From Alphaproteobacteria bacterium (GTDB lineage Bacteria; Pseudomonadota; Alphaproteobacteria; Micropepsales; Micropepsaceae), in assembly GCA_947473475.1 (NCBI GenBank), contig CANJBZ010000017.1:1-64000 (forward strand): 64,000 bases of DNA, in the 5' to 3' direction. Both the position numbers and the translations under genes were made by a program. Of the stretch, positions 1 through 64,000 are shown piece after piece. Every line of letters begins with the position of its first letter. Position 1 is the first letter of the stretch. The notes under the pieces are model-generated. The model searched no databases and was not told where the DNA came from. It saw only the letters and a program-made list of their open reading frames with translations.

Positions 1-203
1 AAAGAAACCCGGAACCGACAGCTGCGCAGCGATGCCAGCCTGACCTCACAGACCGGGGCGCCAACCGCTTGCTCCCCGATAACCCGTCAACAAAAAAGCG
101 GACACATCACGAGCTACATAAACCGGACAACTTGATTAGCTAGCAACAGAGAAGCTCGCGGCTCGTTGTATATTCGCGTTCGATTCCTGAAAGGAGACCA
201 CCG

Positions 204-563
204 TTGAGCGAACCCAAGACCCAGACCGGAGGCTGCCATTGCGGCCATGTCCGTTATCAAGCGCAGGCCAACCTCGAACACGTGCTGTCGTGCAACTGCT
301 CGATCTGCACCCAGCGCGGCCTTTTGCTGACCTTTCTACCTGCGGCCCAGTTTCACCTGGAATCGGGTGGCGATGATCTCGTCGAATACCGCTTCAACAA
401 GCACGTCATCCGGCATCTCTTCTGCCCAGTTTGCGGCATCGAGGCTTTCGCCCGCGGAACGGCACCCGACGGTACCGAGACGATTGCACTCAACGTCCGC
501 ACCATCGACGGTATCGACGTGTCCACGCTGAAACCCCAGTCTTACGACGGCCGAAGCAAGTAA
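204..563 (+). CDS. GFA family zinc-binding protein (CENP-V/GFA domain)
   Basis: A 119-residue single-domain protein of the glutathione-dependent formaldehyde-activating (GFA/CENP-V) superfamily. The zinc-site cysteines are visible as CHC at 11-13, CNCSIC at 30-35 and CPVC at 74-77, the usual seven-cysteine pattern. The start is a TTG at 204, chosen because an AAGGAG ribosome-binding site lies at 191-196 with suitable spacing and because the protein then begins just before the first cysteine pair. Most members have no proven substrate, and the formaldehyde link is inherited from one founding protein, so a specific reaction is not assigned. No operon partner is obvious; the next gene starts about 160 bases downstream with its own ribosome-binding site. 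Confidence 0.88.
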   Translation: MSEPKTQTGGCHCGHVRYQAQANLEHVLSCNCSICTQRGLLLTFLPAAQFHLESGGDDLVEYRFNKHVIRHLFCPVCGIEAFARGTAPDGTETIALNVRTIDGIDVSTLKPQSYDGRSK

Positions 564-726
564 TGGCAAGGCGCGGTCGCGGCCCTGAACGGAATGTAAA
601 CCTCGGGTTACGCGAGCCTCTCCTCCAAGCAATGGGGCGTCTGCTTAAACGGCGTTGTAACGGGCGCTCCAAAAAGGCAAAATGGGAGCTACATCTCAAG
701 CAAAATCCTTTGGAGGGAATCGGACA

Positions 727-1347
727 ATGAAGCTTTTCGTCGGACTCGCGGCGGCCGCAGCGGCCACCGCAATGATCGGCGCTGCTGTGGCGGCCGAAAG
801 CGACTTCGTCATTCGTGGCGACGCGGCCAAGCAGCTCCTGGAACAGAACTCGATCAATCTCGCGACGGCCGAGAAAATCGCCAAGGCCTGCGTCGACGAA
901 GCGGTGAAGGAAAACGTCGGCGTCTCCATCGCGATCTACGACCAATATGGCGAGCCGGTTTACATGTACCGCATGGATGGACAGCCGCGGGTCGCCATCG
1001 AAACCGCGATCATGAAGGCGAAGACGACCCTCAACACGCGTCAATCCAGCAAAGTGGTGATGAACGCGGTGCGCAGTGGCAACCAGAGCGAAGCGCGTGC
1101 AATTTCCTTCGGCAATTTCGCCAATTCGGGCGCGCTGCCGATCACCATCAACGGCAACCAGTTCATCGGCGCCATTGGCGTCGGCGGCTCGGCGCCGCGC
1201 GTACCGGCATGGAGCGATGAAATCTGCGCCTGGCGCGCACTGACCAAAGTGATGGGCCAGCAGCCCGCGCTGCTTCCCGACGTTCCGGCTGCGGCCGCCG
1301 CCGGCGGTGGCAATGGCCCGCGCGGCAACGGCGCCCCGAACCGTTAA
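727..1347 (+). CDS. Exported HbpS/GlcG (DUF336) protein, paralogue 1
   Basis: First of five consecutive paralogues. It has 206 residues: an N-terminal signal peptide (about residues 1-23, ending AAVAA), then a GlcG/HbpS (DUF336) domain. The start is the ATG at 727, preceded by GGAGGG at 712-717; a longer in-frame start at 682 would hide the signal peptide. Family hallmarks are the NLATAEKIAKAC helix, IGAIGVGGSAPR, and the C-terminal EICAWRAL...LLPD. Two cysteines (55 and 167) are conserved in all five copies and could form a periplasmic disulfide. Known members (HbpS, GlcG, the PduO C-domain) bind haem or cobalamin or have no known role, so only a ligand-binding periplasmic role is inferred. 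The protein ends in a Gly/Pro/Asn-rich tail, GNGAPNR. Confidence 0.88.
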   Translation: MKLFVGLAAAAAATAMIGAAVAAESDFVIRGDAAKQLLEQNSINLATAEKIAKACVDEAVKENVGVSIAIYDQYGEPVYMYRMDGQPRVAIETAIMKAKTTLNTRQSSKVVMNAVRSGNQSEARAISFGNFANSGALPITINGNQFIGAIGVGGSAPRVPAWSDEICAWRALTKVMGQQPALLPDVPAAAAAGGGNGPRGNGAPNR

Positions 1348-1378
1348 GCGATAGCGAACAGCGAATAGGAGACATCAC

Positions 1379-2002
1379 ATGAAAAATTATTCTGGATTTG
1401 CGATCGCTGCGGCTGCTACCGCGATGATCGGTGCAGCCTTCGCGGCTGAAAGCGACAAGTTTGTGCAGCGCGGCGATGCCGCCAAGCGCATCATGGAGCA
1501 GAACACCATCAACATCGCGACCGCCGAAGCGATCGCCAAAGCCTGCATCGACGAAGCGACGAAGGAAGGCGTGAAGGTCAGCATCGTGGTGATGGATCAG
1601 TTCGGTGAACCTGTTTACTTCACCCGCATGGACGGCCAGGGCAAGGCCAACGTCGATACCTCGTTCATGAAAGCCAAGACCGCGCTGAATATGCGCGCGC
1701 CCAGCAAGACGGTGATGAACCAGGTGCTGCAAGGCCGCTCTTCCGAGCTGCGTCAGTATTCTTTCGGCAACTTTGCCAATTCCGGCGGCCTGCCGATCAT
1801 CGTCAACGGCAACCAGCTGATCGGCGCCATCGGCGTCGGCGGCTCGGCGCCGCGCGTGCCGGTGTGGAGCGATGAAATCTGCGCCTGGCGCGCGCTGACC
1901 AAAGTCATGGGTCCGCAACCGCCGCTGCTGCCCGATGTGCAGCGCAGCGCGGAATCCGGCGGCGGCGCCGGCCCGCGCAACAACGGTGCGCCGAACCAGT
2001 AA
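1379..2002 (+). CDS. Exported HbpS/GlcG (DUF336) protein, paralogue 2
   Basis: A 207-residue close paralogue of the preceding gene, 31 bases downstream and probably co-transcribed with it. It has a signal peptide (residues 1-23), the DUF336 domain with INIATAEAIAKAC and IGAIGVGGSAPR, and the paired cysteines 56 and 168. The low-complexity tail ends NNGAPNQ, nearly the same as copies 1 and 4. ATG 1379 follows AGGAGA at 1367-1372. A strong hairpin with a T-run directly after the stop marks the end of the transcript holding copies 1 and 2. Function is unknown beyond a probable periplasmic ligand-binding role. Confidence 0.88.
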   Translation: MKNYSGFAIAAAATAMIGAAFAAESDKFVQRGDAAKRIMEQNTINIATAEAIAKACIDEATKEGVKVSIVVMDQFGEPVYFTRMDGQGKANVDTSFMKAKTALNMRAPSKTVMNQVLQGRSSELRQYSFGNFANSGGLPIIVNGNQLIGAIGVGGSAPRVPVWSDEICAWRALTKVMGPQPPLLPDVQRSAESGGGAGPRNNGAPNQ

Positions 2003-2020
2003 TCTTCGGTATTTGATGGG

Positions 2021-2049
2021 AAAAAGGCCCCTTAGCCGGGGCCTTTTTC
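2021..2049 (+). terminator. Intrinsic terminator after HbpS paralogue 2
   Basis: Perfect 11-bp stem AAAAAGGCCCC (2021-2031) / GGGGCCTTTTT (2038-2048) with a 6-base loop, the T-run forming the end of the stem. It lies 19 bases after the stop codon and separates copies 1-2 from copy 3. Confidence 0.85.
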
Positions 2050-2133
2050 TTGTTCGGGTTGTGCAAACCCCCTGCAAAATGTCAAAATGTTCATCAGATG
2101 CTGAAGCCAGCATCGCAACCGGAGGGAATCCAC

Positions 2134-2760
2134 ATGAAGCTTCATCTCGCGCTGTTGGCTGGCATTGCAGCCACGGCTATCGCCGGGTCGGCGTTCGGCG
2201 CCGCCTCGATCAACGACGTCGTCCAAAAGGGCGACTCCGCCAAAAAAGTCATGGAAAAGAACCAGATCAACCTGGCGACCGCCAAGGCGATCGGCGACCA
2301 CTGCCTGAACGAAGCCGCTGCCAAGGGCATGGGCGTCAGCGTCGTCATCATCGACCAGTTTGGCGTCATCACCTATTACGTCCGCGGCGACGGCCAGGGC
2401 AAAACCAACACGGAATCCGCTCTGTGGAAGGCCCGCACGACGCTGAACACGCGCGCCGCCAGCAAGGCACAGATGAACGCGGTTCGCACCGGCGCCGTCT
2501 CCGAAGCCCGCGTCACCTGGCAGGGCAATTTCGCCAATGCCGGCGCGCTTCCGATCGTCGTTGACGGTCAGTTCCTCGGCGCCATCGGCGTCGGCGGTAT
2601 GGCCGCGACTCCCCCGACCTGGAGCGACGAAATCTGCGGCTACAACGCGCTCGTGGCCGTGCTCGGCCCGCAGCCCGCGCTGCTGCCCGACATGCCGAAC
2701 CCCTACGCCATCAGCAATGCTGGCGGCGCCGGCGCACGTCCGCCCGCAGCTCCGCGCTAA
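2134..2760 (+). CDS. Exported HbpS/GlcG (DUF336) protein, paralogue 3
   Basis: A 208-residue third copy. The start is ATG 2134, chosen because GGAGGGA at 2120-2126 precedes it and the signal peptide (MKLHLALLAG...FGA, residues 1-23) then sits at the N terminus. The DUF336 core carries INLATAKAIGDHC, IGAIGVGG and SDEICGYNAL, with conserved cysteines 57 and 168. The tail differs (ends ARPPAAPR). It is flanked by a terminator on each side, so it appears to be transcribed alone. Copies 1-3 resemble each other more than they resemble copies 4-5. Confidence 0.87.
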   Translation: MKLHLALLAGIAATAIAGSAFGAASINDVVQKGDSAKKVMEKNQINLATAKAIGDHCLNEAAAKGMGVSVVIIDQFGVITYYVRGDGQGKTNTESALWKARTTLNTRAASKAQMNAVRTGAVSEARVTWQGNFANAGALPIVVDGQFLGAIGVGGMAATPPTWSDEICGYNALVAVLGPQPALLPDMPNPYAISNAGGAGARPPAAPR

Positions 2761-2783
2761 GCAGAGCATCGCTTGCAACATCG

Positions 2784-2820
2784 GGCCTCGCGCAAGCCTT
2801 GCGCGGGGCCTTTTGTTTGT
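2784..2820 (+). terminator. Intrinsic terminator after HbpS paralogue 3
   Basis: 12-bp stem GGCCTCGCGCAA (2784-2795) / TTGCGCGGGGCC (2799-2810) with one T-G wobble, followed by TTTTGTTTGT. It lies 24 bases after the stop. Confidence 0.8.
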
Positions 2821-2899
2821 CTGGTCTTTTGTTTCTCTGGCCTCCCGTGGCATGTTCCCGCCCAAGATGCGGGAGCATCCAGCCATCAGGGAGGATTTC

Positions 2900-3559
2900 A
2901 TGAAATTCGCAAGCCTAATGGGCGCAGCCGCCGTGCTCGCCGTTTCCGGCGCTTATGCCGCCACCAGCTATGACGGCAACGGTCAGGTGCCGCAGCAATT
3001 TGTGCTGTCCGGCAAAGCGGCCGACAGACTGCACGACCATATTTCCATCAATCTCGCCACCGCCGAAAAGCTCGCCGCGGCGTGCGAAGCCATCGCCAAA
3101 AAGAACAACAGCCAGGTCGTGGTCGTCGTGCTCGACCCGCAAGGCTTGCCGGTTCTGCTCCGCCGCATGGATGGCGAGGGCCATGTCCAGATCAACGCGA
3201 CCCAGCAGAAGGCGCTCACGGCGCTCCGCACGCGCGCGCCCAGCCGTGTGCTGAACAACCGCAACGTGGAAGATCCCTTCACCAACCAGAACATGTCCGG
3301 CTACGGCCTGACGACGCAGGAAGGCGGCCTTCCCATCATCGTCAACGGCCAGCTTATCGGCGCCATCGGCGTCGGCGGCATTCCGCCGGTCGAGCGCAAC
3401 GCCACCTACGGCGAAGAGATGTGCGCCCGCGACGCGCTGGAAGCCGTAATCGGCCCGCAGCCCGCGCTGCTCCCCGATCTGGCAGCCGAGCGGCGCACGC
3501 GCCCGCAAGGTGCAGGCGGCGGCGCTGGCCGCGCCGGCAACGGTGCCCCGAACCGGTGA
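2900..3559 (+). CDS. Exported HbpS/GlcG (DUF336) protein, paralogue 4
   Basis: A 219-residue fourth copy. ATG 2900 follows GGGAGGA at 2888-2894; the signal peptide is about residues 1-20 (ends GAYA). It has an insertion after the signal (SYDGNGQVPQQFVLS) and the motif LHDHISINLATAEKLAAAC, shared with copy 5 and absent from copies 1-3, so copies 4 and 5 form a second subfamily whose paired His residues (DH and HD around residue 45-47) are candidate metal or haem ligands. Conserved cysteines are at 62 and 175. The C-terminal tail again ends GNGAPNR. Confidence 0.87.
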   Translation: MKFASLMGAAAVLAVSGAYAATSYDGNGQVPQQFVLSGKAADRLHDHISINLATAEKLAAACEAIAKKNNSQVVVVVLDPQGLPVLLRRMDGEGHVQINATQQKALTALRTRAPSRVLNNRNVEDPFTNQNMSGYGLTTQEGGLPIIVNGQLIGAIGVGGIPPVERNATYGEEMCARDALEAVIGPQPALLPDLAAERRTRPQGAGGGAGRAGNGAPNR

Positions 3560-3566
3560 GAACAAG

Positions 3567-3653
3567 GTGAGTAGTGAGTGGGGAGTAGTGTGTCGGGTAA
3601 CAATCCCGCCGCGGCTTCCCTTCACTACTCACGATTCACCACTCACTCCTCAC
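3567..3653. repeat. Imperfect intergenic palindrome (TGAGTAGTGAG type)
   Basis: Arms 3567-3581 and 3639-3653 are complementary with one mismatch and are built from GTGAGTAGTGAGT-like repeats. The element lies between HbpS copies 4 and 5. A related, less perfect palindrome follows copy 5 at 4346-4425. It could form a large hairpin in the transcript, but no T-run follows, so it is not called a terminator. Confidence 0.65.
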
Positions 3654-3666
3654 CCATGAGAGATCC

Positions 3667-4335
3667 ATGCGCGACAGAAAATTCGTTATCGGCTTGATGG
3701 CCGGACTTGCCGGCGGCGGGCTGCTCGCCGTGGCCGGTGCAACCATTGCCGCCGAGCGGCACCCCGTTTTCCAATTCGGGCCCGTGCCGCCGCAATTCGT
3801 CATAAGCCCGGAAGACGGCGCCCGCAGTCACGACCACATTTCCATCAAGGCTGAAGTCGCCGAGCGGCTATCCCACGTCTGCGAAGCCGCGGCCAAAGCC
3901 CATGGCGGTTCGGCGACCATCGTCATCCTGGATCCGTTCGGCATGATCATTCACGAACACCGGATGGACGGTCAGACCTACATCAATCAGAAGGCCGCCG
4001 AAAACAAAGCCCGGACCGCGCTGCTGACGCGCGAGCCCTCGCACGTGCTGACCAACCGTGCGTTCGACGATGTGTCGACGCTGATCCGCATGGATCAGTT
4101 CGGCCTGAACGTGCAGGAAGGCGGCCTTCCCATCATCGTCGGTGACCAGATGATCGGCGCGATCGGTGTCGGCGGCGGCGCCGGCGGCGCATCCTATGGC
4201 GAAGAACGCTGCGCGCACGACGCCTTGACCGAAGTGTTCGGACCGCAGCCTCCGTTGCTCCCGCCGCCCGCCGGCGGACGCACCAATGGCGGCGGCTTCC
4301 CGCAACGCGCGGCACCGCCAGCCGCCGGCCGATGA
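3667..4335 (+). CDS. Exported HbpS/GlcG (DUF336) protein, paralogue 5
   Basis: A 222-residue fifth copy. The N terminus MRDRKFVIGLMAGLAGGG is a signal peptide or signal anchor (residues 1-29). The domain carries PPQFVISPEDGARSHDHISI, matching copy 4, then IGAIGVGGGAGG and a C-terminal GEERCAHDAL...LLPPPAGG. Conserved cysteines are at 72 and 182. Its Pro/Gly-rich tail ends APPAAGR, unlike the NGAPNR ending of copies 1, 2 and 4. The role is unknown; by family it is a periplasmic small-ligand (haem or corrinoid) binder. Confidence 0.86.
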   Translation: MRDRKFVIGLMAGLAGGGLLAVAGATIAAERHPVFQFGPVPPQFVISPEDGARSHDHISIKAEVAERLSHVCEAAAKAHGGSATIVILDPFGMIIHEHRMDGQTYINQKAAENKARTALLTREPSHVLTNRAFDDVSTLIRMDQFGLNVQEGGLPIIVGDQMIGAIGVGGGAGGASYGEERCAHDALTEVFGPQPPLLPPPAGGRTNGGGFPQRAAPPAAGR

Positions 4336-4345
4336 GATAACGGAT

Positions 4346-4425
4346 GAGTCGTGAGTAGGGTATCGTGATTAAAGAGCCGGCGCGTGGCGGCTGCTATTCA
4401 CCACCTACTACTCACCACTCACCTT
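4346..4425. repeat. Second TGAGTAGTGAG-type palindrome
   Basis: GTGAGTAGGG at 4351-4360 is partly complementary to the CCTACTACTCACCACTCAC stretch about 45 bases further on. It is a degenerate relative of the element at 3567-3653 and sits between HbpS copy 5 and the glyoxalase gene. Confidence 0.5.
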
Positions 4426-4455
4426 TCCCCACATCACCACACCCGGAGCGATCTC

Positions 4456-4896
4456 GTGCAATACCTTCACACCATGGTTCGCGTTGCCGACCTTGAAAAG
4501 AGCCTCGCCTTCTATTGCGGGCTGCTGGGGCTGAAAGAAATCAGCCGCCAGGAAAGCGAGAAGGGACGCTTCACGCTCGTGTTCCTTGCTGCGCCGGGCG
4601 ATGAAGATCTGGCCCATGAGCGCAAGGGACCGATGGTCGAGCTGACCTACAATTGGGACCCGGAGGTCTACACGGGCGGGCGCAATTTCGGTCACCTCGC
4701 CTATCGGGTCGATGACATCTATGCGGCCTGTAAGAAATTCATGGACGGCGGCGTGACCATCAACCGGCCGCCGCGTGACGGCCACATGGCGTTCATCCGC
4801 TCGCCGGACGGTATCTCCATAGAACTGCTCCAACGCGGCCCCGCTCTACCGCCGCAAGAGCCCTGGACCTCCATGCCCAACACCGGCGCCTGGTAG
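4456..4896 (+). CDS. gloA: Lactoylglutathione lyase (glyoxalase I)
   Basis: A 146-residue enzyme that converts the methylglyoxal-glutathione hemithioacetal to S-lactoylglutathione in the cytoplasm. All four metal ligands are present: His5 (LHTMVRV), Glu62 (MVELTYNW), His80 (FGHLAYRV) and Glu123 (ISIELLQ). These positions closely match the Ni-type E. coli enzyme. The start is GTG 4456, preceded by CGGAG at 4443-4447. An upstream in-frame ATG would add 24 residues unlike the family, ahead of the canonical MxxLHTM beginning. The gene is 10 bases upstream of a cupin gene, so the two are probably co-transcribed. Confidence 0.93.
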
Positions 4897-4906
4897 CCCC
4901 TCACAC

Positions 4907-5470
4907 ATGCCGCTCCATCAAGGCCGACGAATTGTTACCGGGCACGACGAGCAAGGCCGCTCCGTCCTCATTGAGGATGCGCCGCCAGAAAATGTCGTGC
5001 CAAACCCGTCCGATCCGGATCGCGGCCATATAAATTTCTGGCGCACGGACGGTGTACCAGCGAGCAATGCCGAGTTCGTCGATCCCATGGCCGGGCCGCC
5101 CTGCCCGCTGCCGCCGCCCCAGGGCGGCATCATGTTCCGCTACTTTCAGATCGCACCGGAAAAGAACGAAGCCGGCCTCTCTAAGGAAGAACGCGACCGC
5201 CGCATGGCGCGCATGTTTGAAGCGGCGGGCGCCGGCCACGCGCGGCTGGCGATGAACCGCCACCCCTCCATGCACCGCACCGAATCGGTCGACTACATCA
5301 TCCTGCTCAAAGGCGAGGTCACCTGCCTGCTGGACATCGGCGAAGTGCAAATGAAGCCCTTCGACGTGCTGATCCAGCGCGGTACCAACCACGGCTGGGT
5401 CAACCACGGCGACGAACCCGCCCTGCTGGTCGCCGTCCTCGTCGACGCAACGCCCCTCCCGCGCGGCTAA
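4907..5470 (+). CDS. Cupin-domain protein
   Basis: A 187-residue protein with a C-terminal cupin_2 domain. Cupin motif 1 is visible as PSMHRTESVDYIILLKGE (about residues 119-136) and motif 2 as GTNHGWVNHG (about 157-166), giving plausible His and Glu metal ligands, although motif 1 has a single His where many cupins have HxH. The N-terminal 60 residues (GHDEQGRSVL..., INFWRTDG) are typical of a cupin subfamily seen beside aromatic-acid catabolic genes. No reaction can be assigned. It begins 10 bases after gloA. Confidence 0.8.
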   Translation: MPLHQGRRIVTGHDEQGRSVLIEDAPPENVVPNPSDPDRGHINFWRTDGVPASNAEFVDPMAGPPCPLPPPQGGIMFRYFQIAPEKNEAGLSKEERDRRMARMFEAAGAGHARLAMNRHPSMHRTESVDYIILLKGEVTCLLDIGEVQMKPFDVLIQRGTNHGWVNHGDEPALLVAVLVDATPLPRG

Positions 5471-5472
5471 CC

Positions 5473-5516
5473 CAGCCCCTCGCCCCTTTTCGGGGAGAGG
5501 GTTGGGGTGAGGGGGT
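5473..5516. repeat. GC-rich palindromic intergenic repeat
   Basis: CCCCTCGCCCC pairs with GGGGTGAGGGG across an inner CGGGGAGAGGG stretch. It belongs to the same loose family of C4TCTC4/G4AGAG4-type palindromes found at 9300-9391 and 46128-46151. Confidence 0.6.
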
Positions 5517-5675
5517 GGTCCGTCCGCGCGACATGGCATTCGCCACAGTGCTTCCCCGCGATACGCGGGCGTGGTCGCAAAATCTTCCGCCCCACCAGCC
5601 CTTCCGCACCATTGCGGTCTTGCGCCCGGATCGCCCTTCCCCTATATCCGCTCGCCCCTACATAAGGGGTCGTGA

Positions 5676-5752
<77 letters not shown>

Positions 5753-5753
5753 A

Positions 5754-5790
5754 AAGGCCCGCTGGTTTTCGCCAGCGGGCCTTGTCTTTT
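5754..5790 (+). terminator. Intrinsic terminator after tRNA-fMet
   Basis: Perfect 12-bp stem AAGGCCCGCTGG (5754-5765) / CCAGCGGGCCTT (5772-5783), loop TTTTCG, followed by GTCTTTTT. It starts two bases after the CCA end. Confidence 0.9.
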
Positions 5791-5831
5791 TGGGGCCTGG
5801 ACTTCTTCAGCCAGCCAGCCAACACCTGACT

Positions 5832-6752
5832 ATGCCCGATCCACAACCGCCGGACAGCCTATCCGCCTATCTCGCGCCTGAGGGCTTCGTCGCGGACCTC
5901 CAGCACGAACTGGGCGGTGACGCCTTGGAGACGCATGACCGCCTGGTTCTGGCGCGCACAGCCAATCCAAGACCCGTCTGGGTAGCCAACACCTGGCACG
6001 CGCCGCAGCGCATCGAGATCGCCTCCATCGGAGATGCCGTCAAGAAACTGCGCGCCATCCAACGCAATTGGGCGCTTTATTCTTACGCCGAACACCGCCG
6101 AGCCGCGCTGATTGCCGAGCAGTTGCCTAAAGTTTCCGCCAAGCCTCTGAGCTTCGGCGCACCCGCGCCATCCGCGCCGCTGGGGTCGTGGACCCTACTC
6201 GACAAGACCACGCTGCTGGCGGCGCCGCGCTGTTCCAGCCCGTTTCCCAACGGCGAGGTACACTTCATCGAGGACCGCACCACCCCGCCGAGCCGCGCCT
6301 ATCTGAAGCTGTGGGAGCTGTTCACGCTCCTGGGCGAACATCCCAAGCCGGGCGAGTTTTGTCTCGACCTCGGCGCCAGCCCGGGCGGCTGGAGCTGGGT
6401 GCTGGCCGGGTTAGGCGCCCGCGTACACAGCGTCGACAAAGCGCCGCTCGATCCCGCCATCGCCGCGCACCCGAATATCGAGACCTTACGCGAAAGCGCC
6501 TTCGGGCTGGATCCCGCCAAAGTGGGTCCGGTGGATTGGCTCTTCTCGGATATCGTCTGCTATCCGGCGCGGCTCTATACGCTGGTCGAAAAATGGCGCG
6601 CCACGGGCAACGTGCGCCGCTTCGCCTGCACGCTCAAATTCCAGGGCCCGACCGATTTCGACACCATGCGCAAATTCGCGGCCATCCCGGACTCGCGGCT
6701 TCTGCACCTGCACGCCAACAAGCACGAGCTCACCTGGATCAAACTGCGCTGA
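5832..6752 (+). CDS. RlmM-like 23S rRNA 2'-O-methyltransferase (FtsJ fold)
   Basis: A 306-residue SAM-dependent methyltransferase. The N-terminal ~130 residues correspond to the THUMP-like part of RlmM, followed by an FtsJ/RrmJ Rossmann domain: SAM motif LDLGASPGGWSWVL, acidic motif VHSVD, and the K-D-K-E tetrad visible as AYLKLW, LFSDIVCYP, CTLKFQG and KHELTW. E. coli RlmM methylates C2498 of 23S rRNA; this protein is shorter (366 residues in E. coli), so the exact target is inferred. The start is ATG 5832 (MPDPQPP). An earlier in-frame codon would place the start inside the tRNA terminator region. Confidence 0.8.
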   Translation: MPDPQPPDSLSAYLAPEGFVADLQHELGGDALETHDRLVLARTANPRPVWVANTWHAPQRIEIASIGDAVKKLRAIQRNWALYSYAEHRRAALIAEQLPKVSAKPLSFGAPAPSAPLGSWTLLDKTTLLAAPRCSSPFPNGEVHFIEDRTTPPSRAYLKLWELFTLLGEHPKPGEFCLDLGASPGGWSWVLAGLGARVHSVDKAPLDPAIAAHPNIETLRESAFGLDPAKVGPVDWLFSDIVCYPARLYTLVEKWRATGNVRRFACTLKFQGPTDFDTMRKFAAIPDSRLLHLHANKHELTWIKLR

Positions 6753-6755
6753 CCC

Positions 6756-9110
6756 TCAATGCGGCTTGGCTCTCGGGGCCGGCGGTTTGGCCGGTGTTTT
6801 CTCCGGGGCTTTTTTGACCGGCGCCGGTGGCTGCACAAATTCGCTGAATACCCAGCCCTTGGCGCCGCCCGTAACGCGAACCTCCGTCCAATTGCCGGTG
6901 GTCTGCCCAGGCGTCACCTGCGCGCCCTTCTTCAAGAAAGCCACCACAGGGGCCTGCATGTTCGGACCCGAACGCATGTTCGCGCCGCGATCGAGCGTAA
7001 CGGCTTGCAGCTTCTTCTGCGCAGCCGGTTTCGGGGTGGTGGAAGGCGCGGTGATTGTCGAAGAAAACACGCTGGAAATATCGGGCAGCGGCAATTTCAG
7101 GCCAAGCACGTCCATACCGATGTACACAGTGAGACCGGTTGCGATCACAAGAGCAGCGCCGATCAGCGCAGGCATACGCTTGCCGTTGCTCTCGCCCTCG
7201 GCATTGCGCGTCTGCGAGAGCGCGTTCCAATCCTTGTTTGTCCGCAGGGCGACCTGCGTCGTTTCATGCGGTGGGTGATCGGCCGGACGCTGGCTGGTGC
7301 GTCTCTGCAACGTGGCGATCTCGTCGCGCAGGCGCAGAATTTCCTCATTGTCGCCGGCGTCGCGCGCACCGTTGCGAATGCGCAGCTGCGCCAACGACCG
7401 TTCCGCCGCCTCGAAACGAGCCGTAGCATCGGCCAGTTCACGCGCGGCCTGCCGCTTCCATTCCGCTTCGGCAGAGAGCCGCGCCGTCTCTTGCGCTTTC
7501 CACGCGCGTTCCGCCTGCAGCATGGCGTCTTTCATCTGCTGCTCGCGTTCCTCGCGGGCGGCTTCCGCCTCGGATTGCACGCGCGCCAGTTCGGCGTCCT
7601 TCGCAGCCAAAGTCTGCTGTGCGGCTTCGGCGGCCGCCAATTGGTGCGCTGCTTCGGCATCTGCCTCGGCAATCGCTTGCCCAAGCTCGCCGCGGGCGCG
7701 GTCTTGCGCGCTTTGCGCGGCGCGGCACGCTTCTTCCAGCTTAGCCTGGGACTCCGATAGCGCCTCGCGAAGCGCCCGGCACTCCCGTTCCAGGTTTTCG
7801 CGCGCCGCTGCTGCTTCGACCTGCTCGCTGGTCCACTCGCTGCGATAGTTCTCTTCCCACAACGCTTCGGCTGCCGCGAGTTGGCCGGCCATATTTGTCT
7901 TGGACGCGCTTTCGGCATCGGCGAGCGCGGATTCCAACGCGGCTCGCGCCCGTGCGCTCTCCTCATGGGCGTGCGCCTGTGCGTCTGCCACCAGCGACTG
8001 GCATTCCGTCAATGCCGCATTCAGCGTGGCGCATTCGCTTTTCAGCTGCAGCAGTTCGCCTTCTTGCGCCCGCATTGCCTCGGAGGCTTGCGCGACAACC
8101 TCTTCCGCGTGACCGCGCCATTTGGCTTCGACGGCCGACATCTGCTTGGCGTTTTCGGCTTTCAACGCCGCTTCCGCCTGCGCCACGGCTTGGCGCAGCG
8201 CCGCCGTCTGAGCTTGGGCTTCGGCCAGCGCATTTTCAGACTGCTGCCGCCACTGGATTTGTGCGTCCGCCAGCGCCCTTTCGGATTGCTGGCGCCACAA
8301 TGTTTCCGCTTCGGCGCGTAGCCGGGCGGCTTCTGCTTTCCAACTGGCTTCCGCCTTGCTGAGGGCGTCGCGTAATTCACGTTGAGATTGCGCGCGTTCG
8401 CCTTCTCCAGCAGCCTGCAACTGCCGGATGTCCGTTTCGCGGCTGGCGATGGCGGCGCGCAAGCCGTTCAGCGCGCGCTCGCTTTGCAGCCGCGCGCCTT
8501 CGGACGTCGCGCGCAACTCAGCTACGCTGCGTTTGAGCTTCTCTTCCCATTGCGCCTCGGACACCGCGACCTGACGGCCGGCTTCCGAACGCGCACCGGC
8601 GACGCCCTTGCGATAATCTTCCTGCCAGCGTGCTTCGACGGCGGCCAATTGGCGCGCGGCCTCCGCTTTCCAATCCGCCTCGGCCTTGGCGAACTGTTCC
8701 TCGGCTTCCAGCAGCAATTCCTCGCGCGCTTGCGCGTCGCCGTGCTGGAGCCGCGCAATTTCCGCTTCGGAGGTGGCGAGTTTGATCTGCAGCGCCGACA
8801 CTTGCGACCGCAGCCGCGCGAGTTCCTCATTCTGCTGCTCACCCGGCGACGGCGCGCCGCCCAGCGGCACGGGAAGAGACGGCTCGGCTTCACCCTTGCG
8901 CACAAGAAAATCGGACGGCAGTGCATCGCCGCTTTGGGGTTTGCGCAAATCCGCCGCCATCGCCGAAAGCGAAGACGCGGGCGCGGGCCGCTTGCGCACC
9001 AGAAGCGCGGCGGTCAGGCTCGAAAATTTGCTCTCATCCACATCGCCTTTGCGTTCGGCGAGGGACTCGTCGTCGTCGGCCTCGGCGGCCTCCACAGCAT
9101 GCTGCGCCAT
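6756..9110 (-). CDS. Long coiled-coil membrane protein with C-terminal SH3b domain
   Basis: A 784-residue protein with three parts: an N-terminal disordered stretch (1-120), a very long Ala/Glu/Gln/Arg-rich coiled coil (about 125-630) built of repeated AEAxW and AExEAR units, and a single membrane segment (about 648-666, ALIGAALVIATGLTVYIGM). The C terminus is a bacterial SH3 domain (about 702-762, ANMRSGPNMQAPVV...GWVFSEF) with a Pro/Lys tail. This implies a cytoplasmic coiled coil and a periplasmic SH3b domain that may touch peptidoglycan. ATG 9110 has GGAG seven bases upstream; a GTG ten codons earlier lacks one. The 3' end abuts the convergent rlmM-like gene. Role unknown; a cell-envelope or polarity scaffold is possible. 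Confidence 0.75.
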   Translation of the reverse strand: MAQHAVEAAEADDDESLAERKGDVDESKFSSLTAALLVRKRPAPASSLSAMAADLRKPQSGDALPSDFLVRKGEAEPSLPVPLGGAPSPGEQQNEELARLRSQVSALQIKLATSEAEIARLQHGDAQAREELLLEAEEQFAKAEADWKAEAARQLAAVEARWQEDYRKGVAGARSEAGRQVAVSEAQWEEKLKRSVAELRATSEGARLQSERALNGLRAAIASRETDIRQLQAAGEGERAQSQRELRDALSKAEASWKAEAARLRAEAETLWRQQSERALADAQIQWRQQSENALAEAQAQTAALRQAVAQAEAALKAENAKQMSAVEAKWRGHAEEVVAQASEAMRAQEGELLQLKSECATLNAALTECQSLVADAQAHAHEESARARAALESALADAESASKTNMAGQLAAAEALWEENYRSEWTSEQVEAAAARENLERECRALREALSESQAKLEEACRAAQSAQDRARGELGQAIAEADAEAAHQLAAAEAAQQTLAAKDAELARVQSEAEAAREEREQQMKDAMLQAERAWKAQETARLSAEAEWKRQAARELADATARFEAAERSLAQLRIRNGARDAGDNEEILRLRDEIATLQRRTSQRPADHPPHETTQVALRTNKDWNALSQTRNAEGESNGKRMPALIGAALVIATGLTVYIGMDVLGLKLPLPDISSVFSSTITAPSTTPKPAAQKKLQAVTLDRGANMRSGPNMQAPVVAFLKKGAQVTPGQTTGNWTEVRVTGGAKGWVFSEFVQPPAPVKKAPEKTPAKPPAPRAKPH

Positions 9111-9299
9111 CGCGCGGCTCCAATTGTCTTGCACGATGCCTTTGCAGCAGCGGGCCCGGCGGTCGGATGAATGTCGTTCGTAGCGCCGAATGTAACCTAC
9201 AGACTGATGCCAGCCCGTTATCCCAGACGATTGGATTTGCCTAAGTTTGTAACGAAAACAGCGTAGAGCGCAGGCAGCGCCCGCACGGTTGAAAGACCG

Positions 9300-9391
9300 C
9301 CCCTCACCCTGACCCTCTCCCCGAAATGGGGAGAGGGAAATTGCGGCAAACCTCCCTCTCCCCCAACGGGGGAGAGGGCCGGGGTGAGGGG
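9300..9391. repeat. GC-rich double-hairpin intergenic repeat
   Basis: Outer arms 9300-9309 and 9382-9391 are complementary and enclose two perfect hairpins: CCCTCTCCCC (9313-9322)/GGGGAGAGGG (9328-9337) and CCCTCTCCCCC (9354-9364)/GGGGGAGAGGG (9368-9378). This clover-like layout is typical of REP/BIME-like or MITE-derived elements. Apart from it and a terminator, the 364-base gap at 9111-9474 shows nothing else recognisable. Confidence 0.75.
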
Positions 9392-9424
9392 GAGGTCTCT
9401 CCTCCTGGCCACTGCCCAAAACGA

Positions 9425-9462
9425 AAACAGCCTCCGCAAGGCTTCCCCTGCGGAGGCTGTTT
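9425..9462 (-). terminator. Intrinsic terminator of the amidohydrolase-like gene
   Basis: Stem of 14 bp, AAACAGCCTCCGCA (9425-9438) / TGCGGAGGCTGTTT (9449-9462), with a 10-base loop. Read on the minus strand it is followed by TTCGTTTT. It lies 12 bases beyond the stop of the gene ending at 9475. Confidence 0.85.
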
Positions 9463-9474
9463 GTTAACCGTCAA

Positions 9475-11409
9475 TCAATTTTCAGCGGTGGCCGGACCGG
9501 CGGCGCGCGCCAGCGAGGTCGAGAACGCATAGGGCACCAGGATGTGCGCCGTGTTGGACTTGCTGCCCCATTCCGGGCTTTCGACCGGCTCCGGATTTTT
9601 GACCTGCACATGCAGCTTGCCCGCATTGATGAACTTTTCGGAGGGAACGACAAAGCGCAGCTTCGTCGCACCCTCCACCATTGTCGTCACCGGCTCGCCA
9701 TTCACGTACACAACCGAGCGCTTCACGAAATTGACGCCGGTCAGCGTCACCGTCGTTTGCGCGGTGTTCTGCAGAATGGTGCGCGGCGCGATGGCTTCGA
9801 TGGCCGGCGTCGGCGAGATGACGTAATCGGGTATCGCGCCCAGGCCCGGACCTTTACGCACATAAGCGATGCCGGGGAATACGCCGGATTCCTGACCGTT
9901 CGGCGCCGTCACCGTCATGTAGGGCTTAGGCATCTGCACCGGCTTGGCCACGAACTGCTTCACCGCATTGGTGAAGGCCATATTACTGACGGGCGCGCCG
10001 TCGTAGCTGATCTTGTCGTTCGCAAACATGGCGCCGCGATACCAGGGATGGAAACCGCGATCCACGACATGGCCGTCTTTGATGACCATGCTGATCTTGC
10101 GCATGTTGCGGATGTCGGCGGACGGATCGGCATCGAGAATGTCGAGGTCGGCAAACTTGCCAACTTCAACCGTGCCGATATCGTTCAGATGGAAGTGCTG
10201 CGCGGCAAATTTCGTCGCCTGTTGCAGAACCTTCATCGCGGGAACCTTGGCGTCTTCCTGGAAGATTTCCATTTCCTGCAGCACGCCCAAGCCCGGCGCG
10301 GATTGCGAATCGTCCATCGACGGCAGCGCATGACCGCCAGCGGCGATCAGATCGCCGATGAACTTGGCGTGGTTCTTGTAGCCGCAACTGCGGATGGAAA
10401 TCTGCGCGGGGGTCAGTTCTTCCTCCGGCATCTTGTTGTTGTCCATCAAATCCGCGATGGCATATTGCGGGTAGTAGGACAGCAGATCTGTATTGGTGAA
10501 CAGCTCGCGGTCTTCCTGGCGAATCTTCTGCCACGTGGAGGGGAAGCCATGGTCGGCGGCCTGAAGATTGGGAACGACTGCCGCCTGGTGCGAGGCGAGG
10601 AAGGCCACCATTTCCTTTTCCTTCGCCGGGTCCATGTCGCAATAGACGTCCGGCGGAAGGCCGACATAGGACTTCCACTTTTCTTCGTTCTTGTTCATTT
10701 CAACGCCGATAAGGCCGGTGTGCAGCATCACATCCGCGCCCGCAAGCACGCAGGATTTGGCGCGCGTTGTCGGACCGACGCAGCGGAACACCGCCGCCTT
10801 GCCGGCCTTGTGCGCTTCGTCGGCATAGGCGGCGAACACTTCCGCCGGCGCATTGCCGTCCTGTGCGCCGATGACGTCCGCGCCTTGCGCGATAAGCTGC
10901 TTGGCGCGGGCGCGCGCTTCTTCCGGCGTCTTCAGCGCGGCGCCGTTGAAGGACTGGATGGGAATGTAATGACGCGGCCCTTCGAACATGCCGTGATTGA
11001 TGGCGTCGCGCTCAGCCACGCCCTGATCGCCGCGGCCGACATTGGGCACCACCGATGTGATGCCGAAATAGAGATAGGCTTCGTTGAAGAACCAGGTGTG
11101 GAAGGACATCGCGTCGATCAGGCCAGGCGTGATGAACTTGCCCGCCGCGTTGATGACCGTTGCGCCCGCCGGAACCGGCACCGCGCCGGCGCGGCCGACA
11201 GCGGTGATACGATTGCCGGTGATGACGATGACCGAGTTCTGCACCGGCGCGCCGCCATTGCCGTCGATCAGCGTGCCGCCCTGAATGACGAGCACCTGTT
11301 GCTGCTGCTGACCTTGCGCGTTCGGGGCCGCCGCAAGGCCGATGGCGATGGCGGCTGCCGCAGCCACCCCCAGGAATTTCGTCGTCAGTTTTGCGCGCAC
11401 GCCTTTCAT
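9475..11409 (-). CDS. Exported amidohydrolase-superfamily protein with TIG-like C-terminal domain
   Basis: A 644-residue protein with a signal peptide (about 1-32, ending ANAQG) and an amidohydrolase/imidazolonepropionase-like fold: GGTLIDGNGG (44-53), AAGKFITPGLID, and the C-terminal strand GTVEVGKFADLDILDADP. An IPT/TIG-like beta domain follows (PAIEAIAPRTI...TVTLTGVNFVKRSVVYVNG). Oddly, the metal-binding HxH after PGLID is missing: the sequence reads PGLIDAMSFHTWF. Later candidate ligands remain (MLHTG; SMDDSQS in place of the usual GTDS). It may therefore be mononuclear, use another geometry, or be non-catalytic. It has its own terminator, so it is probably monocistronic. Confidence 0.75.
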   Translation of the reverse strand: MKGVRAKLTTKFLGVAAAAAIAIGLAAAPNAQGQQQQQVLVIQGGTLIDGNGGAPVQNSVIVITGNRITAVGRAGAVPVPAGATVINAAGKFITPGLIDAMSFHTWFFNEAYLYFGITSVVPNVGRGDQGVAERDAINHGMFEGPRHYIPIQSFNGAALKTPEEARARAKQLIAQGADVIGAQDGNAPAEVFAAYADEAHKAGKAAVFRCVGPTTRAKSCVLAGADVMLHTGLIGVEMNKNEEKWKSYVGLPPDVYCDMDPAKEKEMVAFLASHQAAVVPNLQAADHGFPSTWQKIRQEDRELFTNTDLLSYYPQYAIADLMDNNKMPEEELTPAQISIRSCGYKNHAKFIGDLIAAGGHALPSMDDSQSAPGLGVLQEMEIFQEDAKVPAMKVLQQATKFAAQHFHLNDIGTVEVGKFADLDILDADPSADIRNMRKISMVIKDGHVVDRGFHPWYRGAMFANDKISYDGAPVSNMAFTNAVKQFVAKPVQMPKPYMTVTAPNGQESGVFPGIAYVRKGPGLGAIPDYVISPTPAIEAIAPRTILQNTAQTTVTLTGVNFVKRSVVYVNGEPVTTMVEGATKLRFVVPSEKFINAGKLHVQVKNPEPVESPEWGSKSNTAHILVPYAFSTSLARAAGPATAEN

Positions 11410-11518
11410 GGCTCTCCCTCTTTTTTTTGAACTGCTGGCAGTTTACCGTTCAATGGAACCCGGTTGCCATGCGATTTTCAGCCTCGGGTCATAGCTTTAA
11501 GCTAACCCTCTGCCCGGC

Positions 11519-11613
11519 TTGTCATCCCGGAAGCCGCGCAGCGGCTATCCGGGACCCACCGAGCCGTTTGCACCGTAGGTCCCGGCTCGCGCTCCGCTTG
11601 GCCGGGATGACAA
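11519..11613. repeat. Intergenic repeat with GTCATCCCGG/CCGGGATGAC ends
   Basis: A 95-base element bounded by perfect 12-bp inverted ends, TTGTCATCCCGG (11519-11530) and CCGGGATGACAA (11602-11613). The interior has further GC-rich palindromic pieces (GCCGCGCAGCGGC). Elements with these ends are widespread between genes in many alphaproteobacteria. Confidence 0.8.
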
Positions 11614-11643
11614 TAATTTTGATTTCGATGAAATGATCCGGCC

Positions 11644-12450
11644 CTAAAAATCCGACTTTGCCGCTGTCGGAATGGGATAAAGCTGGCCCGTCTGGACGTC
11701 GAGATTGTTCTCGGCGCAGACGATTTCCGTGAACGGTTCGACGGTCGAACGGTCTTTGGAATAGGTAACGACCGCCGACCAGGGCATCGTGAACGCGCCG
11801 GGGTCTTCAACGGTGAAATTTACGTCCAGCGCATTGGGGCCGCTGAGACGATAGCGTTCGATCACATGCATCTTGTCGGTGTGCGGCGTGCCGAAGGCAT
11901 CCACCCAGGTGCTTTTGTCGAGCCCGATGGTATCGACCACCAGCGTATCGCCCTCCCAATGCCCGACGGAATCGCCATACGGACTTGGCTTCACATTGGC
12001 CTTGTGCTTGGCCCCGATGAGTACGATGCGCGGCTGCTGAAGCTGCTCATAGAGGAAGGCGACCTTGTCGCCCTTATCGAGGATCTGCGCCCGCAGGTTC
12101 AGTTGCAGAATGTACGGCACACCCATCGGCGCGCAGGTTTCCTTGGGCGAACGGATGGGCTTGCCCGAATGTTCGATTTCCGCATGCTGGCGCACCGCCT
12201 CGGCGGCCCAAGGCTGCAGGATCGGCGAGCGATGATCGCCCTGCCGATAGACAACGCCGCTGTCGTCCTTGTTAAGCCCTGATTCCAGAACGCTTTTCAC
12301 CGGCCCCGGCCCGGACGGCGGGGCCCGATACGGCGTCGTCGCCGTCAACCCCCGCGTCCACATCCCAGTAAAGTCGGGATGGACATCGGCGCCAAACACC
12401 GGAACCGACACAACCAAAGCAGCAATCGCAACAGAGATGACAAGACGCAT
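11644..12450 (-). CDS. Exported protein of unknown function
   Basis: A 268-residue protein beginning MRLVISVAIAALVVSVPVFGA, a clear signal peptide cleaved near residue 20. ATG 12450 is preferred over an upstream start that would put 13 residues before the signal. The mature part carries HPDFTGMWTRG near its start and later GHWEGDTLVVDTIGLD...TWVDAFGTPHTDKMHVIERYRL, a motif set shared by a family of uncharacterised exported proteins frequent in alphaproteobacteria and acidobacteria. No catalytic site is recognised. It lies downstream of the amidohydrolase-like gene's promoter region, separated by the 11519-11613 repeat. Confidence 0.72.
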   Translation of the reverse strand: MRLVISVAIAALVVSVPVFGADVHPDFTGMWTRGLTATTPYRAPPSGPGPVKSVLESGLNKDDSGVVYRQGDHRSPILQPWAAEAVRQHAEIEHSGKPIRSPKETCAPMGVPYILQLNLRAQILDKGDKVAFLYEQLQQPRIVLIGAKHKANVKPSPYGDSVGHWEGDTLVVDTIGLDKSTWVDAFGTPHTDKMHVIERYRLSGPNALDVNFTVEDPGAFTMPWSAVVTYSKDRSTVEPFTEIVCAENNLDVQTGQLYPIPTAAKSDF

Positions 12451-12572
12451 AGTGCAGATTCCACGCTCGATCTGGGGCAACTTACGCATAAACTAAGAGA
12501 ATTGCAGCACGCTTGATGAACTGGCCTCTCGATCGTCAGCTGCGCCCGTAGCCTTTTAGCCCACGATTCAAA

Positions 12573-13625
12573 TCAACCGGCGCCGAAAGTTATCGGGCCG
12601 GTGCGCGCTCTTGGGCGAAACCGTGCACCGAATCGCGATTCAGAAGGATGTCGGTGTAAAAAATTCTGAATCCGCCATCCAATTAAAACCATTCCGATGC
12701 CAATGATTACCAGGACAAAGGAGGCGGAGACGGGATTGTGCAGCAGATCGAAGACGACATGCGAGACGTATCCATATATTCCGACGGTCCCCCAATACAC
12801 GCCAGAAGGCCTGCGCAAGTATAGGCAAATGGCGATCACGAGCACACAAATAAACACCGCAAGGCGTTTGTATGCTTCGTCTGCTTCGAGAAAAAAGCTG
12901 CCGACTGGAGCTGCGATGAGTAACATGGTGCATTTATGCATCCAGAAGCCAAAGTTCCACTTACTCCGAAGATCGACAATCCATACCACCACAATAGTCA
13001 GCACCGCTAACAATAGAGCCACATCTCGCCACGCGCCGCCCAGCTCACCGATCAGGAATTTCGCAACTATTAGCCAGACGGCCAGAGTGATGGGCACGAC
13101 GATGAATAAAAACGATGAAAACCGCAATGCAAGGGACCCAGCGATGATGGTAGCCATAGCAGGGTAATATGGGTTGTCTTTGATTGGCTCGAGCAGATAA
13201 GGTTCACCCTTGTTAGTTACCGACGACGCATCTAGCAGGTCGCTGATTTGTAAACCCACTACAAAGATGGGCACCATCAAAACCATACCGGTTACCAGAA
13301 CTCCGAATAATATCTGCAATCCAGGCTTAGTTCGAATGATCGACGCCATGATGGCGAAAGCCGTCGCACACATGAGCGCGGCCGCCGAGAGTCCCAAACC
13401 GGTATAGGTTTCGACCAATTTCTGAGAGAAAGCCAGCAGCGCAAGAAAGCTAAGCGCGATACCGGCATACCAGAAGAAAGTCGCCGTATCGGAATCTTTC
13501 AAAGGCTCGTCAGTGGCTGCTTCAAGGAATGACCATAGTTCGTCGATTTTCGATCGCGGAATGATGTCTTTGTCGGCTGCTTGGGCCAAATGCTCCTTGT
13601 TTATCAACACAGTGTTTGGCTCCAT
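12573..13625 (-). CDS. Multi-spanning membrane protein of unknown function
   Basis: A 350-residue protein with a soluble N-terminal stretch of about 45 residues (MEPNTVLINKEHLAQAADKD) and roughly nine or ten hydrophobic segments, for example ATFFWYAGIALSFLALLAF, SAAALMCATAFAIMASII and FVLVIIGIGMVLIGW. The topology is reminiscent of the DUF2157/DUF4401 membrane families, but no signature is secure. ATG 13625 is chosen because the reading frame upstream runs as antisense through the next gene and loses membrane character. The gene is visibly more AT-rich than its neighbours, suggesting acquisition by transfer. Confidence 0.68.
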   Translation of the reverse strand: MEPNTVLINKEHLAQAADKDIIPRSKIDELWSFLEAATDEPLKDSDTATFFWYAGIALSFLALLAFSQKLVETYTGLGLSAAALMCATAFAIMASIIRTKPGLQILFGVLVTGMVLMVPIFVVGLQISDLLDASSVTNKGEPYLLEPIKDNPYYPAMATIIAGSLALRFSSFLFIVVPITLAVWLIVAKFLIGELGGAWRDVALLLAVLTIVVVWIVDLRSKWNFGFWMHKCTMLLIAAPVGSFFLEADEAYKRLAVFICVLVIAICLYLRRPSGVYWGTVGIYGYVSHVVFDLLHNPVSASFVLVIIGIGMVLIGWRIQNFLHRHPSESRFGARFRPRARTGPITFGAG

Positions 13626-13708
13626 TGTCAGAATTTGCGCGGAAGTGCACCGCGATGCTCGCCCGGATGACAGACCGGACGCGGTAAAGTATTTGGACCG
13701 ACCTGACC

Positions 13709-14629
13709 TTATCGCCCCGGTTGGGTGGCGTGCCATTGGGCGAAGGCGGGTTCGGTGGCGCGGATCATTTTCCAGCCCTCGGCGAGGCGGCGTGTGATGC
13801 CCGCCGCGCTGGTTTCGGTGAGGCCGCAGGCGATGTTGTGGGCGAGGCAGGCGCGCAGAATCGTCTGACGGGCCTGTTCGACTTCCGGTGCGCCTTCTTC
13901 CACGCCCAGCGCCTGACGCAAATCGCTGCCCTGGCCGATGAAGAAGCCGCCGACGCCCGGCACCGCCGCAATGGCATCGGCGTTTCTGATGCCTTCCGTC
14001 GATTCGATCATCATGATCGCGAACAGATCGCCGTCGGGATTGAGCGGCCACACATCGGCGCGCCGTTCGTACTCCGCCGTCGAGATGCCCCACACCCAGG
14101 CGGCGGCCGCCGGGCCATAGCCGCGCAAGCCCACTGGGCTCTGATATTTCGAGGTTCGCTTCTGCGGATAGCGCATGTTCTGCACCGCCAGCAGCGCCTG
14201 CGCGGGCGTGTCGATGCCGTTGAAAATCACGCCCATCAGCCCGGCGTCGAGCGCCTGTTTGGCGATCCACTGCGCGCCTTCGCGGCCATAGGGTGCAAAG
14301 CGCGCGAACAGCGCCACGTTGGGCTGGGCATTGCCCTTCTTCAGCGCGGTGGCCTTATCCACCATGCCGATGGCGAACTGGTTCAACGCCCGGAAATCCA
14401 GCGGCGTATGCTCCATGTCCACATAGACGTAATCGGCAGCGGAGCTTGCCATGGCGCGGGCGTTTTCGGCCGACAATTCGCTGGTCTGAAATCCGATGAA
14501 GGGTTTGCCCGCCGCCAGCTTTTCGATGACGGGGTTGAGGTGCTTCACCTCTTGCGCCAAGACTGGTTGCGCCACCATCCCGCACAATAACGCCGCCGCA
14601 GCGCACGCCATTCCAATCGTCCGTCTCAT
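13709..14629 (-). CDS. Exported HpcH/HpaI aldolase-family protein
   Basis: A 306-residue protein with an N-terminal signal peptide (MRRTIGMACAAAALLCGMVAQPVLAQ) followed by an HpcH/HpaI (class II pyruvate-dependent aldolase) barrel. Active-site elements look intact: VDMEHTPLD (catalytic His), FARFAPYG (Arg), MMIESTEGI (metal Glu) and IGQGSDLRQALG (metal Asp). Such aldolases normally work in the cytoplasm on 2-oxo acids, so export is unusual. ATG 14629 is preferred to a GTG four codons earlier because GGGGA precedes it at a good distance. It is transcribed divergently from the flavin reductase gene. Confidence 0.8.
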   Translation of the reverse strand: MRRTIGMACAAAALLCGMVAQPVLAQEVKHLNPVIEKLAAGKPFIGFQTSELSAENARAMASSAADYVYVDMEHTPLDFRALNQFAIGMVDKATALKKGNAQPNVALFARFAPYGREGAQWIAKQALDAGLMGVIFNGIDTPAQALLAVQNMRYPQKRTSKYQSPVGLRGYGPAAAAWVWGISTAEYERRADVWPLNPDGDLFAIMMIESTEGIRNADAIAAVPGVGGFFIGQGSDLRQALGVEEGAPEVEQARQTILRACLAHNIACGLTETSAAGITRRLAEGWKMIRATEPAFAQWHATQPGR

Positions 14630-14781
14630 CTCGTTCCCCACGCCTTTGCGATGTTGACGCGAGGATCATAGCCGACGACGCGAGGTCAGCACACATGTGT
14701 CATTTCCTTCCGGGCATTGCACTCCTTGGGATTTCATATGCAATCTGCGTCTTGGTTTCAGGCCTTCTCATGGGAGCACCA

Positions 14782-14826
14782 ATGTACGATCCGCTGCGCG
14801 ACGCCCCTGTAGCCTTGCCGGTGTAA
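14782..14826 (+). CDS. Possible 14-codon leader ORF before the flavin reductase gene
   Basis: ATG 14782 is preceded by GGGAG at 14772-14776 and encodes MYDPLRDAPVALPV before a TAA at 14824-14826. The stop lies two bases before the GTG start of the flavin reductase gene, which itself has no good ribosome-binding site. Translational coupling from this short ORF would explain how that gene is started. It could equally be a chance ORF. Confidence 0.4.
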   Translation: MYDPLRDAPVALPV

Positions 14827-14828
14827 GC

Positions 14829-15479
14829 GTGTATTACGAAACCAGCAAAAACGATCACGGCCTGCGCTACAACCCGCTTAAGGCTTGCGTGGTGCCGCGC
14901 CCGATCGGATGGCTGACCACCATGAGCGCCGCCGGGGTGGTCAACCTTGCGCCGTTCAGCTTCTTCAACCTGCTCAGCTACGATCCGCCGTTTGTCATGT
15001 TCTCCTCCGGCACGCACGAGACCGACGGCGATAAAAAGGATTCCGTCGTCAACGTCGAGGAGACCGGTGAGTTCGTTTACAACATGGTGACGTGGGCGCA
15101 GCGCGAGCAGATGAGTCAGACCGCGCTGATCATCGACCGGCATATCGATGAAATGGCCGCAGCAGGTCTTGAGCCTCTGCCCTCTCGCATGGTGAAGCCG
15201 CCACGTGTGAAGGGCTCGCCTGTGCATTTCGAATGCCGGCTACACCAAATCATCGAACTTCCCGGTAACAAACCGGCAGCGAAGCATCACTTGGTCATCG
15301 GCCACATACTGGCCGTTCATATCGACGATGACGCGCTGACCCCTGATGGGCGTCTGGATATCCTGAAGCTTCGGCCCATCGCCCGGCTTGGATACATGGA
15401 CTACACAAGCGTCGATTCCGTGTTTCAAATGGAGAAGCGCACGCCGGAAGAGAACCTCGCGCCAGGGCCGCGTAAGTAG
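14829..15479 (+). CDS. Flavin reductase-like (FMN-binding split-barrel) protein
   Basis: A 216-residue protein of the flavin reductase/DIM6-NTAB family (cytoplasmic FMN binding, often the reductase component or a stand-alone flavoprotein). Typical features are VVPRPIGWLTTM (about 22-33), NLAPFSFFNLLSYDPP, and the closing RLGYMDYT. The family normally starts MYYET..., which fits GTG 14829 (VYYETSKND); an ATG 44 codons upstream would add unrelated residues. No partner oxygenase is adjacent. The downstream neighbour katG is convergent. Confidence 0.82.
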   Translation: MYYETSKNDHGLRYNPLKACVVPRPIGWLTTMSAAGVVNLAPFSFFNLLSYDPPFVMFSSGTHETDGDKKDSVVNVEETGEFVYNMVTWAQREQMSQTALIIDRHIDEMAAAGLEPLPSRMVKPPRVKGSPVHFECRLHQIIELPGNKPAAKHHLVIGHILAVHIDDDALTPDGRLDILKLRPIARLGYMDYTSVDSVFQMEKRTPEENLAPGPRK

Positions 15480-15505
15480 AGAATTCCGGCGACACCAAAG
15501 AATAA

Positions 15506-15539
15506 GGGCGGCGGTTCAGGGAGGGATGAACCGCCGCCC
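15506..15539 (-). terminator. Hairpin terminator of katG
   Basis: Perfect 13-bp stem GGGCGGCGGTTCA (15506-15518) / TGAACCGCCGCCC (15527-15539), 8-base loop. Read on the minus strand it is followed by TTATTCTTT. It lies between convergent genes and may stop both. Confidence 0.75.
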
Positions 15540-15595
15540 GGGTGCCCCCGGCTTTCGAAATACGCAACGAAGGCCGGAGCGGGGGTCTGTAGAAC

Positions 15596-17869
<2,274 letters not shown>

Positions 17870-18778
17870 ATGGACAGACTGACCCTCCGCCAGCTTCGCT
17901 ATTTCGACGCCCTCACCCGGTACGGCCATTTCGGGCGAGCCGCCGACGCCTGCGCCGTCACGCAACCAGCATTGTCCATGCAGATCAAAGAGTTGGAGGA
18001 TACGCTGGGCGTGCCGCTGATCGACCGCAGCGCGCGTCAGGTCCGCCTCACCGAGTTCGGCGAGGAAGCCGCCGCCAGCGTGCGGGACATTCTGCGGGCG
18101 GTGGATGAGTTGAGCGGGTTGGCGCGGGCGTCCCACGAGCAGCTCTCCGGGCGGTTTCGCATCGGCATGATTCCGACCATTGCGCCGTATCTGTTGCCCG
18201 CATTCATCGGCGATCTAGCGCGGGCCTATCCCCAAGTAGATATGAACGTCCGCGAGGCGATCACCCCCAAGCTTATCCAGGAGCTGTCAGAGGGGCGGCT
18301 GGACGCGGCCATTGTCGCGCTTCCGGTGTCCGAAACCTCGCTGACCGAGGTGGCGCTGTTCAGAGAGAATTTCGTGTTCGTGCGGCCCGCGGGCGAGGAA
18401 CGCGCGCCCGTGCCCGACGCTCAAGCTCTGCGCGAGATGAAGCTGCTTCTGTTGGAAGAAGGCCACTGCTTCCGCGATCAGGCGCTTGCCTTCTGCAACA
18501 TGCGGGCATTGGTCCCGCGCAACGCGCTGGATGCGAACTCGTTGTCGACGCTGGTTCAGATGGTGGGCGCGGGCTTGGGCGTAACGCTGATCCCGGATAT
18601 GGCGGTGCCGTTGGAAACGCGCGCCGCGTCGGTGTGCGTGTCGCGTTTTGCCGATCCGCAACCCTCTCGCACCATCGGCATGGTCTGGCGCAAAGCCAGC
18701 CCCTTGGCGCGCCCACTGCTGCAAATCTGCGACGTACTTCGCCAATCCGCCGCCAAACTGCACGGCCAGCACGCCTAA
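17870..18778 (+). CDS. oxyR: Peroxide-sensing LysR-type regulator OxyR
   Basis: A 302-residue LysR-family regulator with an N-terminal winged helix (LRQLRYFDALTRYGHFGRAA...) and a C-terminal sensing domain. The two redox cysteines are present: Cys200 and Cys209 in EEGHCFRDQALAFCNM, matching Cys199/Cys208 of E. coli OxyR. Disulfide formation on peroxide exposure would activate katG, which is divergently transcribed next to it. ATG 17870 fits the family start MxxLTLRQLRYF. Confidence 0.95.
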   Translation: MDRLTLRQLRYFDALTRYGHFGRAADACAVTQPALSMQIKELEDTLGVPLIDRSARQVRLTEFGEEAAASVRDILRAVDELSGLARASHEQLSGRFRIGMIPTIAPYLLPAFIGDLARAYPQVDMNVREAITPKLIQELSEGRLDAAIVALPVSETSLTEVALFRENFVFVRPAGEERAPVPDAQALREMKLLLLEEGHCFRDQALAFCNMRALVPRNALDANSLSTLVQMVGAGLGVTLIPDMAVPLETRAASVCVSRFADPQPSRTIGMVWRKASPLARPLLQICDVLRQSAAKLHGQHA

Positions 18779-18859
18779 CGCGCCGGCTCAGCGATTTTGC
18801 GCTTTTCCCTCTCGCGCCGGAGTGCCAATTTGCCGGCCATTCGCATTCAAGGATCAGAG

Positions 18860-20077
18860 ATGACCGAAGTTCCTGCTTCCCCTTCGCCGCTGCCGTTGCA
18901 AGGCGTGCGCGTGCTGGACGTCAGCCAAGTCATGGCGGGGCCGTTCTGCTCCATGCTGCTGGGCGACATGGGCGCCGATGTGATCAAGATCGAACCGCCG
19001 GACGGCGGGGATCAGACCCGCCGCGCCATGGGTTTCAAGCTCAAAGGCAATGACAGCCTCGGCTTCTTCAACCTGAACCGGAACAAGCGCAGTCTGGCGC
19101 TGAACCTGAAGGGCAAGGCGGCGCGCGAGGTTTTCTATAAGCTGGTGGAGACCTCGGACATTCTGATCGAGAATTACCGCCCCGGCGTCACCAAACGGCT
19201 GGGCATCGATTACGATACGCTGTCCAAGATCAACCCTAAGCTTATCTACGCCAGCATTTCCGGCTTCGGCCAGACGGGGCCATGGTCGCAGCGGCCGGGC
19301 TTCGATCTGATCGCGCAAGCGATGGCGGGCGTCATGAGCATCACCGGCCATCCGAACGGGCCGCCGACAAAAGCCGGCGTGCCGGTTTCCGACATCGGCT
19401 GCGCATTATTCGCCGTATACGGAATATTGTCCGCTTTCATCGGACGCCAGACGACCGGGCGCGGGCAATATGTCGATGCGTCGCTGTTCGAGGCGGCCAT
19501 CGCCTTCAGCATTTGGGACATTTCCGAATATTGGGGCACGGGTCGCGTACCGACGCCGCTCGGGACAGCAAATCGCTTCAGCGCGCCTTATCAGGCGGTC
19601 AAAGCCAAGGACGACTTCTTCGTCATGGGCGCCAACAGCAACAAGCTGTTTCAGACGCTCTGCGACACGTTGCACCGCCCCGACTTGGCGAAGGATGAAC
19701 GGTACGCGACGATTTCCGGGCGGTTGGCGAACCGGATCGTGCTGATTGAGGAATTGGAGAAGATTTTCGCCGGACGCACAGCCGAGGAATGGATCGAAGT
19801 TCTGCTCGGGGTCGGAATCCCCGCAGGTCCCATTCTGAACTACGCCCAAGCGCTCGCCAGCGATCACGCAAAGGCGCGTGAAGCTGTGATGGAATTCGAT
19901 CACCCCGTGGAAGGTCGCGTGAAATCCATCGGCTTCCCCGTCAAACTTTCCGAGACGAAACAGAAAGTGCTGCGGCACCCGCCTCTGCTCGGCGAACACA
20001 ACGACGAAATCCTCGCGGAACTCGGTATCGACGAAACAACGCGCGAGAAACTTCGCGCCGAAGGAGCAGCGCCATGA
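18860..20077 (+). CDS. CaiB/BaiF family CoA transferase
   Basis: A 405-residue class III CoA transferase. It moves CoA between carboxylic acids through an aspartyl-CoA intermediate. The catalytic Asp is Asp178 in VPVSDIGCALFA; other hallmarks are VLDVSQVMAGPFCSMLLGDMGADVIKIE and IENYRPGVTKRLGIDY. ATG 18860 follows AAGGA at 18848-18852. It overlaps the next gene by four bases (ATGA), so the two are translationally coupled and probably act on the same acid: CoA activation here, then a crotonase-fold step. The acid substrate is unknown. Confidence 0.9.
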   Translation: MTEVPASPSPLPLQGVRVLDVSQVMAGPFCSMLLGDMGADVIKIEPPDGGDQTRRAMGFKLKGNDSLGFFNLNRNKRSLALNLKGKAAREVFYKLVETSDILIENYRPGVTKRLGIDYDTLSKINPKLIYASISGFGQTGPWSQRPGFDLIAQAMAGVMSITGHPNGPPTKAGVPVSDIGCALFAVYGILSAFIGRQTTGRGQYVDASLFEAAIAFSIWDISEYWGTGRVPTPLGTANRFSAPYQAVKAKDDFFVMGANSNKLFQTLCDTLHRPDLAKDERYATISGRLANRIVLIEELEKIFAGRTAEEWIEVLLGVGIPAGPILNYAQALASDHAKAREAVMEFDHPVEGRVKSIGFPVKLSETKQKVLRHPPLLGEHNDEILAELGIDETTREKLRAEGAAP

Positions 20078-20847
20078 GCGAAGGCAGCGTTCATTATTCT
20101 GTTGCGGGCGGCGTCGCGACCGTCGTGTTCGACCGTCCGGAAGCGCGCAATGCCATGACGTGGGCGATGTATAGCGCGCTTGGGGCGGCATGCGAGCAGA
20201 TCGCGTCGGATGATGCCGTACGCGTTGCGGTGTTCCGTGGCGCGGGCGGGGCTTTCGTCGCGGGAACCGACATTCAGCAGTTCACCGCGTTCACCGGCGG
20301 CGAAGACGGCATCGACTACGAAAAGCGCATCGAGGCGGCTATCGGGCAAATCGAGCACGTGCAGAAGCCCATCATCGCTGTGGTCGAAGGGTTCTGCGTC
20401 GGCGGCGGTCTTGCCATCGCAGCGGCTTGCGACTTTCGCATTGCGGCAACCGGCGCGCGGTTCGGCGTTCCCATTGCACGCACCCTCGGAAATTGCCTCT
20501 CCGTCGGCAACGTCGCGCGGCTGGTGGCGGGCTTTGGCGCCGGGCGTACCAAGCGCATGCTGATGCTCGCCGAAATGATCGGCGCCGAAGAAGCTCAAGC
20601 TTGCGGCTTTGTCGATGTCCTCACCGAGGCCGCCGATCTCGATGCAAAACTTTCCGAGATGTGCAAACGCCTGCTGTCGCATGCGCCCATCACCATGCGC
20701 TGCGCCAAGGAAGCCGTGCGCCGCATCCGCACCGCCAATATTCCCGACGGCAGCGATTTGGTCCGTGCCGCTTACGGCAGCGCCGACTTCAAGGAGGGTG
20801 TCGCGGCATTCCTCGCCAAACGTCCGCCTGCATGGCAAGGCCGCTGA
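20074..20847 (+). CDS. Crotonase-fold protein (enoyl-CoA hydratase/isomerase family)
   Basis: A 257-residue crotonase-superfamily protein. The CoA-binding and oxyanion-hole loops are present (GAGGAFVAGTDIQQF; VGGGLAIAAACDFRIA). Both catalytic glutamates of enoyl-CoA hydratase are replaced: the position after GGGx is Ala114 and the PE of the second loop is Pro133-Ile134. It is therefore unlikely to be a classical hydratase and may act as an isomerase, hydrolase, decarboxylase or CoA-ester lyase. It is coupled to the CoA transferase by an ATGA overlap. Confidence 0.83.
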   Translation: MSEGSVHYSVAGGVATVVFDRPEARNAMTWAMYSALGAACEQIASDDAVRVAVFRGAGGAFVAGTDIQQFTAFTGGEDGIDYEKRIEAAIGQIEHVQKPIIAVVEGFCVGGGLAIAAACDFRIAATGARFGVPIARTLGNCLSVGNVARLVAGFGAGRTKRMLMLAEMIGAEEAQACGFVDVLTEAADLDAKLSEMCKRLLSHAPITMRCAKEAVRRIRTANIPDGSDLVRAAYGSADFKEGVAAFLAKRPPAWQGR

Positions 20848-21123
20848 GCGCAAGCCGAGGCCGCCACACGAACTTCCCAAGAGATTTAAGAACCGCATTA
20901 CGGCTCCAGCGCACCGGGTGACCGGCCGCGTCCGATCCACGGATCTCGCAATATTTGTCATTGTGCCCTCATACGAGCGCAGAGGGGCTTCTCTTTTTGC
21001 CACACGGACAATTGTTCCTTCTAACAAACACGTGTTCGCGCCGGGGATTGCTCGACGCTTGCGACTGCTCTGGATTACGGCTCGGTAACCTTCCGGTTCA
21101 CGCCCTTTTCAGAGCACACATTT

Positions 21124-22629
21124 ATGGATTTTGCCCTCGCCGCATCGACATTGGTTGGCCTGCTGACGACGCCCTATTTGCTGGGGTTAATGCTGGTGGG
21201 GGTTATTGTCGGCATTTTCATGGGCATAGCGCCGGGCGTTGGCGGCAAGCTCGGGCTCGTGCTGCTTATCCCCTTCGTCTACGGCATGGACCCGCTCGCG
21301 GGCGCCGTCTTTCTGCTGTCCATGCATGCGGTGGTGCACACAGCCGGCGCGGTGACCAGCATCCTCATCGGCGTACCCGGTGAAGGTGCGACAGCGGCAA
21401 CCGTGCTCGATGGTTACGCCATGACCAAGAACGGCGAGCCGGGACGTGCGCTGGGGGCGAGCTTCGGCGCCTCGCTGGCGGGAAGCATTTTTGGCGCGCT
21501 GTTTTTGGGGGCTTCGCTGGAAATACTGGAGCCGGTGATTCTGGCGTTCAGTCCGGCGGAGTTCTTTCTGCTCGCCATTCTGGGCATCACCTTCATCGCC
21601 ACGCTCAGCGGCAAGAGTGTCGTTAAGGGCCTCATTGTCGGCTGTTTCGGGCTGATGGTTTCTTTCGTGGGCCTTGATCCCTCCACGGGTTCGGAGCGCT
21701 ACACCGGCGGTCATCTTTTCCTGTGGGATGGGGTCGATGTCATCACCGCCATCCTCGCGATGTTCGCGATCCCCGAGATGATTTCGCTCGGCGTTAAAGG
21801 TCAAACCTACGCGGCGGATGTTCTGGCGCCGCAGAAAATCCGCTACAGCCAGATTGGGCAGGGGCTGATGGACGTCGTCAGACACCGCTGGCTGGTGCTG
21901 CGCGTGTCCCTTCTGGTCGCGGCCATCGGGATCATTCCCGGCCTCGGCGGCGACGCCGCGTCGTGGCTTGCTTACGGCCACACCGTTCAATCCTCGAAGC
22001 ATCCCGAGCGCTTCGGCAAAGGCGCGGTGGAAGGCGTGATCGGCGCCGAAACCGGTACCTGCGCCAAGGAGGGTGGTTCGCTGTTGCCGACGCTGTTCTT
22101 TGGCGTGCCTGGATCGTCGGGCATGGCGATCATGCTCGGCGCCTTCCTGATGCTCGGACTGCAACCGGGCTCCGCGATGCTTACCCAGCACGCCGACATT
22201 GTGTGGTCGCTGATCTGGTCGCTCGTCGTCGCCAATGTGATCTGCGTCGCCATCCTGTTGTCGCTGGCGCCTTGGATCGGACGGCTGGCTTACGTCAAAA
22301 CCAGCTACATGATCCCGGTCGTTCTGCTGTTCGCCATTCTCGGCAGCTATCTCGGCGCGAACGCGTGGGAAAATTTGATTCTCATCATCATCTTGGGCAG
22401 CTTAGGGTATTTGCTGAAGCGGCATGATTGGCCGCGCGCACCGTTTGTCATCGGCGTGATCCTCGGCAAAGTTGCCGAGGACTCGCTGATCAAGGCGCTG
22501 GCGATCTGGGGCTACGGCTTCTTCCTGCGCCCGATCTCGCTGATCCTCATCGCGATGATCATCGGCAGCGTCGTCTATTACGTCCACAGACAGCGCAGCG
22601 GCCGGCTTTCCGTGGCGCCCGGCAGTTAA
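21124..22629 (+). CDS. TctA-family tripartite tricarboxylate transporter permease
   Basis: A 501-residue large permease of the TTT family with about 11-12 membrane segments. Family signatures include GIAPGVGGKLGLVLLIPF (about 36-53), LIGVPGEGATAATVLDG, IPGLGGDAASWLAYG and FGVPGSSGMAIMLGAFLMLG. TTT systems import carboxylates with a periplasmic binding protein and a small TctB subunit; neither is adjacent here, so partners must lie elsewhere or be shared with the TctC gene at 45081. It probably supplies the substrate used by the CoA transferase pair upstream. Confidence 0.88.
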   Translation: MDFALAASTLVGLLTTPYLLGLMLVGVIVGIFMGIAPGVGGKLGLVLLIPFVYGMDPLAGAVFLLSMHAVVHTAGAVTSILIGVPGEGATAATVLDGYAMTKNGEPGRALGASFGASLAGSIFGALFLGASLEILEPVILAFSPAEFFLLAILGITFIATLSGKSVVKGLIVGCFGLMVSFVGLDPSTGSERYTGGHLFLWDGVDVITAILAMFAIPEMISLGVKGQTYAADVLAPQKIRYSQIGQGLMDVVRHRWLVLRVSLLVAAIGIIPGLGGDAASWLAYGHTVQSSKHPERFGKGAVEGVIGAETGTCAKEGGSLLPTLFFGVPGSSGMAIMLGAFLMLGLQPGSAMLTQHADIVWSLIWSLVVANVICVAILLSLAPWIGRLAYVKTSYMIPVVLLFAILGSYLGANAWENLILIIILGSLGYLLKRHDWPRAPFVIGVILGKVAEDSLIKALAIWGYGFFLRPISLILIAMIIGSVVYYVHRQRSGRLSVAPGS

Positions 22630-22650
22630 GGGCCGCTTTCCGTGCCGTTG

Positions 22651-24963
22651 CTATGCGTTGCCCGCCAAACCGGCGAGAACGCGCGCGGGCGTCAGCGGCA
22701 ATTGCCGCAAGCGCACGCCGATGGCGTCGTAGACCGCGTTTGCAACGCCCGGCCAGACCGACTCGCTTGCCGGTTCGCCCACGCGCATCGGCGGCAGATC
22801 GGAGCGGTCCACCAGCACGATATCGATGGCATCGGGAATTTCGTTGAAGGTGATGATCGGATAGGTCGACCAATCCAGGCTTGTTACACGCGAGCGGTCG
22901 AAGGTGACTTCCTCCTTCAGCGCCCGGCTGATGCTTTGGATGATGCCGCCCTCGATCTGGTTTTTCACGGCATCGGGGTTCACGACAAGGCCGCAATCCT
23001 GTGCGATGACCGCGCGCTGCACCTGAACCACACCCGTCTTCTTATTCACGGCGACTTCGAAAATGCCGGCGACATTGGTGTCGGTGTTTGAACCCAGCAT
23101 CGCAACGCCACGGCCATAAGCGATGTCGCCGCTCGACGGCTTGGAGTGCGAGGGCCGCGTTTCCCATTTCGCCAGCTGCGCGGCCGCTTTCAGCACAGCA
23201 ACCCCGCGCGGACGCGGCTGATGCTTCAGGCGGAATTCAATCGGGTCCATGCCGGCGGCCGCCGCCAGTTCGTCCATGAAACATTCGGCGACAAAGATGT
23301 TGTCCGGCGAACCGACACCCCGCATGGAGCCGACACGAATGCGCAACGGACCCTGCCGATGCGAGGTGGGTCCAAGATAGGTGAACACCACGCGCTTGTT
23401 GGGCATGTCCTCATAGACCGGCTCGAAATTGCCGGCGGCGCCCGAAAACCCTTCTTCCAAGCCCGGCTTGTCCCAGCCCGCGAGTTGCGCCGTCACCAGG
23501 CTTCCCGGTTCGCCGCCATGTTTGGGCTCGTGATATTCGGGACGCGAATAGCCGGACAATCCGAACGTCCGCGCCTGCCATGAAACGATTTTGCCGTTCT
23601 GATCCAGACCGCCGACGCATTCGCTGATGCGCGCGGCCTTGTAAGCCTCCCACCCATTCTCGTCGGCGCGCGACCATTGCACGCGCACCGGCTTGCCCAC
23701 CGCGCGCGACAGCACGATCGCATCGATGGTGACATCGTCCGCGCCGTTCTGGCCGTAGCAGCCCGATGCTTCCGTATAGATCAGGCGCACGCGTTCGTTC
23801 GGCAACCCCATGAATTTGGCCACCGCTTCGCGTGTGCCATAGGGCGTCTGCGTCCCGCAATACAACGTCGTGCCGTCGGCGCGCACATCGGCGACCGCGC
23901 AGGACGGGCCGATAGAGCCATGGTGATTGAATGGCGAAAGATAGGTGGCGCGCACAACCTTCGCCGCGGTGGTGAGGCCAGCTTCGACGTCGCCGCTTTT
24001 GGTCAGCACGCCGCCCGGTGCGTCTTTCGGGTAACCTTCCGCATATTCCGGCAGATTGTGCAGGGTGCTGTGCAAGTCCTTCATGTCCGGCAGATCGGCC
24101 CAATTGGACCATGTGATTTTCAGGGCCTGCGCGGCGGCAATCGCCTGCTCCTCGCGTTTGCACACCACGCCGATCAGATCGTGCTCGCGCACCACCTTCA
24201 CCAGACCGGGAATATGCGCGACCGAACTTTCGTCGATCGACACGACCGAAGCGCCATGCGCCGGCGGACGCACGATGCGGCCGTGCAACATGCCTTCGAC
24301 CTTCACGTCCTGCATGTAAGTGAAGGTGCCGAAGACCTTTTCCGGAATATCCACGCGGCGAACAGACTTGCCGACGATTTTGTATTCGTTCGTTGCTTTC
24401 GGTTTCACCTTGCCGGTGACCTTGACGCTGAACTGCTTGCCGCCGACCAATTCGGCGTAAGTGACTTTCTTCGCCGGATCGCTCTTTACACTGACGACCC
24501 CATTGGCCGTCGCCAATTGCTCCGCGGGGACACCCAGCCGCTTCGCGGCAAGCTCCACCAGCGCAGCGCGGGCTTCCGCCGCCGCCTGGCGAATGGGGCG
24601 CGAATGCGCCGAGATGGTGCGGCTGCCGGACGATACGAACTGATCGGGCGTACGGCTTGTATCCGGGCCGACAAGCCTGACACGATCGAACGCCACATCC
24701 AGCTCTTCGGCCATGATCTGCATCAGGCCCGTCGAACTGCCGGTGCCCAATTCGCAGCAACCCGTGAACAATGTTGCCCGGCCGTCTTCGCCAATGGCCA
24801 GCCAGGAATCGACCTGATCCACCGGCGGGCCGTAGGGGCCGATTTCCATGGCGGCTGCGTCGCTCGCGCGCATGCTGTTCGCCAGGGTAAAGCCGACAAC
24901 CAGCGCACCGGCGCCCTTCAGGAAATCGCGGCGGGGGAATGTCTTTTCGAACATCGCGTTCAT
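22651..24963 (-). CDS. Molybdenum hydroxylase large subunit, IorB type, Tat-exported
   Basis: A 770-residue molybdopterin-binding subunit of the xanthine oxidase family, IorB (isoquinoline 1-oxidoreductase) type. The N terminus has a Tat-like signal, FPRRDFLKGAGALVVGF (about 9-25). Other features are GIGEDGRATLFTGCCELGTGSSTGL-type cofactor loops, the motif YGQNGADDVTIDAI and the closing MRVGEPASESVWP...NAVYDAIGVRLRQLPLTP. Paired with the downstream 2Fe-2S subunit it would form a two-subunit periplasmic hydroxylase of N-heteroaromatics or aldehydes, with electrons passed to a cytochrome. ATG 24963 follows GGGAGGCCAAG. It is translated after its iron-sulfur partner (11-base gap). Confidence 0.88.
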   Translation of the reverse strand: MNAMFEKTFPRRDFLKGAGALVVGFTLANSMRASDAAAMEIGPYGPPVDQVDSWLAIGEDGRATLFTGCCELGTGSSTGLMQIMAEELDVAFDRVRLVGPDTSRTPDQFVSSGSRTISAHSRPIRQAAAEARAALVELAAKRLGVPAEQLATANGVVSVKSDPAKKVTYAELVGGKQFSVKVTGKVKPKATNEYKIVGKSVRRVDIPEKVFGTFTYMQDVKVEGMLHGRIVRPPAHGASVVSIDESSVAHIPGLVKVVREHDLIGVVCKREEQAIAAAQALKITWSNWADLPDMKDLHSTLHNLPEYAEGYPKDAPGGVLTKSGDVEAGLTTAAKVVRATYLSPFNHHGSIGPSCAVADVRADGTTLYCGTQTPYGTREAVAKFMGLPNERVRLIYTEASGCYGQNGADDVTIDAIVLSRAVGKPVRVQWSRADENGWEAYKAARISECVGGLDQNGKIVSWQARTFGLSGYSRPEYHEPKHGGEPGSLVTAQLAGWDKPGLEEGFSGAAGNFEPVYEDMPNKRVVFTYLGPTSHRQGPLRIRVGSMRGVGSPDNIFVAECFMDELAAAAGMDPIEFRLKHQPRPRGVAVLKAAAQLAKWETRPSHSKPSSGDIAYGRGVAMLGSNTDTNVAGIFEVAVNKKTGVVQVQRAVIAQDCGLVVNPDAVKNQIEGGIIQSISRALKEEVTFDRSRVTSLDWSTYPIITFNEIPDAIDIVLVDRSDLPPMRVGEPASESVWPGVANAVYDAIGVRLRQLPLTPARVLAGLAGNA

Positions 24964-24974
24964 CTTGGCCTCCC

Positions 24975-25442
24975 TCACGCTTCGCTGGCGCGTTTGATGG
25001 CGCGCACAATGCGCATATGCGTGCCGCAGCGGCAAAGATTGTTCTGCATCGCGGTTTTGATTTCCGGCACGCTGGGCTTGGGGTTTTTCTTCAGGAACGC
25101 GGCGGCCTGCATGATCATGCCATTGATGCAGTAGCCACATTGCACCGCCTGTTCTTCGATGAAGGCGGTTTGCAGCTTGTGCGGCTTTTCCTTGGTGCCC
25201 AATCCTTCCAGCGTCACGATCTCATCGCGCGCACCCACCGACGACAGCGGCCGCGTGCAAGACCGCACCGGCTCGCCATTGATGTGTACCGTGCAAGATC
25301 CGCATTGACCGAGGCCACAGCCGAAGCGGGGGCCGTGCAGCCCGGCATCGTTGCGCAGCACATAAAGGAGCGGCGTCGCGGGATCGTCGACGGTCGCGGT
25401 GACCGCCTTTCCGTTCACGCGCAGCGTTTTGGTCGTCGCCAT
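24975..25442 (-). CDS. 2Fe-2S subunit of molybdenum hydroxylase, IorA type
   Basis: A 155-residue protein with two [2Fe-2S] clusters: a plant-ferredoxin-type site (FGCGLGQCGSC...RSC, about 40-65) and a C-terminal CxGC/CRC-type site (QCGYCINGM...LCRCGTHMRI). It passes electrons from the molybdenum centre of the subunit encoded immediately downstream. Length and layout match IorA/CoxS-type subunits. It has no Tat signal and would travel with the large subunit. Confidence 0.92.
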   Translation of the reverse strand: MATTKTLRVNGKAVTATVDDPATPLLYVLRNDAGLHGPRFGCGLGQCGSCTVHINGEPVRSCTRPLSSVGARDEIVTLEGLGTKEKPHKLQTAFIEEQAVQCGYCINGMIMQAAAFLKKNPKPSVPEIKTAMQNNLCRCGTHMRIVRAIKRASEA

Positions 25443-25514
25443 GGAAGGGTCTCGTCCTTAGGGAATAGGATGGTTTCTCATATTACATCGGCCGATCTGT
25501 AGAAGGCCACGTCT

Positions 25515-26864
25515 TCACGCGGTTTTTTCTGCGGCGCCCGGTGCGTCGGTTAAGGCTCCCGCCTGCTCGCGGGACAGCATGGCTTTCAACAGCGCGCAGA
25601 CCCCGCCCAGCACCGGGGCCAGCGCCATGATGGTAAGGATCCGCCCCGGCGACATGTTCATGGTCAGGAGCGCGCCGATGACCAGCGGACTGCACACCTG
25701 GCCGAACCGGCCCATGGCAAGGGTCCAACCGGCGCCCGCCGACCGCATGACCGTGGGGTACGACGTGGCCGCCAGTGCAATCACCGCGGAGGACGCCACG
25801 GAAACGGTAAGCCCCAGCCCCATCATCACGGTGCCCGCCAACAGCGGCGTTCCCGCGAGCGCGCCCAGCGTCGCCAGCAAGACGCCGCCCCCGACAAAGG
25901 TGGGCACCAGCGCCCACACCGGCCCGACGCGTTTCAACAAAGCCCCGGCAATCGCCATCCCGAACGTGGCCACCAGGCTGTAAACCGCCACGAGAAAAGC
26001 CGACGTCGCCAGCGGCACGCCCGCTTCCCGGAACAGGGTCGGAATCTGGAGCACGATCACGGTTGTGGTCCAGAACCCGAAATACAGCATCAGGCCGAGC
26101 AAGATCGTGCCGGCGGCTCGGCCGTCGGTGAACAACTCCCGCAAAGAAACTCGCTTCTGTGATGCTTTCTGGCGTGCGGTCACGTCCACATTGGCCGGCA
26201 ACGCCGGATCGAGCTTGCGCGCCAGCCGTGCGGACCTGTCCTTCGCCCCGCGCGCCGCCAAAAACCGCACCGATTCCGGCATCCCGAAGAACAGCAGCAC
26301 GGCCAAAATCAGCGTCGGCACGCCCCCGGCGTAGAACACCATCGGCCATTCGTAATTCTTGATGAGATACGCCGTCATAAAGCCGCCGACCGCATTGCCC
26401 AGCGGGTACCCGGCCCAGAGCAAGCTCACCAGCATGGCGCGGTGTTTCTGCGGCGCATATTCGGCGGCCATGGTGATGAAACAGGGCGTAGCCCCGCCGA
26501 GGCCAAGACCGGCAACAAAGCGATAAAACACCAGCACCGGAAAGGAATCGGCAAAGACCGTGAGGCAGGTGAACACGCCGAACAGCGCCGTGGTGAAGAT
26601 CAGCATGGGACGGCGGCCGAAGCGGTCGGAGATCGGGCCGAACGCCAGCGCGCCAATGGCGGCGCCAAACAGCCCCGCGGAATACACCGGCGCAAAGGCG
26701 CCGGCCGACATGTGGAAGGCGTCGCGGATCAGCGGCCCGGCAACGCCGATCGACTGGCTGTCCACCGCATCGAGCACCGCAACCAGCGCGCAAAGGATGA
26801 AAACCCGAATCTGCAGCGCCGATATAGGCCGCTCATCGATCAGCCGGTCGACATCGACATGCAT
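25515..26864 (-). CDS. MFS transporter, aromatic acid:H+ symporter (AAHS) type
   Basis: A 449-residue, 12-segment major facilitator. The AAHS look is clear: HVDVDRLIDERPIS N terminus, the first-helix acidic motif LDAVDSQSIGVAGP, and the loop 2-3 motif GPISDRFGRRPML. Relatives (PcaK, BenK, MhpT) import protocatechuate, benzoate and similar acids. ATG 26864 follows AGGGGA; a TTG three codons earlier is possible. It lies between two molybdenum hydroxylase gene sets, which fits uptake of an aromatic or heteroaromatic acid. Confidence 0.88.
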   Translation of the reverse strand: MHVDVDRLIDERPISALQIRVFILCALVAVLDAVDSQSIGVAGPLIRDAFHMSAGAFAPVYSAGLFGAAIGALAFGPISDRFGRRPMLIFTTALFGVFTCLTVFADSFPVLVFYRFVAGLGLGGATPCFITMAAEYAPQKHRAMLVSLLWAGYPLGNAVGGFMTAYLIKNYEWPMVFYAGGVPTLILAVLLFFGMPESVRFLAARGAKDRSARLARKLDPALPANVDVTARQKASQKRVSLRELFTDGRAAGTILLGLMLYFGFWTTTVIVLQIPTLFREAGVPLATSAFLVAVYSLVATFGMAIAGALLKRVGPVWALVPTFVGGGVLLATLGALAGTPLLAGTVMMGLGLTVSVASSAVIALAATSYPTVMRSAGAGWTLAMGRFGQVCSPLVIGALLTMNMSPGRILTIMALAPVLGGVCALLKAMLSREQAGALTDAPGAAEKTA

Positions 26865-26885
26865 GTCTTGCAATCCCCTAATGAC

Positions 26886-27022
26886 CCCACCCTCCCCTTG
26901 AGGGAGGGTCGAATGCGCGGAGCGCGGTTACGCGCGAGCACATTCGGGGAGGGGACATGCTGCGACCTATCCCCTCCCGAAATTGCTCCGCAATTTCGAC
27001 CCTCCCTCAAGGGGAGGGTGGG
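26886..27022. repeat. Nested palindromic element, copy 1
   Basis: A 137-base element bounded by perfect 28-bp inverted arms (26886-26913 and 26995-27022), each itself containing a CTCCCCTTGAGGGAG hairpin. Inside is a second palindrome, TTCGGGGAGGGGA / TCCCCTCCCGAA, followed by AATTGCTCCGCAATT. The same layout and inner bases recur at 52525-52698. It lies between the AAHS carrier and the XRE regulator. Confidence 0.85.
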
Positions 27023-27053
27023 AACTATGGCACAGACTATTGTGCCTCGCACC

Positions 27054-27938
27054 CTACTCACGATGACGTGCAATGAGCTCGCGCAGATAGGCCGCAGCGG
27101 CACTTCCCTTCAGCGCGCGGCCCCACATGCCTTCGGCGGCACGGTGATGCAGCGTTAAGGCTTCCGGCGCGGAGGTGATCATCGCCACGCCGACACGGAC
27201 ATTCGGCTCCTCGCCCAGGCGGAAGGGCGACAGAGTCAGCAATTGACGGTCGGGCTGGCGGAAAATCTGGAATCCCGTGTGCGGCAGAGTCTCCGGCACA
27301 ATCCCGATCTGCACGCCGATGGGCTCGCGTTCGACAATGCGGGCGAAGTGTTCGACTTCGGCACGGGCCAGCGCCCGGCGCTCCCGGCGCACATCGTCCG
27401 GCAGGCCGAGCCGGCCCACCATTCCGTTGATGAGAAAGCGGGCAATTTCGGACGCCGCGATCAGGTTCACGATGGCCGGCTGCCGGCGGCGATAGGTTTC
27501 CTTGCGCTGAGTCAGCACCGCCATGATCTCTTCGACTTCGCCTTCGGCGCGCGGGTGATCGTCGACGTTTTCCGGGATGCTCTCTTTCAGCAACTGCCCC
27601 AGCACGGCGTTGAAGGCATCGGACGCCAGCAGATAAGACAGCGGTCCCGCCAGCACGATGATGTGCTCGGCGGTTTCTTCAATCTGCCGCATGCGCTCGA
27701 AATAGGTGACGGCAGAGGCGATATATTCCACGCCCACCCCCAGCAATGTCGGCAGCGACACCTGCAAAAGCTCGGCGAGTTTCTCCAGCGTTTCGATTTT
27801 GACGACTTCGCCTTTTTCGAAACGGTAGAGCGCGGTGCGCGAGATACCGATGCGCTTGGCGACGTCTTCCGCCGAGAGCCCCGACCCGAGCCGGAACGCC
27901 TTCAGCCGGTTGCCGATATCGTCAAAGCGGATCGGCAC
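27054..27938 (-). CDS. XRE-family transcriptional regulator
   Basis: A 294-residue regulator with an N-terminal helix-turn-helix (about 5-62: IGNRLKAFRLGSGLSAEDVAKRIGISRTALYRFEKGEV) and a long all-alpha C-terminal domain without a recognised ligand signature. GTG 27938 is chosen because GGGAG stands seven bases upstream and the HTH then starts at the N terminus; it overlaps the 3' end of the molybdenum hydroxylase large-subunit gene by 17 bases. This placement at the tail of the minus-strand gene set suggests it is co-transcribed with, and controls, the catabolic genes. Confidence 0.85.
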   Translation of the reverse strand: MPIRFDDIGNRLKAFRLGSGLSAEDVAKRIGISRTALYRFEKGEVVKIETLEKLAELLQVSLPTLLGVGVEYIASAVTYFERMRQIEETAEHIIVLAGPLSYLLASDAFNAVLGQLLKESIPENVDDHPRAEGEVEEIMAVLTQRKETYRRRQPAIVNLIAASEIARFLINGMVGRLGLPDDVRRERRALARAEVEHFARIVEREPIGVQIGIVPETLPHTGFQIFRQPDRQLLTLSPFRLGEEPNVRVGVAMITSAPEALTLHHRAAEGMWGRALKGSAAAAYLRELIARHRE

Positions 27939-30276
27939 GCAGCTTCTCCCGTCTTGCAGCATGTATGGCGGCCAAGATTTCCGACGGCATAATAGGCGTG
28001 CGCGTGATCTTCACCCCAAATGGCGAGAGCGCATCTTCAATGGCCGACATGATCGCAGGCGCCGACGGCATCACGCCGCACTCGCCGACGCCTTTCACGC
28101 CCAACGGATTGAGCGGCGACGGCGATTCCATATGAAGCACTTCGATGTGCGGCGTCTCGGTCGAAGTGATCAGTATATAATCGGCAAGAGTGGCGGTGAT
28201 CGGCTGACAATCCGCGTCGAATCCCATCCATTCGAACAACGCGTTGCCGATGCCATGCGCCGCCGCGCCGATAATCTGGCCGTCGACGATCATGGGATTG
28301 ATAACGCGGCCGCAATCATGCGCGATGACGAATTTGCGGATCACCACTTCGCCGGTTTCAGTGTCGACTTCCACTTCCGCCGCGCCCGCGCCATTGGCGA
28401 AAGCCATTTCGTCACGCACGAAGGCTTCACTGGTTTCGAGCCCCGGCGCGATCCCGCCTGGCAATGCAAGCCCAGGAATGCCGGCGACGGAGCGCGCAAT
28501 GTCGCCCAATGATGCGGCGATCTTCGGACGCGCTCTGACGTGTACAAACCCTGCATCGATATCGAGTTCGTCAATTGAGACGTTCAGCAACTTCGCGCCG
28601 ATTGCGATTGTCTTTTCACGCAGCTTCACCGCCGCCAGATGCGCCGACGAACCGGCCATCACGGCCTGACGGCTGTTGAAGCCGCCCATGCCCATCGGAA
28701 TCACCGCGGTGTCACCGGCTGTGACGACGATGTTGTCCATCGCGCCGCCGAACTGATCGGCGACGATTTGGGCCAGCATGGTCTTGGTACTTTGCCCCAT
28801 CGCAGCGGCGCCGGTCATGATGTGAATTTTGCCCGACGGACCGAGACGAACCGTGACCGGCTCGAACGGGCCACGCCCCGTGCCTTTGACGAAGTTCGCT
28901 AGACCCAGACCGATGTAACGGCCACTCGCCCGCGCCGCGAGTTGGCGCGCCCGGAAATCGTCCCAGCCAACCGCGTCCAGCACCATGCGCTGCATTTCGG
29001 GGTAATTGCCGGAATCCAGCACCACCTGCATGCCGCCGCGACTTTTCAGCGGCTTGGCGTAGGGCATCTTTTCGGCAGCAACCAGATTGCGCCGCCGTAC
29101 TTCGGCGCGGTCGATCCTCAATTCGCGCGCCACCCGGTCGAGCAATCGCTCCATGGCGAACGCGCCCTGCGGCTGCCCCGCACCGCGCACCGGCGTCACC
29201 GGCACCTTATTGGTCAACGCCAGCTTCACGCCCAGATGATAGGCCGGCACCTCGTAGGCCAGCGTCACCGTCTGCGCCGATTCATAGGGAAGATTGACGC
29301 CGCGCGCGGTGTAAGCGCCGTGCTCGTGGATCAGCGTTCCACGCACGCCCAGAATGCGCGCCTCACTGTCCACCGCGATTTCCACATCCCAGAATTGGTC
29401 GCGTTCCTGCGTGGTGGCGACGAAATGTTCGCGCCGGTCTTCCACCCATTTGACGGGACGTTGCAGCAATATCGCCGCCAGCGGCACCGCCACATCTTCC
29501 GGATAGAAAATCAGCTTCGGTCCGAAACCGCCGCCGACATCGGGCGTAATCACGCGCACGCGATGTTCGTCCCAACCCAGCATGTCGCACAGCAGGCGCA
29601 TCGCCGTATGCGGCGTCTGCGTCGAGCTGAACAGCGTCAGCCGTTCCTCATTGGCATCGTAACGCGCAACAGCACCGCGGCATTCCAGCGAATGGCCACC
29701 ACCGCGATGCTGCCACAGCGTTTCGCGAAACACATGCGGCGCACCGGCAAAGGCGCGCGCGACATCGCCATAGGCGACATCGAATTCGGCCAAAAGATTG
29801 TGCGGCGCGCCGCGATGCACCGTAGGCGACGCCTTCTCCAATGCCGCGCGCGCATCGCCAATGGCCGGCAGTATCTCGTAATCGACATTGACCAACGCCG
29901 CCGCGTCTTCGGCGATGTAGCGGTTCTTGGCGATGACAATCGCAACCGGCTCGCCGACATGGACGACTTCATCCTTGGCGAGCACCGGGCGATTGACGTC
30001 CTGGCGATAGGCGGGGCTCGGCAGACCGACGATCAGCCGGTCGATCTTCAGCAGCGGCGCGAAGTCCGCTGCCGTGTAAACCGCGAACACGCCGGGCACT
30101 TCCAGCGCGGCGCTTGTGTCGATTGCCGTGATCGCGGCGTGGCCGAACGGGCTGCGCACGAAGGCTGCATGCGCCAGCTCCGGCCATTTAATGTCGTCGA
30201 TGAACCGGCCTTTGCCCGTCAGCAATGCGGGGTCTTCGATCCGCCCAACGCGATTGCCGAAGGTTCGCAGGCTCAC
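27922..30276 (-). CDS. Molybdenum hydroxylase large subunit, CoxL form II/xanthine dehydrogenase type
   Basis: A 784-residue molybdopterin subunit of the CO dehydrogenase/xanthine dehydrogenase family. The active-site loop reads PVTPVRGAGQPQGAFAMER, the form II type, not the AYRCSFR of true CO dehydrogenase. Other landmarks are RIEDPALLTGKGRFIDDI (N terminus), TPDVGGGFGPKL and GVKGVGECGVMPSAPAI. The GTG at 30276 overlaps the TGA of the 2Fe-2S gene (GTGA), so the subunits are translationally coupled. Together with the FAD and 2Fe-2S subunits it forms a cytoplasmic three-subunit hydroxylase; the substrate is probably a heteroaromatic acid or related compound. Confidence 0.9.
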   Translation of the reverse strand: MSLRTFGNRVGRIEDPALLTGKGRFIDDIKWPELAHAAFVRSPFGHAAITAIDTSAALEVPGVFAVYTAADFAPLLKIDRLIVGLPSPAYRQDVNRPVLAKDEVVHVGEPVAIVIAKNRYIAEDAAALVNVDYEILPAIGDARAALEKASPTVHRGAPHNLLAEFDVAYGDVARAFAGAPHVFRETLWQHRGGGHSLECRGAVARYDANEERLTLFSSTQTPHTAMRLLCDMLGWDEHRVRVITPDVGGGFGPKLIFYPEDVAVPLAAILLQRPVKWVEDRREHFVATTQERDQFWDVEIAVDSEARILGVRGTLIHEHGAYTARGVNLPYESAQTVTLAYEVPAYHLGVKLALTNKVPVTPVRGAGQPQGAFAMERLLDRVARELRIDRAEVRRRNLVAAEKMPYAKPLKSRGGMQVVLDSGNYPEMQRMVLDAVGWDDFRARQLAARASGRYIGLGLANFVKGTGRGPFEPVTVRLGPSGKIHIMTGAAAMGQSTKTMLAQIVADQFGGAMDNIVVTAGDTAVIPMGMGGFNSRQAVMAGSSAHLAAVKLREKTIAIGAKLLNVSIDELDIDAGFVHVRARPKIAASLGDIARSVAGIPGLALPGGIAPGLETSEAFVRDEMAFANGAGAAEVEVDTETGEVVIRKFVIAHDCGRVINPMIVDGQIIGAAAHGIGNALFEWMGFDADCQPITATLADYILITSTETPHIEVLHMESPSPLNPLGVKGVGECGVMPSAPAIMSAIEDALSPFGVKITRTPIMPSEILAAIHAARREKLRADPL

Positions 30277-30767
30277 GAAGCTTCCTTGGCCGCCTTCAAA
30301 CGCTGCGCCGCATCGAGCGCCGCCGCGACGATGCCCTGGTAGCCCGTGCAGCGGCAGAGATTGCCGGAAATGGCGATGCGGACTTCCTGTTCCGTCGGAT
30401 CGGGATTGTCGCGCAGGAATTCCAGCAGCGTCGTCAGCATGCCCGGCGTGCAGAAGCCGCATTGCAGGCCGTGATTGTCGCGGAAGGCTTCCTGCAGCGG
30501 GTGCATCTGCTCTTCCGACGGGGCAATCCCTTCCACCGTCAGAATTTCATGGCCGTCGGCTTGCACCGCCAGCATCAGGCACGAGCGGGCCGAATAGCCA
30601 TCGAACAGTATCGTGCATGCGCCGCACACGCCGTGTTCGCAGCCCAGATGCGTTCCGGTCAGCCCAAGCTGCTGGCGCATGAAATCGGCCAGCGTCCAGC
30701 GGACCTCGACTTCTTCTTCGTATCTTTTGCCGTTGATGGTGACGGCGATTTTCCGCGTCTCGCTCAT
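30273..30767 (-). CDS. 2Fe-2S subunit of molybdenum hydroxylase, CoxS type
   Basis: A 164-residue iron-sulfur subunit. The first cluster site is [16 protein letters not shown]...SC (about 44-66); the second is [12 protein letters not shown] and [10 protein letters not shown] (about 105-144), the canonical CoxS/XdhC-domain pattern. It starts within a four-base ATGA overlap with the FAD-subunit gene and ends in a GTGA overlap with the large-subunit gene, giving the compact order FAD subunit, 2Fe-2S subunit, large subunit. Confidence 0.93.
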
Positions 30768-31630
30768 GCTTTCCCCACACGTCCGAGTGCCGCGACCAGC
30801 GCGCGGCGCGACATCACCGTCGCCAAATGCTGCCGGTAGTTAGCCGGGGCGTGCACGTCGTCGATGGCAGCCACCTTGCGGCATTCCTCACAAACCTCAC
30901 GGAAGAAGTCTTCCGAGCCCTTTTGCCCGATCAACGCCTGCTCCACCGCGCGAACGCGCACCGGCGTCACTGAGACGCCGCCGAGTGTCACCGAGGCCCG
31001 CGTGATTTTGCCGTTGGAGTCCGTCTCCAGCAGCGCCGCCGCCGAGGCAATTGCGAAATCGCCGTGCCGCCGCGCGAATTCGACAAACCCGTAACCGTGT
31101 CCGGCCGGCCAGCGCGGGAAGCGCACGCCGGTCACCAGTTCGTTCGCCTCAATCGCCGTCGTCATAAAGGTGACGGGGAATTGCGCGAACGGAATTTCCC
31201 GCGTGCCGTTCGGCCCCGCCACCGTCACCACCGCATCATGCGCGGCCGCCATGGTGACAAGCTCCGCCGAGGGATCGAGATGGCACAGCGAGCCGCCGAT
31301 CGTGCCGCGATTGCGCGTCTGGCGATGGCCGACATTCAGGATGGCTTCGTGGATGATCGGAAAGCGCGCCTTCACCACATCGGAGAATTCGATATCGCGC
31401 TGCCGCGTCATCGCGCCGAACTCGATCACCCCATCCGTCTCGCGGATGTAGCAGAGAGCAGCAATCTTGTTGATGTCGATCACATCGTCGGGCAGCACAT
31501 ACCGCATATTCAGCATCGGCATCAGCGATTGCCCGCCGGCCAGCACCTTGGCGTTGTCGAGCGTGCTCAGCAGCCCGATGGCTTCATCGACTGTTCTGGG
31601 ATCGTGATAACGAAACGGAGGCGGTTTCAT
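30764..31630 (-). CDS. FAD-binding subunit of molybdenum hydroxylase, CoxM type
   Basis: A 288-residue FAD-binding subunit. It opens MKPPPFRYHDPRTVDEAIGLL and carries the two FAD loops AGGQSLMPMLNMR (about 32-44) and RNRGTIGGSLCHLDPSAE (about 107-124). It accepts electrons from the 2Fe-2S subunit and passes them to NAD or a quinone. First gene of the three-subunit set; UbiD lies 14 bases upstream, so all four are likely one transcript. Confidence 0.93.
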   Translation of the reverse strand: MKPPPFRYHDPRTVDEAIGLLSTLDNAKVLAGGQSLMPMLNMRYVLPDDVIDINKIAALCYIRETDGVIEFGAMTRQRDIEFSDVVKARFPIIHEAILNVGHRQTRNRGTIGGSLCHLDPSAELVTMAAAHDAVVTVAGPNGTREIPFAQFPVTFMTTAIEANELVTGVRFPRWPAGHGYGFVEFARRHGDFAIASAAALLETDSNGKITRASVTLGGVSVTPVRVRAVEQALIGQKGSEDFFREVCEECRKVAAIDDVHAPANYRQHLATVMSRRALVAALGRVGKA

Positions 31631-31644
31631 GCCTGTCGTCCTGG

Positions 31645-33075
31645 TTACGTGCGCGGCAGGAACTTAGCGAATTTCGCGCGGATTCTCTCATCCAAATCTT
31701 TGGAATTGCGTACCACCTGCGGGAACGTGTCGCGGCGGTGCCACGGTTTGCAGGCATCGATCACGACGCGGGCGTTGCGGCGGTCGTTTTCGCTATAGAC
31801 CATCGGGTCGAGCACCGTGCTCCAGCAGCCCTTGAGGACCTCCAGGTCCTCGCGCGGGTCGAAGCGGGTACACATGGCCCACAGAACCTTGTCCATGTCT
31901 GCGGGGTCGATGTCGTCGTCCACCACCACCACAAAGCGGTTGGCATAAGCCCCCGCATGGCACTGCGAGGCAATCAGCCCCGCCTGCTTCGAATGGCCGG
32001 CATAAAGCTGCTTAATCGCCACCGTCAGCCACAGGCGGCTGCCGCCAGCCTCATGCGCCCACACGCCCTTCACTTCCGGGATGCCCGCCGCTTCGAGCTG
32101 ATTCCACACCGCGCCCGAACGATACGTTCCCCGATAGAAGGAATCATCGTCCGGCGGCACGCCGGGAATGGCGCCCATCAGGATGGGATTGTTGCGGTGC
32201 ATGAAGGTTTCGATGCGGATGGCAGGCTCTTTCTTGAGACCCCCGGCGTAGTAGCCGGTCCACTCGCCCAACGGACCTTCCAAGATCAGGTCGTTGGGAT
32301 AAACGAAGCCTTCAAAGGCGATTTCCGCATGCGCCGGAATGGGCAGGCCCGTCTTCGGCCCGTGAATGACTTCCACCGGCTCGCCGATCAACCCGCCCGC
32401 CGCGTCATATTCGTTTTTGCCGTAAGGAATTTCGAGCCCGGCGATCATGAACAGGCTGGGATGCATGCCGCACACCACCGCGATGGGGCATGGCTCGCCC
32501 TTGTCATGATAGCTGCGCATGATGATATCGCCATGCTTGCCCTTGGAGCACATGATCGAGGCGACGCCCGGTTCATGCGCCTGCACGCGATAGGCGCCAT
32601 AATTGATCCAGCCCGTGTCGCGGTGCTTCATCACCACCATGTCGCCGGTGCCGATGTAGTAACCGCCATCCAGTTCATGCCATTTCGGCACGGGGATTTT
32701 GAAAATGTCGACGTCCTTGCCTTCGGACACATTCTCCAGCAGCGCGCCGGTTTTCACCAACTGAGGCGGAATGGCCTTGGCGTCCTTCATGTGCTTGCGC
32801 CAGAAATGGACGAGGTCGATGGCGCTGGCATCGGCCGAATGCCCGAGCGTCAGATGAATGCGCTTGATGGAGGTAAGGATATTGGCGACGACCCGATGGC
32901 CCTTGGGATAGCCGGGAATGTCGTCGAACAACACCGCCTGATTGCCGGCCTTGCGCTGATAAAAGTCGACGATGCCGCCGATCTCTTCCTCGCGTCCCGC
33001 GCCGGAGATGTGCTGGACTTCGCCAGCAGCATCCATCTTGGCAATCCAGCTTCTCAGATCCTGCGTCGTCAACAC
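31645..33075 (-). CDS. UbiD-family (prenyl-FMN dependent) decarboxylase
   Basis: A 476-residue UbiD-type enzyme that reversibly decarboxylates unsaturated or (hetero)aromatic acids with prenylated FMN. Family residues are visible: INYGAYRVQ with Arg163, and the acidic pair Glu266/Glu271 in LEGPLGEWTGYYAGG. The start is GTG 33075 with GGGAGG just upstream; TTG 33072 is an alternative. No ubiX-like prenyltransferase gene is in the window. Position beside a molybdenum hydroxylase and an aromatic-acid carrier argues for catabolism, not ubiquinone synthesis. Confidence 0.9.
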   Translation of the reverse strand: MLTTQDLRSWIAKMDAAGEVQHISGAGREEEIGGIVDFYQRKAGNQAVLFDDIPGYPKGHRVVANILTSIKRIHLTLGHSADASAIDLVHFWRKHMKDAKAIPPQLVKTGALLENVSEGKDVDIFKIPVPKWHELDGGYYIGTGDMVVMKHRDTGWINYGAYRVQAHEPGVASIMCSKGKHGDIIMRSYHDKGEPCPIAVVCGMHPSLFMIAGLEIPYGKNEYDAAGGLIGEPVEVIHGPKTGLPIPAHAEIAFEGFVYPNDLILEGPLGEWTGYYAGGLKKEPAIRIETFMHRNNPILMGAIPGVPPDDDSFYRGTYRSGAVWNQLEAAGIPEVKGVWAHEAGGSRLWLTVAIKQLYAGHSKQAGLIASQCHAGAYANRFVVVVDDDIDPADMDKVLWAMCTRFDPREDLEVLKGCWSTVLDPMVYSENDRRNARVVIDACKPWHRRDTFPQVVRNSKDLDERIRAKFAKFLPRT

Positions 33076-33096
33076 ATCCTCCCTCGGCCGCGCACC

Positions 33097-34185
33097 TTAA
33101 TGGTGGTCACGGCCCACCGCATCGGCGACCGATGCATAACCATCGGCCTTCAGGCACGCCGCAAGCTCCGTCTTAATGCGGTTGGCGAGCCCTGGGCCGT
33201 GAAAGACCATCGCCGAATACACCTGGACCAGCGAGGCCCCCGCCTTGATCTTGGCGTAGGCATCGGCGCCCGACGCTACTCCGCCACAGCCGATGAGGGG
33301 AATACGCCCCTTCGTCAAGCGGTAAATCTCCGACAGGCAGGCCGTGGCCTGCTTCAGCAACGGCGCACCGGATAACCCACCCGCTTCGCTTTTCTCCGGG
33401 CTTTTCAGCGATACCGGCCGCTCGATGGTGGTGTTGCCGATGATAAGACCATCCACGCCCGTTGCGAGTGCGACTTCCGCAATATCGGAAAGCTGCTCGG
33501 GCGAAAGGTCCGGTCCGACCTTGGCCAGCAGCGGCGGCTTCCTGCCACCGGCCACCGCCTTGTCGCGGGCCGCCAGTACGCGCTTCAAAAGGTCCTCAAT
33601 CGGCGCGCGCGCCTGCATGGCGCGCAGGCCAGGCGTATTGGGCGAAGAAATATTGCAGACTAGATAATCCGCCAGCTTCGCCACCGTCTCGATGCCGATC
33701 ACATAATCGGCCGCGCCGTCGACGGTCTCTTTATTCTTGCCGACATTGGCGCCGACAATGCCGGGCGCGCGACGGCGATGGTAGCGGGCAGCCATGCGCT
33801 TGGCGAACGCGTCAACGCCACCGCTGTTGAATCCCAGCCGGTTGATGACGCCTTGATCCTCATCGAGCCGGAAAAGGCGCGGCTTCGGATTGCCCGGCTG
33901 CGGTTTCGGCGTAACCGTGCCCGCTTCCACAAAGCCAAATCCCAGCGCGAGAATGGCATCGACCGCGCGGGCATCCTTGTCGAAGCCGGCGGCAAGTCCA
34001 ATCGGATTCGTAAAATCGAGGCCCCAGACGCGCGTCTTCAGCACCGGATCGTCGGGCGCCGCGCGCTGTCCGACCAACCCATGTTCAAGCGCAAACAGCA
34101 CCGCATGATGCGCCGTTTCCGGCGGCAGCGTGTAGAGGGCGTTCAGCGCGATCTTATCCACGATGCGCGCCCTTACTCCGGTCAT
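33097..34185 (-). CDS. pyrD: Dihydroorotate dehydrogenase, quinone type (class 2)
   Basis: A 362-residue membrane-associated enzyme that oxidises dihydroorotate to orotate with quinone. Class 2 features: an N-terminal amphipathic segment, FTNPIGLAAGFDKDARAVDAI, GAGTVTPKPQPGNPKPRLFRL-type loop, and the catalytic-serine motif NISSPNTPGLR. The ATG at 34185 sits at the very edge of a GC-rich palindromic repeat (34184-34332), and the repeat's GGGGGAGGT forms the only ribosome-binding-like sequence, at unusually short spacing. It lies 21 bases upstream of ubiD. A second, class 1B-like system is encoded 5.5 kb away. Confidence 0.93.
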   Translation of the reverse strand: MTGVRARIVDKIALNALYTLPPETAHHAVLFALEHGLVGQRAAPDDPVLKTRVWGLDFTNPIGLAAGFDKDARAVDAILALGFGFVEAGTVTPKPQPGNPKPRLFRLDEDQGVINRLGFNSGGVDAFAKRMAARYHRRRAPGIVGANVGKNKETVDGAADYVIGIETVAKLADYLVCNISSPNTPGLRAMQARAPIEDLLKRVLAARDKAVAGGRKPPLLAKVGPDLSPEQLSDIAEVALATGVDGLIIGNTTIERPVSLKSPEKSEAGGLSGAPLLKQATACLSEIYRLTKGRIPLIGCGGVASGADAYAKIKAGASLVQVYSAMVFHGPGLANRIKTELAACLKADGYASVADAVGRDHH

Positions 34186-34332
34186 CACCTCCCCCAACGC
34201 GGGGAGGTCGAAATTGGGAGCGCAGCGAGCAATTTCGGGTGGGGGGAGTGTGTCCAACGCGATACCCCCACCCGGCCTGCTTCGCGCGCGTGCGCGCTTC
34301 GCAAGCCGACCTCCCCGCAAGGGGGAGGTGAT
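34184..34332. repeat. GC-rich palindromic repeat overlapping the pyrD start
   Basis: Outer inverted ends ATCACCTCCCCC (34184-34195) and GGGGGAGGTGAT (34321-34332) enclose AACGCGGGGAGGTCGAAATT-like and CGACCTCCCCGC pieces plus a GC-rich centre (CGCGCGCGTGCGCGC). The proximal end contains the pyrD start codon. It fills the whole gap between pyrD and the CoxG-like gene. Confidence 0.8.
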
Positions 34333-34353
34333 TGGAAGAGGAGCGGCCCGCCA

Positions 34354-34956
34354 TCATTTCCCGCCAAACAGACTGCGGAAGAAGCTCTTCATCACCATCC
34401 AGATCAGCGTGAAGCCGGACAGCGATTGCGCTTTCGGCGCCGGCGGCGGAACGGGGGCAGCCGTGGCTTGCTCCGCGCCCGGACGCGGCTCGGCGGCAGC
34501 GGCTTGCGCGGCAAGCTGTGCTTTCAGGGTGTCGGCAAACTGGCCGATAAGCTGTTGCGCGACGTCCTGTATCAATCCAGACGCGCGGCCATACTGCGCC
34601 ACCGCGCCAGAGAGTGTGAGGTCCGTCTTAACCAGAACGCGCGAACCGGCGGCCGTCGGTTCCAGATGAAAATCGACTGTCGCATTCGCGCCGCCGCGCC
34701 CTTTTGCGTCTTTGCCCTGCGCCTTCGCGCGCGCCTTGTGAGCGGCTTCGTCGATCTCGGTGAATTTCACTTGTCCGCCAAACGTCAGCGCAACGGGGCC
34801 AAGCTTCACGGACACCTTTCCGGCATAGGTGTCCTTGTCCACGACGCCGGTCAGTTCCGCACCGGGCATGCAAGGCGCGATGCGCGGAATGTCCATCAGA
34901 ACTTTCCACGCGTCCGGCGGCGGCAAAGGCACTTCGAAGCTGTTGTTGATTTCCAT
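34354..34956 (-). CDS. CoxG-like SRPBCC-domain protein
   Basis: A 200-residue protein whose first ~145 residues are a CO dehydrogenase subunit G (CoxG/SRPBCC) domain: MEINNSFEVPLPPPDAWKVLMDIPRIAPCMPGAEL and the closing DVAQQLIGQFADTL. A Pro/Ala-rich linker leads to a hydrophobic C terminus (SGFTLIWMVMKSFFRSLFGGK) that probably anchors it to the membrane. CoxG proteins recruit or assemble molybdenum hydroxylases at the membrane, so it probably serves the CoxMSL-type enzyme encoded 3-4 kb downstream on the same strand. Confidence 0.88.
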   Translation of the reverse strand: MEINNSFEVPLPPPDAWKVLMDIPRIAPCMPGAELTGVVDKDTYAGKVSVKLGPVALTFGGQVKFTEIDEAAHKARAKAQGKDAKGRGGANATVDFHLEPTAAGSRVLVKTDLTLSGAVAQYGRASGLIQDVAQQLIGQFADTLKAQLAAQAAAAEPRPGAEQATAAPVPPPAPKAQSLSGFTLIWMVMKSFFRSLFGGK

Positions 34957-34965
34957 GTCTTTGTC

Positions 34966-36240
34966 CTAGGCCAGCCGCTCGGCGCACCAGCGCGCGCAAC
35001 TTAGAAGCAATTCGTCTTCATACAGACGGCCGGCAAGCTGAATGCCGATGGGCAGGCCGTTTGGACCTTTGTACCCCGGCAAGGTGATCGTCGGCGTGTG
35101 CAGCGCGGTCCAGAATTCCTGAAAACGCGTGTCGCCCGTATAGTCCAGCCCCTTCGGCGCCTCGCCTGTCACGGCCGGCGCGAGAAGAATATCGCAATCG
35201 CCGAACACATCCGGCACCTGATCGCGACACTGCTTGATGCGCTTGAGCGACGCAATGTACCGGTCGTGGGGAATAGAAAGGCCTTCCTCGACCTGCCGCG
35301 TCAAACCGGCACTGATCAGCGCGCGATGGGTGTTCCATTCATGCGCCAGTGCTTTGGCGCGTTCGACGGGGTTCACGACCGTGCGCGCTTCCTGCAACGC
35401 GCTGAAACTATCCGGCAGAGCGACGTCCACAATCTCCGCGCCGGCAGCAGCAAAGCGGCGGGCGGCATCTTCGACCGCGTGCTTGGATTCCGGCAGCGCA
35501 GTGTCCCAAAGATACGTGCGGCACAATCCGATTTTCGGTGCGCCGTCACGGCGCGGCGCTAGGGGGCGCGCAATCAGCACGCTACCGACCAGATCGACAT
35601 CGTCGACGCTGCGGCCGATCAAACCGATGGTGTCCCGCGATTCCGCCGCAAACTTCATGCCGCCGCGCGGAATGAGATTATACGTCGGCTTATAACCGAC
35701 CGCCCCGTTGAACGAGGCCGGCCGCAGCACCGAACCGCCGGTCTGCGTGCCGTAAGCAACCGTACACATGAAATCGGCAACCGCCGCCGCCGAACCGCTT
35801 GAGGAGCCGCCCGGCGTGTGTTCGAGATTATGCGGATTGCGCGTGACGTTCGGCGTCAGCCCGGCGAATTCGCAGGTAATCGTTTTTCCCAGAATGACCG
35901 CACCCGCTCGCCGCGCCAGCGCAACGGACGATGCATCCGCAAAGGTGCGGTTGTTCCGATAGATGGGCGAACCCATATCGGTCGGCATCTCGAAGGTGTC
36001 GATAATATCCTTGATGCCGAGCGGAACGCCCGCAAGCACACCTTTATTCGCGGCCTGATCGACCGCGCGCGCCTGCTTCAGCGCAAGTTCGGGATCGATA
36101 AACGCCCATGCCCTAACCTGCGTGTCGCGCTCTTCGACGCGATCCAAACAGGCCCGCGTCACAGCTTCCGCAGTGAAACGCCCGCTCGCTACGCCGCAGG
36201 CAATCTCACTGGCCGAAAGCTGATTGAGCGGCAGCACCAT
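34966..36240 (-). CDS. Amidase-signature family hydrolase
   Basis: A 424-residue amidase-signature enzyme that hydrolyses an amide to acid and ammonia. The Ser-cisSer-Lys triad is visible: Lys77 (PLGIKDIID), the GGSSSGS stretch at 144-150 and the nucleophile Ser170 (GTQTGGSVLRP). It follows the FAD-dehydrogenase gene with no gap (TAA then ATG) and precedes the CoxG-like gene by 9 bases, so it belongs to the same transcription unit. It could act on an amide intermediate of the pathway, including the amide product of the nitrile hydratase-like enzyme encoded near 52 kb. Confidence 0.9.
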   Translation of the reverse strand: MVLPLNQLSASEIACGVASGRFTAEAVTRACLDRVEERDTQVRAWAFIDPELALKQARAVDQAANKGVLAGVPLGIKDIIDTFEMPTDMGSPIYRNNRTFADASSVALARRAGAVILGKTITCEFAGLTPNVTRNPHNLEHTPGGSSSGSAAAVADFMCTVAYGTQTGGSVLRPASFNGAVGYKPTYNLIPRGGMKFAAESRDTIGLIGRSVDDVDLVGSVLIARPLAPRRDGAPKIGLCRTYLWDTALPESKHAVEDAARRFAAAGAEIVDVALPDSFSALQEARTVVNPVERAKALAHEWNTHRALISAGLTRQVEEGLSIPHDRYIASLKRIKQCRDQVPDVFGDCDILLAPAVTGEAPKGLDYTGDTRFQEFWTALHTPTITLPGYKGPNGLPIGIQLAGRLYEDELLLSCARWCAERLA

Positions 36241-37722
36241 TTAGCCTCTTGCCGCTTTGCCGGCCGCCGTTCCCGCGATTTTGCCAAACACCGAACCGGA
36301 GGTGAGGCCCGTGCCGCCCGGATAGTTGAAATAGAAAATACCGCCGACGAGTTCGCCTGCCGCATACAATCCTTCGATGGGCTGATAGTCGAGACTGACC
36401 ACTTGCCCCTCTTCGGTGATGCGCAAACCGCCAAAGGTGAACGTCACGCCGCAGGTGACCGCGTAACCTTCGAACGGCGGCGTATCGAGCGTGTTCGCCC
36501 AATTCGACTTTGGAACCGTCAGCCCTTCGGTGTGACGGCCGTCCTTGACGTTCGGGTTGAACGGAATGTCCTGACGCACGGCGGCATTGTATTCCGCAAC
36601 CGTCCTAACGAAGGCTTCCGCGTTCACGCCGTCGAGCTTCGTGGCCAACTCCTCGATCGTGTTCGCGGTGACCTTGGTGCATTGGCGGATATTGTACTCG
36701 TCGCGCTGCAGATGCTTGGTCTTCTTGTCCCAAATCTGCCATGCGAATTGACCGGGCTGCTCCAGCACCACGCGGCCATATTTCGCGTAGGTATAGTTGC
36801 GGAAGTCGGCGCCTTCATCGACGAAACGCTTGCCCGTCGCGTTCACCAGAACGGCAAACGGATAGGAGTGCTTCTGGAATTGATCGCCCACGGCGAGATC
36901 GCCAAATTCGGGCGCGTTCATTTCCCACTGCACGGCGTGACAGCCGGACCAGTTGCCGTACGGGCTGGCGCCGATGTCGAGCGCCATCTTAATGCCCGCG
37001 CCGTTGTTGAAGCGGCTGCCGCGAACTTTGGCCAAGTCCCAGCCGGGGCCTAGATAACGTGTACGCATTTCGGCATTGGCCTCGAAGCCGCCGCAGGCCA
37101 GCACAACCGCGCGCGCCTTCAATTCGCCGGTTTCGTTGCCGCATTTGAAGCGCACGCCAGAGACCCGCACACCGTCATAAACCAGATCGGTCGCCCGCGT
37201 GTTGTAGCGGATTTCGATGCCGTTCTTCTTGCCCGACGCGGTGAGCATGTCGACAAGGCCGGGGCCTCCGCCGACGGTTTCCAGCGTCAATCCGCCCCAG
37301 AACTTGAACTTGCCGTCGATCTTGAACGCCTGCCGTCCGTAAATCGGCACGAAGCGGATGCCTTTTTCACGCATCCAGATCAACGTCGGAAGGCTGCGCG
37401 TCACCAGCAATTCGCACAGCGCCGGATCGGTGCGGAATTGCGTCACCCGCGCCATATCGTCGAAGAACTGGTCCTGCGTGTAAGTGCCGAAGTCGGTGGT
37501 ATCGATTTCCGCCTGCGAGAGGTCGGGCACCAACTTCTTGATGTCATCGACGCCGTCATAGACGACGCGCATCGCGCCGGCCGTGAAGCGCGAATTGCCG
37601 CCGGATTCATCTTCGGGCGCCGCTTCCAGCATGAACACGGAAGCGCCCGCCTCCTGCGCCGCTAGTCCCGCGCAATAGGCCGCGTTTCCGCCGCCGACAA
37701 CGATGACATCGTATTCTTTCAT
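36241..37722 (-). CDS. FAD-dependent dehydrogenase, TcuA/fumarate reductase-like
   Basis: A 493-residue flavoprotein of the succinate dehydrogenase/fumarate reductase flavoprotein superfamily, closest in style to tricarballylate dehydrogenase TcuA. The FAD Rossmann motif is VIVVGGGNAAYCAGLAAQEAG (7-27), followed by GGNSRFTAGAMR; the C terminus has GGLRITEEGQVV and YAAGELVGGIFYFNYPGGTGLTSGSVFGKIAG. It probably adds or removes hydrogens across a C-C bond of a carboxylated intermediate. It is the first gene before the amidase. Confidence 0.86.
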   Translation of the reverse strand: MKEYDVIVVGGGNAAYCAGLAAQEAGASVFMLEAAPEDESGGNSRFTAGAMRVVYDGVDDIKKLVPDLSQAEIDTTDFGTYTQDQFFDDMARVTQFRTDPALCELLVTRSLPTLIWMREKGIRFVPIYGRQAFKIDGKFKFWGGLTLETVGGGPGLVDMLTASGKKNGIEIRYNTRATDLVYDGVRVSGVRFKCGNETGELKARAVVLACGGFEANAEMRTRYLGPGWDLAKVRGSRFNNGAGIKMALDIGASPYGNWSGCHAVQWEMNAPEFGDLAVGDQFQKHSYPFAVLVNATGKRFVDEGADFRNYTYAKYGRVVLEQPGQFAWQIWDKKTKHLQRDEYNIRQCTKVTANTIEELATKLDGVNAEAFVRTVAEYNAAVRQDIPFNPNVKDGRHTEGLTVPKSNWANTLDTPPFEGYAVTCGVTFTFGGLRITEEGQVVSLDYQPIEGLYAAGELVGGIFYFNYPGGTGLTSGSVFGKIAGTAAGKAARG

Positions 37723-37805
37723 TCTGCTCCCCAGTCTTCTCGGGCTCGCGCTTGAACGCGCCCCCTCAACCGTCCATGGCCGGGCTCGACCCGGCCACCC
37801 GCGGT

Positions 37806-37832
37806 CCCCCTCCCCCGCTACGCGGGGGAGGA
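37806..37832. repeat. Short GC-rich hairpin repeat between pyrE and the FAD-dehydrogenase gene
   Basis: Perfect 10-bp stem CCTCCCCCGC (37809-37818) / GCGGGGGAGG (37822-37831) with a TAC loop. A close relative, CCTCCCCCGT (38595-38604)/ACGGGGGAGG (38609-38618), lies on the other side of pyrE; the two are similar beyond the stems (CGCGGTCCCCCTCCCCCG). There is no T-run on the minus strand. Confidence 0.65.
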
Positions 37833-37839
37833 AATCTTT

Positions 37840-38538
37840 TTAAGCGCCGAAGCCGGCGGTTCCGCCGTGGGCTTTCGACCAGCCGCGCGGATCGTGCATG
37901 AAGGCTTCCACCTCGGCCAATTTATCCGGCGAAAATTTCTCGCTCTTCTTCGCAACCGCAAGCACATCCCACCAGGTGGCGAGCGCATGGTGCGTGACGC
38001 CCATGTCGGTCAGCGTTTTCAACCCTTCGGGGAAGATGTCATAGAAGAAGAACACGAACGTATGGTCGCATTTCACGCCCGCAGTGCGCAGCGCGTTGAT
38101 GAAATTCACCTTGCTGCCGCCGTCGGTGGTCATGTCTTCGACCAGCAGCACGCGCTGACCATCCTTCACTTCGCCTTCGATCTGCGCGTTGCGGCCGAAA
38201 CCTTTGGACTGCTTGCGCACATATTGCATCGGCAAAGTGAGCTTGTCGGCCATCCACGCAGCGAACGGGATGCCAGCGGTTTCACCACCGGCCACCGTGT
38301 CAAATGCTTCGAAGCCGACATCGCGGGCAAGAGTCGACGCCCCGAAATCGATGAGAGCCGAACGTACGCGCGGGAACGAAATCAGCCGGCGGCAATCGGT
38401 GTAAACCGGGCTGGCGAGGCCAGACGTAAAGATAAACGGCTTCTCGGAATAGAAGCGCACCGCTTCCACTTCGAGCAGCATTTTGGCGGTCAATTCCGCG
38501 ATGGTTTTCTTATCGGCAAAACTGGGCGATGCGATCAT
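37840..38538 (-). CDS. pyrE: Orotate phosphoribosyltransferase
   Basis: A 232-residue enzyme that joins orotate and PRPP to make OMP. The PRPP-binding loop is [14 protein letters not shown] and the [16 protein letters not shown] region matches the PyrE flexible loop. It lies just downstream of pyrC on the same strand, flanked by small palindromes. ATG 38538 ([11 protein letters not shown]) is the only sensible start. Confidence 0.94.
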
Positions 38539-38594
38539 CTGTTCCTGCTTTCAATACCGGAGAGAGCCCGCCCCCTCCACCGCTTCGCGGTCCC

Positions 38595-38618
38595 CCTCCC
38601 CCGTAACAACGGGGGAGG
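38595..38618. repeat. Short GC-rich hairpin repeat between pyrC and pyrE
   Basis: Perfect 10-bp stem CCTCCCCCGT / ACGGGGGAGG with a 4-base loop AACA, sibling of the hairpin at 37809-37831. The pair therefore brackets pyrE. Confidence 0.65.
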
Positions 38619-38621
38619 AAA

Positions 38622-39665
38622 TTAGGCGACGACTTTCCATTGAATTTGCTCTCCGCCGCGATGGATGAGAGCCCGTTCCTCCGGTCCGTTGACCTTCACT
38701 TCTTCCGGCGCAGTCCAGACCGTCTTTTCCAGCGTGATGGACTCGGCGTTGGGCGGCAGCCGGTAATGTTTCGGGCCGTTCAATGACGCAAAGGCCTCGA
38801 GCTTGTCCAGCGCGTTTTCTTCGGCAAAAACCTGCGCGTACGACTCGATGGCAACCGGCGAATTGAACAGGCCGGCAGCGCCCACCGTCGCCAGTTTCTT
38901 CGTCACGGGATGCGGCGCGGAGTCGGTGCCCAAAAAGAAATTGCTCTCGCCTTGGGTCGCTGCCTTGCGCAACGCATCACGGTCTTCCCGCCGCTTGATG
39001 ACGGGCATGCAATACATATAGGGCCGGTTGCCATACCCCAGCCAATCCGTGCGCGTCAGCATCAGATGATAGGGCGTGATCGTGCCGCCGAGCTGCGGCG
39101 CATGGGCGCGCACAAAATCCACACCCTCGCGTGAGGACACATGCTCCAGCACGATGCGTAAACCCGGAAAATCCTTCAGCATCGGCGTCAGACGGCGCTC
39201 GATGAACACTGCCTCACGGTCGAAAACGTCGATCTCTGGATCGGCTTCTTCGCCATGAATCAGAAAGGTCATCCCGATCTTTTCCATGCGCGCCAGCACC
39301 TGCCGGATACGCTGAAAATCGGTCACGCCATAGGCGGAATTCGTCGTCGCATTCGCGGGATACATCTTCACCGCCGTGAACACGCCTTCGCGAAAGCCCG
39401 TCTCCACATCGTCGGGATCGGTCGCGTCCGTCAGATAACAGGTCATCAACGGCTGGAAGGTGGACCCTTCCGGCAGCGCCGCCACGACGCGATCGCGATA
39501 GGCGATGGCCTCTTTCACGGTCAGCACAGGCGGCAGCAGGTTGGGCATGATGATCGCACGCCCAAAATTCGCCGCCGTGAACGGCAGCGCCGCCCGCAGC
39601 ATTGCCCCGTCCCGCACATGCAGGTGCCAGTCGTCAGGCTTGCGGATCGTGATGCGTTCCGCCAT
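38622..39665 (-). CDS. pyrC: Dihydroorotase (E. coli PyrC type)
   Basis: A 347-residue zinc enzyme that interconverts carbamoyl-aspartate and dihydroorotate. Metal and substrate residues are all visible: the HxH of DDWHLHVRDG, MPNLLPPV, the carbamylated-Lys motif VKMYPANATTNSAYGVTD, LIHGE, LEHVSSREGVDFV and GTDSAPHPVTKK. ATG 39665 (MAERITIRKPDDWHLH) gives the E. coli length; the upstream in-frame extension overlaps the previous gene. It lies 7 bases after the pyrD1B-like gene. Confidence 0.94.
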   Translation of the reverse strand: MAERITIRKPDDWHLHVRDGAMLRAALPFTAANFGRAIIMPNLLPPVLTVKEAIAYRDRVVAALPEGSTFQPLMTCYLTDATDPDDVETGFREGVFTAVKMYPANATTNSAYGVTDFQRIRQVLARMEKIGMTFLIHGEEADPEIDVFDREAVFIERRLTPMLKDFPGLRIVLEHVSSREGVDFVRAHAPQLGGTITPYHLMLTRTDWLGYGNRPYMYCMPVIKRREDRDALRKAATQGESNFFLGTDSAPHPVTKKLATVGAAGLFNSPVAIESYAQVFAEENALDKLEAFASLNGPKHYRLPPNAESITLEKTVWTAPEEVKVNGPEERALIHRGGEQIQWKVVA

Positions 39666-39672
39666 CTGCGTC

Positions 39673-40653
39673 CTACTCGGCCGGAACGAAGGTCTTGTGG
39701 CCTTGGCCGATCGGGGCAGCCGCAGCCGAGAACGTCTCGGCAATCGGATCGTTGACCATCGCGCCCGTCAATTGCGCCACGCGCTTGAAGCCGCGCTTGT
39801 CGCACCATTCCGCCAGCTCATCGATCATCGCGACGATGCCGGACGGATTACGGAAGATCAGATAGCCGATCATCACCGCCGACGCGCCGGCCAGCATGTA
39901 TTCGACAACGTCTTCGACCTTCACGATGCCGCCGCAGCCGATGACGGGAATTTTCACGCGCTGCGAAACCTGATGCACCATGCGCACGATGATTGGCTTC
40001 ACGCCGGGGCCGGAAATACCGCCGAATTTGTTGCCGATGGCGGGCCGGAACGTATCCAGATTGATCTTCAATCCCAGGATAGTGTTCGACACCACCAGCG
40101 CATTGGCGCCCGCTTCTTCCGCCGCCACACCGATGGCGACCACATCGCCCGCGTTCGGGGACAACTTCACCCACACCGGCTTGTTCGTGGCGCTGCGAAT
40201 GCGCTTCACGACGTTGAAGGTGTGATCCTCATGCATGGCGAAATTGCCGCCGCCCGGATTGCGGGTCGGGCAGGAGATGTTCACCTCGATGACGTCGACG
40301 TCCTTGTGTGAGGCGACTTCACGCGTCATCGCTTCGAAATCATCGGCCGTCGTCGCCGAAATCGAGCCCACCAGCGGCGGCGTGAATTGGGCGTATTCGG
40401 GAACCTGATGTTCCAGAAAGTAGCCGATGCCCTTGGTCGGCAGACCGATCGAATTGATCATGCCGCATTCCAGTTCCGCCACGCGCGGCGGCGGATTGCC
40501 GATGCGGTATTCCCGCGACACGGTCTTGGCGACCAGCGCGCCCAGGCGGTTCACGTCCATAACCTGCGCCAAATCGACCGAGAAGCACCCGGACGCCGGC
40601 ATGATCGGATTCTTAAGCTCGACGGACCCGACTTTTACCGAAAGGTCTACCAT
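39673..40653 (-). CDS. Dihydroorotate dehydrogenase 1B-like catalytic subunit
   Basis: A 326-residue FMN TIM-barrel protein of the class 1B dihydroorotate dehydrogenase family (NAD-linked, works with PyrK). It begins MVDLSVKVGSVELKNPIMPASGCFS; the catalytic Cys lies in VNISCPTRNPGGGNF, and FMN-binding IPVIGCGGI and AGASAVMIGYLIF follow. The C terminus is extended by about 30 residues (NDPIAETFSAAAAPIGQGHK). The host also has a class 2 enzyme, so this pair may reduce or oxidise another pyrimidine-like ring. The start at 40653 overlaps the end of the pyrK-like gene. Confidence 0.85.
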   Translation of the reverse strand: MVDLSVKVGSVELKNPIMPASGCFSVDLAQVMDVNRLGALVAKTVSREYRIGNPPPRVAELECGMINSIGLPTKGIGYFLEHQVPEYAQFTPPLVGSISATTADDFEAMTREVASHKDVDVIEVNISCPTRNPGGGNFAMHEDHTFNVVKRIRSATNKPVWVKLSPNAGDVVAIGVAAEEAGANALVVSNTILGLKINLDTFRPAIGNKFGGISGPGVKPIIVRMVHQVSQRVKIPVIGCGGIVKVEDVVEYMLAGASAVMIGYLIFRNPSGIVAMIDELAEWCDKRGFKRVAQLTGAMVNDPIAETFSAAAAPIGQGHKTFVPAE

Positions 40654-41513
40654 CCCGTGCACTCCTGCAGATCGAACACCGGGCCTTCGATGCAAACCCG
40701 GCGCAATTCCTTGTGACCGTCGACTTCAAAGGTGCGAACGCAGACGTAGCAGGGGCCAAGCCCGCACGCCATAATCTGCTCCATCGCCACCTGTCCCGGA
40801 ATCCCGTGTTTCACGCCCAACTCCTTCATCAGGAACATCAGGCGGTTGGAGCCGCAGGTATAAAAGGCATCGGCCTTCTTCGCCGCGATCAGCCGGTCCA
40901 GGATAGCGCGCACATTGGCGATGTCGCTGCTGCCGTCGCTATCCAGCACCTTAATGACCTCGCCGGACTTGCTGAACAGATCGTCCGCCATCACCAGATC
41001 GGCCGAGCGGGCCGACAGAATGGCCGTCACGCCGACGCCCATCTCCGCCGCAAGCTGCGAAATCGGCCCCATGGTGGCCAAACCGACGCCGCGCCCGAGC
41101 ACCACAACATTCTTGGCTCCGGGCTTCAGCGAAAAGCCGATGCCGAGCGGCCCCACCATGTTGCAGTCATCGCCCACCTTGAGGGTGGCCATACCGCGTG
41201 TGCCCCGGCCGACGCATTTGTAGAGGAATTCGAGGTTCCCGTTCTCCCGGTCGATCCGGTAGATGCTCTGGGGACGGCGCAGCCAGAGTTCGCCATCGTC
41301 GGGCGAGGGGCAGAGAATATTGAAGAACTGCCCTGGCTTAGCCTTCAACTGCTTGGGAGAGGCCTTCACGACCAAGTGCTTGTATTCCGCATTGACCCAA
41401 TCGTGGGACACGACCTTGCCCAGCGCCTCTTCGGCGGGGATTTCGGGCTTAGGGTCGGGCGGGTTCACCCCGTCAACGACGTAAGGACTTGCTGTAAATA
41501 CAGTTTTTGCCAT
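40647..41513 (-). CDS. PyrK-like electron transfer subunit
   Basis: A 288-residue FAD/[2Fe-2S] protein of the PyrK family, which links a 1B-type dihydroorotate dehydrogenase to NAD. The FAD-binding motif is LRRPQSIYRID and the nucleotide-binding loop is GRGVGLATMGP, divergent from the common GGGIG. The iron-sulfur cysteines are CGLGPCYVC followed by RRVCIEGPVF. An unusual N-terminal extension of about 45 residues (FTASPYVVDGVNPPDPKPE) precedes the ferredoxin reductase domain. ATG 41513 is chosen because the upstream codons run into the promoter region. It overlaps its catalytic partner by seven bases. Confidence 0.86.
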   Translation of the reverse strand: MAKTVFTASPYVVDGVNPPDPKPEIPAEEALGKVVSHDWVNAEYKHLVVKASPKQLKAKPGQFFNILCPSPDDGELWLRRPQSIYRIDRENGNLEFLYKCVGRGTRGMATLKVGDDCNMVGPLGIGFSLKPGAKNVVVLGRGVGLATMGPISQLAAEMGVGVTAILSARSADLVMADDLFSKSGEVIKVLDSDGSSDIANVRAILDRLIAAKKADAFYTCGSNRLMFLMKELGVKHGIPGQVAMEQIMACGLGPCYVCVRTFEVDGHKELRRVCIEGPVFDLQECTGW

Positions 41514-41528
41514 TTGGCTAAGACTCGC

Positions 41529-41560
41529 GCGCGGCTGGATACCCCCCATTCAAGCCGCGC
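41529..41560. promoter_or_regulatory. Palindrome in the divergent pyrK/cupin promoter region
   Basis: GCGCGGCT (41529-41536) and AGCCGCGC (41553-41560) are perfectly complementary across 16 bases, about 16 bases upstream of the pyrK-like start codon. It could be an operator or a leader hairpin. The rest of the 194-base gap (41514-41707) contains an AT-rich patch around 41568-41590, the likely promoter zone for both directions. Confidence 0.4.
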
Positions 41561-41707
41561 ATCGTACAAAAATCAACCAAAATCCTTTTTTTGGTACAGT
41601 TGGTCACAACGACATGAAGCGTTGGCCGCGCCACACCCGTTGCCCTTGACGAGGGGGCATAACGGCCTGAAAACACTTCCATCATCATTGAACCAAAGGA
41701 ACCACCC

Positions 41708-42310
41708 ATGGCCGCAACCCCGGAAGGCGCCGCCGCACCAGCAGAGGACGGCATCGCCAATCCCAAGCACAACCAGGACGTTCCCGTCGTCTGGGAACGC
41801 TGGCAGCGCAAACGCACCTTCGTCCGTGCCCTGGAAGGCACCTACAGCCATCTGACCAAGGAGCTGCTGGACGCGCCGCGCGTCATTTCATCCAAGAGCG
41901 TGCCTTGGAAAGGCGGCCCCAATCTCTACGGCAAGCACCCCATTGCGCCGGGCGCCGCCGCCAAAATCACCCAGGCCATTGAGTGCCACGTCGAAGCCTA
42001 TGCCCCCGGCGCGTACAGCCAGAAGCACGGGCATCTGAACTCCGCCTGCTTCTACATTATCAAGGGCCGCGGCCATGACATTCACGACGGCCGCAAAATT
42101 CCCTGGAAGGCCGGCGATATCATGCAAGTCGAAAACGGCTGCGTGCATCAGCACTTCAATGACGATCCGGACAATGAAGCGATTTTGCTCGTCTTCAAGG
42201 CGAAGCCGCTCTTCCTGTTCATGCACCTGCTCTACCAGAAGATGATTTCCTATCCTCCCAACACGCTGCCCAAGGGGCATGAGGATTGGACGCCCCCGAC
42301 GGATCTCTAA
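41708..42310 (+). CDS. Cupin-domain protein 1 of a tandem pair
   Basis: A 200-residue protein with a central cupin domain: YSQKHGHLNSACFYIIKGRG (about 98-117, with the HxH and a following acidic position replaced by Ala-Cys) and AGDIMQVENGCVHQHFNDD. The layout resembles one half of gentisate 1,2-dioxygenase-type bicupins. ATG 41708 has AAGGAA about eight bases upstream. It is followed 29 bases on by a second cupin gene; the two may form a hetero-oligomer. No reaction can be assigned. Confidence 0.78.
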   Translation: MAATPEGAAAPAEDGIANPKHNQDVPVVWERWQRKRTFVRALEGTYSHLTKELLDAPRVISSKSVPWKGGPNLYGKHPIAPGAAAKITQAIECHVEAYAPGAYSQKHGHLNSACFYIIKGRGHDIHDGRKIPWKAGDIMQVENGCVHQHFNDDPDNEAILLVFKAKPLFLFMHLLYQKMISYPPNTLPKGHEDWTPPTDL

Positions 42311-42339
42311 GAAAATCAGCGCTACCGGAGAATATGGAA

Positions 42340-42885
42340 ATGACAGTCCTTGAAGAACGCGACGTCGCTCACCTCGGCAACAAGACCGCGACGTTCCGCG
42401 CCGACGACATCCGCGCGTCCGCGGAATTCCGCAAAGCCTATGAGTTCGCGCCCAACGTGGTGGCCGCGGAAGACCAGCCGTTCGAGAATTCGCCCGACGG
42501 CCTGATCAAGCATCTCGTGCACGAAAAGATGGGCACGCGCGAACAATGCGTCGATGCCTATATGCTGTTCCTCAAAGAGGGCGCGCAGTCGGGCAAGCAC
42601 CGCCATATGTGGGAAGAAGTGATCTTCGTCGCCGAAGGTTCGGGCTACGACCTGCACTGGGACGTGAAGTTCGATTGCATCGACACCTACAGTTGGGAAT
42701 GGGAAGCCGAACCGAAGAAATCCGAATGGCAGCGCGGCGATTTCATTTACATCCCGCCCTACTCGATCCATCAGCATTTCAACACGGGCAAAGAAGAAGC
42801 GCGGCTGATCGTCATCAGCAATCGCATCGTCAAAGCGATGGGCTTCAACTGGCTCGACCAGGTGGAGCACGCACCGGGATTTTAA
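42340..42885 (+). CDS. Cupin-domain protein 2 of a tandem pair
   Basis: A 181-residue cupin. Motif 1 is GAQSGKHRHMWEEVIFVAEGSG with the full HxH...E set of metal ligands (unlike cupin 1), and motif 2 is FIYIPPYSIHQHFN. ATG 42340 is preferred since CCGGAG at 42325-42330 stands nine bases upstream; ATG 42334 is also in frame but only three bases from that site. It ends HAPGF. Likely function: a metal-dependent dioxygenase-like or isomerase step in the same pathway as the neighbouring genes; this is inference. Confidence 0.8.
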   Translation: MTVLEERDVAHLGNKTATFRADDIRASAEFRKAYEFAPNVVAAEDQPFENSPDGLIKHLVHEKMGTREQCVDAYMLFLKEGAQSGKHRHMWEEVIFVAEGSGYDLHWDVKFDCIDTYSWEWEAEPKKSEWQRGDFIYIPPYSIHQHFNTGKEEARLIVISNRIVKAMGFNWLDQVEHAPGF

Positions 42886-42896
42886 ATCCGGCAACG

Positions 42897-42928
42897 CCCC
42901 GCTTCACGCGTCTGTGTTGCGGGGTTTT
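42897..42928 (+). terminator. Possible terminator after the cupin pair
   Basis: CCCCGC (42897-42902) can pair with GCGGGG (42919-42924), followed by TTTTCC. The stem is short and the 16-base loop is long, so the call is tentative. Confidence 0.4.
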
Positions 42929-43010
42929 CCACCGGCGCGCTTTAGATAAGACGGGTAGCTAAAGCGCCACGGGCAAAACGGGGCGTGAACCGGGGGGAGC
43001 AAAGCCGCCG

Positions 43011-45035
43011 ATGGAAGGCCAATTCGCTATGGCGGTCCATGCGCTTCAGCTATTGCTGGAGTGGCATCGACTGCTCATTCTCGTTCTAGGTGTAGTGATC
43101 GGACTGGCCATTGGCTGCATGCCGGGGTTGGGCGGCGTGGTCGCGCTCGCCGTGCTTATTCCGTTTACGTACAATCTCGACGCGCCCACATCGTTTGCGC
43201 TTCTGCTCGGCGTTGCCGCGGTAACGACGACGTCCGATTTGATACCCGCGGTCTTGTTCGGCGTGCCCGGCACGGTCGGCGCCGCCGCAACCGTCATCGA
43301 CGGTCATGCCATGGCCCGGCGAGGCGAGGCTGGCCGTGCCTTCGGCGCCGGCTTTGTCTCCGCCGCTGTCGGCGGCATTTTCGGCGCGCTGGTGCTGGCC
43401 CTGGCCGTACCGCTGTTGCAACCCCTAATGCTGGCGATCGGATCGCCCGAACTGCTGGCGTTCAGCATTTTCGGATTGTCGATGGTCGCGACTCTTTCCG
43501 GCCGCGCGCCGCTGAAAGGTCTGACGGCCGCGGGCGTCGGGCTGATGATTTCCATGATCGGCTCCGGCACGCAAACCGGTACGCTGCGCTGGACATTCGA
43601 TTGGCTGTATCTGTTCGACGGCGTGCCGCTGATCCCGGTGACACTGGGACTGTTTGCTCTTCCGGAACTGGCGGACATGGCGATCAACCGCCGCAAGATC
43701 GCGAGCGGCGCCATCGCGGAGGTGAACCTGTCCAGCCAGTGGGAGGGCGTGCGCGACGTCTATCGCAATTGGTGGCTGGTGCTGAAGTGCAGCGCGCTGG
43801 GCACCGCGCTCGGCGTCGTGCCCGGTATCGGCTCGGCGGTGATCGACTGGATCGTTTACGGCTATGCCGTGCGCACGGAGAAAAATCCGGAGCGTTTCGG
43901 GACGGGCGATGTGCGCGGCGTGATCGCGCCGGAATCTTCAAACAACGCGAAGGAAGGCGGGCATCTGGTCCCAACCATCGCCTTCGGCGTGCCTGCCGGC
44001 GCGTCCATGACGCTGCTGCTGGGGGCATTCCTGCTGCACGGACTGACGCCCGGTCCGGACATGCTGACCAAAAATCTGGACATCACCTATTCGATCATCT
44101 GGAGCCTGACGATCGCCCATGTGCTCGGCACGGCGATTTGTCTCGTCGGCGCACGGCAACTCGCGCGCTTTGCCGAGATGCGGCACGCGATCCTACTGCC
44201 GATGGTCATGCCGATCGTGTTTGTCGCGACCTTTCAGGCGACGCGTAGCTGGGGCGACCTGTACTTCCTGCTGTTCTTCGGCATTGTCGGCTGGATCATG
44301 AAGCGCTTCGCCTGGCCGCGTCCGCCGATGGTGCTGGGCTTCGTGCTGGGCCCGATCTTCGAACGCTATCTCTTTCTGTCGAACGAAATTTATGGCGCGA
44401 GCTGGATGCTGCGCCCCGTCGTCATCGGCATCGCCATCCTGATTGCCTGGGCGCTGTATCGCCCCTTGGGTGGCACGGTCGTACGCTTGGTGCATGAATT
44501 CCGGCATCTGTCGCGTGAGCATTTGAAGCTCAACGGGAAAGCGATCTTCACGCTGTTCCTGATCGCCCTGATCGTCGCCGCTTTGATCACATCGTCCGGT
44601 TGGCCGGAGATCGAGCAAATCGTTCCGCGCACCGCGTGCTGGGCGGCCCTCATCGTCGCAACCCTGAACCTCATCACGGAAATTTTTGGCGCCGATCAGG
44701 CCGCGACGACTGTGGCCGGCCATGGGCATGCGCTTGAAGAAAAAAGCGACCTGCCGATGGGTGTTATCGTTCGCCGCGCCGTGGAGTTTTTCGGCTGGCT
44801 GATCGGCCTTGTCGCGCTCGCCGCTCTTATTGGCTTTATTCCGGCCATCGGCGTGTTCGTGGTTATCTATATGGGCATCGGCTTCCGCGAGCCGTTGCCG
44901 CGCGCCATTGTGTTCGGCGCGGCCATGACGCTGTTCTGCTACGCGCTGTTCGACCGTGGTCTTTCGGTGCCGTGGCCGCAGGCCGTTCTGGGCGATTGGG
45001 TGCCCGCGCTGCGCGATGCCAGCGGCTTGATGTAG
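43011..45035 (+). CDS. Fused TctA-TctB tripartite tricarboxylate transporter permease
   Basis: A 674-residue membrane protein. Residues 1-~495 are a TctA large permease (IGCMPGLGGVVALAVLIPFTYNLD, VLFGVPGTVGAAATVIDGHAMA, VPGIGSAVIDWIVYG, FGVPAGASMTLLLGAFLLHGL). After a linker (~500-525) a C-terminal region of about 150 residues with four hydrophobic segments (GKAIFTLFLIALIVAALITS...FVVIYMGIGFREPLPRAIVFG) matches a TctB small subunit, normally a separate gene. With the TctC gene 45 bases downstream this makes a complete carboxylate importer. ATG 43011 or ATG 43029 could be the start. Confidence 0.86.
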   Translation: MEGQFAMAVHALQLLLEWHRLLILVLGVVIGLAIGCMPGLGGVVALAVLIPFTYNLDAPTSFALLLGVAAVTTTSDLIPAVLFGVPGTVGAAATVIDGHAMARRGEAGRAFGAGFVSAAVGGIFGALVLALAVPLLQPLMLAIGSPELLAFSIFGLSMVATLSGRAPLKGLTAAGVGLMISMIGSGTQTGTLRWTFDWLYLFDGVPLIPVTLGLFALPELADMAINRRKIASGAIAEVNLSSQWEGVRDVYRNWWLVLKCSALGTALGVVPGIGSAVIDWIVYGYAVRTEKNPERFGTGDVRGVIAPESSNNAKEGGHLVPTIAFGVPAGASMTLLLGAFLLHGLTPGPDMLTKNLDITYSIIWSLTIAHVLGTAICLVGARQLARFAEMRHAILLPMVMPIVFVATFQATRSWGDLYFLLFFGIVGWIMKRFAWPRPPMVLGFVLGPIFERYLFLSNEIYGASWMLRPVVIGIAILIAWALYRPLGGTVVRLVHEFRHLSREHLKLNGKAIFTLFLIALIVAALITSSGWPEIEQIVPRTACWAALIVATLNLITEIFGADQAATTVAGHGHALEEKSDLPMGVIVRRAVEFFGWLIGLVALAALIGFIPAIGVFVVIYMGIGFREPLPRAIVFGAAMTLFCYALFDRGLSVPWPQAVLGDWVPALRDASGLM

Positions 45036-45080
45036 ACGCCAGCTCCGCTACGCTGGCGGTGCTTATTGTGTGAGACCCTG

Positions 45081-46121
45081 ATGCGTAAATCCCACCGTTT
45101 CTTTGCCGCCGCTTGTGTATCCGCGTTCGCCCTTATCGCTGCTGTCCCCGTGCGCGCCGCGGACGTCGCGAGCTTCTACAAGGGCAGGACCGTTCAGGTC
45201 ATGATCGGGTTTTCCGCCGGCGGCGGCTACGACATCTATGCGCGCACGCTGGCGCGCTACATGGGCAAGCACATTCCGGGCAATCCGACGATGGTGCCGC
45301 AGAACATGCCGGGCGCCGGTACGCTGAAGGTGGCCAATTACATCTACAGTGTCGCGCCCAAGGACGGCACCGTCATCGGAACCTTCGCGCGCGGCATTCC
45401 CATGGAGAAGCTGCTCGGACGCACGGTCGGCCAGCAATTCGACGCCACCAAATTCACCTGGATCGGCAGCGTCACGGACGAACCGTCCGTATGCGTTTTT
45501 TGGGCGGCCTCCGGGATTAAGACCTGGCAGGACATGAAGACCAAGCCGTGGAAAGTCGGCGGCTCGGGGGTTACATCCGACCTGGACATTTACGCGAACG
45601 TGTTGCGCAACATGTTCCATTTGCCCGGACGCCTGATCACCGGCTTCCCCGGCGGCACGGAAGTTTTGCTGTCGATGCAGCGGCGCGAAGTGGACGGCCG
45701 CTGCGGCTGGTCCTGGTCCAGTCTGCTCTCACGCGACAAGCATCTGATGGATCAGAAGCTGGTCACCATCCCGCTGCAATTGGGCTTGGAAGCGAACCCC
45801 GACATTCCCGGTGTGCCGCTGGTGATCGATCAGACCAACGATCCCAAAGAAAAAGCCGCGCTGCGGATGATCTTCTCGCGCCAAGTCATGGCGCGTCCCT
45901 TCGCGGCGCCCCCGAACCTGCCGCCCGATCGTACCAAAGCATTGCGCGATGCGTTCGACGCGACCATGAAAGATCCCGACTTCCTCGCCGAAATGAAAAA
46001 GCTCGATCTCGAAGTGCGCCCGCAATCGGGCCTGAAGGTCGAGCAGCTCGTGAAAGAAGTCTACGCCTACCCGCCCGACGTCGTAAAAATCGCCACCGAC
46101 GCCATCAAAGTCGCGAAGTAG
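45081..46121 (+). CDS. TctC/Bug-family periplasmic solute-binding protein
   Basis: A 346-residue binding protein with a signal peptide (MRKSHRFFAAACVSAFALIAAVPVRAAD). The Bug-family start ASFYKGRTVQVMIGFSAGGGYDIYARTLARYMG and PGNPTMVPQNMPGAGTLKVANYIY are clear. It delivers a carboxylate to the fused TctA-TctB permease encoded just upstream. It could also serve the orphan TctA at 21124. ATG 45081 is chosen because it places the basic n-region of the signal peptide at the start. Confidence 0.9.
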   Translation: MRKSHRFFAAACVSAFALIAAVPVRAADVASFYKGRTVQVMIGFSAGGGYDIYARTLARYMGKHIPGNPTMVPQNMPGAGTLKVANYIYSVAPKDGTVIGTFARGIPMEKLLGRTVGQQFDATKFTWIGSVTDEPSVCVFWAASGIKTWQDMKTKPWKVGGSGVTSDLDIYANVLRNMFHLPGRLITGFPGGTEVLLSMQRREVDGRCGWSWSSLLSRDKHLMDQKLVTIPLQLGLEANPDIPGVPLVIDQTNDPKEKAALRMIFSRQVMARPFAAPPNLPPDRTKALRDAFDATMKDPDFLAEMKKLDLEVRPQSGLKVEQLVKEVYAYPPDVVKIATDAIKVAK

Positions 46122-46127
46122 CGAGCC

Positions 46128-46151
46128 CCCTCTCCCCCTTGGGGGAGAGGG
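46128..46151. repeat. GC-rich perfect hairpin between convergent genes
   Basis: Perfect 11-bp stem CCCTCTCCCCC (46128-46138) / GGGGGAGAGGG (46141-46151) with a 2-base loop. It is the same core as the hairpin at 9354-9378 and lies between the convergent tctC and glycosyltransferase genes, without a T-run. Confidence 0.7.
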
Positions 46152-46158
46152 AATCGCC

Positions 46159-47037
46159 TCAAAATACCATCGAGCGCCAGGCGTTGGCGGGCACAGGAAG
46201 CTTTCCCGCCGCACCTTCGAACAACGTCAGATAGGGCAGAATGAACAACCGCCCGCCGGCGCTTCTGATGCCGAGATTGTGGTGTACGTGCTCACAAATC
46301 TGTAGACGGATGATACCGGATTGCCCGCCGCGGACGATGGCTTTGGTCTTGTACCCCAGATAGGGGTTGGGATTCTTCCGCACGAATCCCATTTTGTAGA
46401 TGCCAAAGCCGTTGAAGGCGGAATCCACCTCGACAGGTTCGCGCGACGGGTCGAAGGACAGCATCCGTTTCCCAAACGTCTCCTGAAACGCGATATCGTC
46501 CGTCACATCGTGGGAGAGCGAATAGTCCACCACCTCTTCCCAGACATCGCCCGGGCATAAAGTGGTCTGCCGCAGCGCCCACATGTCGTAATAGGGACCG
46601 ATATTGTTGGCGAACACGCCGGCATGCGCGTCCTGTTCCTCCAGAAATTCCAAGGCGCGGGTAATGCGTGCCAAAGGAATGTCACGCTCGGCGACTTCGT
46701 CGCAATCGAGCACGATCACATAATCGAAGCCGCGCAATTCCGGCGTAACCCGGATAAATTCGACGCAGGCGTTACGCGCCAATTCCAACCGCACTGTGCG
46801 CTGCAGGATTCGCGCCGCCAATCCATCGAGCTTAAAGAGATGGAAATTGGGACGCCCCGTGCCCCACTTTTCGAGGATCGGCCGCGTGCCGTCGGAGGAA
46901 TCGTTTTCCACGAAGACGAAGGCAGAGCCGGTAAACAGCGTGCTCACACGCTCGATGTTGCGTAACACGGCAGGCAGATGCGGCGCGCAGTTGCGCGCGC
47001 ATGCGGCAAAAATCACCCGCTTCCCCGCAGCCGGCAT
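46159..47037 (-). CDS. Glycosyltransferase-like protein (GT-A fold)
   Basis: A 292-residue protein with a nucleotide-sugar-transferase look: VIFAACARNCAPHLPAVLRNIERV at the N terminus, VFVENDSSDGTRPILEKW, and a DxD-type metal motif in VIVLDCDEVAE. The pattern resembles CAP59/GT69-type mannosyltransferases. There is no signal peptide or membrane segment. ATG 47037 is preferred to an in-frame TTG three codons earlier. It stands alone between a convergent and a codirectional gene, so its pathway is unknown; the 212 bases upstream (47038-47249) show no gene. Confidence 0.7.
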   Translation of the reverse strand: MPAAGKRVIFAACARNCAPHLPAVLRNIERVSTLFTGSAFVFVENDSSDGTRPILEKWGTGRPNFHLFKLDGLAARILQRTVRLELARNACVEFIRVTPELRGFDYVIVLDCDEVAERDIPLARITRALEFLEEQDAHAGVFANNIGPYYDMWALRQTTLCPGDVWEEVVDYSLSHDVTDDIAFQETFGKRMLSFDPSREPVEVDSAFNGFGIYKMGFVRKNPNPYLGYKTKAIVRGGQSGIIRLQICEHVHHNLGIRSAGGRLFILPYLTLFEGAAGKLPVPANAWRSMVF

Positions 47038-47249
47038 TCCCCCCAAGCCCTTCGCTTAGGCGGCGGCAACCACGTACAAGGCCCTCATCGCACTTGGTAA
47101 GCTACAGCGACAGACCTCATGAGAGGCTACGCATCCGCACCAATTGGACTAACGGCTCAGCCGCATTCGACCCCCAATGGGGCTGGGCAGCGGCATAATA
47201 GCGCATAGGTGTGACGGGCGATATTACGGCTTTTGGTTGTTGTTACCGG

Positions 47250-48539
47250 CTACTCAGCCGGCGCCTCGACGGGCAAGCGCACCGCCATCCGCCGGGCGGC
47301 GATGGCGGTCAGGATGCTGACCGCGGCGGCAGCGGAGAGCCACAGCGCGGGCGAGGCCCGGTCACCCGTGGTGCTGATAAGCACCGTCACGATAAACGGC
47401 GTGAAGGTGCCGAACAGCCCGTTGGCGAAGCTCAAAATGATCGCATAGCCGGAGCTTCGGACCTTGGCTGGCATCAATTCGACGATAAACGGCACCAGCG
47501 ACCCGGCATACATCGCGTAAAGAATGGCCAGCCAGAATTCCACCACCAGCAGCCGCCCGAAACTCGGGGCGGCCACCAGCCACGACATGGCGGGGTAGGC
47601 TGTGAGGAGCACCAGCACGGGCGCGCCAATCAACAGCGGCCAGCGGCCGATACGGTCGGACAGCGCGCCAAAGGCCGGTAGCATGACGAAGCTGGCCGTG
47701 CCGACGCACAGCGCAACGGAAAAATTGCCGACGGGATCCAGCTTGAGCAGGCTCCCATACAGCGCCGTGTACGTGTTCACGAAGTAGAACATCGTGGTGT
47801 TCAGGATCGTCAGCAAAATGCCGATCAAAACCACCTGCCAATGTTCCAGGAGAATACGCAGAATCTCGCGCGTGCTGCGGGCATGGGTGCTGCGCTCGAA
47901 TTCCTCCGTCTCCTGCAGCGACCGCCGCAGCCAGAATAGGATCGGAATAATAAGGCACCCAACCAGCAACGGAATGCGCCAACCCCAGGCCGCCATTTCG
48001 TCCATGGTCAGTGTCAGCGTCAGCAGCACGCCGAGGAAGGTTGCGGCCATCACGCCAAGCGCCTGACTGGAACCCTGAAAGGCGCAGTAAAATCCACGGG
48101 TCGCAGGCGTCGCGATTTCGGCGAGATAGACGTTCACGCCCCCCGCTTCGACGCCCAGGGAAAAGCCCTGGATCAGCCGGCCCAGCGTGATGATGATCGG
48201 CCCCAATAGGCCGATTGCCGCATAAGTCGGCGTTATCGCCAGAGACACCGTGCCGATGGCCATCAAGGTCAGCGTCAGGATCAGGCCTTTGCGCCGTCCG
48301 TGGCGATCCATATAGGAGCCGAGAATCACCGCCCCGAAAGGACGCGCGAACGAGGCAACGCCATAGGTGCCAAGCGCGATCAGCAGGGGCGTCAACTCGC
48401 CGCCCGCCGGAAAAAACGCCAGCCCGATGTAATTGGCGAAATAGGCGTAGACGAGAAAATCGTAGAGTTCGAGAAAATTGCCCGACCCGGCGCGAATGAC
48501 AGCGCCCATCTTCTCTTTGCGTTGCGCGGCGGTCAGCAT
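47250..48539 (-). CDS. MHS-family MFS transporter, copy 3 of 3
   Basis: A 429-residue major facilitator of the metabolite:H+ symporter (MHS) type, relatives of citrate, ketoglutarate and proline carriers. It shares the N terminus MLTAAQRKEKMGAVIRAGSGNFLELYDFLVYAYFANYI with the two upstream paralogues, and has the loop motif FGAVILGSYMDRHGRRKGL. Its start lies one base after the stop of copy 2. Final gene of the nitrile hydratase-like operon. Confidence 0.88.
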   Translation of the reverse strand: MLTAAQRKEKMGAVIRAGSGNFLELYDFLVYAYFANYIGLAFFPAGGELTPLLIALGTYGVASFARPFGAVILGSYMDRHGRRKGLILTLTLMAIGTVSLAITPTYAAIGLLGPIIITLGRLIQGFSLGVEAGGVNVYLAEIATPATRGFYCAFQGSSQALGVMAATFLGVLLTLTLTMDEMAAWGWRIPLLVGCLIIPILFWLRRSLQETEEFERSTHARSTREILRILLEHWQVVLIGILLTILNTTMFYFVNTYTALYGSLLKLDPVGNFSVALCVGTASFVMLPAFGALSDRIGRWPLLIGAPVLVLLTAYPAMSWLVAAPSFGRLLVVEFWLAILYAMYAGSLVPFIVELMPAKVRSSGYAIILSFANGLFGTFTPFIVTVLISTTGDRASPALWLSAAAAVSILTAIAARRMAVRLPVEAPAE

Positions 48540-48540
48540 C

Positions 48541-49854
48541 TCACGCCGCCATCGCGGGCTGCGCCGCGTGCCCTGGTTGCAGGCCCGGCGTCGCCGTCAC
48601 GCTGCGCCCGAGGATCGCTGCCGTCAGGCTGATAGCCGCTGCCAGCGACAACCAAAGGGCCGGGGCCGCGCTATTGCCCGTCACCTTGATGAGATAGGTG
48701 GAAACGAAGGGCGTGAAGCCGCCAAAGATCGCCGTCGCCGTCACGAAGGCCAGCGCAAATCCGGTTGTGCGCACCTTTTGCGGCATCATTTCGGCCAGCA
48801 TCGGGATCATCGAACCGTTGTAGACGCCGAAGATGAAGGAGAGCCACAGCTCGACACCGAGCAGCTTGCCGAAGGTCGGCGCCACAACCAGCCACGACAT
48901 CAGCGGATAGGCGGTGAGCAGCGCCAGCACGGGAATGATGAACAGAAGCGGCCGCCGCCCGATGCGATCCGAAATGGCGCCGCCGACCGGCAACCAGAAG
49001 AAATTCGACGCCCCGACGCATAGGGTAACGATCATCACCGAAACCGGATCGAGATGCAGCGCCTGGGTGCCGAAGGTCGGCGTGTATACAGTGATCGTAT
49101 AAAACGTCGTCGTCGTAAGAATCGACATCATCACGCCAAGGCCGACCAGCCGCCAATTGGCCGCGATCAGCCGCAGCACTTCGCTCGTGGCTTCAGGGGG
49201 GCTCGAGCAGAGGAAGGCTTCGGTTTCCTGAAGCGAGTTTCTGAGCCAGAACACCAGTGGAATGATCGCGCAGCCGATCAGCAATGGGATTCGCCAACCC
49301 CACAGCGTCATCTGCTCGGGCGGCAGGATGTAAGTGAGCGCCACACCAAGTGCTGCCGACAGCATCACCGCCACTTGCTGACTGCCGGACTGCCAGGCGC
49401 AATAGAAACCACGATTTCCCGGCGTTGCGATTTCGGCCAGATAGACGGAACAGCCGCCAATTTCCACGCCCGAGGAGAAGCCCTGGATGACGCGCCCCGT
49501 CACAATGATGATGGGCGCCAAGATACCCAGCGTTTCATAGCCGGGCGTAAAGGCAATCGAAGCGGTGCCGACCGCCATCAACGCGAGGGACAGGATCAAT
49601 CCCTTGCGGCGGCCTTTTCTATCCATGTAATCGCCGATGACGATGGCCCCGATCGGCCGCACCAGGAAGCCGGCGCCATACGCCAGCAGCGCCTGCATCA
49701 GCGAGACCATTTCATTGTCAGCGGGGAAAAACGTGCGCGCGATATAGCTGGCGTAATAACCGTAGATGATGAAGTCGTACATTTCGAGGAAGTTGCCCGC
49801 CGACACGCGGATCACCGCATTGATCTTGGCCCGGCGTTCCGCTGGCGTGAGCAT
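48541..49854 (-). CDS. MHS-family MFS transporter, copy 2 of 3
   Basis: A 437-residue MHS carrier. It begins MLTPAERRAKINAVIRVSAGNFLEMYDFIIYGYYASYI and has GAIVIGDYMDRKGRRKGL between helices 2 and 3 and an ending ATPGLQPGHAAQPAMAA. ATG 49854 is preceded by GGGAGG; an extension of nine codons upstream has no ribosome-binding site. It lies 30 bases after copy 1. The acidic and basic residues typical of proton symport in this family are in helices 1 and 4. Confidence 0.88.
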   Translation of the reverse strand: MLTPAERRAKINAVIRVSAGNFLEMYDFIIYGYYASYIARTFFPADNEMVSLMQALLAYGAGFLVRPIGAIVIGDYMDRKGRRKGLILSLALMAVGTASIAFTPGYETLGILAPIIIVTGRVIQGFSSGVEIGGCSVYLAEIATPGNRGFYCAWQSGSQQVAVMLSAALGVALTYILPPEQMTLWGWRIPLLIGCAIIPLVFWLRNSLQETEAFLCSSPPEATSEVLRLIAANWRLVGLGVMMSILTTTTFYTITVYTPTFGTQALHLDPVSVMIVTLCVGASNFFWLPVGGAISDRIGRRPLLFIIPVLALLTAYPLMSWLVVAPTFGKLLGVELWLSFIFGVYNGSMIPMLAEMMPQKVRTTGFALAFVTATAIFGGFTPFVSTYLIKVTGNSAAPALWLSLAAAISLTAAILGRSVTATPGLQPGHAAQPAMAA

Positions 49855-49884
49855 GTTTCCTCCCAGTCCCCATTCAACCAAAGT

Positions 49885-51186
49885 CTATTTTACAAAAGCC
49901 GGTCGCGTAGTCCCGCTTCTCGCCGTCTGCACGGCCGGCAGGATGAACGCAGCAATAAGACTGATTAGCGCAGCCAAGGATAGCCACAAAGCGGGGGCTG
50001 CGCGATTGCCGGTAACTTCGATGAGATAGGTACCGATCGCCGGCGTGAACCCGCCGAAGATGGCGGTGGCCGTGACGAAGGCCAGCGAAAAAGCCGCGGT
50101 GCGAACCTCGTGCGGCATGATCTCCGCCAACAAGGGGATCAGCGCCCCATTGTAGAGCCCGAAATACACCGAATAGAGCATCAGCACCGCGACCAGCTTC
50201 GCGAAAGAGGGCCCATCGACCAGCCAGACCATCGCCGGGTAGACCGTGACCAGTGCGGCCGCCGTAACCCCGAGCATAAGGGGACGCGCCCCGTATTTGT
50301 CGGTGAGAATGCCGCCGACCGGCAACCATATCAGATTGGACAATCCCACCAGCAACGTCACCAGAAAGACCGTGTTCGGGTCCATGTGCAGGGCGGTACG
50401 GGCATAGGTCGGCGTGTAGGCGGTGATGAGGTAGAAGCTCGTGGTCGTCATTACGGTTAACGCGACACCGTTCAGGATCAGCTTCCAATTCGCGGCGAGG
50501 ATGGACAGGACTTCCGAGGTCGAGCGCACATGGCGGCTGTGCTTGAAGGCTTCGGTCTCTTGCAGTGAATTCCGAATCCATAGGATCAACGGAATGGCAA
50601 TGATGCCGGCGAACAACGGCACGCGCCAACCCCAGGACGTCATTTGCGCCGGCGTCATCCAGAGCGTCAATGCAAAGCCGAACGCCGCCGAGAACACCAC
50701 GGCCACCTGCTGACTCACCGCCTGCCAGGAGCAATAAAAGCCGCGCCGTCCGGGCGTTGCGATTTCCGCGAGATAAATCGCAACGCCGCCGAATTCCGCG
50801 CCGGCGGAAAGGCCCTGCACCAAGCGTCCCGCCACGATCAAAATCGGGGCGAGCACCCCAATGGTCGCATAGCTGGGCGTCACCGCGATCGAGAGCGTGC
50901 CGGCCGCCATGAGACCAAGCGTCAGGATCAAGCCCTGCTTGCGCCCCTTTCGGTCCATGTAAGCACCCAGGAAAATGGCGCCCAGGGGACGCATGAGAAA
51001 ACCGGCGCCGTAGACGACGAGGGCATTCATCAACGAGGCGAATTCGGTTCCGGCGGGAAAGAAGGTCGCCGCGATGTAGTTCGCGTAATAGCCGTAGATG
51101 ATGAAGTCGTACGCCTCGATGAAATTGCACGAGGCGACCTTCACGACGGCGCGGACTTTGGCGCGGCGTTCGGCGGGCGTGAGCAT
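49885..51186 (-). CDS. MHS-family MFS transporter, copy 1 of 3
   Basis: A 433-residue MHS carrier beginning MLTPAERRAKVRAVVKVASCNFIEAYDFIIYGYYANYI, with GAIFLGAYMDRKGRKQGL. Its ATG overlaps the TGA of the nitrile hydratase-like alpha gene (ATGA), a translational coupling that ties this carrier to that enzyme, probably for import of the nitrile or export/import of the resulting acid or amide. Three similar carriers in a row suggest either different substrates or recent duplication. Confidence 0.88.
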   Translation of the reverse strand: MLTPAERRAKVRAVVKVASCNFIEAYDFIIYGYYANYIAATFFPAGTEFASLMNALVVYGAGFLMRPLGAIFLGAYMDRKGRKQGLILTLGLMAAGTLSIAVTPSYATIGVLAPILIVAGRLVQGLSAGAEFGGVAIYLAEIATPGRRGFYCSWQAVSQQVAVVFSAAFGFALTLWMTPAQMTSWGWRVPLFAGIIAIPLILWIRNSLQETEAFKHSRHVRSTSEVLSILAANWKLILNGVALTVMTTTSFYLITAYTPTYARTALHMDPNTVFLVTLLVGLSNLIWLPVGGILTDKYGARPLMLGVTAAALVTVYPAMVWLVDGPSFAKLVAVLMLYSVYFGLYNGALIPLLAEIMPHEVRTAAFSLAFVTATAIFGGFTPAIGTYLIEVTGNRAAPALWLSLAALISLIAAFILPAVQTARSGTTRPAFVK

Positions 51187-51863
51187 CAGCCGGCCGACGG
51201 AAGCGCGACGCCGATCATGGAATCGCGGCTGATGAGCGCTTCGAGCTGTTCAGCGCTCTTGCCCTCCGTGCCTTTGGGCTGCATCGGCAGCACGAGATAG
51301 CGCATGTCGGCCGTGGAATCGTGTACGCGGACTTCCACATTGCCGGGAAGCTGGGTGCCGAACTCCGCCAGCACGGCGCGCGGCTCGCGCACCACGCGGG
51401 CACGATATTCGCGCTGCTTGTACCAGGACGGCGGCAAGCCCAGCACGTTGCGCGGATAACAGGAGCAGAGCGTGCAGACGATGACGTTGTGCGTTTGCGG
51501 CGTATTCTCCACGACCACCAGATGCGTGCCGCCCATGTCGAGGCCGAATTCGCGGATGGCTTCCGATCCGTCGGCCAGCAGGCGCGCTTTGTAGGCGGGA
51601 TCGGTCCAGGCGCGCGCCACGATTTTCGCACCCGTCGCCGGGGTGATGGAGTCGCGGAATTCGATCGCTTTGCGGATTTCATCCGGCGTAATCACGCCCT
51701 TTTCGACCAGCAGCTCTTTCAGCGCCAGACCGAGCACTTGATAATAGGAATGGATTTTCTCGTCGGGCTGCGGCGGCGCATGCGGCGCGGTTTCGTCGGC
51801 CCCGTGGTCATGATCGTGGTCGTGTCCATGGTCATGGTCGTGATCGTGGGTGTGTTCCTGCAT
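51186..51863 (-). CDS. Nitrile hydratase/thiocyanate hydrolase alpha-type subunit, cobalt type
   Basis: A 225-residue metal-binding subunit. The metal claw is VCTLCSCYP with Cys130, Cys133, Ser134 and Cys135; Thr between the first two cysteines marks the cobalt type, and the cysteines are normally oxidised. It carries a remarkable N terminus with His at every second position from 4 to 20 (HTHDHDHDHGHDHDHDH). It would hydrate nitriles to amides, or hydrolyse thiocyanate, with the two beta-type proteins encoded upstream. ATG 51863 lies 5 bases after the upstream gene. No activator (P47K or P14K type) gene is evident nearby. Confidence 0.92.
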   Translation of the reverse strand: MQEHTHDHDHDHGHDHDHDHGADETAPHAPPQPDEKIHSYYQVLGLALKELLVEKGVITPDEIRKAIEFRDSITPATGAKIVARAWTDPAYKARLLADGSEAIREFGLDMGGTHLVVVENTPQTHNVIVCTLCSCYPRNVLGLPPSWYKQREYRARVVREPRAVLAEFGTQLPGNVEVRVHDSTADMRYLVLPMQPKGTEGKSAEQLEALISRDSMIGVALPSAG

Positions 51864-51868
51864 GACCG

Positions 51869-52150
51869 TTAGACCTTGATGAGCCAATGTTCGTAGATGT
51901 CCATGTCCAGCGTATCGTTGGCGCTGCCTTGGTAATCCGGCCACAGATCGGCTTGGCGGAAACGCACCTCGTACAGCCCCTTTTTCGGCAGGCCGTCGCG
52001 CCCGATGGCCAGCGTTTCGGGATTGGGAAACGTGCCCAATTTGCGCGTGACCACGCCTTGATGACCGCGGATGTAAACCGGCGTGCGAATATGGCCGACG
52101 GGGAAATCCTCCCGCACGCGAATGCGGGTACCGGGTGCGAATTCGGACAT
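51869..52150 (-). CDS. Nitrile hydratase beta subunit, C-terminal half as a separate gene
   Basis: A 93-residue protein equal to the SH3-like C-terminal domain of nitrile hydratase beta (FAPGTRIRVREDFPVGHIRTPVYIRGHQGVV; YEVRFRQADLWPDYQGSANDTLDMDIYEHWL). It is encoded apart from the N-terminal half, whose TAA overlaps this gene's ATG by one base (TAATG). In thiocyanate hydrolase and in toyocamycin nitrile hydratase the beta part is likewise split in two. Confidence 0.9.
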   Translation of the reverse strand: MSEFAPGTRIRVREDFPVGHIRTPVYIRGHQGVVTRKLGTFPNPETLAIGRDGLPKKGLYEVRFRQADLWPDYQGSANDTLDMDIYEHWLIKV

Positions 52151-52461
52151 TAGGCGGCGTCCTGCCCAAGCCGGGCGCGCACTTCCGCCACTTTGGCGTC
52201 GATTTCGTCCTGCGTCAGCACGCCCTTCTCGATCAGCACGCGCGACAGCGACGCCGTCCAGCGCTCGTAATAGGAGAGCGTGTTGTAGGCGTCATCGCCG
52301 AGCTGCTCGATATAACGGCGGTTCTCGTCTGTCTTGCGAAAGCCCTTCTGCGCCATGAGCTGATTCAGGGCGTCGATCTGCTTTTCCCAGAAGGTCATAG
52401 GATGAGCGCCGGTATCAACCGGCCCCGCCTCCAGCCCCCCAATATCGTGCGGCCCGCGCAT
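52150..52461 (-). CDS. Nitrile hydratase beta subunit, N-terminal half as a separate gene
   Basis: A 103-residue helical protein matching the N-terminal part of nitrile hydratase beta: MRGPHDIGGLEAGPVDT, then FWEKQIDALNQLM and YNTLSYYERWTASLSRVLIEKGVLTQDEI. The last segment is the classic YYERW...LLxEKGV beta/activator signature. ATG 52461 follows AGGGGA. It is the first gene of the operon: beta N-half, beta C-half, alpha, three MHS carriers. Upstream lies a nested palindromic repeat. Confidence 0.9.
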   Translation of the reverse strand: MRGPHDIGGLEAGPVDTGAHPMTFWEKQIDALNQLMAQKGFRKTDENRRYIEQLGDDAYNTLSYYERWTASLSRVLIEKGVLTQDEIDAKVAEVRARLGQDAA

Positions 52462-52524
52462 GGTTTCCCCTGATTTTTGTCGTTGGCTAAAGGGTAGTCT
52501 ATCGAACGGGCAAGGCCAACTCCT

Positions 52525-52698
52525 ACCCTCCCCTTGAGGGTCGAACGCGACGTAGCCCGAAGGGCGAAGTCGGGTTCGGGGAGGGGACTTGACCCATATC
52601 TCCCCTCCCCGAAATTGCTGATGCAATTTCGAGCTACGGGCGGGAAAAATTTCCACTGGACCTTTTCCCCTTCGCCCTCCGACCCTCAAGGGGAGGGT
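52525..52698. repeat. Nested palindromic element, copy 2
   Basis: A 174-base element with perfect 19-bp inverted arms (52525-52543 and 52680-52698) containing CTCCCCTTGAGGG, and an inner palindrome TTCGGGGAGGGGA / TCCCCTCCCCGAA followed by AATTGCTGATGCAATT. The same outer and inner sequences occur in the element at 26886-27022. It fills the divergent gap between the nitrile hydratase-like operon and the amidohydrolase gene. Confidence 0.85.
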
Positions 52699-52753
52699 GA
52701 GGACGTGGACCTCAGGAATGGTATGTTGCTTCAAAAGCAGCACGGGGAAGAAG

Positions 52754-53821
52754 ATGAACGCGGCGCATTGGCGGCACATGGATCGGCTGGCGAAACCGCT
52801 CACAAGGCGGGAGACGTTGGCCGGATTGAGCGCGCTGGGGGCTGCGGCGACGCTGGCTCCGCTGGTTTCGCAAGCTGCCGCGCCGGCGGCGCGCGCCATC
52901 GACTTTCATCACCATTTCAATCCGCCTTTCCTGGTGAACGCGGCAGCCCAGAACCGGGTTGGCGGCAATGGCGGCGAACTGAATTGGAGCCTCGCCTATT
53001 CGCTGGAAGACATGGACAAGGCGGGCATTCGCGCCGCTGTCATCTCGCCCTCGACGGGCTTTGCCGAACGGGTTGAACCCGCCGCGCGCGGCCCCATGAT
53101 CCGGCGCGTCAACGATTACGGCGCGGAGCTGGTGCGCGATCATAAGAGCCGCTTTGTGCAGCTCGTTTATCTACCGCTGCCCGATGTCGACGCGACGCTG
53201 AAGGAAATCGAATATGGCTTCGACACGCTGAAGGTCGTGGGCGCGGGCTTTGCCACCTCCTACGGCCCCGACTACCCGCACAATCCCAAATTCGCGCCCG
53301 TCTTCGAAGAACTGAACCGCCGCAAGGCCATTGCCTATTTCCACCCGCTGGCGCCCGCGTGTTGCACCCGCGTCTTCACGGATTTTCCGGAGGAAGCCAA
53401 CCTCGTCGAAATTCCCTACGACACGGCGCGCACGGTGATGGGCTTCCTATTGTCGGGCGCGTTCCGCCGTTACCCCGACATCAAGTTCGTGTTCTCGCAT
53501 TCGGGCGGCGCGGTGCCCATGCTGGCCGGCCGCTTCAAGCGGCTGACGCAGAATACAGACCTGTCCAAGGTCGCGCCCGAAGGCTTGGATGCGGAATTCC
53601 GCAAGCTCTACTACGAGACGGCCAACGCCAATTCCCCGCCGACAATCGCCGCGCTGCTGAAATTCGCGCCGGTCTCGCAGGTGATGTTCGGCAGCGATCA
53701 TCCCTACGTCTCGGACGTGGACAATCTCGCGGACCTGCGCTCCTGCGGCCTGACGCAAGCGCAGATGAACGCGATCCTCTATGAAAACGTCGAACGCCTG
53801 ATCCCTGCGCTGAAGGCGTAA
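52754..53821 (+). CDS. Tat-exported amidohydrolase (ACMSD-like, amidohydrolase_2)
   Basis: A 355-residue metal-dependent hydrolase or decarboxylase. The N terminus has a Tat-like signal (LTRRETLAGLSALGAAATLAPLVSQAAAP). The barrel keeps its ligands: DFHHHFNPP (HxH), YFHPLAP (His), FSHSGGAVP (His) and GSDHPY (Asp). The family includes aminocarboxymuconate semialdehyde decarboxylase and gamma-resorcylate decarboxylase, so a ring-derived acid is a plausible substrate. ATG 52754 follows GGGGAAG. It is divergent from the nitrile hydratase-like operon. Confidence 0.86.
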   Translation: MNAAHWRHMDRLAKPLTRRETLAGLSALGAAATLAPLVSQAAAPAARAIDFHHHFNPPFLVNAAAQNRVGGNGGELNWSLAYSLEDMDKAGIRAAVISPSTGFAERVEPAARGPMIRRVNDYGAELVRDHKSRFVQLVYLPLPDVDATLKEIEYGFDTLKVVGAGFATSYGPDYPHNPKFAPVFEELNRRKAIAYFHPLAPACCTRVFTDFPEEANLVEIPYDTARTVMGFLLSGAFRRYPDIKFVFSHSGGAVPMLAGRFKRLTQNTDLSKVAPEGLDAEFRKLYYETANANSPPTIAALLKFAPVSQVMFGSDHPYVSDVDNLADLRSCGLTQAQMNAILYENVERLIPALKA

Positions 53822-53827
53822 TCCAAG

Positions 53828-54274
53828 TTATCCAAAGCATCTGCTGCTGTAGGTTATCTCGTAGTCTGCGTCATCCCGCGGATCTTGGTATTGGTATTGA
53901 TCGTGCCTTTTTAAAAACATGATCGTCGGAACCGGCCCTATTGAGCCGGGACCATAGGTTTCCTTGCTTTGGCCGCTAATGTAAATTTTATAGATAGCGT
54001 GAAAATACGCTGGCACTAGAGATTCAGTTCTACGAAGAACTTGCAGTGCTTCGATACTCCAGATGGTTGACGCCCAAGATCCGTCGGGATCCGACGGTCC
54101 CACGCTAATTCGCTCGGCGCGACCTATCAGAACTGCATCCGAAGCCTGCCAAAGTTGCTGATCGTAGACTTCTCCATAAGTCTGCTGACAGCCGTCGTAG
54201 ACTTTCGTGGCGCAAGCATCCAATAAGCCGCTCAAAGCGGCGCACAGGCAAAGAGTTGGAAGCCACGTTCCCAC
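53828..54274 (-). CDS. Small putative lipoprotein of unknown function
   Basis: A 148-residue protein from a GTG start at 54274. The N terminus WLPTLCLCAALSGLLDACATK looks like a lipoprotein signal with Cys after LLDA, although Asp at the -2 position is atypical. The body (SDAVLIGRAERISVG...WSIEALQVLRRTE...) is beta-rich and not recognised. The gene is clearly more AT-rich than its neighbours. It starts 12 bases after the kelch gene's stop, so it is probably co-transcribed with it. Confidence 0.6.
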   Translation of the reverse strand: MGTWLPTLCLCAALSGLLDACATKVYDGCQQTYGEVYDQQLWQASDAVLIGRAERISVGPSDPDGSWASTIWSIEALQVLRRTESLVPAYFHAIYKIYISGQSKETYGPGSIGPVPTIMFLKRHDQYQYQDPRDDADYEITYSSRCFG

Positions 54275-54286
54275 GACCTCTACAAC

Positions 54287-55255
54287 TTACGGCAGTTTGA
54301 ACGCCCAAATCGCGTTGGACGGGTTGTCGCCGCCGCAGCCGCCATTGCCGCTGAAGAAATAGGCGGTGTCGCCGACCGCTGCCAGACCGCCGGCATGCAG
54401 GCCCGTAGGATGGCTGGTGTATTGCGTCCAGCGATTGGCCTTCGGATCGTAGCCTTCCATTTCGTTGAAGGTCGCGCGCGTCTGCGCGTTCTTGCATTCG
54501 CCGCCGAAAAACAGGATCTGGTTCTTGTAGACCGCGATCCCGCTGCTGCTGCGCTTGGTCGGCATTGCCGCCACCGTCTGCCATTTGTCCGTAGCCGGAT
54601 CATAGACATCGGTCTGGCCGGTGTTATCGACCGTCAGATCGGTGCGCCCGCCGATGACATAAATCTTGCCGTCCAGCACCGTCACGCCGAGATGATCGCG
54701 CGCCAGCGGCAACGGTGCGGCCGTACTCCATTTGCCCGTCGCAAGATCGAACACCTGATGCAGCGTCACGGTTTTGGCGTCGGGCCCTCGCCCCCCAATG
54801 ACATGAATCTTCCCGCCTATCGCCGCCAAGCCCGTGGCGCCCAGGGGACGCGGCATGGGCGGCAGCGAACGCCACGTGTTCGTCGCGATGTCGTATTCGG
54901 CGAGCTGGTCGATGGGGTCCTTGTGGACATTGGCGAGAAAGCCGCCCGAGACATAGATCTTCCCGTTCATCGCACCCACGCCAACATGGGAGCCGCCGTG
55001 CGGAAGCGGCGCCAGATCGCGCCATTTCTTGGTCGATGGATCGAATTCCTGCGCCATGGTTGACGCGGTCAAACCATTCGCCTGTCCGCCCATCAGGTAG
55101 ATCTTGCCGTTGACGGTGGCGATGCCGGTATCGGTGCGGACCGTTGTCGTCTCGCCAACCTTGGTCCACGTGCCTTGCGGGCTTTGCGCCCCGGCGCTCA
55201 ACGGCGCCGCCAAACAGAGCACGGCGATGGAAACGGCGGATGCGAAGCGTTTCAT
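54287..55255 (-). CDS. Exported kelch-repeat protein
   Basis: A 322-residue protein with a signal peptide (MKRFASAVSIAVLCLAAPLSAGAQ) and six kelch repeats that should close a six-bladed beta-propeller. Repeat cores are visible as NGKIYLMGG, NGKIYVSGG, GGKIHVIGG, DGKIYVIGG, KNQILFFGG and GDTAYFFSG, each preceded by a Trp-containing strand. A related periplasmic enzyme is sialic-acid mutarotase NanM, but nothing ties this protein to sugars; binding or scaffold functions are as likely. Confidence 0.88.
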   Translation of the reverse strand: MKRFASAVSIAVLCLAAPLSAGAQSPQGTWTKVGETTTVRTDTGIATVNGKIYLMGGQANGLTASTMAQEFDPSTKKWRDLAPLPHGGSHVGVGAMNGKIYVSGGFLANVHKDPIDQLAEYDIATNTWRSLPPMPRPLGATGLAAIGGKIHVIGGRGPDAKTVTLHQVFDLATGKWSTAAPLPLARDHLGVTVLDGKIYVIGGRTDLTVDNTGQTDVYDPATDKWQTVAAMPTKRSSSGIAVYKNQILFFGGECKNAQTRATFNEMEGYDPKANRWTQYTSHPTGLHAGGLAAVGDTAYFFSGNGGCGGDNPSNAIWAFKLP

Positions 55256-55317
55256 GTGTCCCCTCCCAAGGATGCTATTTTAACAAACCTAGCATGACGC
55301 GCGGAACGGTTTAACTC

Positions 55318-56403
55318 TCAGCCGGGCTCGCGCCCGCCGACCGTCACCGATTTGATAAGCGCGAACACCGCCATACCAGGCCTTAACGCCAGGCGCTCCA
55401 GCGAGCGGCTGGTGATACGGGCAATGAGGCGCGCCTCGCCAAGCGAGAGCTGAACGTCGGCATTGGCGCCGTCCGCGCGAATGGCCGCAATGGTGGCGGA
55501 AAGGATGTTGTTTGCGCTCACGGCGACGGGCCGTTCCAGCGCCAACATCACATCGTCGGCGTCAATTCGTACACGGACTTTCGAGCCCGGCGCGCGCGCG
55601 ATGGAGGGTACGACAAGAGACTCTCCCCCGAGCGCCAGTTCCGTCAATCCATGGGCGCTGTCGTGGCGGGCAACCACCGCTTCCAGGATGGCGCCCGGAA
55701 TGGGGTGGGCGCCCGTGAACAGATCGAGCCGCGCTGTGACGTCGAACAGGGAGCCTTCGGCGAGCACCTTGCCGCCGTCCAGCACCACCATGCGGTCGGC
55801 CAGCCTCGCCACTTCGTCCAGCGCGTGGCTCACATACAGCATGGGGATTTTTGTCTCGTGCACCAGCCGTTCCAGATAGGGCAGGATTTCCGCCTTACGG
55901 GGTGCATCGAGAGCCGCCAGCGGTTCGTCCAGAAGCAGAGCCCGCGGGTTCATCAGCAGAGCGCGGCCGAGCGCGACGCGGGAGCGTTCGCCGCCGGAAA
56001 GGGTTTGGGGCCGGCGTTCCAGAAGTGCTGCCAAGCCAAGCAGAGCCACCACAGCGTCAAACGCCGCAGCACTGTTTCGCGTAGCCGAGCGGCGCCAGCC
56101 GTAAAGCAGATTGCCGCGTACGTGCAGATGCGGAAACAAACGCACATCCTGGAACACAACACCGATGCGCCGGTCGCGCGCGGATACGAATATCCCACGC
56201 TCACTGTCGAAAAGCGTTTCGCCGCCCAAAACGATTCGCCCGGACTGCGGGCGCAGGAGGCCCGCAATGGCATGAATAATGGTCGACTTGCCGGCGCCGG
56301 ACGAGCCGAACAGCGCCGTCACGCACGGCGTATCGCCAAAGCCAAACGCACAGTCGAGCTGGAAAGCGCCTTGCGAACAGCGAAGCGCGACGCCGTTTGT
56401 CAT
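55318..56403 (-). CDS. modC: Molybdate ABC transporter ATP-binding protein
   Basis: A 361-residue ATPase. Walker A is FGSSGAGKST (about 32-41), the signature LSGGERSRVALGRAL, Walker B LLLDEPLAALD, then a C-terminal TOBE/Mop domain (about 285-355, VSANNILSATIAAIRADGANADVQL) that binds molybdate. ATG 56403 overlaps the modB stop (ATGA). It energises molybdate uptake, which the two molybdenum hydroxylases of this window need. Confidence 0.95.
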   Translation of the reverse strand: MTNGVALRCSQGAFQLDCAFGFGDTPCVTALFGSSGAGKSTIIHAIAGLLRPQSGRIVLGGETLFDSERGIFVSARDRRIGVVFQDVRLFPHLHVRGNLLYGWRRSATRNSAAAFDAVVALLGLAALLERRPQTLSGGERSRVALGRALLMNPRALLLDEPLAALDAPRKAEILPYLERLVHETKIPMLYVSHALDEVARLADRMVVLDGGKVLAEGSLFDVTARLDLFTGAHPIPGAILEAVVARHDSAHGLTELALGGESLVVPSIARAPGSKVRVRIDADDVMLALERPVAVSANNILSATIAAIRADGANADVQLSLGEARLIARITSRSLERLALRPGMAVFALIKSVTVGGREPG

Positions 56404-57095
56404 TGGCCGACAAATGCCCGCATACGGCGCGAAACCCAATCGGCAAGAATAAGCCCAGCAAGAGCAAGCACAATCGAAAGAGCCGCTAAACGTGCTGCGG
56501 CTTGCTCTCCGCCCGGTGTTTGGATCGCGGTGTAAATCGCCAGCGGAATCGTGCGCGTTTCACCAGGAATGTTTGAGACAAAGGTGATGATGGCGCCGAA
56601 TTCGCCAAGGCATGCGGCGAAAGCGGTTACCGCGCCTGCCAGGATGCCGGGTGCGGCCAATGGCAGATGCAGACTGACAAGGCGATCCCAGAAGCCTGCG
56701 CCCAATGTTTCCGCAGCTTCGGCAAGGCCGGGCGTTTCTGCTTCCAGCGAAAGGCGAATGGCGCGCACCTGGAAAGGAAAGGTCAGGATGGCCGAAGCGA
56801 GGGCGGCGCCCGTCCAACTGAATACAAACCGCATCCCAAACGTGTTGAGCAAGAAGGCGCCCAAAGGGGCGCGCGTGCCGAAAGAAACGAGCAGCAGATA
56901 CCCCAGTGCGACAGGCGGGAGCACCAGGGGCAGATGAACGAGCCCATCCACCAGTGGCTTGCCGGGAAAGCGGCAGCGCGCCAAAAGCAGGCCGGCGGCA
57001 AACGCAAACGGCAGATCGGCCAGCACGGCAACAAGGGCCACGCGCAGGCTTAAGCCCAGCGCTTCCCATTCCGCCGCAGTAAGAATGCCTTCCAT
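56400..57095 (-). CDS. modB: Molybdate ABC transporter permease
   Basis: A 231-residue inner-membrane permease with five or six hydrophobic segments and the ABC-coupling EAA loop EAAETLGAGFWDRLVSLHLPLAAPGILAG (about 130-158). ATG 57095 is preferred to the GTG immediately before it. It is coupled to modC by an ATGA overlap. The usual modA binding-protein gene is not upstream; the preceding gene is the unrelated repeat protein at 57202-58449. Confidence 0.93.
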   Translation of the reverse strand: MEGILTAAEWEALGLSLRVALVAVLADLPFAFAAGLLLARCRFPGKPLVDGLVHLPLVLPPVALGYLLLVSFGTRAPLGAFLLNTFGMRFVFSWTGAALASAILTFPFQVRAIRLSLEAETPGLAEAAETLGAGFWDRLVSLHLPLAAPGILAGAVTAFAACLGEFGAIITFVSNIPGETRTIPLAIYTAIQTPGGEQAAARLAALSIVLALAGLILADWVSRRMRAFVGQ

Positions 57096-57151
57096 CACGC
57101 CTCATTTAGCGCGGTTTGCCGGCGCAGCGCGAGACAGCAGTCGTAAAAGCA

Positions 57152-57179
57152 AAAGGGGCACAGCGAACTGTGCCCCTTT
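57152..57179 (-). terminator. Intrinsic terminator between the repeat-protein gene and modB
   Basis: Perfect 12-bp stem AAAGGGGCACAG (57152-57163) / CTGTGCCCCTTT (57168-57179) with loop CGAA. On the minus strand it is followed by TGCTTTTACG. It ends the tonB-exbBD-repeat protein unit before modBC. Confidence 0.85.
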
Positions 57180-57201
57180 CCGAACAGAATGGATGCGAGA
57201 A

Positions 57202-58449
57202 CTACGCGGCTTCGCGCTTGCCGTAGAGTGTCCAGGTATGAGCGACCGAGGCGCCGGGGCCTCCGGCAGCAGCAGCTTTCTCAAAGACGGCGAGAGCTTC
57301 AGGCTTCTTGCCGGCGGCCCAAAGGGCAATGCCCAAGGTCGTCTGCGCATCGGCGACGTCCTTCAGACCGCCCTTTTCGATGCCCTTCTGAAGCGCGGCG
57401 ATCGCCTCATCGTAGCGGCCATAGGTGTAGTAGGACTCACCCAGCTTCACGTCGATTTCGCCATTGGTTTGCTTGGCCGCTTCGGTGGCAAGTTCTTTCA
57501 ATGTATCCAGATCCTTTGCCCCCATCTGATCGGCCTGCGTCAGCAACTCGCCCGGCTTATTGCCCTTGGTAAGAACAGCCTTGGCTTCAGCCGGCAACTG
57601 GTTGGTCAGATCAATGGTTGCCATCGCGGCATAATCCATATCCTTGAACGTCCCGACCTGTATTGCCAGGCGGTACAGGTTCAGAAGGTGATGATCGGTC
57701 ATGCCTTGCTGTGACAGCGCAAAGTCCATCACCTGCTCCCACACTTCCTGCTTCTTCGAGACCGTCGCCATCGTGTCCAATGTCGTGCGCGCGCCCGCTT
57801 CGTCCTTGGTGCGGATCTGAGCGTTCAGCAGCAAACCGAGGACATCCTCAGTCGGCTTCATGCCCGCTGCTTCTCTGGATGCGATCTGCGCCTTCGCGGC
57901 GGCGGCGGAGTTCGCATAGTCCATGACGTTGTAATAGGACTGGATCAGGACCAGATGGCTGGTGTCGTCCAGCGGCTGAAACGCCGCCAATTCCATCGCA
58001 TCTTTGATGGCTCCGGCATAATCCTTGGCTTGGTAGTTCAACCGCATGGCAATGCCATACATGCTGGCCTTTTCCGCATCGGGAGCGGCGCCGCTCTCGA
58101 TCTGCGCGTTGTAGGCAGCTCTCGCCGCTTCATAATCCGGCATGGGCTGGTTGACGTAGATGAAGCCCGTGTACTTCGCGATCATGTAATTCTCGAAGGG
58201 CGTCCTATCCTTTGCGGCCTCGGCTTCCTTGATCTTTGCCAGCGCGCCGGCAAAGTCCTTGGCTTCCGTAAGCTTCTGGGCATCGTTCAACGGTTTGCCA
58301 ACGACCGTGCGAACCTGGTTGGGAGCCGGTCCCTTTTGCGGGGCGGCGCGAGCCGGCGCCGCTTGAGCGGGGATGACCGCGGTGACGGCGGTTGCCGTTG
58401 CGGCGGAAATAAGAGCGGCCATTGCGGCGCGCCGGATGGATTTATTCAT
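57202..58449 (-). CDS. Exported helical-repeat (TPR-like) protein B
   Basis: A 415-residue exported protein (signal MNKSIRRAAMAALISAATATAVTAVIPAQA). The mature part consists of helical repeats of TPR character, such as KDYAGAIKDAMELAAFQPLDDTSHLVLIQSYYNVMDYANSAAAA and YYTYGRYDEAIAALQKGIEKGG...LGIALWAAGKKPEALAVFEKAA. ATG 58449 follows AGAGGAAGA. It is a paralogue of the next upstream gene; both end in a Trp-x-x-Tyr-x-Lys sequence (HTWTLYGKREAA; LWSIYAKKA). Location after tonB-exbB-exbD-exbD suggests a periplasmic partner of that energy-transducing complex. Confidence 0.78.
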   Translation of the reverse strand: MNKSIRRAAMAALISAATATAVTAVIPAQAAPARAAPQKGPAPNQVRTVVGKPLNDAQKLTEAKDFAGALAKIKEAEAAKDRTPFENYMIAKYTGFIYVNQPMPDYEAARAAYNAQIESGAAPDAEKASMYGIAMRLNYQAKDYAGAIKDAMELAAFQPLDDTSHLVLIQSYYNVMDYANSAAAAKAQIASREAAGMKPTEDVLGLLLNAQIRTKDEAGARTTLDTMATVSKKQEVWEQVMDFALSQQGMTDHHLLNLYRLAIQVGTFKDMDYAAMATIDLTNQLPAEAKAVLTKGNKPGELLTQADQMGAKDLDTLKELATEAAKQTNGEIDVKLGESYYTYGRYDEAIAALQKGIEKGGLKDVADAQTTLGIALWAAGKKPEALAVFEKAAAAGGPGASVAHTWTLYGKREAA

Positions 58450-58610
58450 GGTCTTCCTCTTCTCCTTCCACGCGGCGTTGGGGACACACGCCTGACGTGC
58501 TTTGCGGCCAGCCAACCGCTTGGGTCTTAAATCACGCTCGGGGCGGACGCTTTCAAGCATCCGCCCCGGAGTATAGATTGAAAAAATTTATGGCAAGGAA
58601 ATGGCGAAAT

Positions 58611-59816
58611 CTACGCTTTCTTCGCGTAAATCGACCAAAGCCTCGCGATTGGCGCCTCTTTGCTGTTCCGTGCCACCGAATCGAAGGCCGAAACGGCTTC
58701 CGCCTTCTTGCCCTGCGCCATCAGCGCATGGCCCAAAGCGACTTTCGCAGCTTCCGGATCGGCAACCTTGCCCATCATGCCCTTGCGGATCGACTCTTCG
58801 GCTTCCTTACCTTTGCCGAAGCTCCAATAAATCAAGCCAAGCTTCACGCTGGCGTTCGGATCGGTCGCCGCCTTTTTCTGAAGATCGGCCTGAACAGTCG
58901 TATCGGCTGCGACACGGTCGTTGGTCATCTTGACCAAACGGGTCACGCGCTCGCCATTTTGCACGGCTTTCGCAGCAATACCCTTGTCAATGATGGCTTT
59001 CGCCTCAGCCGGATAACCCGCAATCAGGGCCTGCTGCGCGACTTCCTGGTAATCGGCTTCCGTTTTCACGTCGCCGACGGCCAGACGCAGACGCAGTATG
59101 TCCATCGTCTGCTCGTCATTCAGGCCTTTTTCATTGCGGGCCAGTTGCAGGACGTCGTGCCAGTAGTCCAGCTTGGGGTAACTGGCGACCAGTTGTTCCA
59201 GCGCCGCCCGGCGGCCCGCGGTGTCGTTCATCTTGAACGCCACGGCCTGCTTGAACTTCAGCGCCGCTTCAGAGGCGTTACCCTCGAGCGCTGGCCCGGC
59301 GTATGCCAAGGCTTCTTTGTATTGCCCGGCCTGAGCCATACCAGTGGCAATGAACAGACGCGTCTCATTATCCAAATTGTTGCCGAGCATATCGGCATAC
59401 TGCTTCTGCTTCGCCTTGTTGCCGGCGGCAAACGAGATCGACAGCGCCTGCTTAATGTTCTCGTTCTTGTTGCCTTCGTTCGCCGCGATCATTTTTTCGA
59501 CTTCGTCGAGCGCGGTGTTGAAGTCCTTACCCTGAACGCCCCAGCCGATAATCATCTGGTGCAGGGCAGGCCCCAGGCCTTGCGGCTTTCCGGGCATTGC
59601 GTCAGCCTGTTTGGCCTTGGCAATGGCTTCAGCGTAGCGGCCGGCCTTCGCGTCGGCGATGGCAGTCGTTACGGCATCGGCCAGCGGCTTGTTATCGGCC
59701 GGAATTTTGAAGGCCGGAGCGGCGGCGGCTTGCGCCGGGGCCGTCATCACTACGGCAGAACTGATGGTAATGGCGGCGCCCAGCAAGAGCGCCGTAGTAA
59801 TCGCGCGTATAGTCAT
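58611..59816 (-). CDS. Exported helical-repeat (TPR-like) protein A
   Basis: A 401-residue exported protein (signal MTIRAITTALLLGAAITISSAVVMTAPAQA). Helix-turn-helix repeats fill the mature chain: AGRYAEAIAKAKQADAMPG, GQYKEALAYAGPALEGNASEAALKF, and LGLIYWSFGKGKEAEESIRKG...LGHALMAQGKKAEAVSAFDSVA. ATG follows GAGAGGAAACC. It lies 77 bases after exbD2 and upstream of its paralogue. Periplasmic TPR proteins work with TonB systems in some bacteria (for example TtpC-type systems); that role is inferred here. Confidence 0.8.
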   Translation of the reverse strand: MTIRAITTALLLGAAITISSAVVMTAPAQAAAAPAFKIPADNKPLADAVTTAIADAKAGRYAEAIAKAKQADAMPGKPQGLGPALHQMIIGWGVQGKDFNTALDEVEKMIAANEGNKNENIKQALSISFAAGNKAKQKQYADMLGNNLDNETRLFIATGMAQAGQYKEALAYAGPALEGNASEAALKFKQAVAFKMNDTAGRRAALEQLVASYPKLDYWHDVLQLARNEKGLNDEQTMDILRLRLAVGDVKTEADYQEVAQQALIAGYPAEAKAIIDKGIAAKAVQNGERVTRLVKMTNDRVAADTTVQADLQKKAATDPNASVKLGLIYWSFGKGKEAEESIRKGMMGKVADPEAAKVALGHALMAQGKKAEAVSAFDSVARNSKEAPIARLWSIYAKKA

Positions 59817-59835
59817 TGGTTTCCTCTCTCGTCGG

Positions 59836-59863
59836 GACGGCGCAAAAGTAAAGGGGCGCCGTC
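59836..59863. other. Hairpin between exbD2 and the repeat-protein genes
   Basis: GACGGCGC (59836-59843) and GCGCCGTC (59856-59863) are perfectly complementary with a 12-base A/G-rich loop. There is no T-run on the minus strand. It might set the ratio of exbD to repeat-protein message by pausing or by stabilising an RNA end. Confidence 0.4.
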
Positions 59864-59893
59864 TCTAACGCCCCCAAAAACCCAGTTCCAGAA

Positions 59894-60325
59894 CTATTGT
59901 ACGTATTGGTCGTTGCCGACAAATCCAATTTTCGTGACCCCAAGCCGCTGCGCGTCTGCCAGGGTGCGGGCGACCGCGTCGTACTTCGCGAGGCGGTTCG
60001 GCCGCAGATGGACTTCAGGCTGCGGAATTTGGTTTGCGATGTCTTGGAAATACTTGTCGAGCTGACCGCGGGCCGGAACGGGCGTGCCGTTCCAAATCGG
60101 CGTGCCGTCGAAGTCAATCTCCAGGTCAACCACGACGGGCTGCACTGTCTGAGGAGGCGGTGTGGCGTTTGCTTGCGGCAGATCGAGTTTAACCGCGTGC
60201 GTCTGGATGGGGATCGTGATGATCAACATGACCAGCAGCACGAGCATAACGTCGATCAGCGGGGTGGTGTTCATATCCACCAGAACTTCGTCTGTACCGC
60301 CAGGCGATCCAACGCTCATAGACAT
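59894..60325 (-). CDS. exbD: ExbD/TolR-family proton-channel subunit 2
   Basis: A 143-residue protein with a short cytoplasmic N terminus, one membrane helix (MNTTPLIDVMLVLLVMLIITIPI, about 18-40) holding the essential Asp (PLIDVMLVLL), and a periplasmic domain. Second of two exbD genes, 35 bases after the first, and about equally long. Works with ExbB and TonB to turn the proton gradient into outer-membrane transport work. Confidence 0.93.
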   Translation of the reverse strand: MSMSVGSPGGTDEVLVDMNTTPLIDVMLVLLVMLIITIPIQTHAVKLDLPQANATPPPQTVQPVVVDLEIDFDGTPIWNGTPVPARGQLDKYFQDIANQIPQPEVHLRPNRLAKYDAVARTLADAQRLGVTKIGFVGNDQYVQ

Positions 60326-60360
60326 GGGCGCTTACCTTTCTTTTCTTCGACTGTATTAAC

Positions 60361-60786
60361 TCAGTACACTTTCGGCTCTGGGTTGGTGACAAATCCAACC
60401 TTCAGAATAGCCGAGCGCTGCAAGTCCGCGAGAATTCTGCCGATATTCTCAAATCGCGTCTCTTTGTCGCCGCGAATATGGACTTCCGGCTGCGGGACTT
60501 TGACCGCTTCCGTCGCAAGCATCATCAGCAGCACATCATTGGAAACAGGCGTGTCGTTCCAATAATAGTTGCCGCCGGCATCAACAGCCAAGGTTATGTT
60601 TTCCGGCTTGGTGATTGTAACAATGTTGCTCGCGACGGGCAGCGTGATGGCCACCGACTTGATCACCACCGGAATGGTGATCAAGAAGATGATCAACAGC
60701 ACCAACATGATGTCGACGAGCGGCGTCGTGTTGATCGTCGAGTTAACTTCGTCTTCCGCATCGCCGCTCGGCAAACTCATCGACAT
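60361..60786 (-). CDS. exbD: ExbD/TolR-family proton-channel subunit 1
   Basis: A 141-residue ExbD. The membrane helix INTTPLVDIMLVLLIIFLITIPV (about 18-40) contains the proton-carrying Asp; the periplasmic part has GGNYYWNDTPVSNDVLLMML and ends VTNPEPKVY. It is 34 bases after exbB. Having two different ExbD subunits in one unit hints at a mixed ExbD dimer. Confidence 0.93.
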   Translation of the reverse strand: MSMSLPSGDAEDEVNSTINTTPLVDIMLVLLIIFLITIPVVIKSVAITLPVASNIVTITKPENITLAVDAGGNYYWNDTPVSNDVLLMMLATEAVKVPQPEVHIRGDKETRFENIGRILADLQRSAILKVGFVTNPEPKVY

Positions 60787-60820
60787 TGGTAAACCCTTTC
60801 CCTGCTACTCGAGGGGCAGA

Positions 60821-61651
60821 TTAGCGCTTGGACGACAGCAGATAGGTCTGCAGGTCGTTGGCGAAGGACCGGAACTTCTCGCTGATCACCTTATTGCGGC
60901 GGACGAGGAAGTTGTAGCAAAGCACTGCCGGCACGGCCACGATCAGGCCGAGGGCGGTCATGATCAGAGCTTCACCGACCGGGCCCGCAACCTTGTCGAT
61001 CGACGCTTGTCCGGCGATACCGATGGCGGTCAAGGCGTTCAGAATGCCCCACACCGTCCCGAACAGACCGACGAACGGAGCTGTCGAACCGACCGAGGCG
61101 AGGAAGGAGATGCCGCCGGCGAGACGGGAGTTTTCTTCTTCAACAGCGCGATTGAGTGACATCTGCACCCAGTCGGCCTGGGTCAGCATGCCGCCCTGGC
61201 GTGCCATCGCCTGCTGGCCGCGTTCCGCCACGTTGCGGAAGACGTTGTTCTTGCCGAGCTTGTCGATGCCCTCTTCCAGATTGCCAGCGGTCCAGAATTT
61301 CTTTTCCGTTGCCTTGGCCTGGCTGAGCAGGCGGGCTTGTTCGACGAACTTGGTGACGAAGATGTACCAAGTGCCCAGGGACATGATCACAAGCAGGATC
61401 AACACGCCGCGCGACACGAAATCGCCTTCGCGTACGAGGGCTCCCAAGCCGTAGGGGTTTTCGACCGTCGCGGTTTCGGCTGAAGGAGCCTCACCCGCGG
61501 GCGCATTGGGATCGGCCGCCGCTTCAGCAGGCGCCTGCTCCGTTGCTGCCGGGGCAGCTGCGTCGGGGGTTTGTGCGCTGACGCTGACGGGGCCAGCAAC
61601 CATCATAAAAGCGACGAAAGCGGAAGCGATCGTCAGGGTCTTCGCGTTCAT
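60821..61651 (-). CDS. exbB: ExbB/TolQ-family proton-channel protein with N-terminal extension
   Basis: A 276-residue MotA/TolQ/ExbB protein. It starts with a signal-like helix (MNAKTLTIASAFVAFMMVAGPVSVSAQ) and an Ala/Pro/Glu-rich periplasmic linker (to about 65), then three membrane helices: ILLVIMSLGTWYIFVTKF, GSTAPFVGLFGTVWGILNAL and ALIMTALGLIVAVPAVLCYNFLV. The long N-terminal form is typical of the larger ExbB type. ATG 61651 is chosen to include the signal; GGAG lies upstream. It forms the channel with the two ExbDs. Confidence 0.94.
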   Translation of the reverse strand: MNAKTLTIASAFVAFMMVAGPVSVSAQTPDAAAPAATEQAPAEAAADPNAPAGEAPSAETATVENPYGLGALVREGDFVSRGVLILLVIMSLGTWYIFVTKFVEQARLLSQAKATEKKFWTAGNLEEGIDKLGKNNVFRNVAERGQQAMARQGGMLTQADWVQMSLNRAVEEENSRLAGGISFLASVGSTAPFVGLFGTVWGILNALTAIGIAGQASIDKVAGPVGEALIMTALGLIVAVPAVLCYNFLVRRNKVISEKFRSFANDLQTYLLSSKR

Positions 61652-61792
61652 TCTACTCTGCTCCGTTCTCAAGTAAGGACGCTTCTGCGCCCGCTGGTAC
61701 ACAAACATTTCACGCTACGGAAGACCGTTTAGAACAGCATTCCTATAGATCAGGCCAGCCGATCGATTCGGCTTTCTCGTTCGTCAGTCCGC

Positions 61793-62461
61793 TTATTTCA
61801 GCGCGAAGATAACTTCGGCAGGGATCGATACGGCAACCGCCCTACCGTCCTGAGTTGCGGGCTTAAATTTCCAACGCTTCTTGACCATCGTGCAGGCGGC
61901 GTCATCAAGGCGCGGCTTGCCACTGGGACCGACAACGGCACACTCCGTGACGGTGCCATCGGTGCCGATCGTATACTTGATCCCAACCTTACCCTGCTCC
62001 TGCAGGCGGATTGAAACCGGCGGATAGTCGTCGGCCGTAACATTGTGGTTGGTCGTCGCGACCGGCGGGGTCGGCGGCGGCGGCGGCGGCGGCGGCGGCG
62101 CAGCCTGCACAACCGGGGCCGGCGGAGCCGGGGGCGGCGGCGGCGTGTTCGAGATGGCCGTGGTCACCGGCGGCGGCGGCGCGGCGGCGAGGTCGATCGT
62201 CACCTCAGGCGCAATCGCATTCACCGGCGGCGGCTTGAAATCCGGCGGCGGCGGCGGCGGCGGCACATCGTCTTTCACCTCTTCCGTGGTGACGACAGCC
62301 TTGATGTTACCGCGCAGCAGATCGACGGTCTTGCTCGCCAAGCCTGTGGCCAGCGCATAGATGCCGGCCACATGCAGGATGATCACCAAGGCGATACCCG
62401 GCCACGGATTCTTTTTGAGAGGCTTCCCATGAACGGGACGAAGTTCTTGTAGTGCTGTCAT
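61793..62461 (-). CDS. tonB: TonB energy-transducing protein
   Basis: A 222-residue TonB. It has a short cytoplasmic N terminus, a membrane helix (WPGIALVIILHVAGIYALATGL, with the family His), a long Pro-rich spacer (about 65-140) including a run of nine prolines, and a C-terminal TonB domain (about 145-222: YPPVSIRLQEQGKVGIKYTIGTDGTVTECAVVGPSGKPRLDDAACTMVKKRWKFKPAT). ATG 62461 gives the normal N terminus. First gene of tonB-exbB-exbD-exbD-repeat proteins. No Fur-type operator was recognised upstream. Confidence 0.94.
   Translation of the reverse strand: MTALQELRPVHGKPLKKNPWPGIALVIILHVAGIYALATGLASKTVDLLRGNIKAVVTTEEVKDDVPPPPPPPDFKPPPVNAIAPEVTIDLAAAPPPPVTTAISNTPPPPPAPPAPVVQAAPPPPPPPPPTPPVATTNHNVTADDYPPVSIRLQEQGKVGIKYTIGTDGTVTECAVVGPSGKPRLDDAACTMVKKRWKFKPATQDGRAVAVSIPAEVIFALK
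62073..62099. repeat. GGC trinucleotide run inside tonB
   Basis: Nine uninterrupted GGC triplets (plus-strand reading) encode nine consecutive prolines of TonB. Shorter GGC runs lie at about 62169-62180 and 62244-62259. Being in multiples of three, length change would alter the spacer without shifting frame. Confidence 0.85.
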
Positions 62462-63061
62462 TTGTCCAAGCGCCCGAAATAGCTGATCCACCCAAGGCCA
62501 AAGTGTAACTTTGGCTCCCCCTACAGGCCTAGCCTGCAGGCTTTTTCCATACCTTGGCAAGAGGCATTTTAACACCCTCTTGACAATGGTCCATACCCTT
62601 GCGGGTTTTTATCCTCCAAAGCGCGGATCGAATGTCAATCGTCTTCCGGCGCCTGATCCGTGAACCTCGCCGTAAAGCGACGTCCGCCCCAGTTCCAAGA
62701 ATGTATAAACCATCCCCTTGCGGCCTATTGTTTTTGCAGCGCCGCTCCACTCTTTCCGGGACGTAACCGAAAATCCCGGCGCAATCAATGCTCCTGATTC
62801 CCCATGGCGAATTGGCCGCGGCGGTTTTTCGCGCAAAGCCCGGCATGCGGCAGGGCGCTGCCGCTCACAAGACCGCGTACAATGCGTTTCTCAGCGCCTG
62901 TGCGTGCAGGTGGACGAATCTCGCCCGCCTGCGGACAAAGCGTAGGCGGCGCCTTAAAGAGCTCCAGAACGGCGCTTTCACGGCATTTGCGCGCCGCTCC
63001 GTTCGGGAGCTTCGTCTCGCACCGTAATCGGTTCGTGTACGGAACGTGTGGGTTTGACGGG
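62462..63061. other. 600-base gap without a recognised gene
   Basis: The region between tonB and the beta-barrel gene has no ORF with family likeness, plausible ribosome-binding site and sensible codon use. It must hold the tonB promoter (tonB reads away from it) and the 3' region of the barrel gene. A small palindrome AGCCTGCAGGCT at 62531-62542 followed by TTTTT on the plus strand is the only structured feature seen. Confidence 0.5.
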
Positions 63062-64000
63062 TTAGAACCGGCTGCTCAGGGAGAGAGTCGCGGATTGGGC
63101 CAGACTGCCGGTGCTGGCGCTGGCATCGTAATTGATGCCCGCGGCCCAACTGCCAAGCACATAGGCGAAGCTTGCGCCGCCCACGACATGATTGGCTTCG
63201 AGCGTGGGGCCGACCAGATGAAAGGGCGATCCCGGCGCTGATTCGAATGTGCCATCGATCGTGGCGGGACTGTCCTTGAACTCGTGGGTCCAGCCGATCA
63301 GCAATTGCGGCTGCAAGATGCCCTTATCCCAGGTGTAACTCCCTTGTCCGAGCACGCCCGCAAAACTGCGGAACGATTGCTGATTCTGCGACTTGAGCGA
63401 CAAACCGATTCCGCCGGCGCCGCTTTCCGTATAAGTCCCTTGGCGCAGATACAGGCCGTCGACCGCAATCTGCGGTACGATCTGGAAACCGCCGACATCG
63501 ATGACGTAGCCGGTCGTCAGTCCGCCCGCGGCAAGATAGCTGGTGTAATCGGCGGTGGCCGTACGCACGTACGAGCCCGCGGCAACAGTGCGCCGGCCGT
63601 GGAACGTGCCTTCGCCGAGATTGACTTGCGGCGTGACGAAGAAATCGCCGGCACGCCAGCCGCCGTAGAGAGAGATCAGATTCCAGTCGCCATTCGTCTT
63701 GGTGTCGCGGGGACGGTCCTCGACCTCCTGGCTGGCGAAGAACGTGTAGCCGACGCCGTACCGGCCGGTGCCGAGATTTCCCCACTCGACACCGACGGCC
63801 ACACCCTGGCCTGCGCCATTGTAGCCAGGACGCGTCGCGGTTCGATTCTCATTAACGTTGTTATAAAATTCCTGCCCCCAGAAACGGAAATCGTTCCGGG
63901 TCCCGGCGGGGGCCGTCACCATGGCGCGCTCGCGGGACGCAATAACGCCTGTCGCCTGATCGGTCAGCGCGATGCCAAGAGCCCGCACACCGCCGCCAAT
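63062..64000 (-). CDS. Outer-membrane beta-barrel (autotransporter-like) protein, 5' end outside the window
   Basis: The reading frame is open to the window edge, so only the C-terminal 312 residues are seen. They resemble an autotransporter translocator barrel: alternating amphipathic strands such as VAVGVEWGNLGTGRYGVGYTFFA, LISLYGGWRAGDFFVTPQVNLG and LQPQLLIGWTHEF, and a final strand ending TLSLSSRF with the terminal Phe that BAM recognises. The upstream part would be the passenger, or the rest of the barrel. It could also be a stand-alone barrel protein. Confidence 0.8.
   Translation of the reverse strand: MGGGVRALGIALTDQATGVIASRERAMVTAPAGTRNDFRFWGQEFYNNVNENRTATRPGYNGAGQGVAVGVEWGNLGTGRYGVGYTFFASQEVEDRPRDTKTNGDWNLISLYGGWRAGDFFVTPQVNLGEGTFHGRRTVAAGSYVRTATADYTSYLAAGGLTTGYVIDVGGFQIVPQIAVDGLYLRQGTYTESGAGGIGLSLKSQNQQSFRSFAGVLGQGSYTWDKGILQPQLLIGWTHEFKDSPATIDGTFESAPGSPFHLVGPTLEANHVVGGASFAYVLGSWAAGINYDASASTGSLAQSATLSLSSRF

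Follow-up and report, generated by a model that had tools for sequence, protein, structure and literature searches.

A 64,000-nucleotide stretch of an alphaproteobacterial contig (the window) carries one locus of an expansion of exported DUF336 proteins that is real, large and under selection. The family is widespread, and few of its functions have been tested. Five of its members are encoded head to tail on the forward strand, as a sequence-only reading of this DNA had proposed, and all five products exceed the curated cut-off of 25 bits for PF03928 (DUF336, HbpS-like), at 62.5 to 86.5 bits, and carry a signal-like hydrophobic N-terminus by sequence (Table 1). With 6 to 23 copies per genome, the genus offers a natural paralogue series for comparing ligand, export and cysteine chemistry.

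Table 1. Features of the DUF336 array and of the genes that follow it, in window coordinates
Feature	Position	Strand	Description
Copy 1	727..1347	+	Exported DUF336 (HbpS-like), 206 aa; Cys55/Cys167; no His; PF03928 79.1 bits
Copy 2	1379..2002	+	Exported DUF336, 207 aa; Cys56/Cys168; no His; PF03928 86.5 bits
Hairpin with T-rich tail after copy 2	2015..2056	+	-25.3 kcal/mol, z -5.3; likely intrinsic terminator; absent from consensus scan list
Copy 3	2134..2760	+	Exported DUF336, 208 aa; Cys57/Cys168; PF03928 62.5 bits
Hairpin with T-rich tail after copy 3	2778..2822	+	-26.6 kcal/mol, z -5.3; likely intrinsic terminator; also in consensus scan
Copy 4	2900..3559	+	Exported DUF336, 219 aa; Cys62/Cys175; HDHISINLATA; PF03928 84.5 bits
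Long imperfect inverted repeat, spacer of copies 4-5	3566..3654	+	3560-3660 folds at -43.9 kcal/mol, z -4.9
Copy 5	3667..4335	+	Exported DUF336, 222 aa; Cys72/Cys182; HDHISIKAEVA; PF03928 72.5 bits
Glyoxalase I-like VOC protein	4456..4896	+	TIGR00068 115.7 bits, slightly below cut-off 120; co-directional with array
Cupin-domain protein	4907..5470	+	PF07883; adjoins glyoxalase here and in G002, displaced by one gene in G001

Copy number and ancestry of the expansion

The host genome holds 21 PF03928 domains, and six congeners hold 13, 13, 23, 6, 10 and 23 DUF336 domains, several of the genus genomes being incomplete. Elsewhere in the family, 24 of the 30 other genomes searched lack DUF336 and six have one to three domains. 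Across 192 genomes of the class with at least 90% completeness, where the host was scored for its 21 domains and every other listed genome for all its candidates, 110 have none, 81 have one to six and the host has 21; and no other genome among 396 from the phylum exceeds five when at most ten candidates per genome are scored (for the host, 10 of its 21). Because the counts in the host and its congeners exceed those in family, class and phylum, we regard the expansion as a genus trait and the array as part of it. An array of this kind had been called unusual, and copy numbers as high as those of the genus were not seen elsewhere in the class and phylum samples among the matches listed. The accompanying statement that the family normally occurs singly is right only in part: 34 of the 81 other class genomes with DUF336 have a single domain, but 47 have two to six. 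A literature search that covered little of the subscription literature turned up no previous description of an expansion like this one or of the disulfide discussed below.

The ancestry of the array is apparent from a tree that comprises 141 domains, 140 of them different; genome G004 contributes four of its six matches, two fragments (59- and 74-residue frames) having failed our profile. A 44-domain clade (support 98) unites all window copies with a two-domain fusion lineage and with array members from other species; 43 of its domains come from six of the seven genus genomes (none from G004) and one from a MAG contig, L022. A profile built from nine clade members scores the host's eight clade domains at 141-357 bits, whereas in 288 further genomes of the class, with at most ten candidates scored in each, no match exceeds 78 bits. 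On this sequence comparison the clade, which has GVGG instead of GVSG as its signature, seems to be confined to the genus.

The tree also separates copies 1-3 from copies 4-5, as a 15-row clade and a 12-row clade with support of 96 each, and so upholds the proposed division into two subfamilies, but not the motifs by which that division had been drawn (xINxATA in copies 1-3, an additional HDHISI in copies 4-5). The segment aligned with HDHISI is LEQNSI, MEQNTI or MEKNQI in copies 1-3 and of equal length, a replacement rather than an insertion, which rules out HDHISI as an extra motif. Copy 4 moreover carries both HDHISI and INLATA, and the NLATA continuation is found in copies 1 and 3 as well.

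Why keep so many copies? For each of copies 2-5, one to four congeners carry an orthologue that is closer to it than the other window paralogues are. Identities to the G001 orthologues are 87% for copy 4 and 78% for copy 5, those to the G002 orthologues 82% for copy 2 and 77% for copy 4, and copy 3 is 78-80% identical to its orthologues in both; for copy 1, the sampled genomes offer no clean one-to-one counterpart. These six orthologue comparisons give dN/dS values of 0.13-0.29 (Nei-Gojobori estimate). Given the orthologues in congeners and these ratios, most paralogues predate the species and have been maintained by purifying selection. Both lines of evidence favour the diversified exported battery that had been envisaged, although at 21 domains the battery far exceeds the array. 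They also count against amplification without ligand diversification, in which mostly redundant copies raise the dose of one periplasmic protein or are near-neutral duplicates: tandem duplicates in several places (copies 1 and 2; locus L039 of G006) and the spread of 6 to 23 copies across genus genomes, several of them incomplete, would fit such an origin, but the low dN/dS, the long-standing paralogue lineages whose orthologues occur in other species and the predicted terminators that divide the array into separately expressed units make it somewhat unlikely.

These terminators had been noticed after copies 2 and 3, and strong hairpins with T-rich tails are predicted at both places. A consensus terminator scan, which returned 6 terminator-like sites in total against 5.8 in shuffles, lists only the one after copy 3. 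Copies 1 and 2 are separated by 31 bases without a hairpin. A stretch related to the inverted repeat between copies 4 and 5 also lies 3' of copy 5.

A cysteine pair in exported members

Every copy has exactly two cysteines, the first in helix 1 and the second in a C-terminal motif, as had been described; the motif reads D/E-x-C-A/G in all five. As a mark of the array the pair fails, being common in exported DUF336 proteins, in two registers, within and beyond the genus. Both cysteines are present in 88 of 107 genus domains, neither in 13 and one only in 6. By our own hydrophobicity rule for export (an earlier rule overlooked 18 rows that carry a helix-1 cysteine, the majority of which look signal-like by eye), the pair occurs in 86 of 95 exported genus domains against 2 of 12 non-exported ones, those two being cut at a contig end. 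Among 34 further domains (33 from other genera and that of L022) it occurs in 8 of 16 exported and none of 18 non-exported members, in a sample for which 29 extra domains were chosen by likeness to the array profile, a choice that could favour cysteine-bearing domains.

The helix-1 cysteine occupies one of two positions, i or i+4, one helical turn apart, and the register switches only twice on the tree. The raw co-occurrence counts ignore the relatedness of the domains, and in phylogeny-corrected tests, with 6 changes on the tree, co-occurrence is not significant (median p 0.5); it is strong yet phylogenetically clumped.

An AlphaFold2 model of copy 2 (pLDDT 74.8; 139 of 207 residues at 70 or above) places Cys56 within the first core helix (46-62) and Cys168 within the last helix (165-177). 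Weak matches of this model to beta-lactamases (for example 1yt4, Z 6.0) span the first to the last helix, and in beta-lactamases these two helices pack against each other; as a hint that the cysteine-bearing helices are packed, the alignment is suggestive only. A disulfide between the paired cysteines is likely, and would be general to many exported members, for which the two-register pair provides a simple sequence test.

Fold, pocket and candidate ligands

The model has the alpha-beta fold of HbpS and EfgA, and its best matches among solved structures are DUF336 proteins. EfgA, the formaldehyde sensor of Methylorubrum extorquens (PDB 6bws/6c0z), superposes with Z 19.9, rmsd 1.7 over 130 residues and 27% identity (E 6.5e-11). 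HbpS of Streptomyces reticuli (PDB 3fpv/3fpw/4bmw), a secreted haem and iron binder with SenS-SenR as partner, shares both the fold (Z 19.0) and export. The fold is also that of PduOC of Salmonella (PDB 5cx7; Z 18.6), a bis-His haem domain, and of GlcG/OrfY/NahX-type proteins (PDB 2a2l and 9jth; Z 18.9 and 18.5). NahX and OrfY belong to known catabolic clusters; the array, by contrast, lies outside such clusters.

In the EfgA study, the pocket is formed by K57, S114 and D121, possibly with R42, and S114N is a loss-of-function allele (PMC8153426). The positions of R42, K57 and D121 are occupied by R, K and D/E in all five copies; being common to much of the DUF336 family, they are largely uninformative on the ligand. 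Gly stands at the S114 position in all five copies and, within the 44-row clade, in every one of the 43 rows that can be read there, compared with 55 Ser and 28 Gly in the other 97 tree rows. Of the EfgA pocket, every copy keeps the lysine and the acid and replaces the serine. The copies further differ from EfgA in their cysteine pair and in their signal-like N-termini, found in all five; EfgA lacks the export signal of HbpS and acts on growth inside the cell.

Haem, the ligand that the family name suggests and that had been proposed for the array, fares less well. HbpS binds iron through EXXE and haem through T113 (PMC3754957), and His18 is the haem ligand of PduOC (PMC4923194). None of the five copies has the EXXE site, the T113 position reads N/N/N/L/L, and the His18 position (profile column 50, which aligns with chain residue 18) is E or K, never His, in all five. 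Copies 1 and 2 contain no histidine at all, and copy 3 has just one outside the signal sequence. Since EXXE, T113 and His18 are missing and copies 1 and 2 lack histidine, the copies are unlikely to be haem proteins of any characterised kind, and haem is weakened as the default ligand, as is the corrinoid that had been suggested beside it; haem ligation of an uncharacterised kind is possible. PduOC differs additionally in being a domain of a cobalamin adenosyltransferase, whereas the copies are stand-alone and exported, and HbpS in lacking the cysteine pair.

The same residues weigh on a broader proposal, that the copies are HbpS-like scavengers of haem or iron, or redox sensors, that counter or report oxidative stress in the periplasm. 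The family name and the structures of HbpS and PduOC speak for it, as does a KatG/OxyR-like pair 11 kb downstream, identified from its translations only. However, with the known ligands replaced, and with no SenS-SenR or other sensor kinase noticed by eye among the genes called to 20 kb (the contig starts at window base 1), we consider it unlikely. The histidine-free copies argue against automatic 'haem-binding' labels.

Neighbouring genes and a possible role

One neighbour that recurs in the genus is the glyoxalase I-like gene. Glyoxalase I adjoins a DUF336 gene in G000, G002, G003 and G006, and a single FkbM-methyltransferase gene lies between the two in G001, making five of the seven genus genomes; in G004 the glyoxalase is not next to DUF336, and G005 has a weak partial glyoxalase match only. 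Genes around these loci were called with our own codon-usage script rather than a standard caller. Glyoxalase loci with 1.5 kb flanks from other genera of the family (15 genomes) and from 9 further genomes of the class have no DUF336 neighbour, nor any cupin, exonuclease or FkbM neighbour by blastp with window or G001 proteins as reference. Present in five of seven genus genomes and in none of those compared outside it, the linkage is an innovation of the genus that has outlasted rearrangement of the array. It favours a joint role of glyoxalase and DUF336 in carbonyl stress without proving one; the glyoxalase gene predates the linkage and may be a bystander.

We tentatively read the copies as periplasmic proteins that are braced by a disulfide and bind a small carbonyl or carboxylate, encoded at one locus of the genus-wide expansion, a reading with appreciably less than an even chance of being correct. 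Each copy would be a small periplasmic oligomer in which the disulfide ties the C-terminal helix, bearing the pocket acid at the EfgA D121 position, to helix 1. A pocket formed in copy 2 by Arg83, Lys98 and Asp165, with extra room from the Ser-to-Gly replacement at 154, would accept a small carbonyl or carboxylate and not haem, and the copies would diverge in ligand or expression. A ligand of this class is our best guess, to which the glyoxalase I neighbour in five of seven genus genomes lends slight weight: glyoxalase I would handle the same class of reactive carbonyl intracellularly. Against this reading count the loss of function of EfgA S114N, as no copy has Ser at that position, and the findings given below on Fae, PQQ dehydrogenases and the upstream GFA gene. 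A bolder extension, a long shot in our estimation, is that some 20 paralogues, mostly disulfide-locked, have ligands of their own and that oxidation or reduction of the cysteine pair gates the pocket at the D/E-x-C helix. The battery would then sense reactive aldehydes and redox state together outside the cytoplasm, with glyoxalase I acting inside.

Other neighbours invite a different role, that of accessory carriers, of a cofactor or an intermediate, for periplasmic oxidoreductases or hydrolases (PQQ dehydrogenases, molybdenum hydroxylases, NHL/SMP-30 propellers). In six loci of the genus an NHL/SMP-30-like propeller gene is no more than three genes away from DUF336, in two loci the same holds for a molybdenum-hydroxylase-like gene (named by eye), and a PQQ dehydrogenase and an SGL protein are both encoded at one DUF336 locus. 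None of these enzymes adjoins the window array, however, and in G006 a single PQQ match accompanies 23 DUF336 domains, so we judge a carrier function to be improbable. PQQ alcohol dehydrogenase numbers do not track those of DUF336, and a link to that enzyme was rejected.

Two further candidates were set aside. The GFA gene upstream of the array (204-563) is not near the G001 array, and the G002 contig begins inside its array. Fae, the formaldehyde-activating enzyme, is typical of tetrahydromethanopterin-linked methylotrophs; its absence from all seven genus genomes removes a methylotrophy link. Genes for other secreted proteins also occur near DUF336 genes elsewhere in the genus.

Fusion proteins and neighbours of the DUF336 genes

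Two-domain DUF336-DUF336 fusion proteins are encoded at loci L008, L039, L040 and L071, and in a tree of domains each of their two domains is monophyletic (support 99). The fusion gene lies at the array locus in two congeners (G003 and G006), and elsewhere in the host genome (G000) and another congener (G002). FkbM-type methyltransferase genes flank or separate the DUF336 and glyoxalase I genes in three congeners, whereas the window has none at these genes. At six loci (L027, L029, L063, L073, L086 and L099), a gene for an NHL/SMP-30-like propeller lies no more than three genes away from a DUF336 gene.

Repeats 3' of copies 4 and 5

Copy 4 is followed by a strong hairpin built of a GTGAGTAG/CTACTCAC-rich repeat, and a related stretch lies 3' of copy 5. 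An 11-base core of the repeat is absent from all other loci compared, except those overlapping this site.

PQQ dehydrogenase matches and a possible catalase-peroxidase/OxyR-like pair

The host genome, whose genus lacks Fae, the formaldehyde-activating enzyme, has two full-length PQQ dehydrogenase matches. Judging by the translations alone, a divergent gene pair in the window possibly encodes a catalase-peroxidase and an OxyR-like LysR regulator.

Coordinates of the features
Feature	Location	Score
FkbM-type methyltransferase locus, congener	L041:6113-9796	
FkbM-type methyltransferase locus, congener	L039:9394-10815	
FkbM-type methyltransferase locus, congener	L040:8033-9472	
Hairpin 3' of copy 4	window 3566-3654	
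Related stretch 3' of copy 5	window 4336-4429	
PQQ dehydrogenase match, full-length	G000:C12:40559-42367	>600 bits
PQQ dehydrogenase match, full-length	G000:C1:216037-217884	>600 bits
Possible catalase-peroxidase/OxyR-like pair	window 15596-18778

Follow-up and report, generated by a model that had tools for sequence, protein, structure and literature searches.

Analysis of a 64,000-nt stretch of DNA (hereafter, the window) identified three adjacent minus-strand genes whose products, judged by an alpha subunit with a VCTLCSC motif and by both beta domains scoring over their cut-offs, constitute an enzyme of the cobalt-type (Co-type) nitrile hydratase superfamily with its beta subunit divided into an N-terminal (betaN) and a C-terminal (betaC) protein. 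On balance, we lean toward a three-subunit Co nitrile hydratase that acts on a small polar or anionic nitrile, probably not on thiocyanate, and that is co-expressed with TcuC-type symporters. Activator-less three-subunit nitrile hydratases are already known: AnhD-AnhE-AnhA of Streptomyces canus works without an accessory protein (PMC13243292), and ToyJKL is also three-subunit (PMC12648386). The broad clade in which the metal motif is followed by Arg or Lys (Arg/Lys clade), with trimmed subunits and with thiocyanate hydrolase (SCNase) nested inside it, appears to be new; no paper describing this split clade was found in a search of the openly accessible literature.

The first gene of the operon, betaN (52150..52461, minus strand), encodes the N-terminal half of nitrile hydratase beta in 103 aa (PF21006, 77.9 bits; cut-off, 21.5), and a ribosome-binding-site-like AGGGG (52467..52471, minus strand) was read in the sequence 5 nt ahead of its ATG. 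betaC (51869..52150, minus strand) encodes the SH3-like C-terminal half in 93 aa (PF02211, 73.6 bits; cut-off, 27.7), and alpha (51186..51863, minus strand), the predicted catalytic cobalt-binding subunit, has 225 aa (PF02979, 275.9 bits; cut-off, 27.2). The metal site VCTLCSCYPR was located in the translation at alpha residues 129–138 (51450..51479, minus strand), and the alpha N-terminus, MQEHTHDHDHDHGHDHDHDHG... (51774..51863, minus strand), is His-rich, with 10 His within residues 1–30. The sequence-only reading had described a three-gene enzyme with a split beta (103 and 93 aa) and a cobalt-type alpha, and both the Pfam matches over cut-off and the directly read motif bear this out; it had overlooked the His-rich start of alpha and the three MFS genes coupled to the operon. 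betaN and betaC meet in TAATG, betaC and alpha are separated by 5 nt, and alpha meets the following transporter gene MFS1 in TGATG, where the start overlaps the alpha stop; from these junctions, betaN, betaC, alpha, and MFS1 look translationally coupled. Searches around the operon for promoter-like sites and Rfam families gave no hits. The genome from which the window derives (99% complete, 66 contigs) contains one alpha gene and a single PF21006 (betaN-type) domain.

To place the operon, loci were collected by scanning the contigs of this genome, its relatives, the phylum, Actinomycetes, Streptomyces, and plasmids and were classed by domain order. In ordinary loci, beta was fused and the genes ran alpha-beta-activator or beta-alpha-activator. 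The order betaN-betaC-alpha without an activator and with Arg or Lys after CSCYP was found in 45 non-redundant rows, window included, mostly from Alphaproteobacteria. The Arg/Lys rows derived from Alpha- and Betaproteobacteria, Nitrospinota, Rubrobacter, Myxococcota, Planktothrix, and one Streptomyces plasmid. The alpha gene was absent from four further genomes in the genus and from 30 in the family, and its distribution is therefore patchy. Streptomyces has another three-gene group, marked by CSCYP[LIV], which adjoins either 4-hydroxyphenylpyruvate dioxygenase (several loci) or QueC/QueD/QueE (L221 and L223); in many Streptomyces genomes (L171, L172, L173, and other loci), a conserved CSCYP[LIV]R three-gene enzyme lies just downstream of the dioxygenase gene. 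Rearranged gene orders were also observed. In genome G060, betaN is fused to alpha in one frame in both copies (L086:1063-2148 and L093:1483-2721), a rearrangement of the split enzyme. In Microvirga terrae (L131:5590-6941), the order is betaC-alpha-betaN, and the next genes encode an aquaporin-like protein and a nickel/cobalt transporter; the same two genes follow the enzyme on a Streptomyces plasmid (L128).

Trees were built from alpha (146 rows) and from concatenated betaN-betaC-alpha (102 rows, to which SCNase of PDB entry 2dd4 contributes alpha and betaN columns only), and the two agree. Since no SCNase over the equivalog cut-off was present in 398 genomes of the phylum, 2dd4 and an annotated plasmid scnC (L130; TIGR03887, 356.8 bits) served as SCNase references. 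The Arg/Lys enzymes formed a single clade (98 SH-aLRT in the alpha tree; 100/100 in the concatenated tree), within which six rows grouped together (100/100): the window, its two sister species, and three MAGs of proteobacteria. An 8-row SCNase subclade (100/100), consisting of 2dd4, actinobacterial fused-beta relatives, and Roseomonas and Prescottella loci, is nested in the same Arg/Lys clade on a long stem (0.84), with the Streptomyces-plasmid and Microvirga loci as its neighbors (99/92). A tree constrained to unite the Arg/Lys and the Streptomyces three-gene groups was not rejected (p = 0.44), so the split may have arisen once or twice.

The sequence-only reading had proposed a third lineage beside SCNase and toyocamycin nitrile hydratase, to be checked by phylogeny. 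The window clustered neither with the SCNase subclade, a grouping that was rejected when forced (AU p = 0.0018), nor, in the concatenated tree, with the ordinary W-type nitrile hydratases or with the toyJKL-type Streptomyces clade that holds the ToyJKL proxy loci. To this extent, the proposal holds, but SCNase is nested in the same 100/100 clade and the window lineage is therefore not independent of it; this lineage is also common, comprising about 45 non-redundant loci, and activator-less three-subunit enzymes were already published. On the trees, the window lineage looks ancestral or sister to SCNase, and SCNase appears to have arisen from a widespread Arg/Lys nitrile hydratase branch. This places SCNase inside a large group of activator-free split nitrile hydratases and makes the origin of SCN- hydrolysis from nitrile hydration testable.

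Three separate betaN, betaC, and alpha genes, the layout that had been likened to thiocyanate hydrolase and toyJKL, were indeed shared with both systems. ToyJKL of Streptomyces rimosus was represented by L221 and L223, whose QueC/D/E-linked setting fits the description of toyJKL (PMC12648386). These loci have the betaN-betaC-alpha gene order, a lost linker, and no visible activator, as in the window, but they differ from it in a Val/Ile/Leu pocket, few His at the alpha N-terminus, a separate Streptomyces clade, and other neighbors; the deazapurine neighborhood of QueC/D/E type is absent from the window, where MFS, amidohydrolase, mod, and kelch genes are found instead. AnhDEA, compared by its published description, resembles the window in that AnhD and AnhE match the beta N- and C-terminal fragments, but it reportedly groups with the enzyme of S. 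rimosus (PMC13243292).

The residues lining the predicted pocket were compared across the trees. Alpha Arg138 aligns with ScnC Arg136, and Trp occupies the equivalent position in the PDB 3vyg chain. The residue after the metal motif is Arg or Lys in every member of the Arg/Lys clade and mostly Trp in ordinary nitrile hydratases. The pocket class (Arg/Lys, Leu/Ile/Val, or other) requires only two changes on the tree. In betaN, Asn47-Arg48-Arg49 (52315..52323, minus strand) was located by alignment column counts. Arg48 is universal and is the equivalent of the catalytic betaArg52 of nitrile hydratase, while Arg49 (ScnB-92 column) is Arg in 80 of the 85 unthinned Arg/Lys rows and mostly His or Phe elsewhere. 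Asn47 occupies the position of ScnB Arg90. ScnC Arg136 and ScnB Arg90 are the residues that we take to control SCNase selectivity; with Arg138 present and ScnB Arg90 replaced by Asn47, the window has one of the two SCNase arginines. The changes in alpha and betaN fall together on few branches, and their pattern is descriptive rather than an independent statistical association. Together, Arg138 and the additional clade-typical betaN Arg would render the pocket more basic than that of W-type nitrile hydratases. Because the pocket Arg is also the SCNase state, a basic pocket alone cannot separate nitrile from thiocyanate.

Downstream of alpha, the operon continues with three tandem MFS genes on the minus strand that scored over the TcuC-type carboxylate/H+ symporter cut-off (NF011656; cut-off, 445): MFS1 (49885..51186; 603.2), MFS2 (48541..49881; 628.4), and MFS3 (47250..48539; 527.9). 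These paralogs (47250–51186) are separated by few-base gaps and are 49–64% identical to one another (MFS2 to MFS1, 62–64%), and their TcuC homology does not fix what they transport. An MFS1 homolog (71% identity) follows alpha in the sister species G005, where the tight coupling of the genes is kept, and none adjoins alpha in G006; the association was seen within this genus only. On the opposite strand, a divergent Amidohydro_2 protein (52697..53821, plus strand; PF04909, 99.6 bits) has a homolog near the operon of G005 (73%). No amidase or cobalt transporter adjoins the window operon, though a NicO transporter and amidases occur elsewhere in the genome, and neither was a conserved neighbor across the Arg/Lys clade. 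Among individual clade members, L076 and L080 have an amidase-family gene 11 bp past the end of alpha. In L062 (1402-5255), a biuret amidohydrolase (NF050097, 413.8 vs. 370 bits) comes directly after the split enzyme, with an allophanate hydrolase next. Such neighbors point to the conversion of nitriles to amides by at least some clade members. The L062 operon suggests an unreported route, e.g., from cyanourea or dicyanamide to biuret, and ABC-transporter-like genes were observed upstream of its split nitrile hydratase.

Based on these features, the preferred reading can be described as follows. The enzyme would be a heterotrimer with a beta permanently split into betaN and betaC. Alpha CTLCSC would bind non-corrin Co(III) with two cysteines presumably oxidized, as in the family, and betaN Arg48 and conserved betaC arginines may hold the oxidized claw. 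A nitrile delivered by the co-expressed TcuC-type symporters would be activated by the metal, and water would be added to its C-N triple bond. From family membership, we predict with good confidence a Co-type center that hydrates a C-N triple bond. The basic pocket and the carboxylate/H+ symporter together suggest that the substrate is a small nitrile of polar or anionic character.

SCNase and an ordinary broad-range nitrile hydratase are the main rivals of this reading. It is rather unlikely that the enzyme is functionally an ordinary hydratase of aliphatic and aromatic nitriles whose split beta and pocket Arg arose neutrally. The enzyme shares its domains, VCTLCSC, and the catalytic beta Arg with the Co-type enzymes of Pseudonocardia thermophila, Bacillus smithii, and Pseudomonas putida. 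Its alpha also passed the TIGR01323 nitrile hydratase alpha equivalog (269.2 vs. 249.85 bits) and has ordinary Co-type nitrile hydratases as its top PDB matches (at most 247 bits, against 185 for ScnC), and the split S. canus enzyme hydrates sulfoxaflor (PMC13243292). The ordinary enzymes differ in having a fused beta with a 24–57 aa linker, a dedicated activator gene, and mostly a CSCYPW pocket. Against this rival, the Arg/Lys residue is invariant throughout a deep, diverse clade that carries a second typical Arg in betaN, suggesting a shared pocket constraint.

A divergent thiocyanate hydrolase, with the same Co center converting SCN- to carbonyl sulfide and ammonia, is unlikely. SCNase ScnB-ScnA-ScnC of Thiobacillus thioparus (2dd4) has betaN, betaC, and alpha chains in the same order, CTLCSCYPR with the pocket Arg, and a His-rich alpha N-terminus, and it belongs to the same deep clade; the best PDB match of betaN was ScnB (2dd4_B), followed by nitrile hydratase betas, and betaC matched nitrile hydratase betas and ScnA. 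On the other hand, the window alpha stays below the TIGR03887 (ScnC) equivalog cut-off (223.6 vs. 291.45 bits), which the annotated scnC passes, and lies outside the SCNase subclade with its long stem. ScnB Arg90, present in SCNase, is Asn in the window, and the activator present in SCNase (P15K type) has no counterpart. The beta parts, described earlier as shorter than in the known enzymes, do lack the N-terminal extensions of ScnB (157 aa) and ScnA (126 aa), the window matches starting at ScnB 45 and ScnA 35. Cyanase was not found in the genome, but SCNase needs no cyanase.

The maturation of the enzyme was considered next. The activator gene, of which the sequence-only reading had seen none, is absent genome-wide: TIGR03889 (P14K activator) had no match in the 99%-complete genome, while control relatives G042 and G046 were positive, and the single PF21006 domain is betaN itself. 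In ordinary Co-type enzymes, the activator and alpha associate as alpha(P14K)2, and the metal is brought in through self-subunit swapping (PMC4709657). BetaN is a weak homolog of the activator (TIGR03889; E value, 8e-6) and similarly small. For ToyL, maturation on alpha alone has reportedly been described. We therefore infer a route without a P14K/P15K-type activator, in which plausibly either the freestanding betaN takes the activator role or alpha matures alone. If betaN acts as the activator, alpha-betaN could be the cobalt-loading intermediate that betaC then turns into the active enzyme, which would account for the lack of an activator gene in the split lineage. A fuller proposal, in which betaN is both subunit and activator, the lineage hydrates small cyano anions, and SCNase derived from it, seems quite unlikely as a whole; the candidate substrates would be cyanourea-, dicyanamide-, or cyano-carboxylate-like, and one member's operon has biuret and allophanate hydrolases. 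With only three independent pairs, no statistical coupling between the split and the loss of the activator could be demonstrated. A His-rich alpha tail was weighed as an activator substitute and judged weak. Ordinary alphas with activators have such tails as well (at least four His in 40% vs. 62%), and the activator-less Streptomyces clade is without them; the tail is unlikely to be a general answer to maturation. Maturation of a cobalt nitrile hydratase without an activator also becomes testable in this group, and a naturally trimmed, self-maturing enzyme would be practical for biocatalysis.

Farther along the same strand, a gene cluster (27922–45035) encodes a molybdenum hydroxylase (CoxL/XDH-like subunits), a CoxG-like protein, a UbiD-family decarboxylase, PyrD, an amidase, a TcuA-like dehydrogenase, PyrE, PyrC, and a second dihydroorotate dehydrogenase with its electron-transfer subunit, followed by divergent TctA-TctB. 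This cluster looks like the catabolism of an orotate-like N-heterocycle. At 22651–25140, a molybdopterin-binding protein was observed with MoCoBD_2 segments seemingly both before and after MoCoBD_1, a permuted, IorB-like arrangement. It is very doubtful that the operon is part of this N-heterocycle catabolism (genes at 27–42 kb), with a heteroaromatic or carboxylated nitrile as its substrate: the XDH-family, amidase, TcuA-like, PyrC/PyrD/PyrE, and TctAB genes lie about 10–24 kb away and the operon MFS genes are of TcuC type, but several kb of other genes intervene, and the 19 kb surrounding the operon in G006 show mod and kelch genes, with heterocycle genes not recognized.

That the operon is a nonfunctional nitrile hydratase whose fused beta is decaying or frameshifted is scarcely credible, for although a few ordinary loci do have a broken beta, their linker is intact (30–42 aa), whereas here the linker is deleted, starts and stops overlap, and sizes are kept with dN/dS well below 1 across three species. 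The same three genes were found in two other species of the genus with the same sizes (103, 93, and about 211 aa) and 70–79% identity, so the operon does not represent a frameshifted fused beta. In comparisons of the window with the two sister species, dN/dS was about 0.13–0.26 over the three genes and about 0.13–0.19 for betaN, which has 103 aa in both; all three genes are under purifying selection. The inter-domain linker of fused betas has a median of 36 aa (range, 24–57), compared to 11.7 aa-equivalents in split betas and 10.7 in the window. Approximately 25 linker residues were lost in the Arg/Lys split clade, and the linker is largely gone in both three-gene groups. Seven ordinary W-type nitrile hydratases (L049, L051, L065, L067, L075, L107, and L039; A N C type) also have beta in two frames but retain the full linker of 30–42 aa, and these are probably frameshifts or recent breaks rather than members of the true split lineage.
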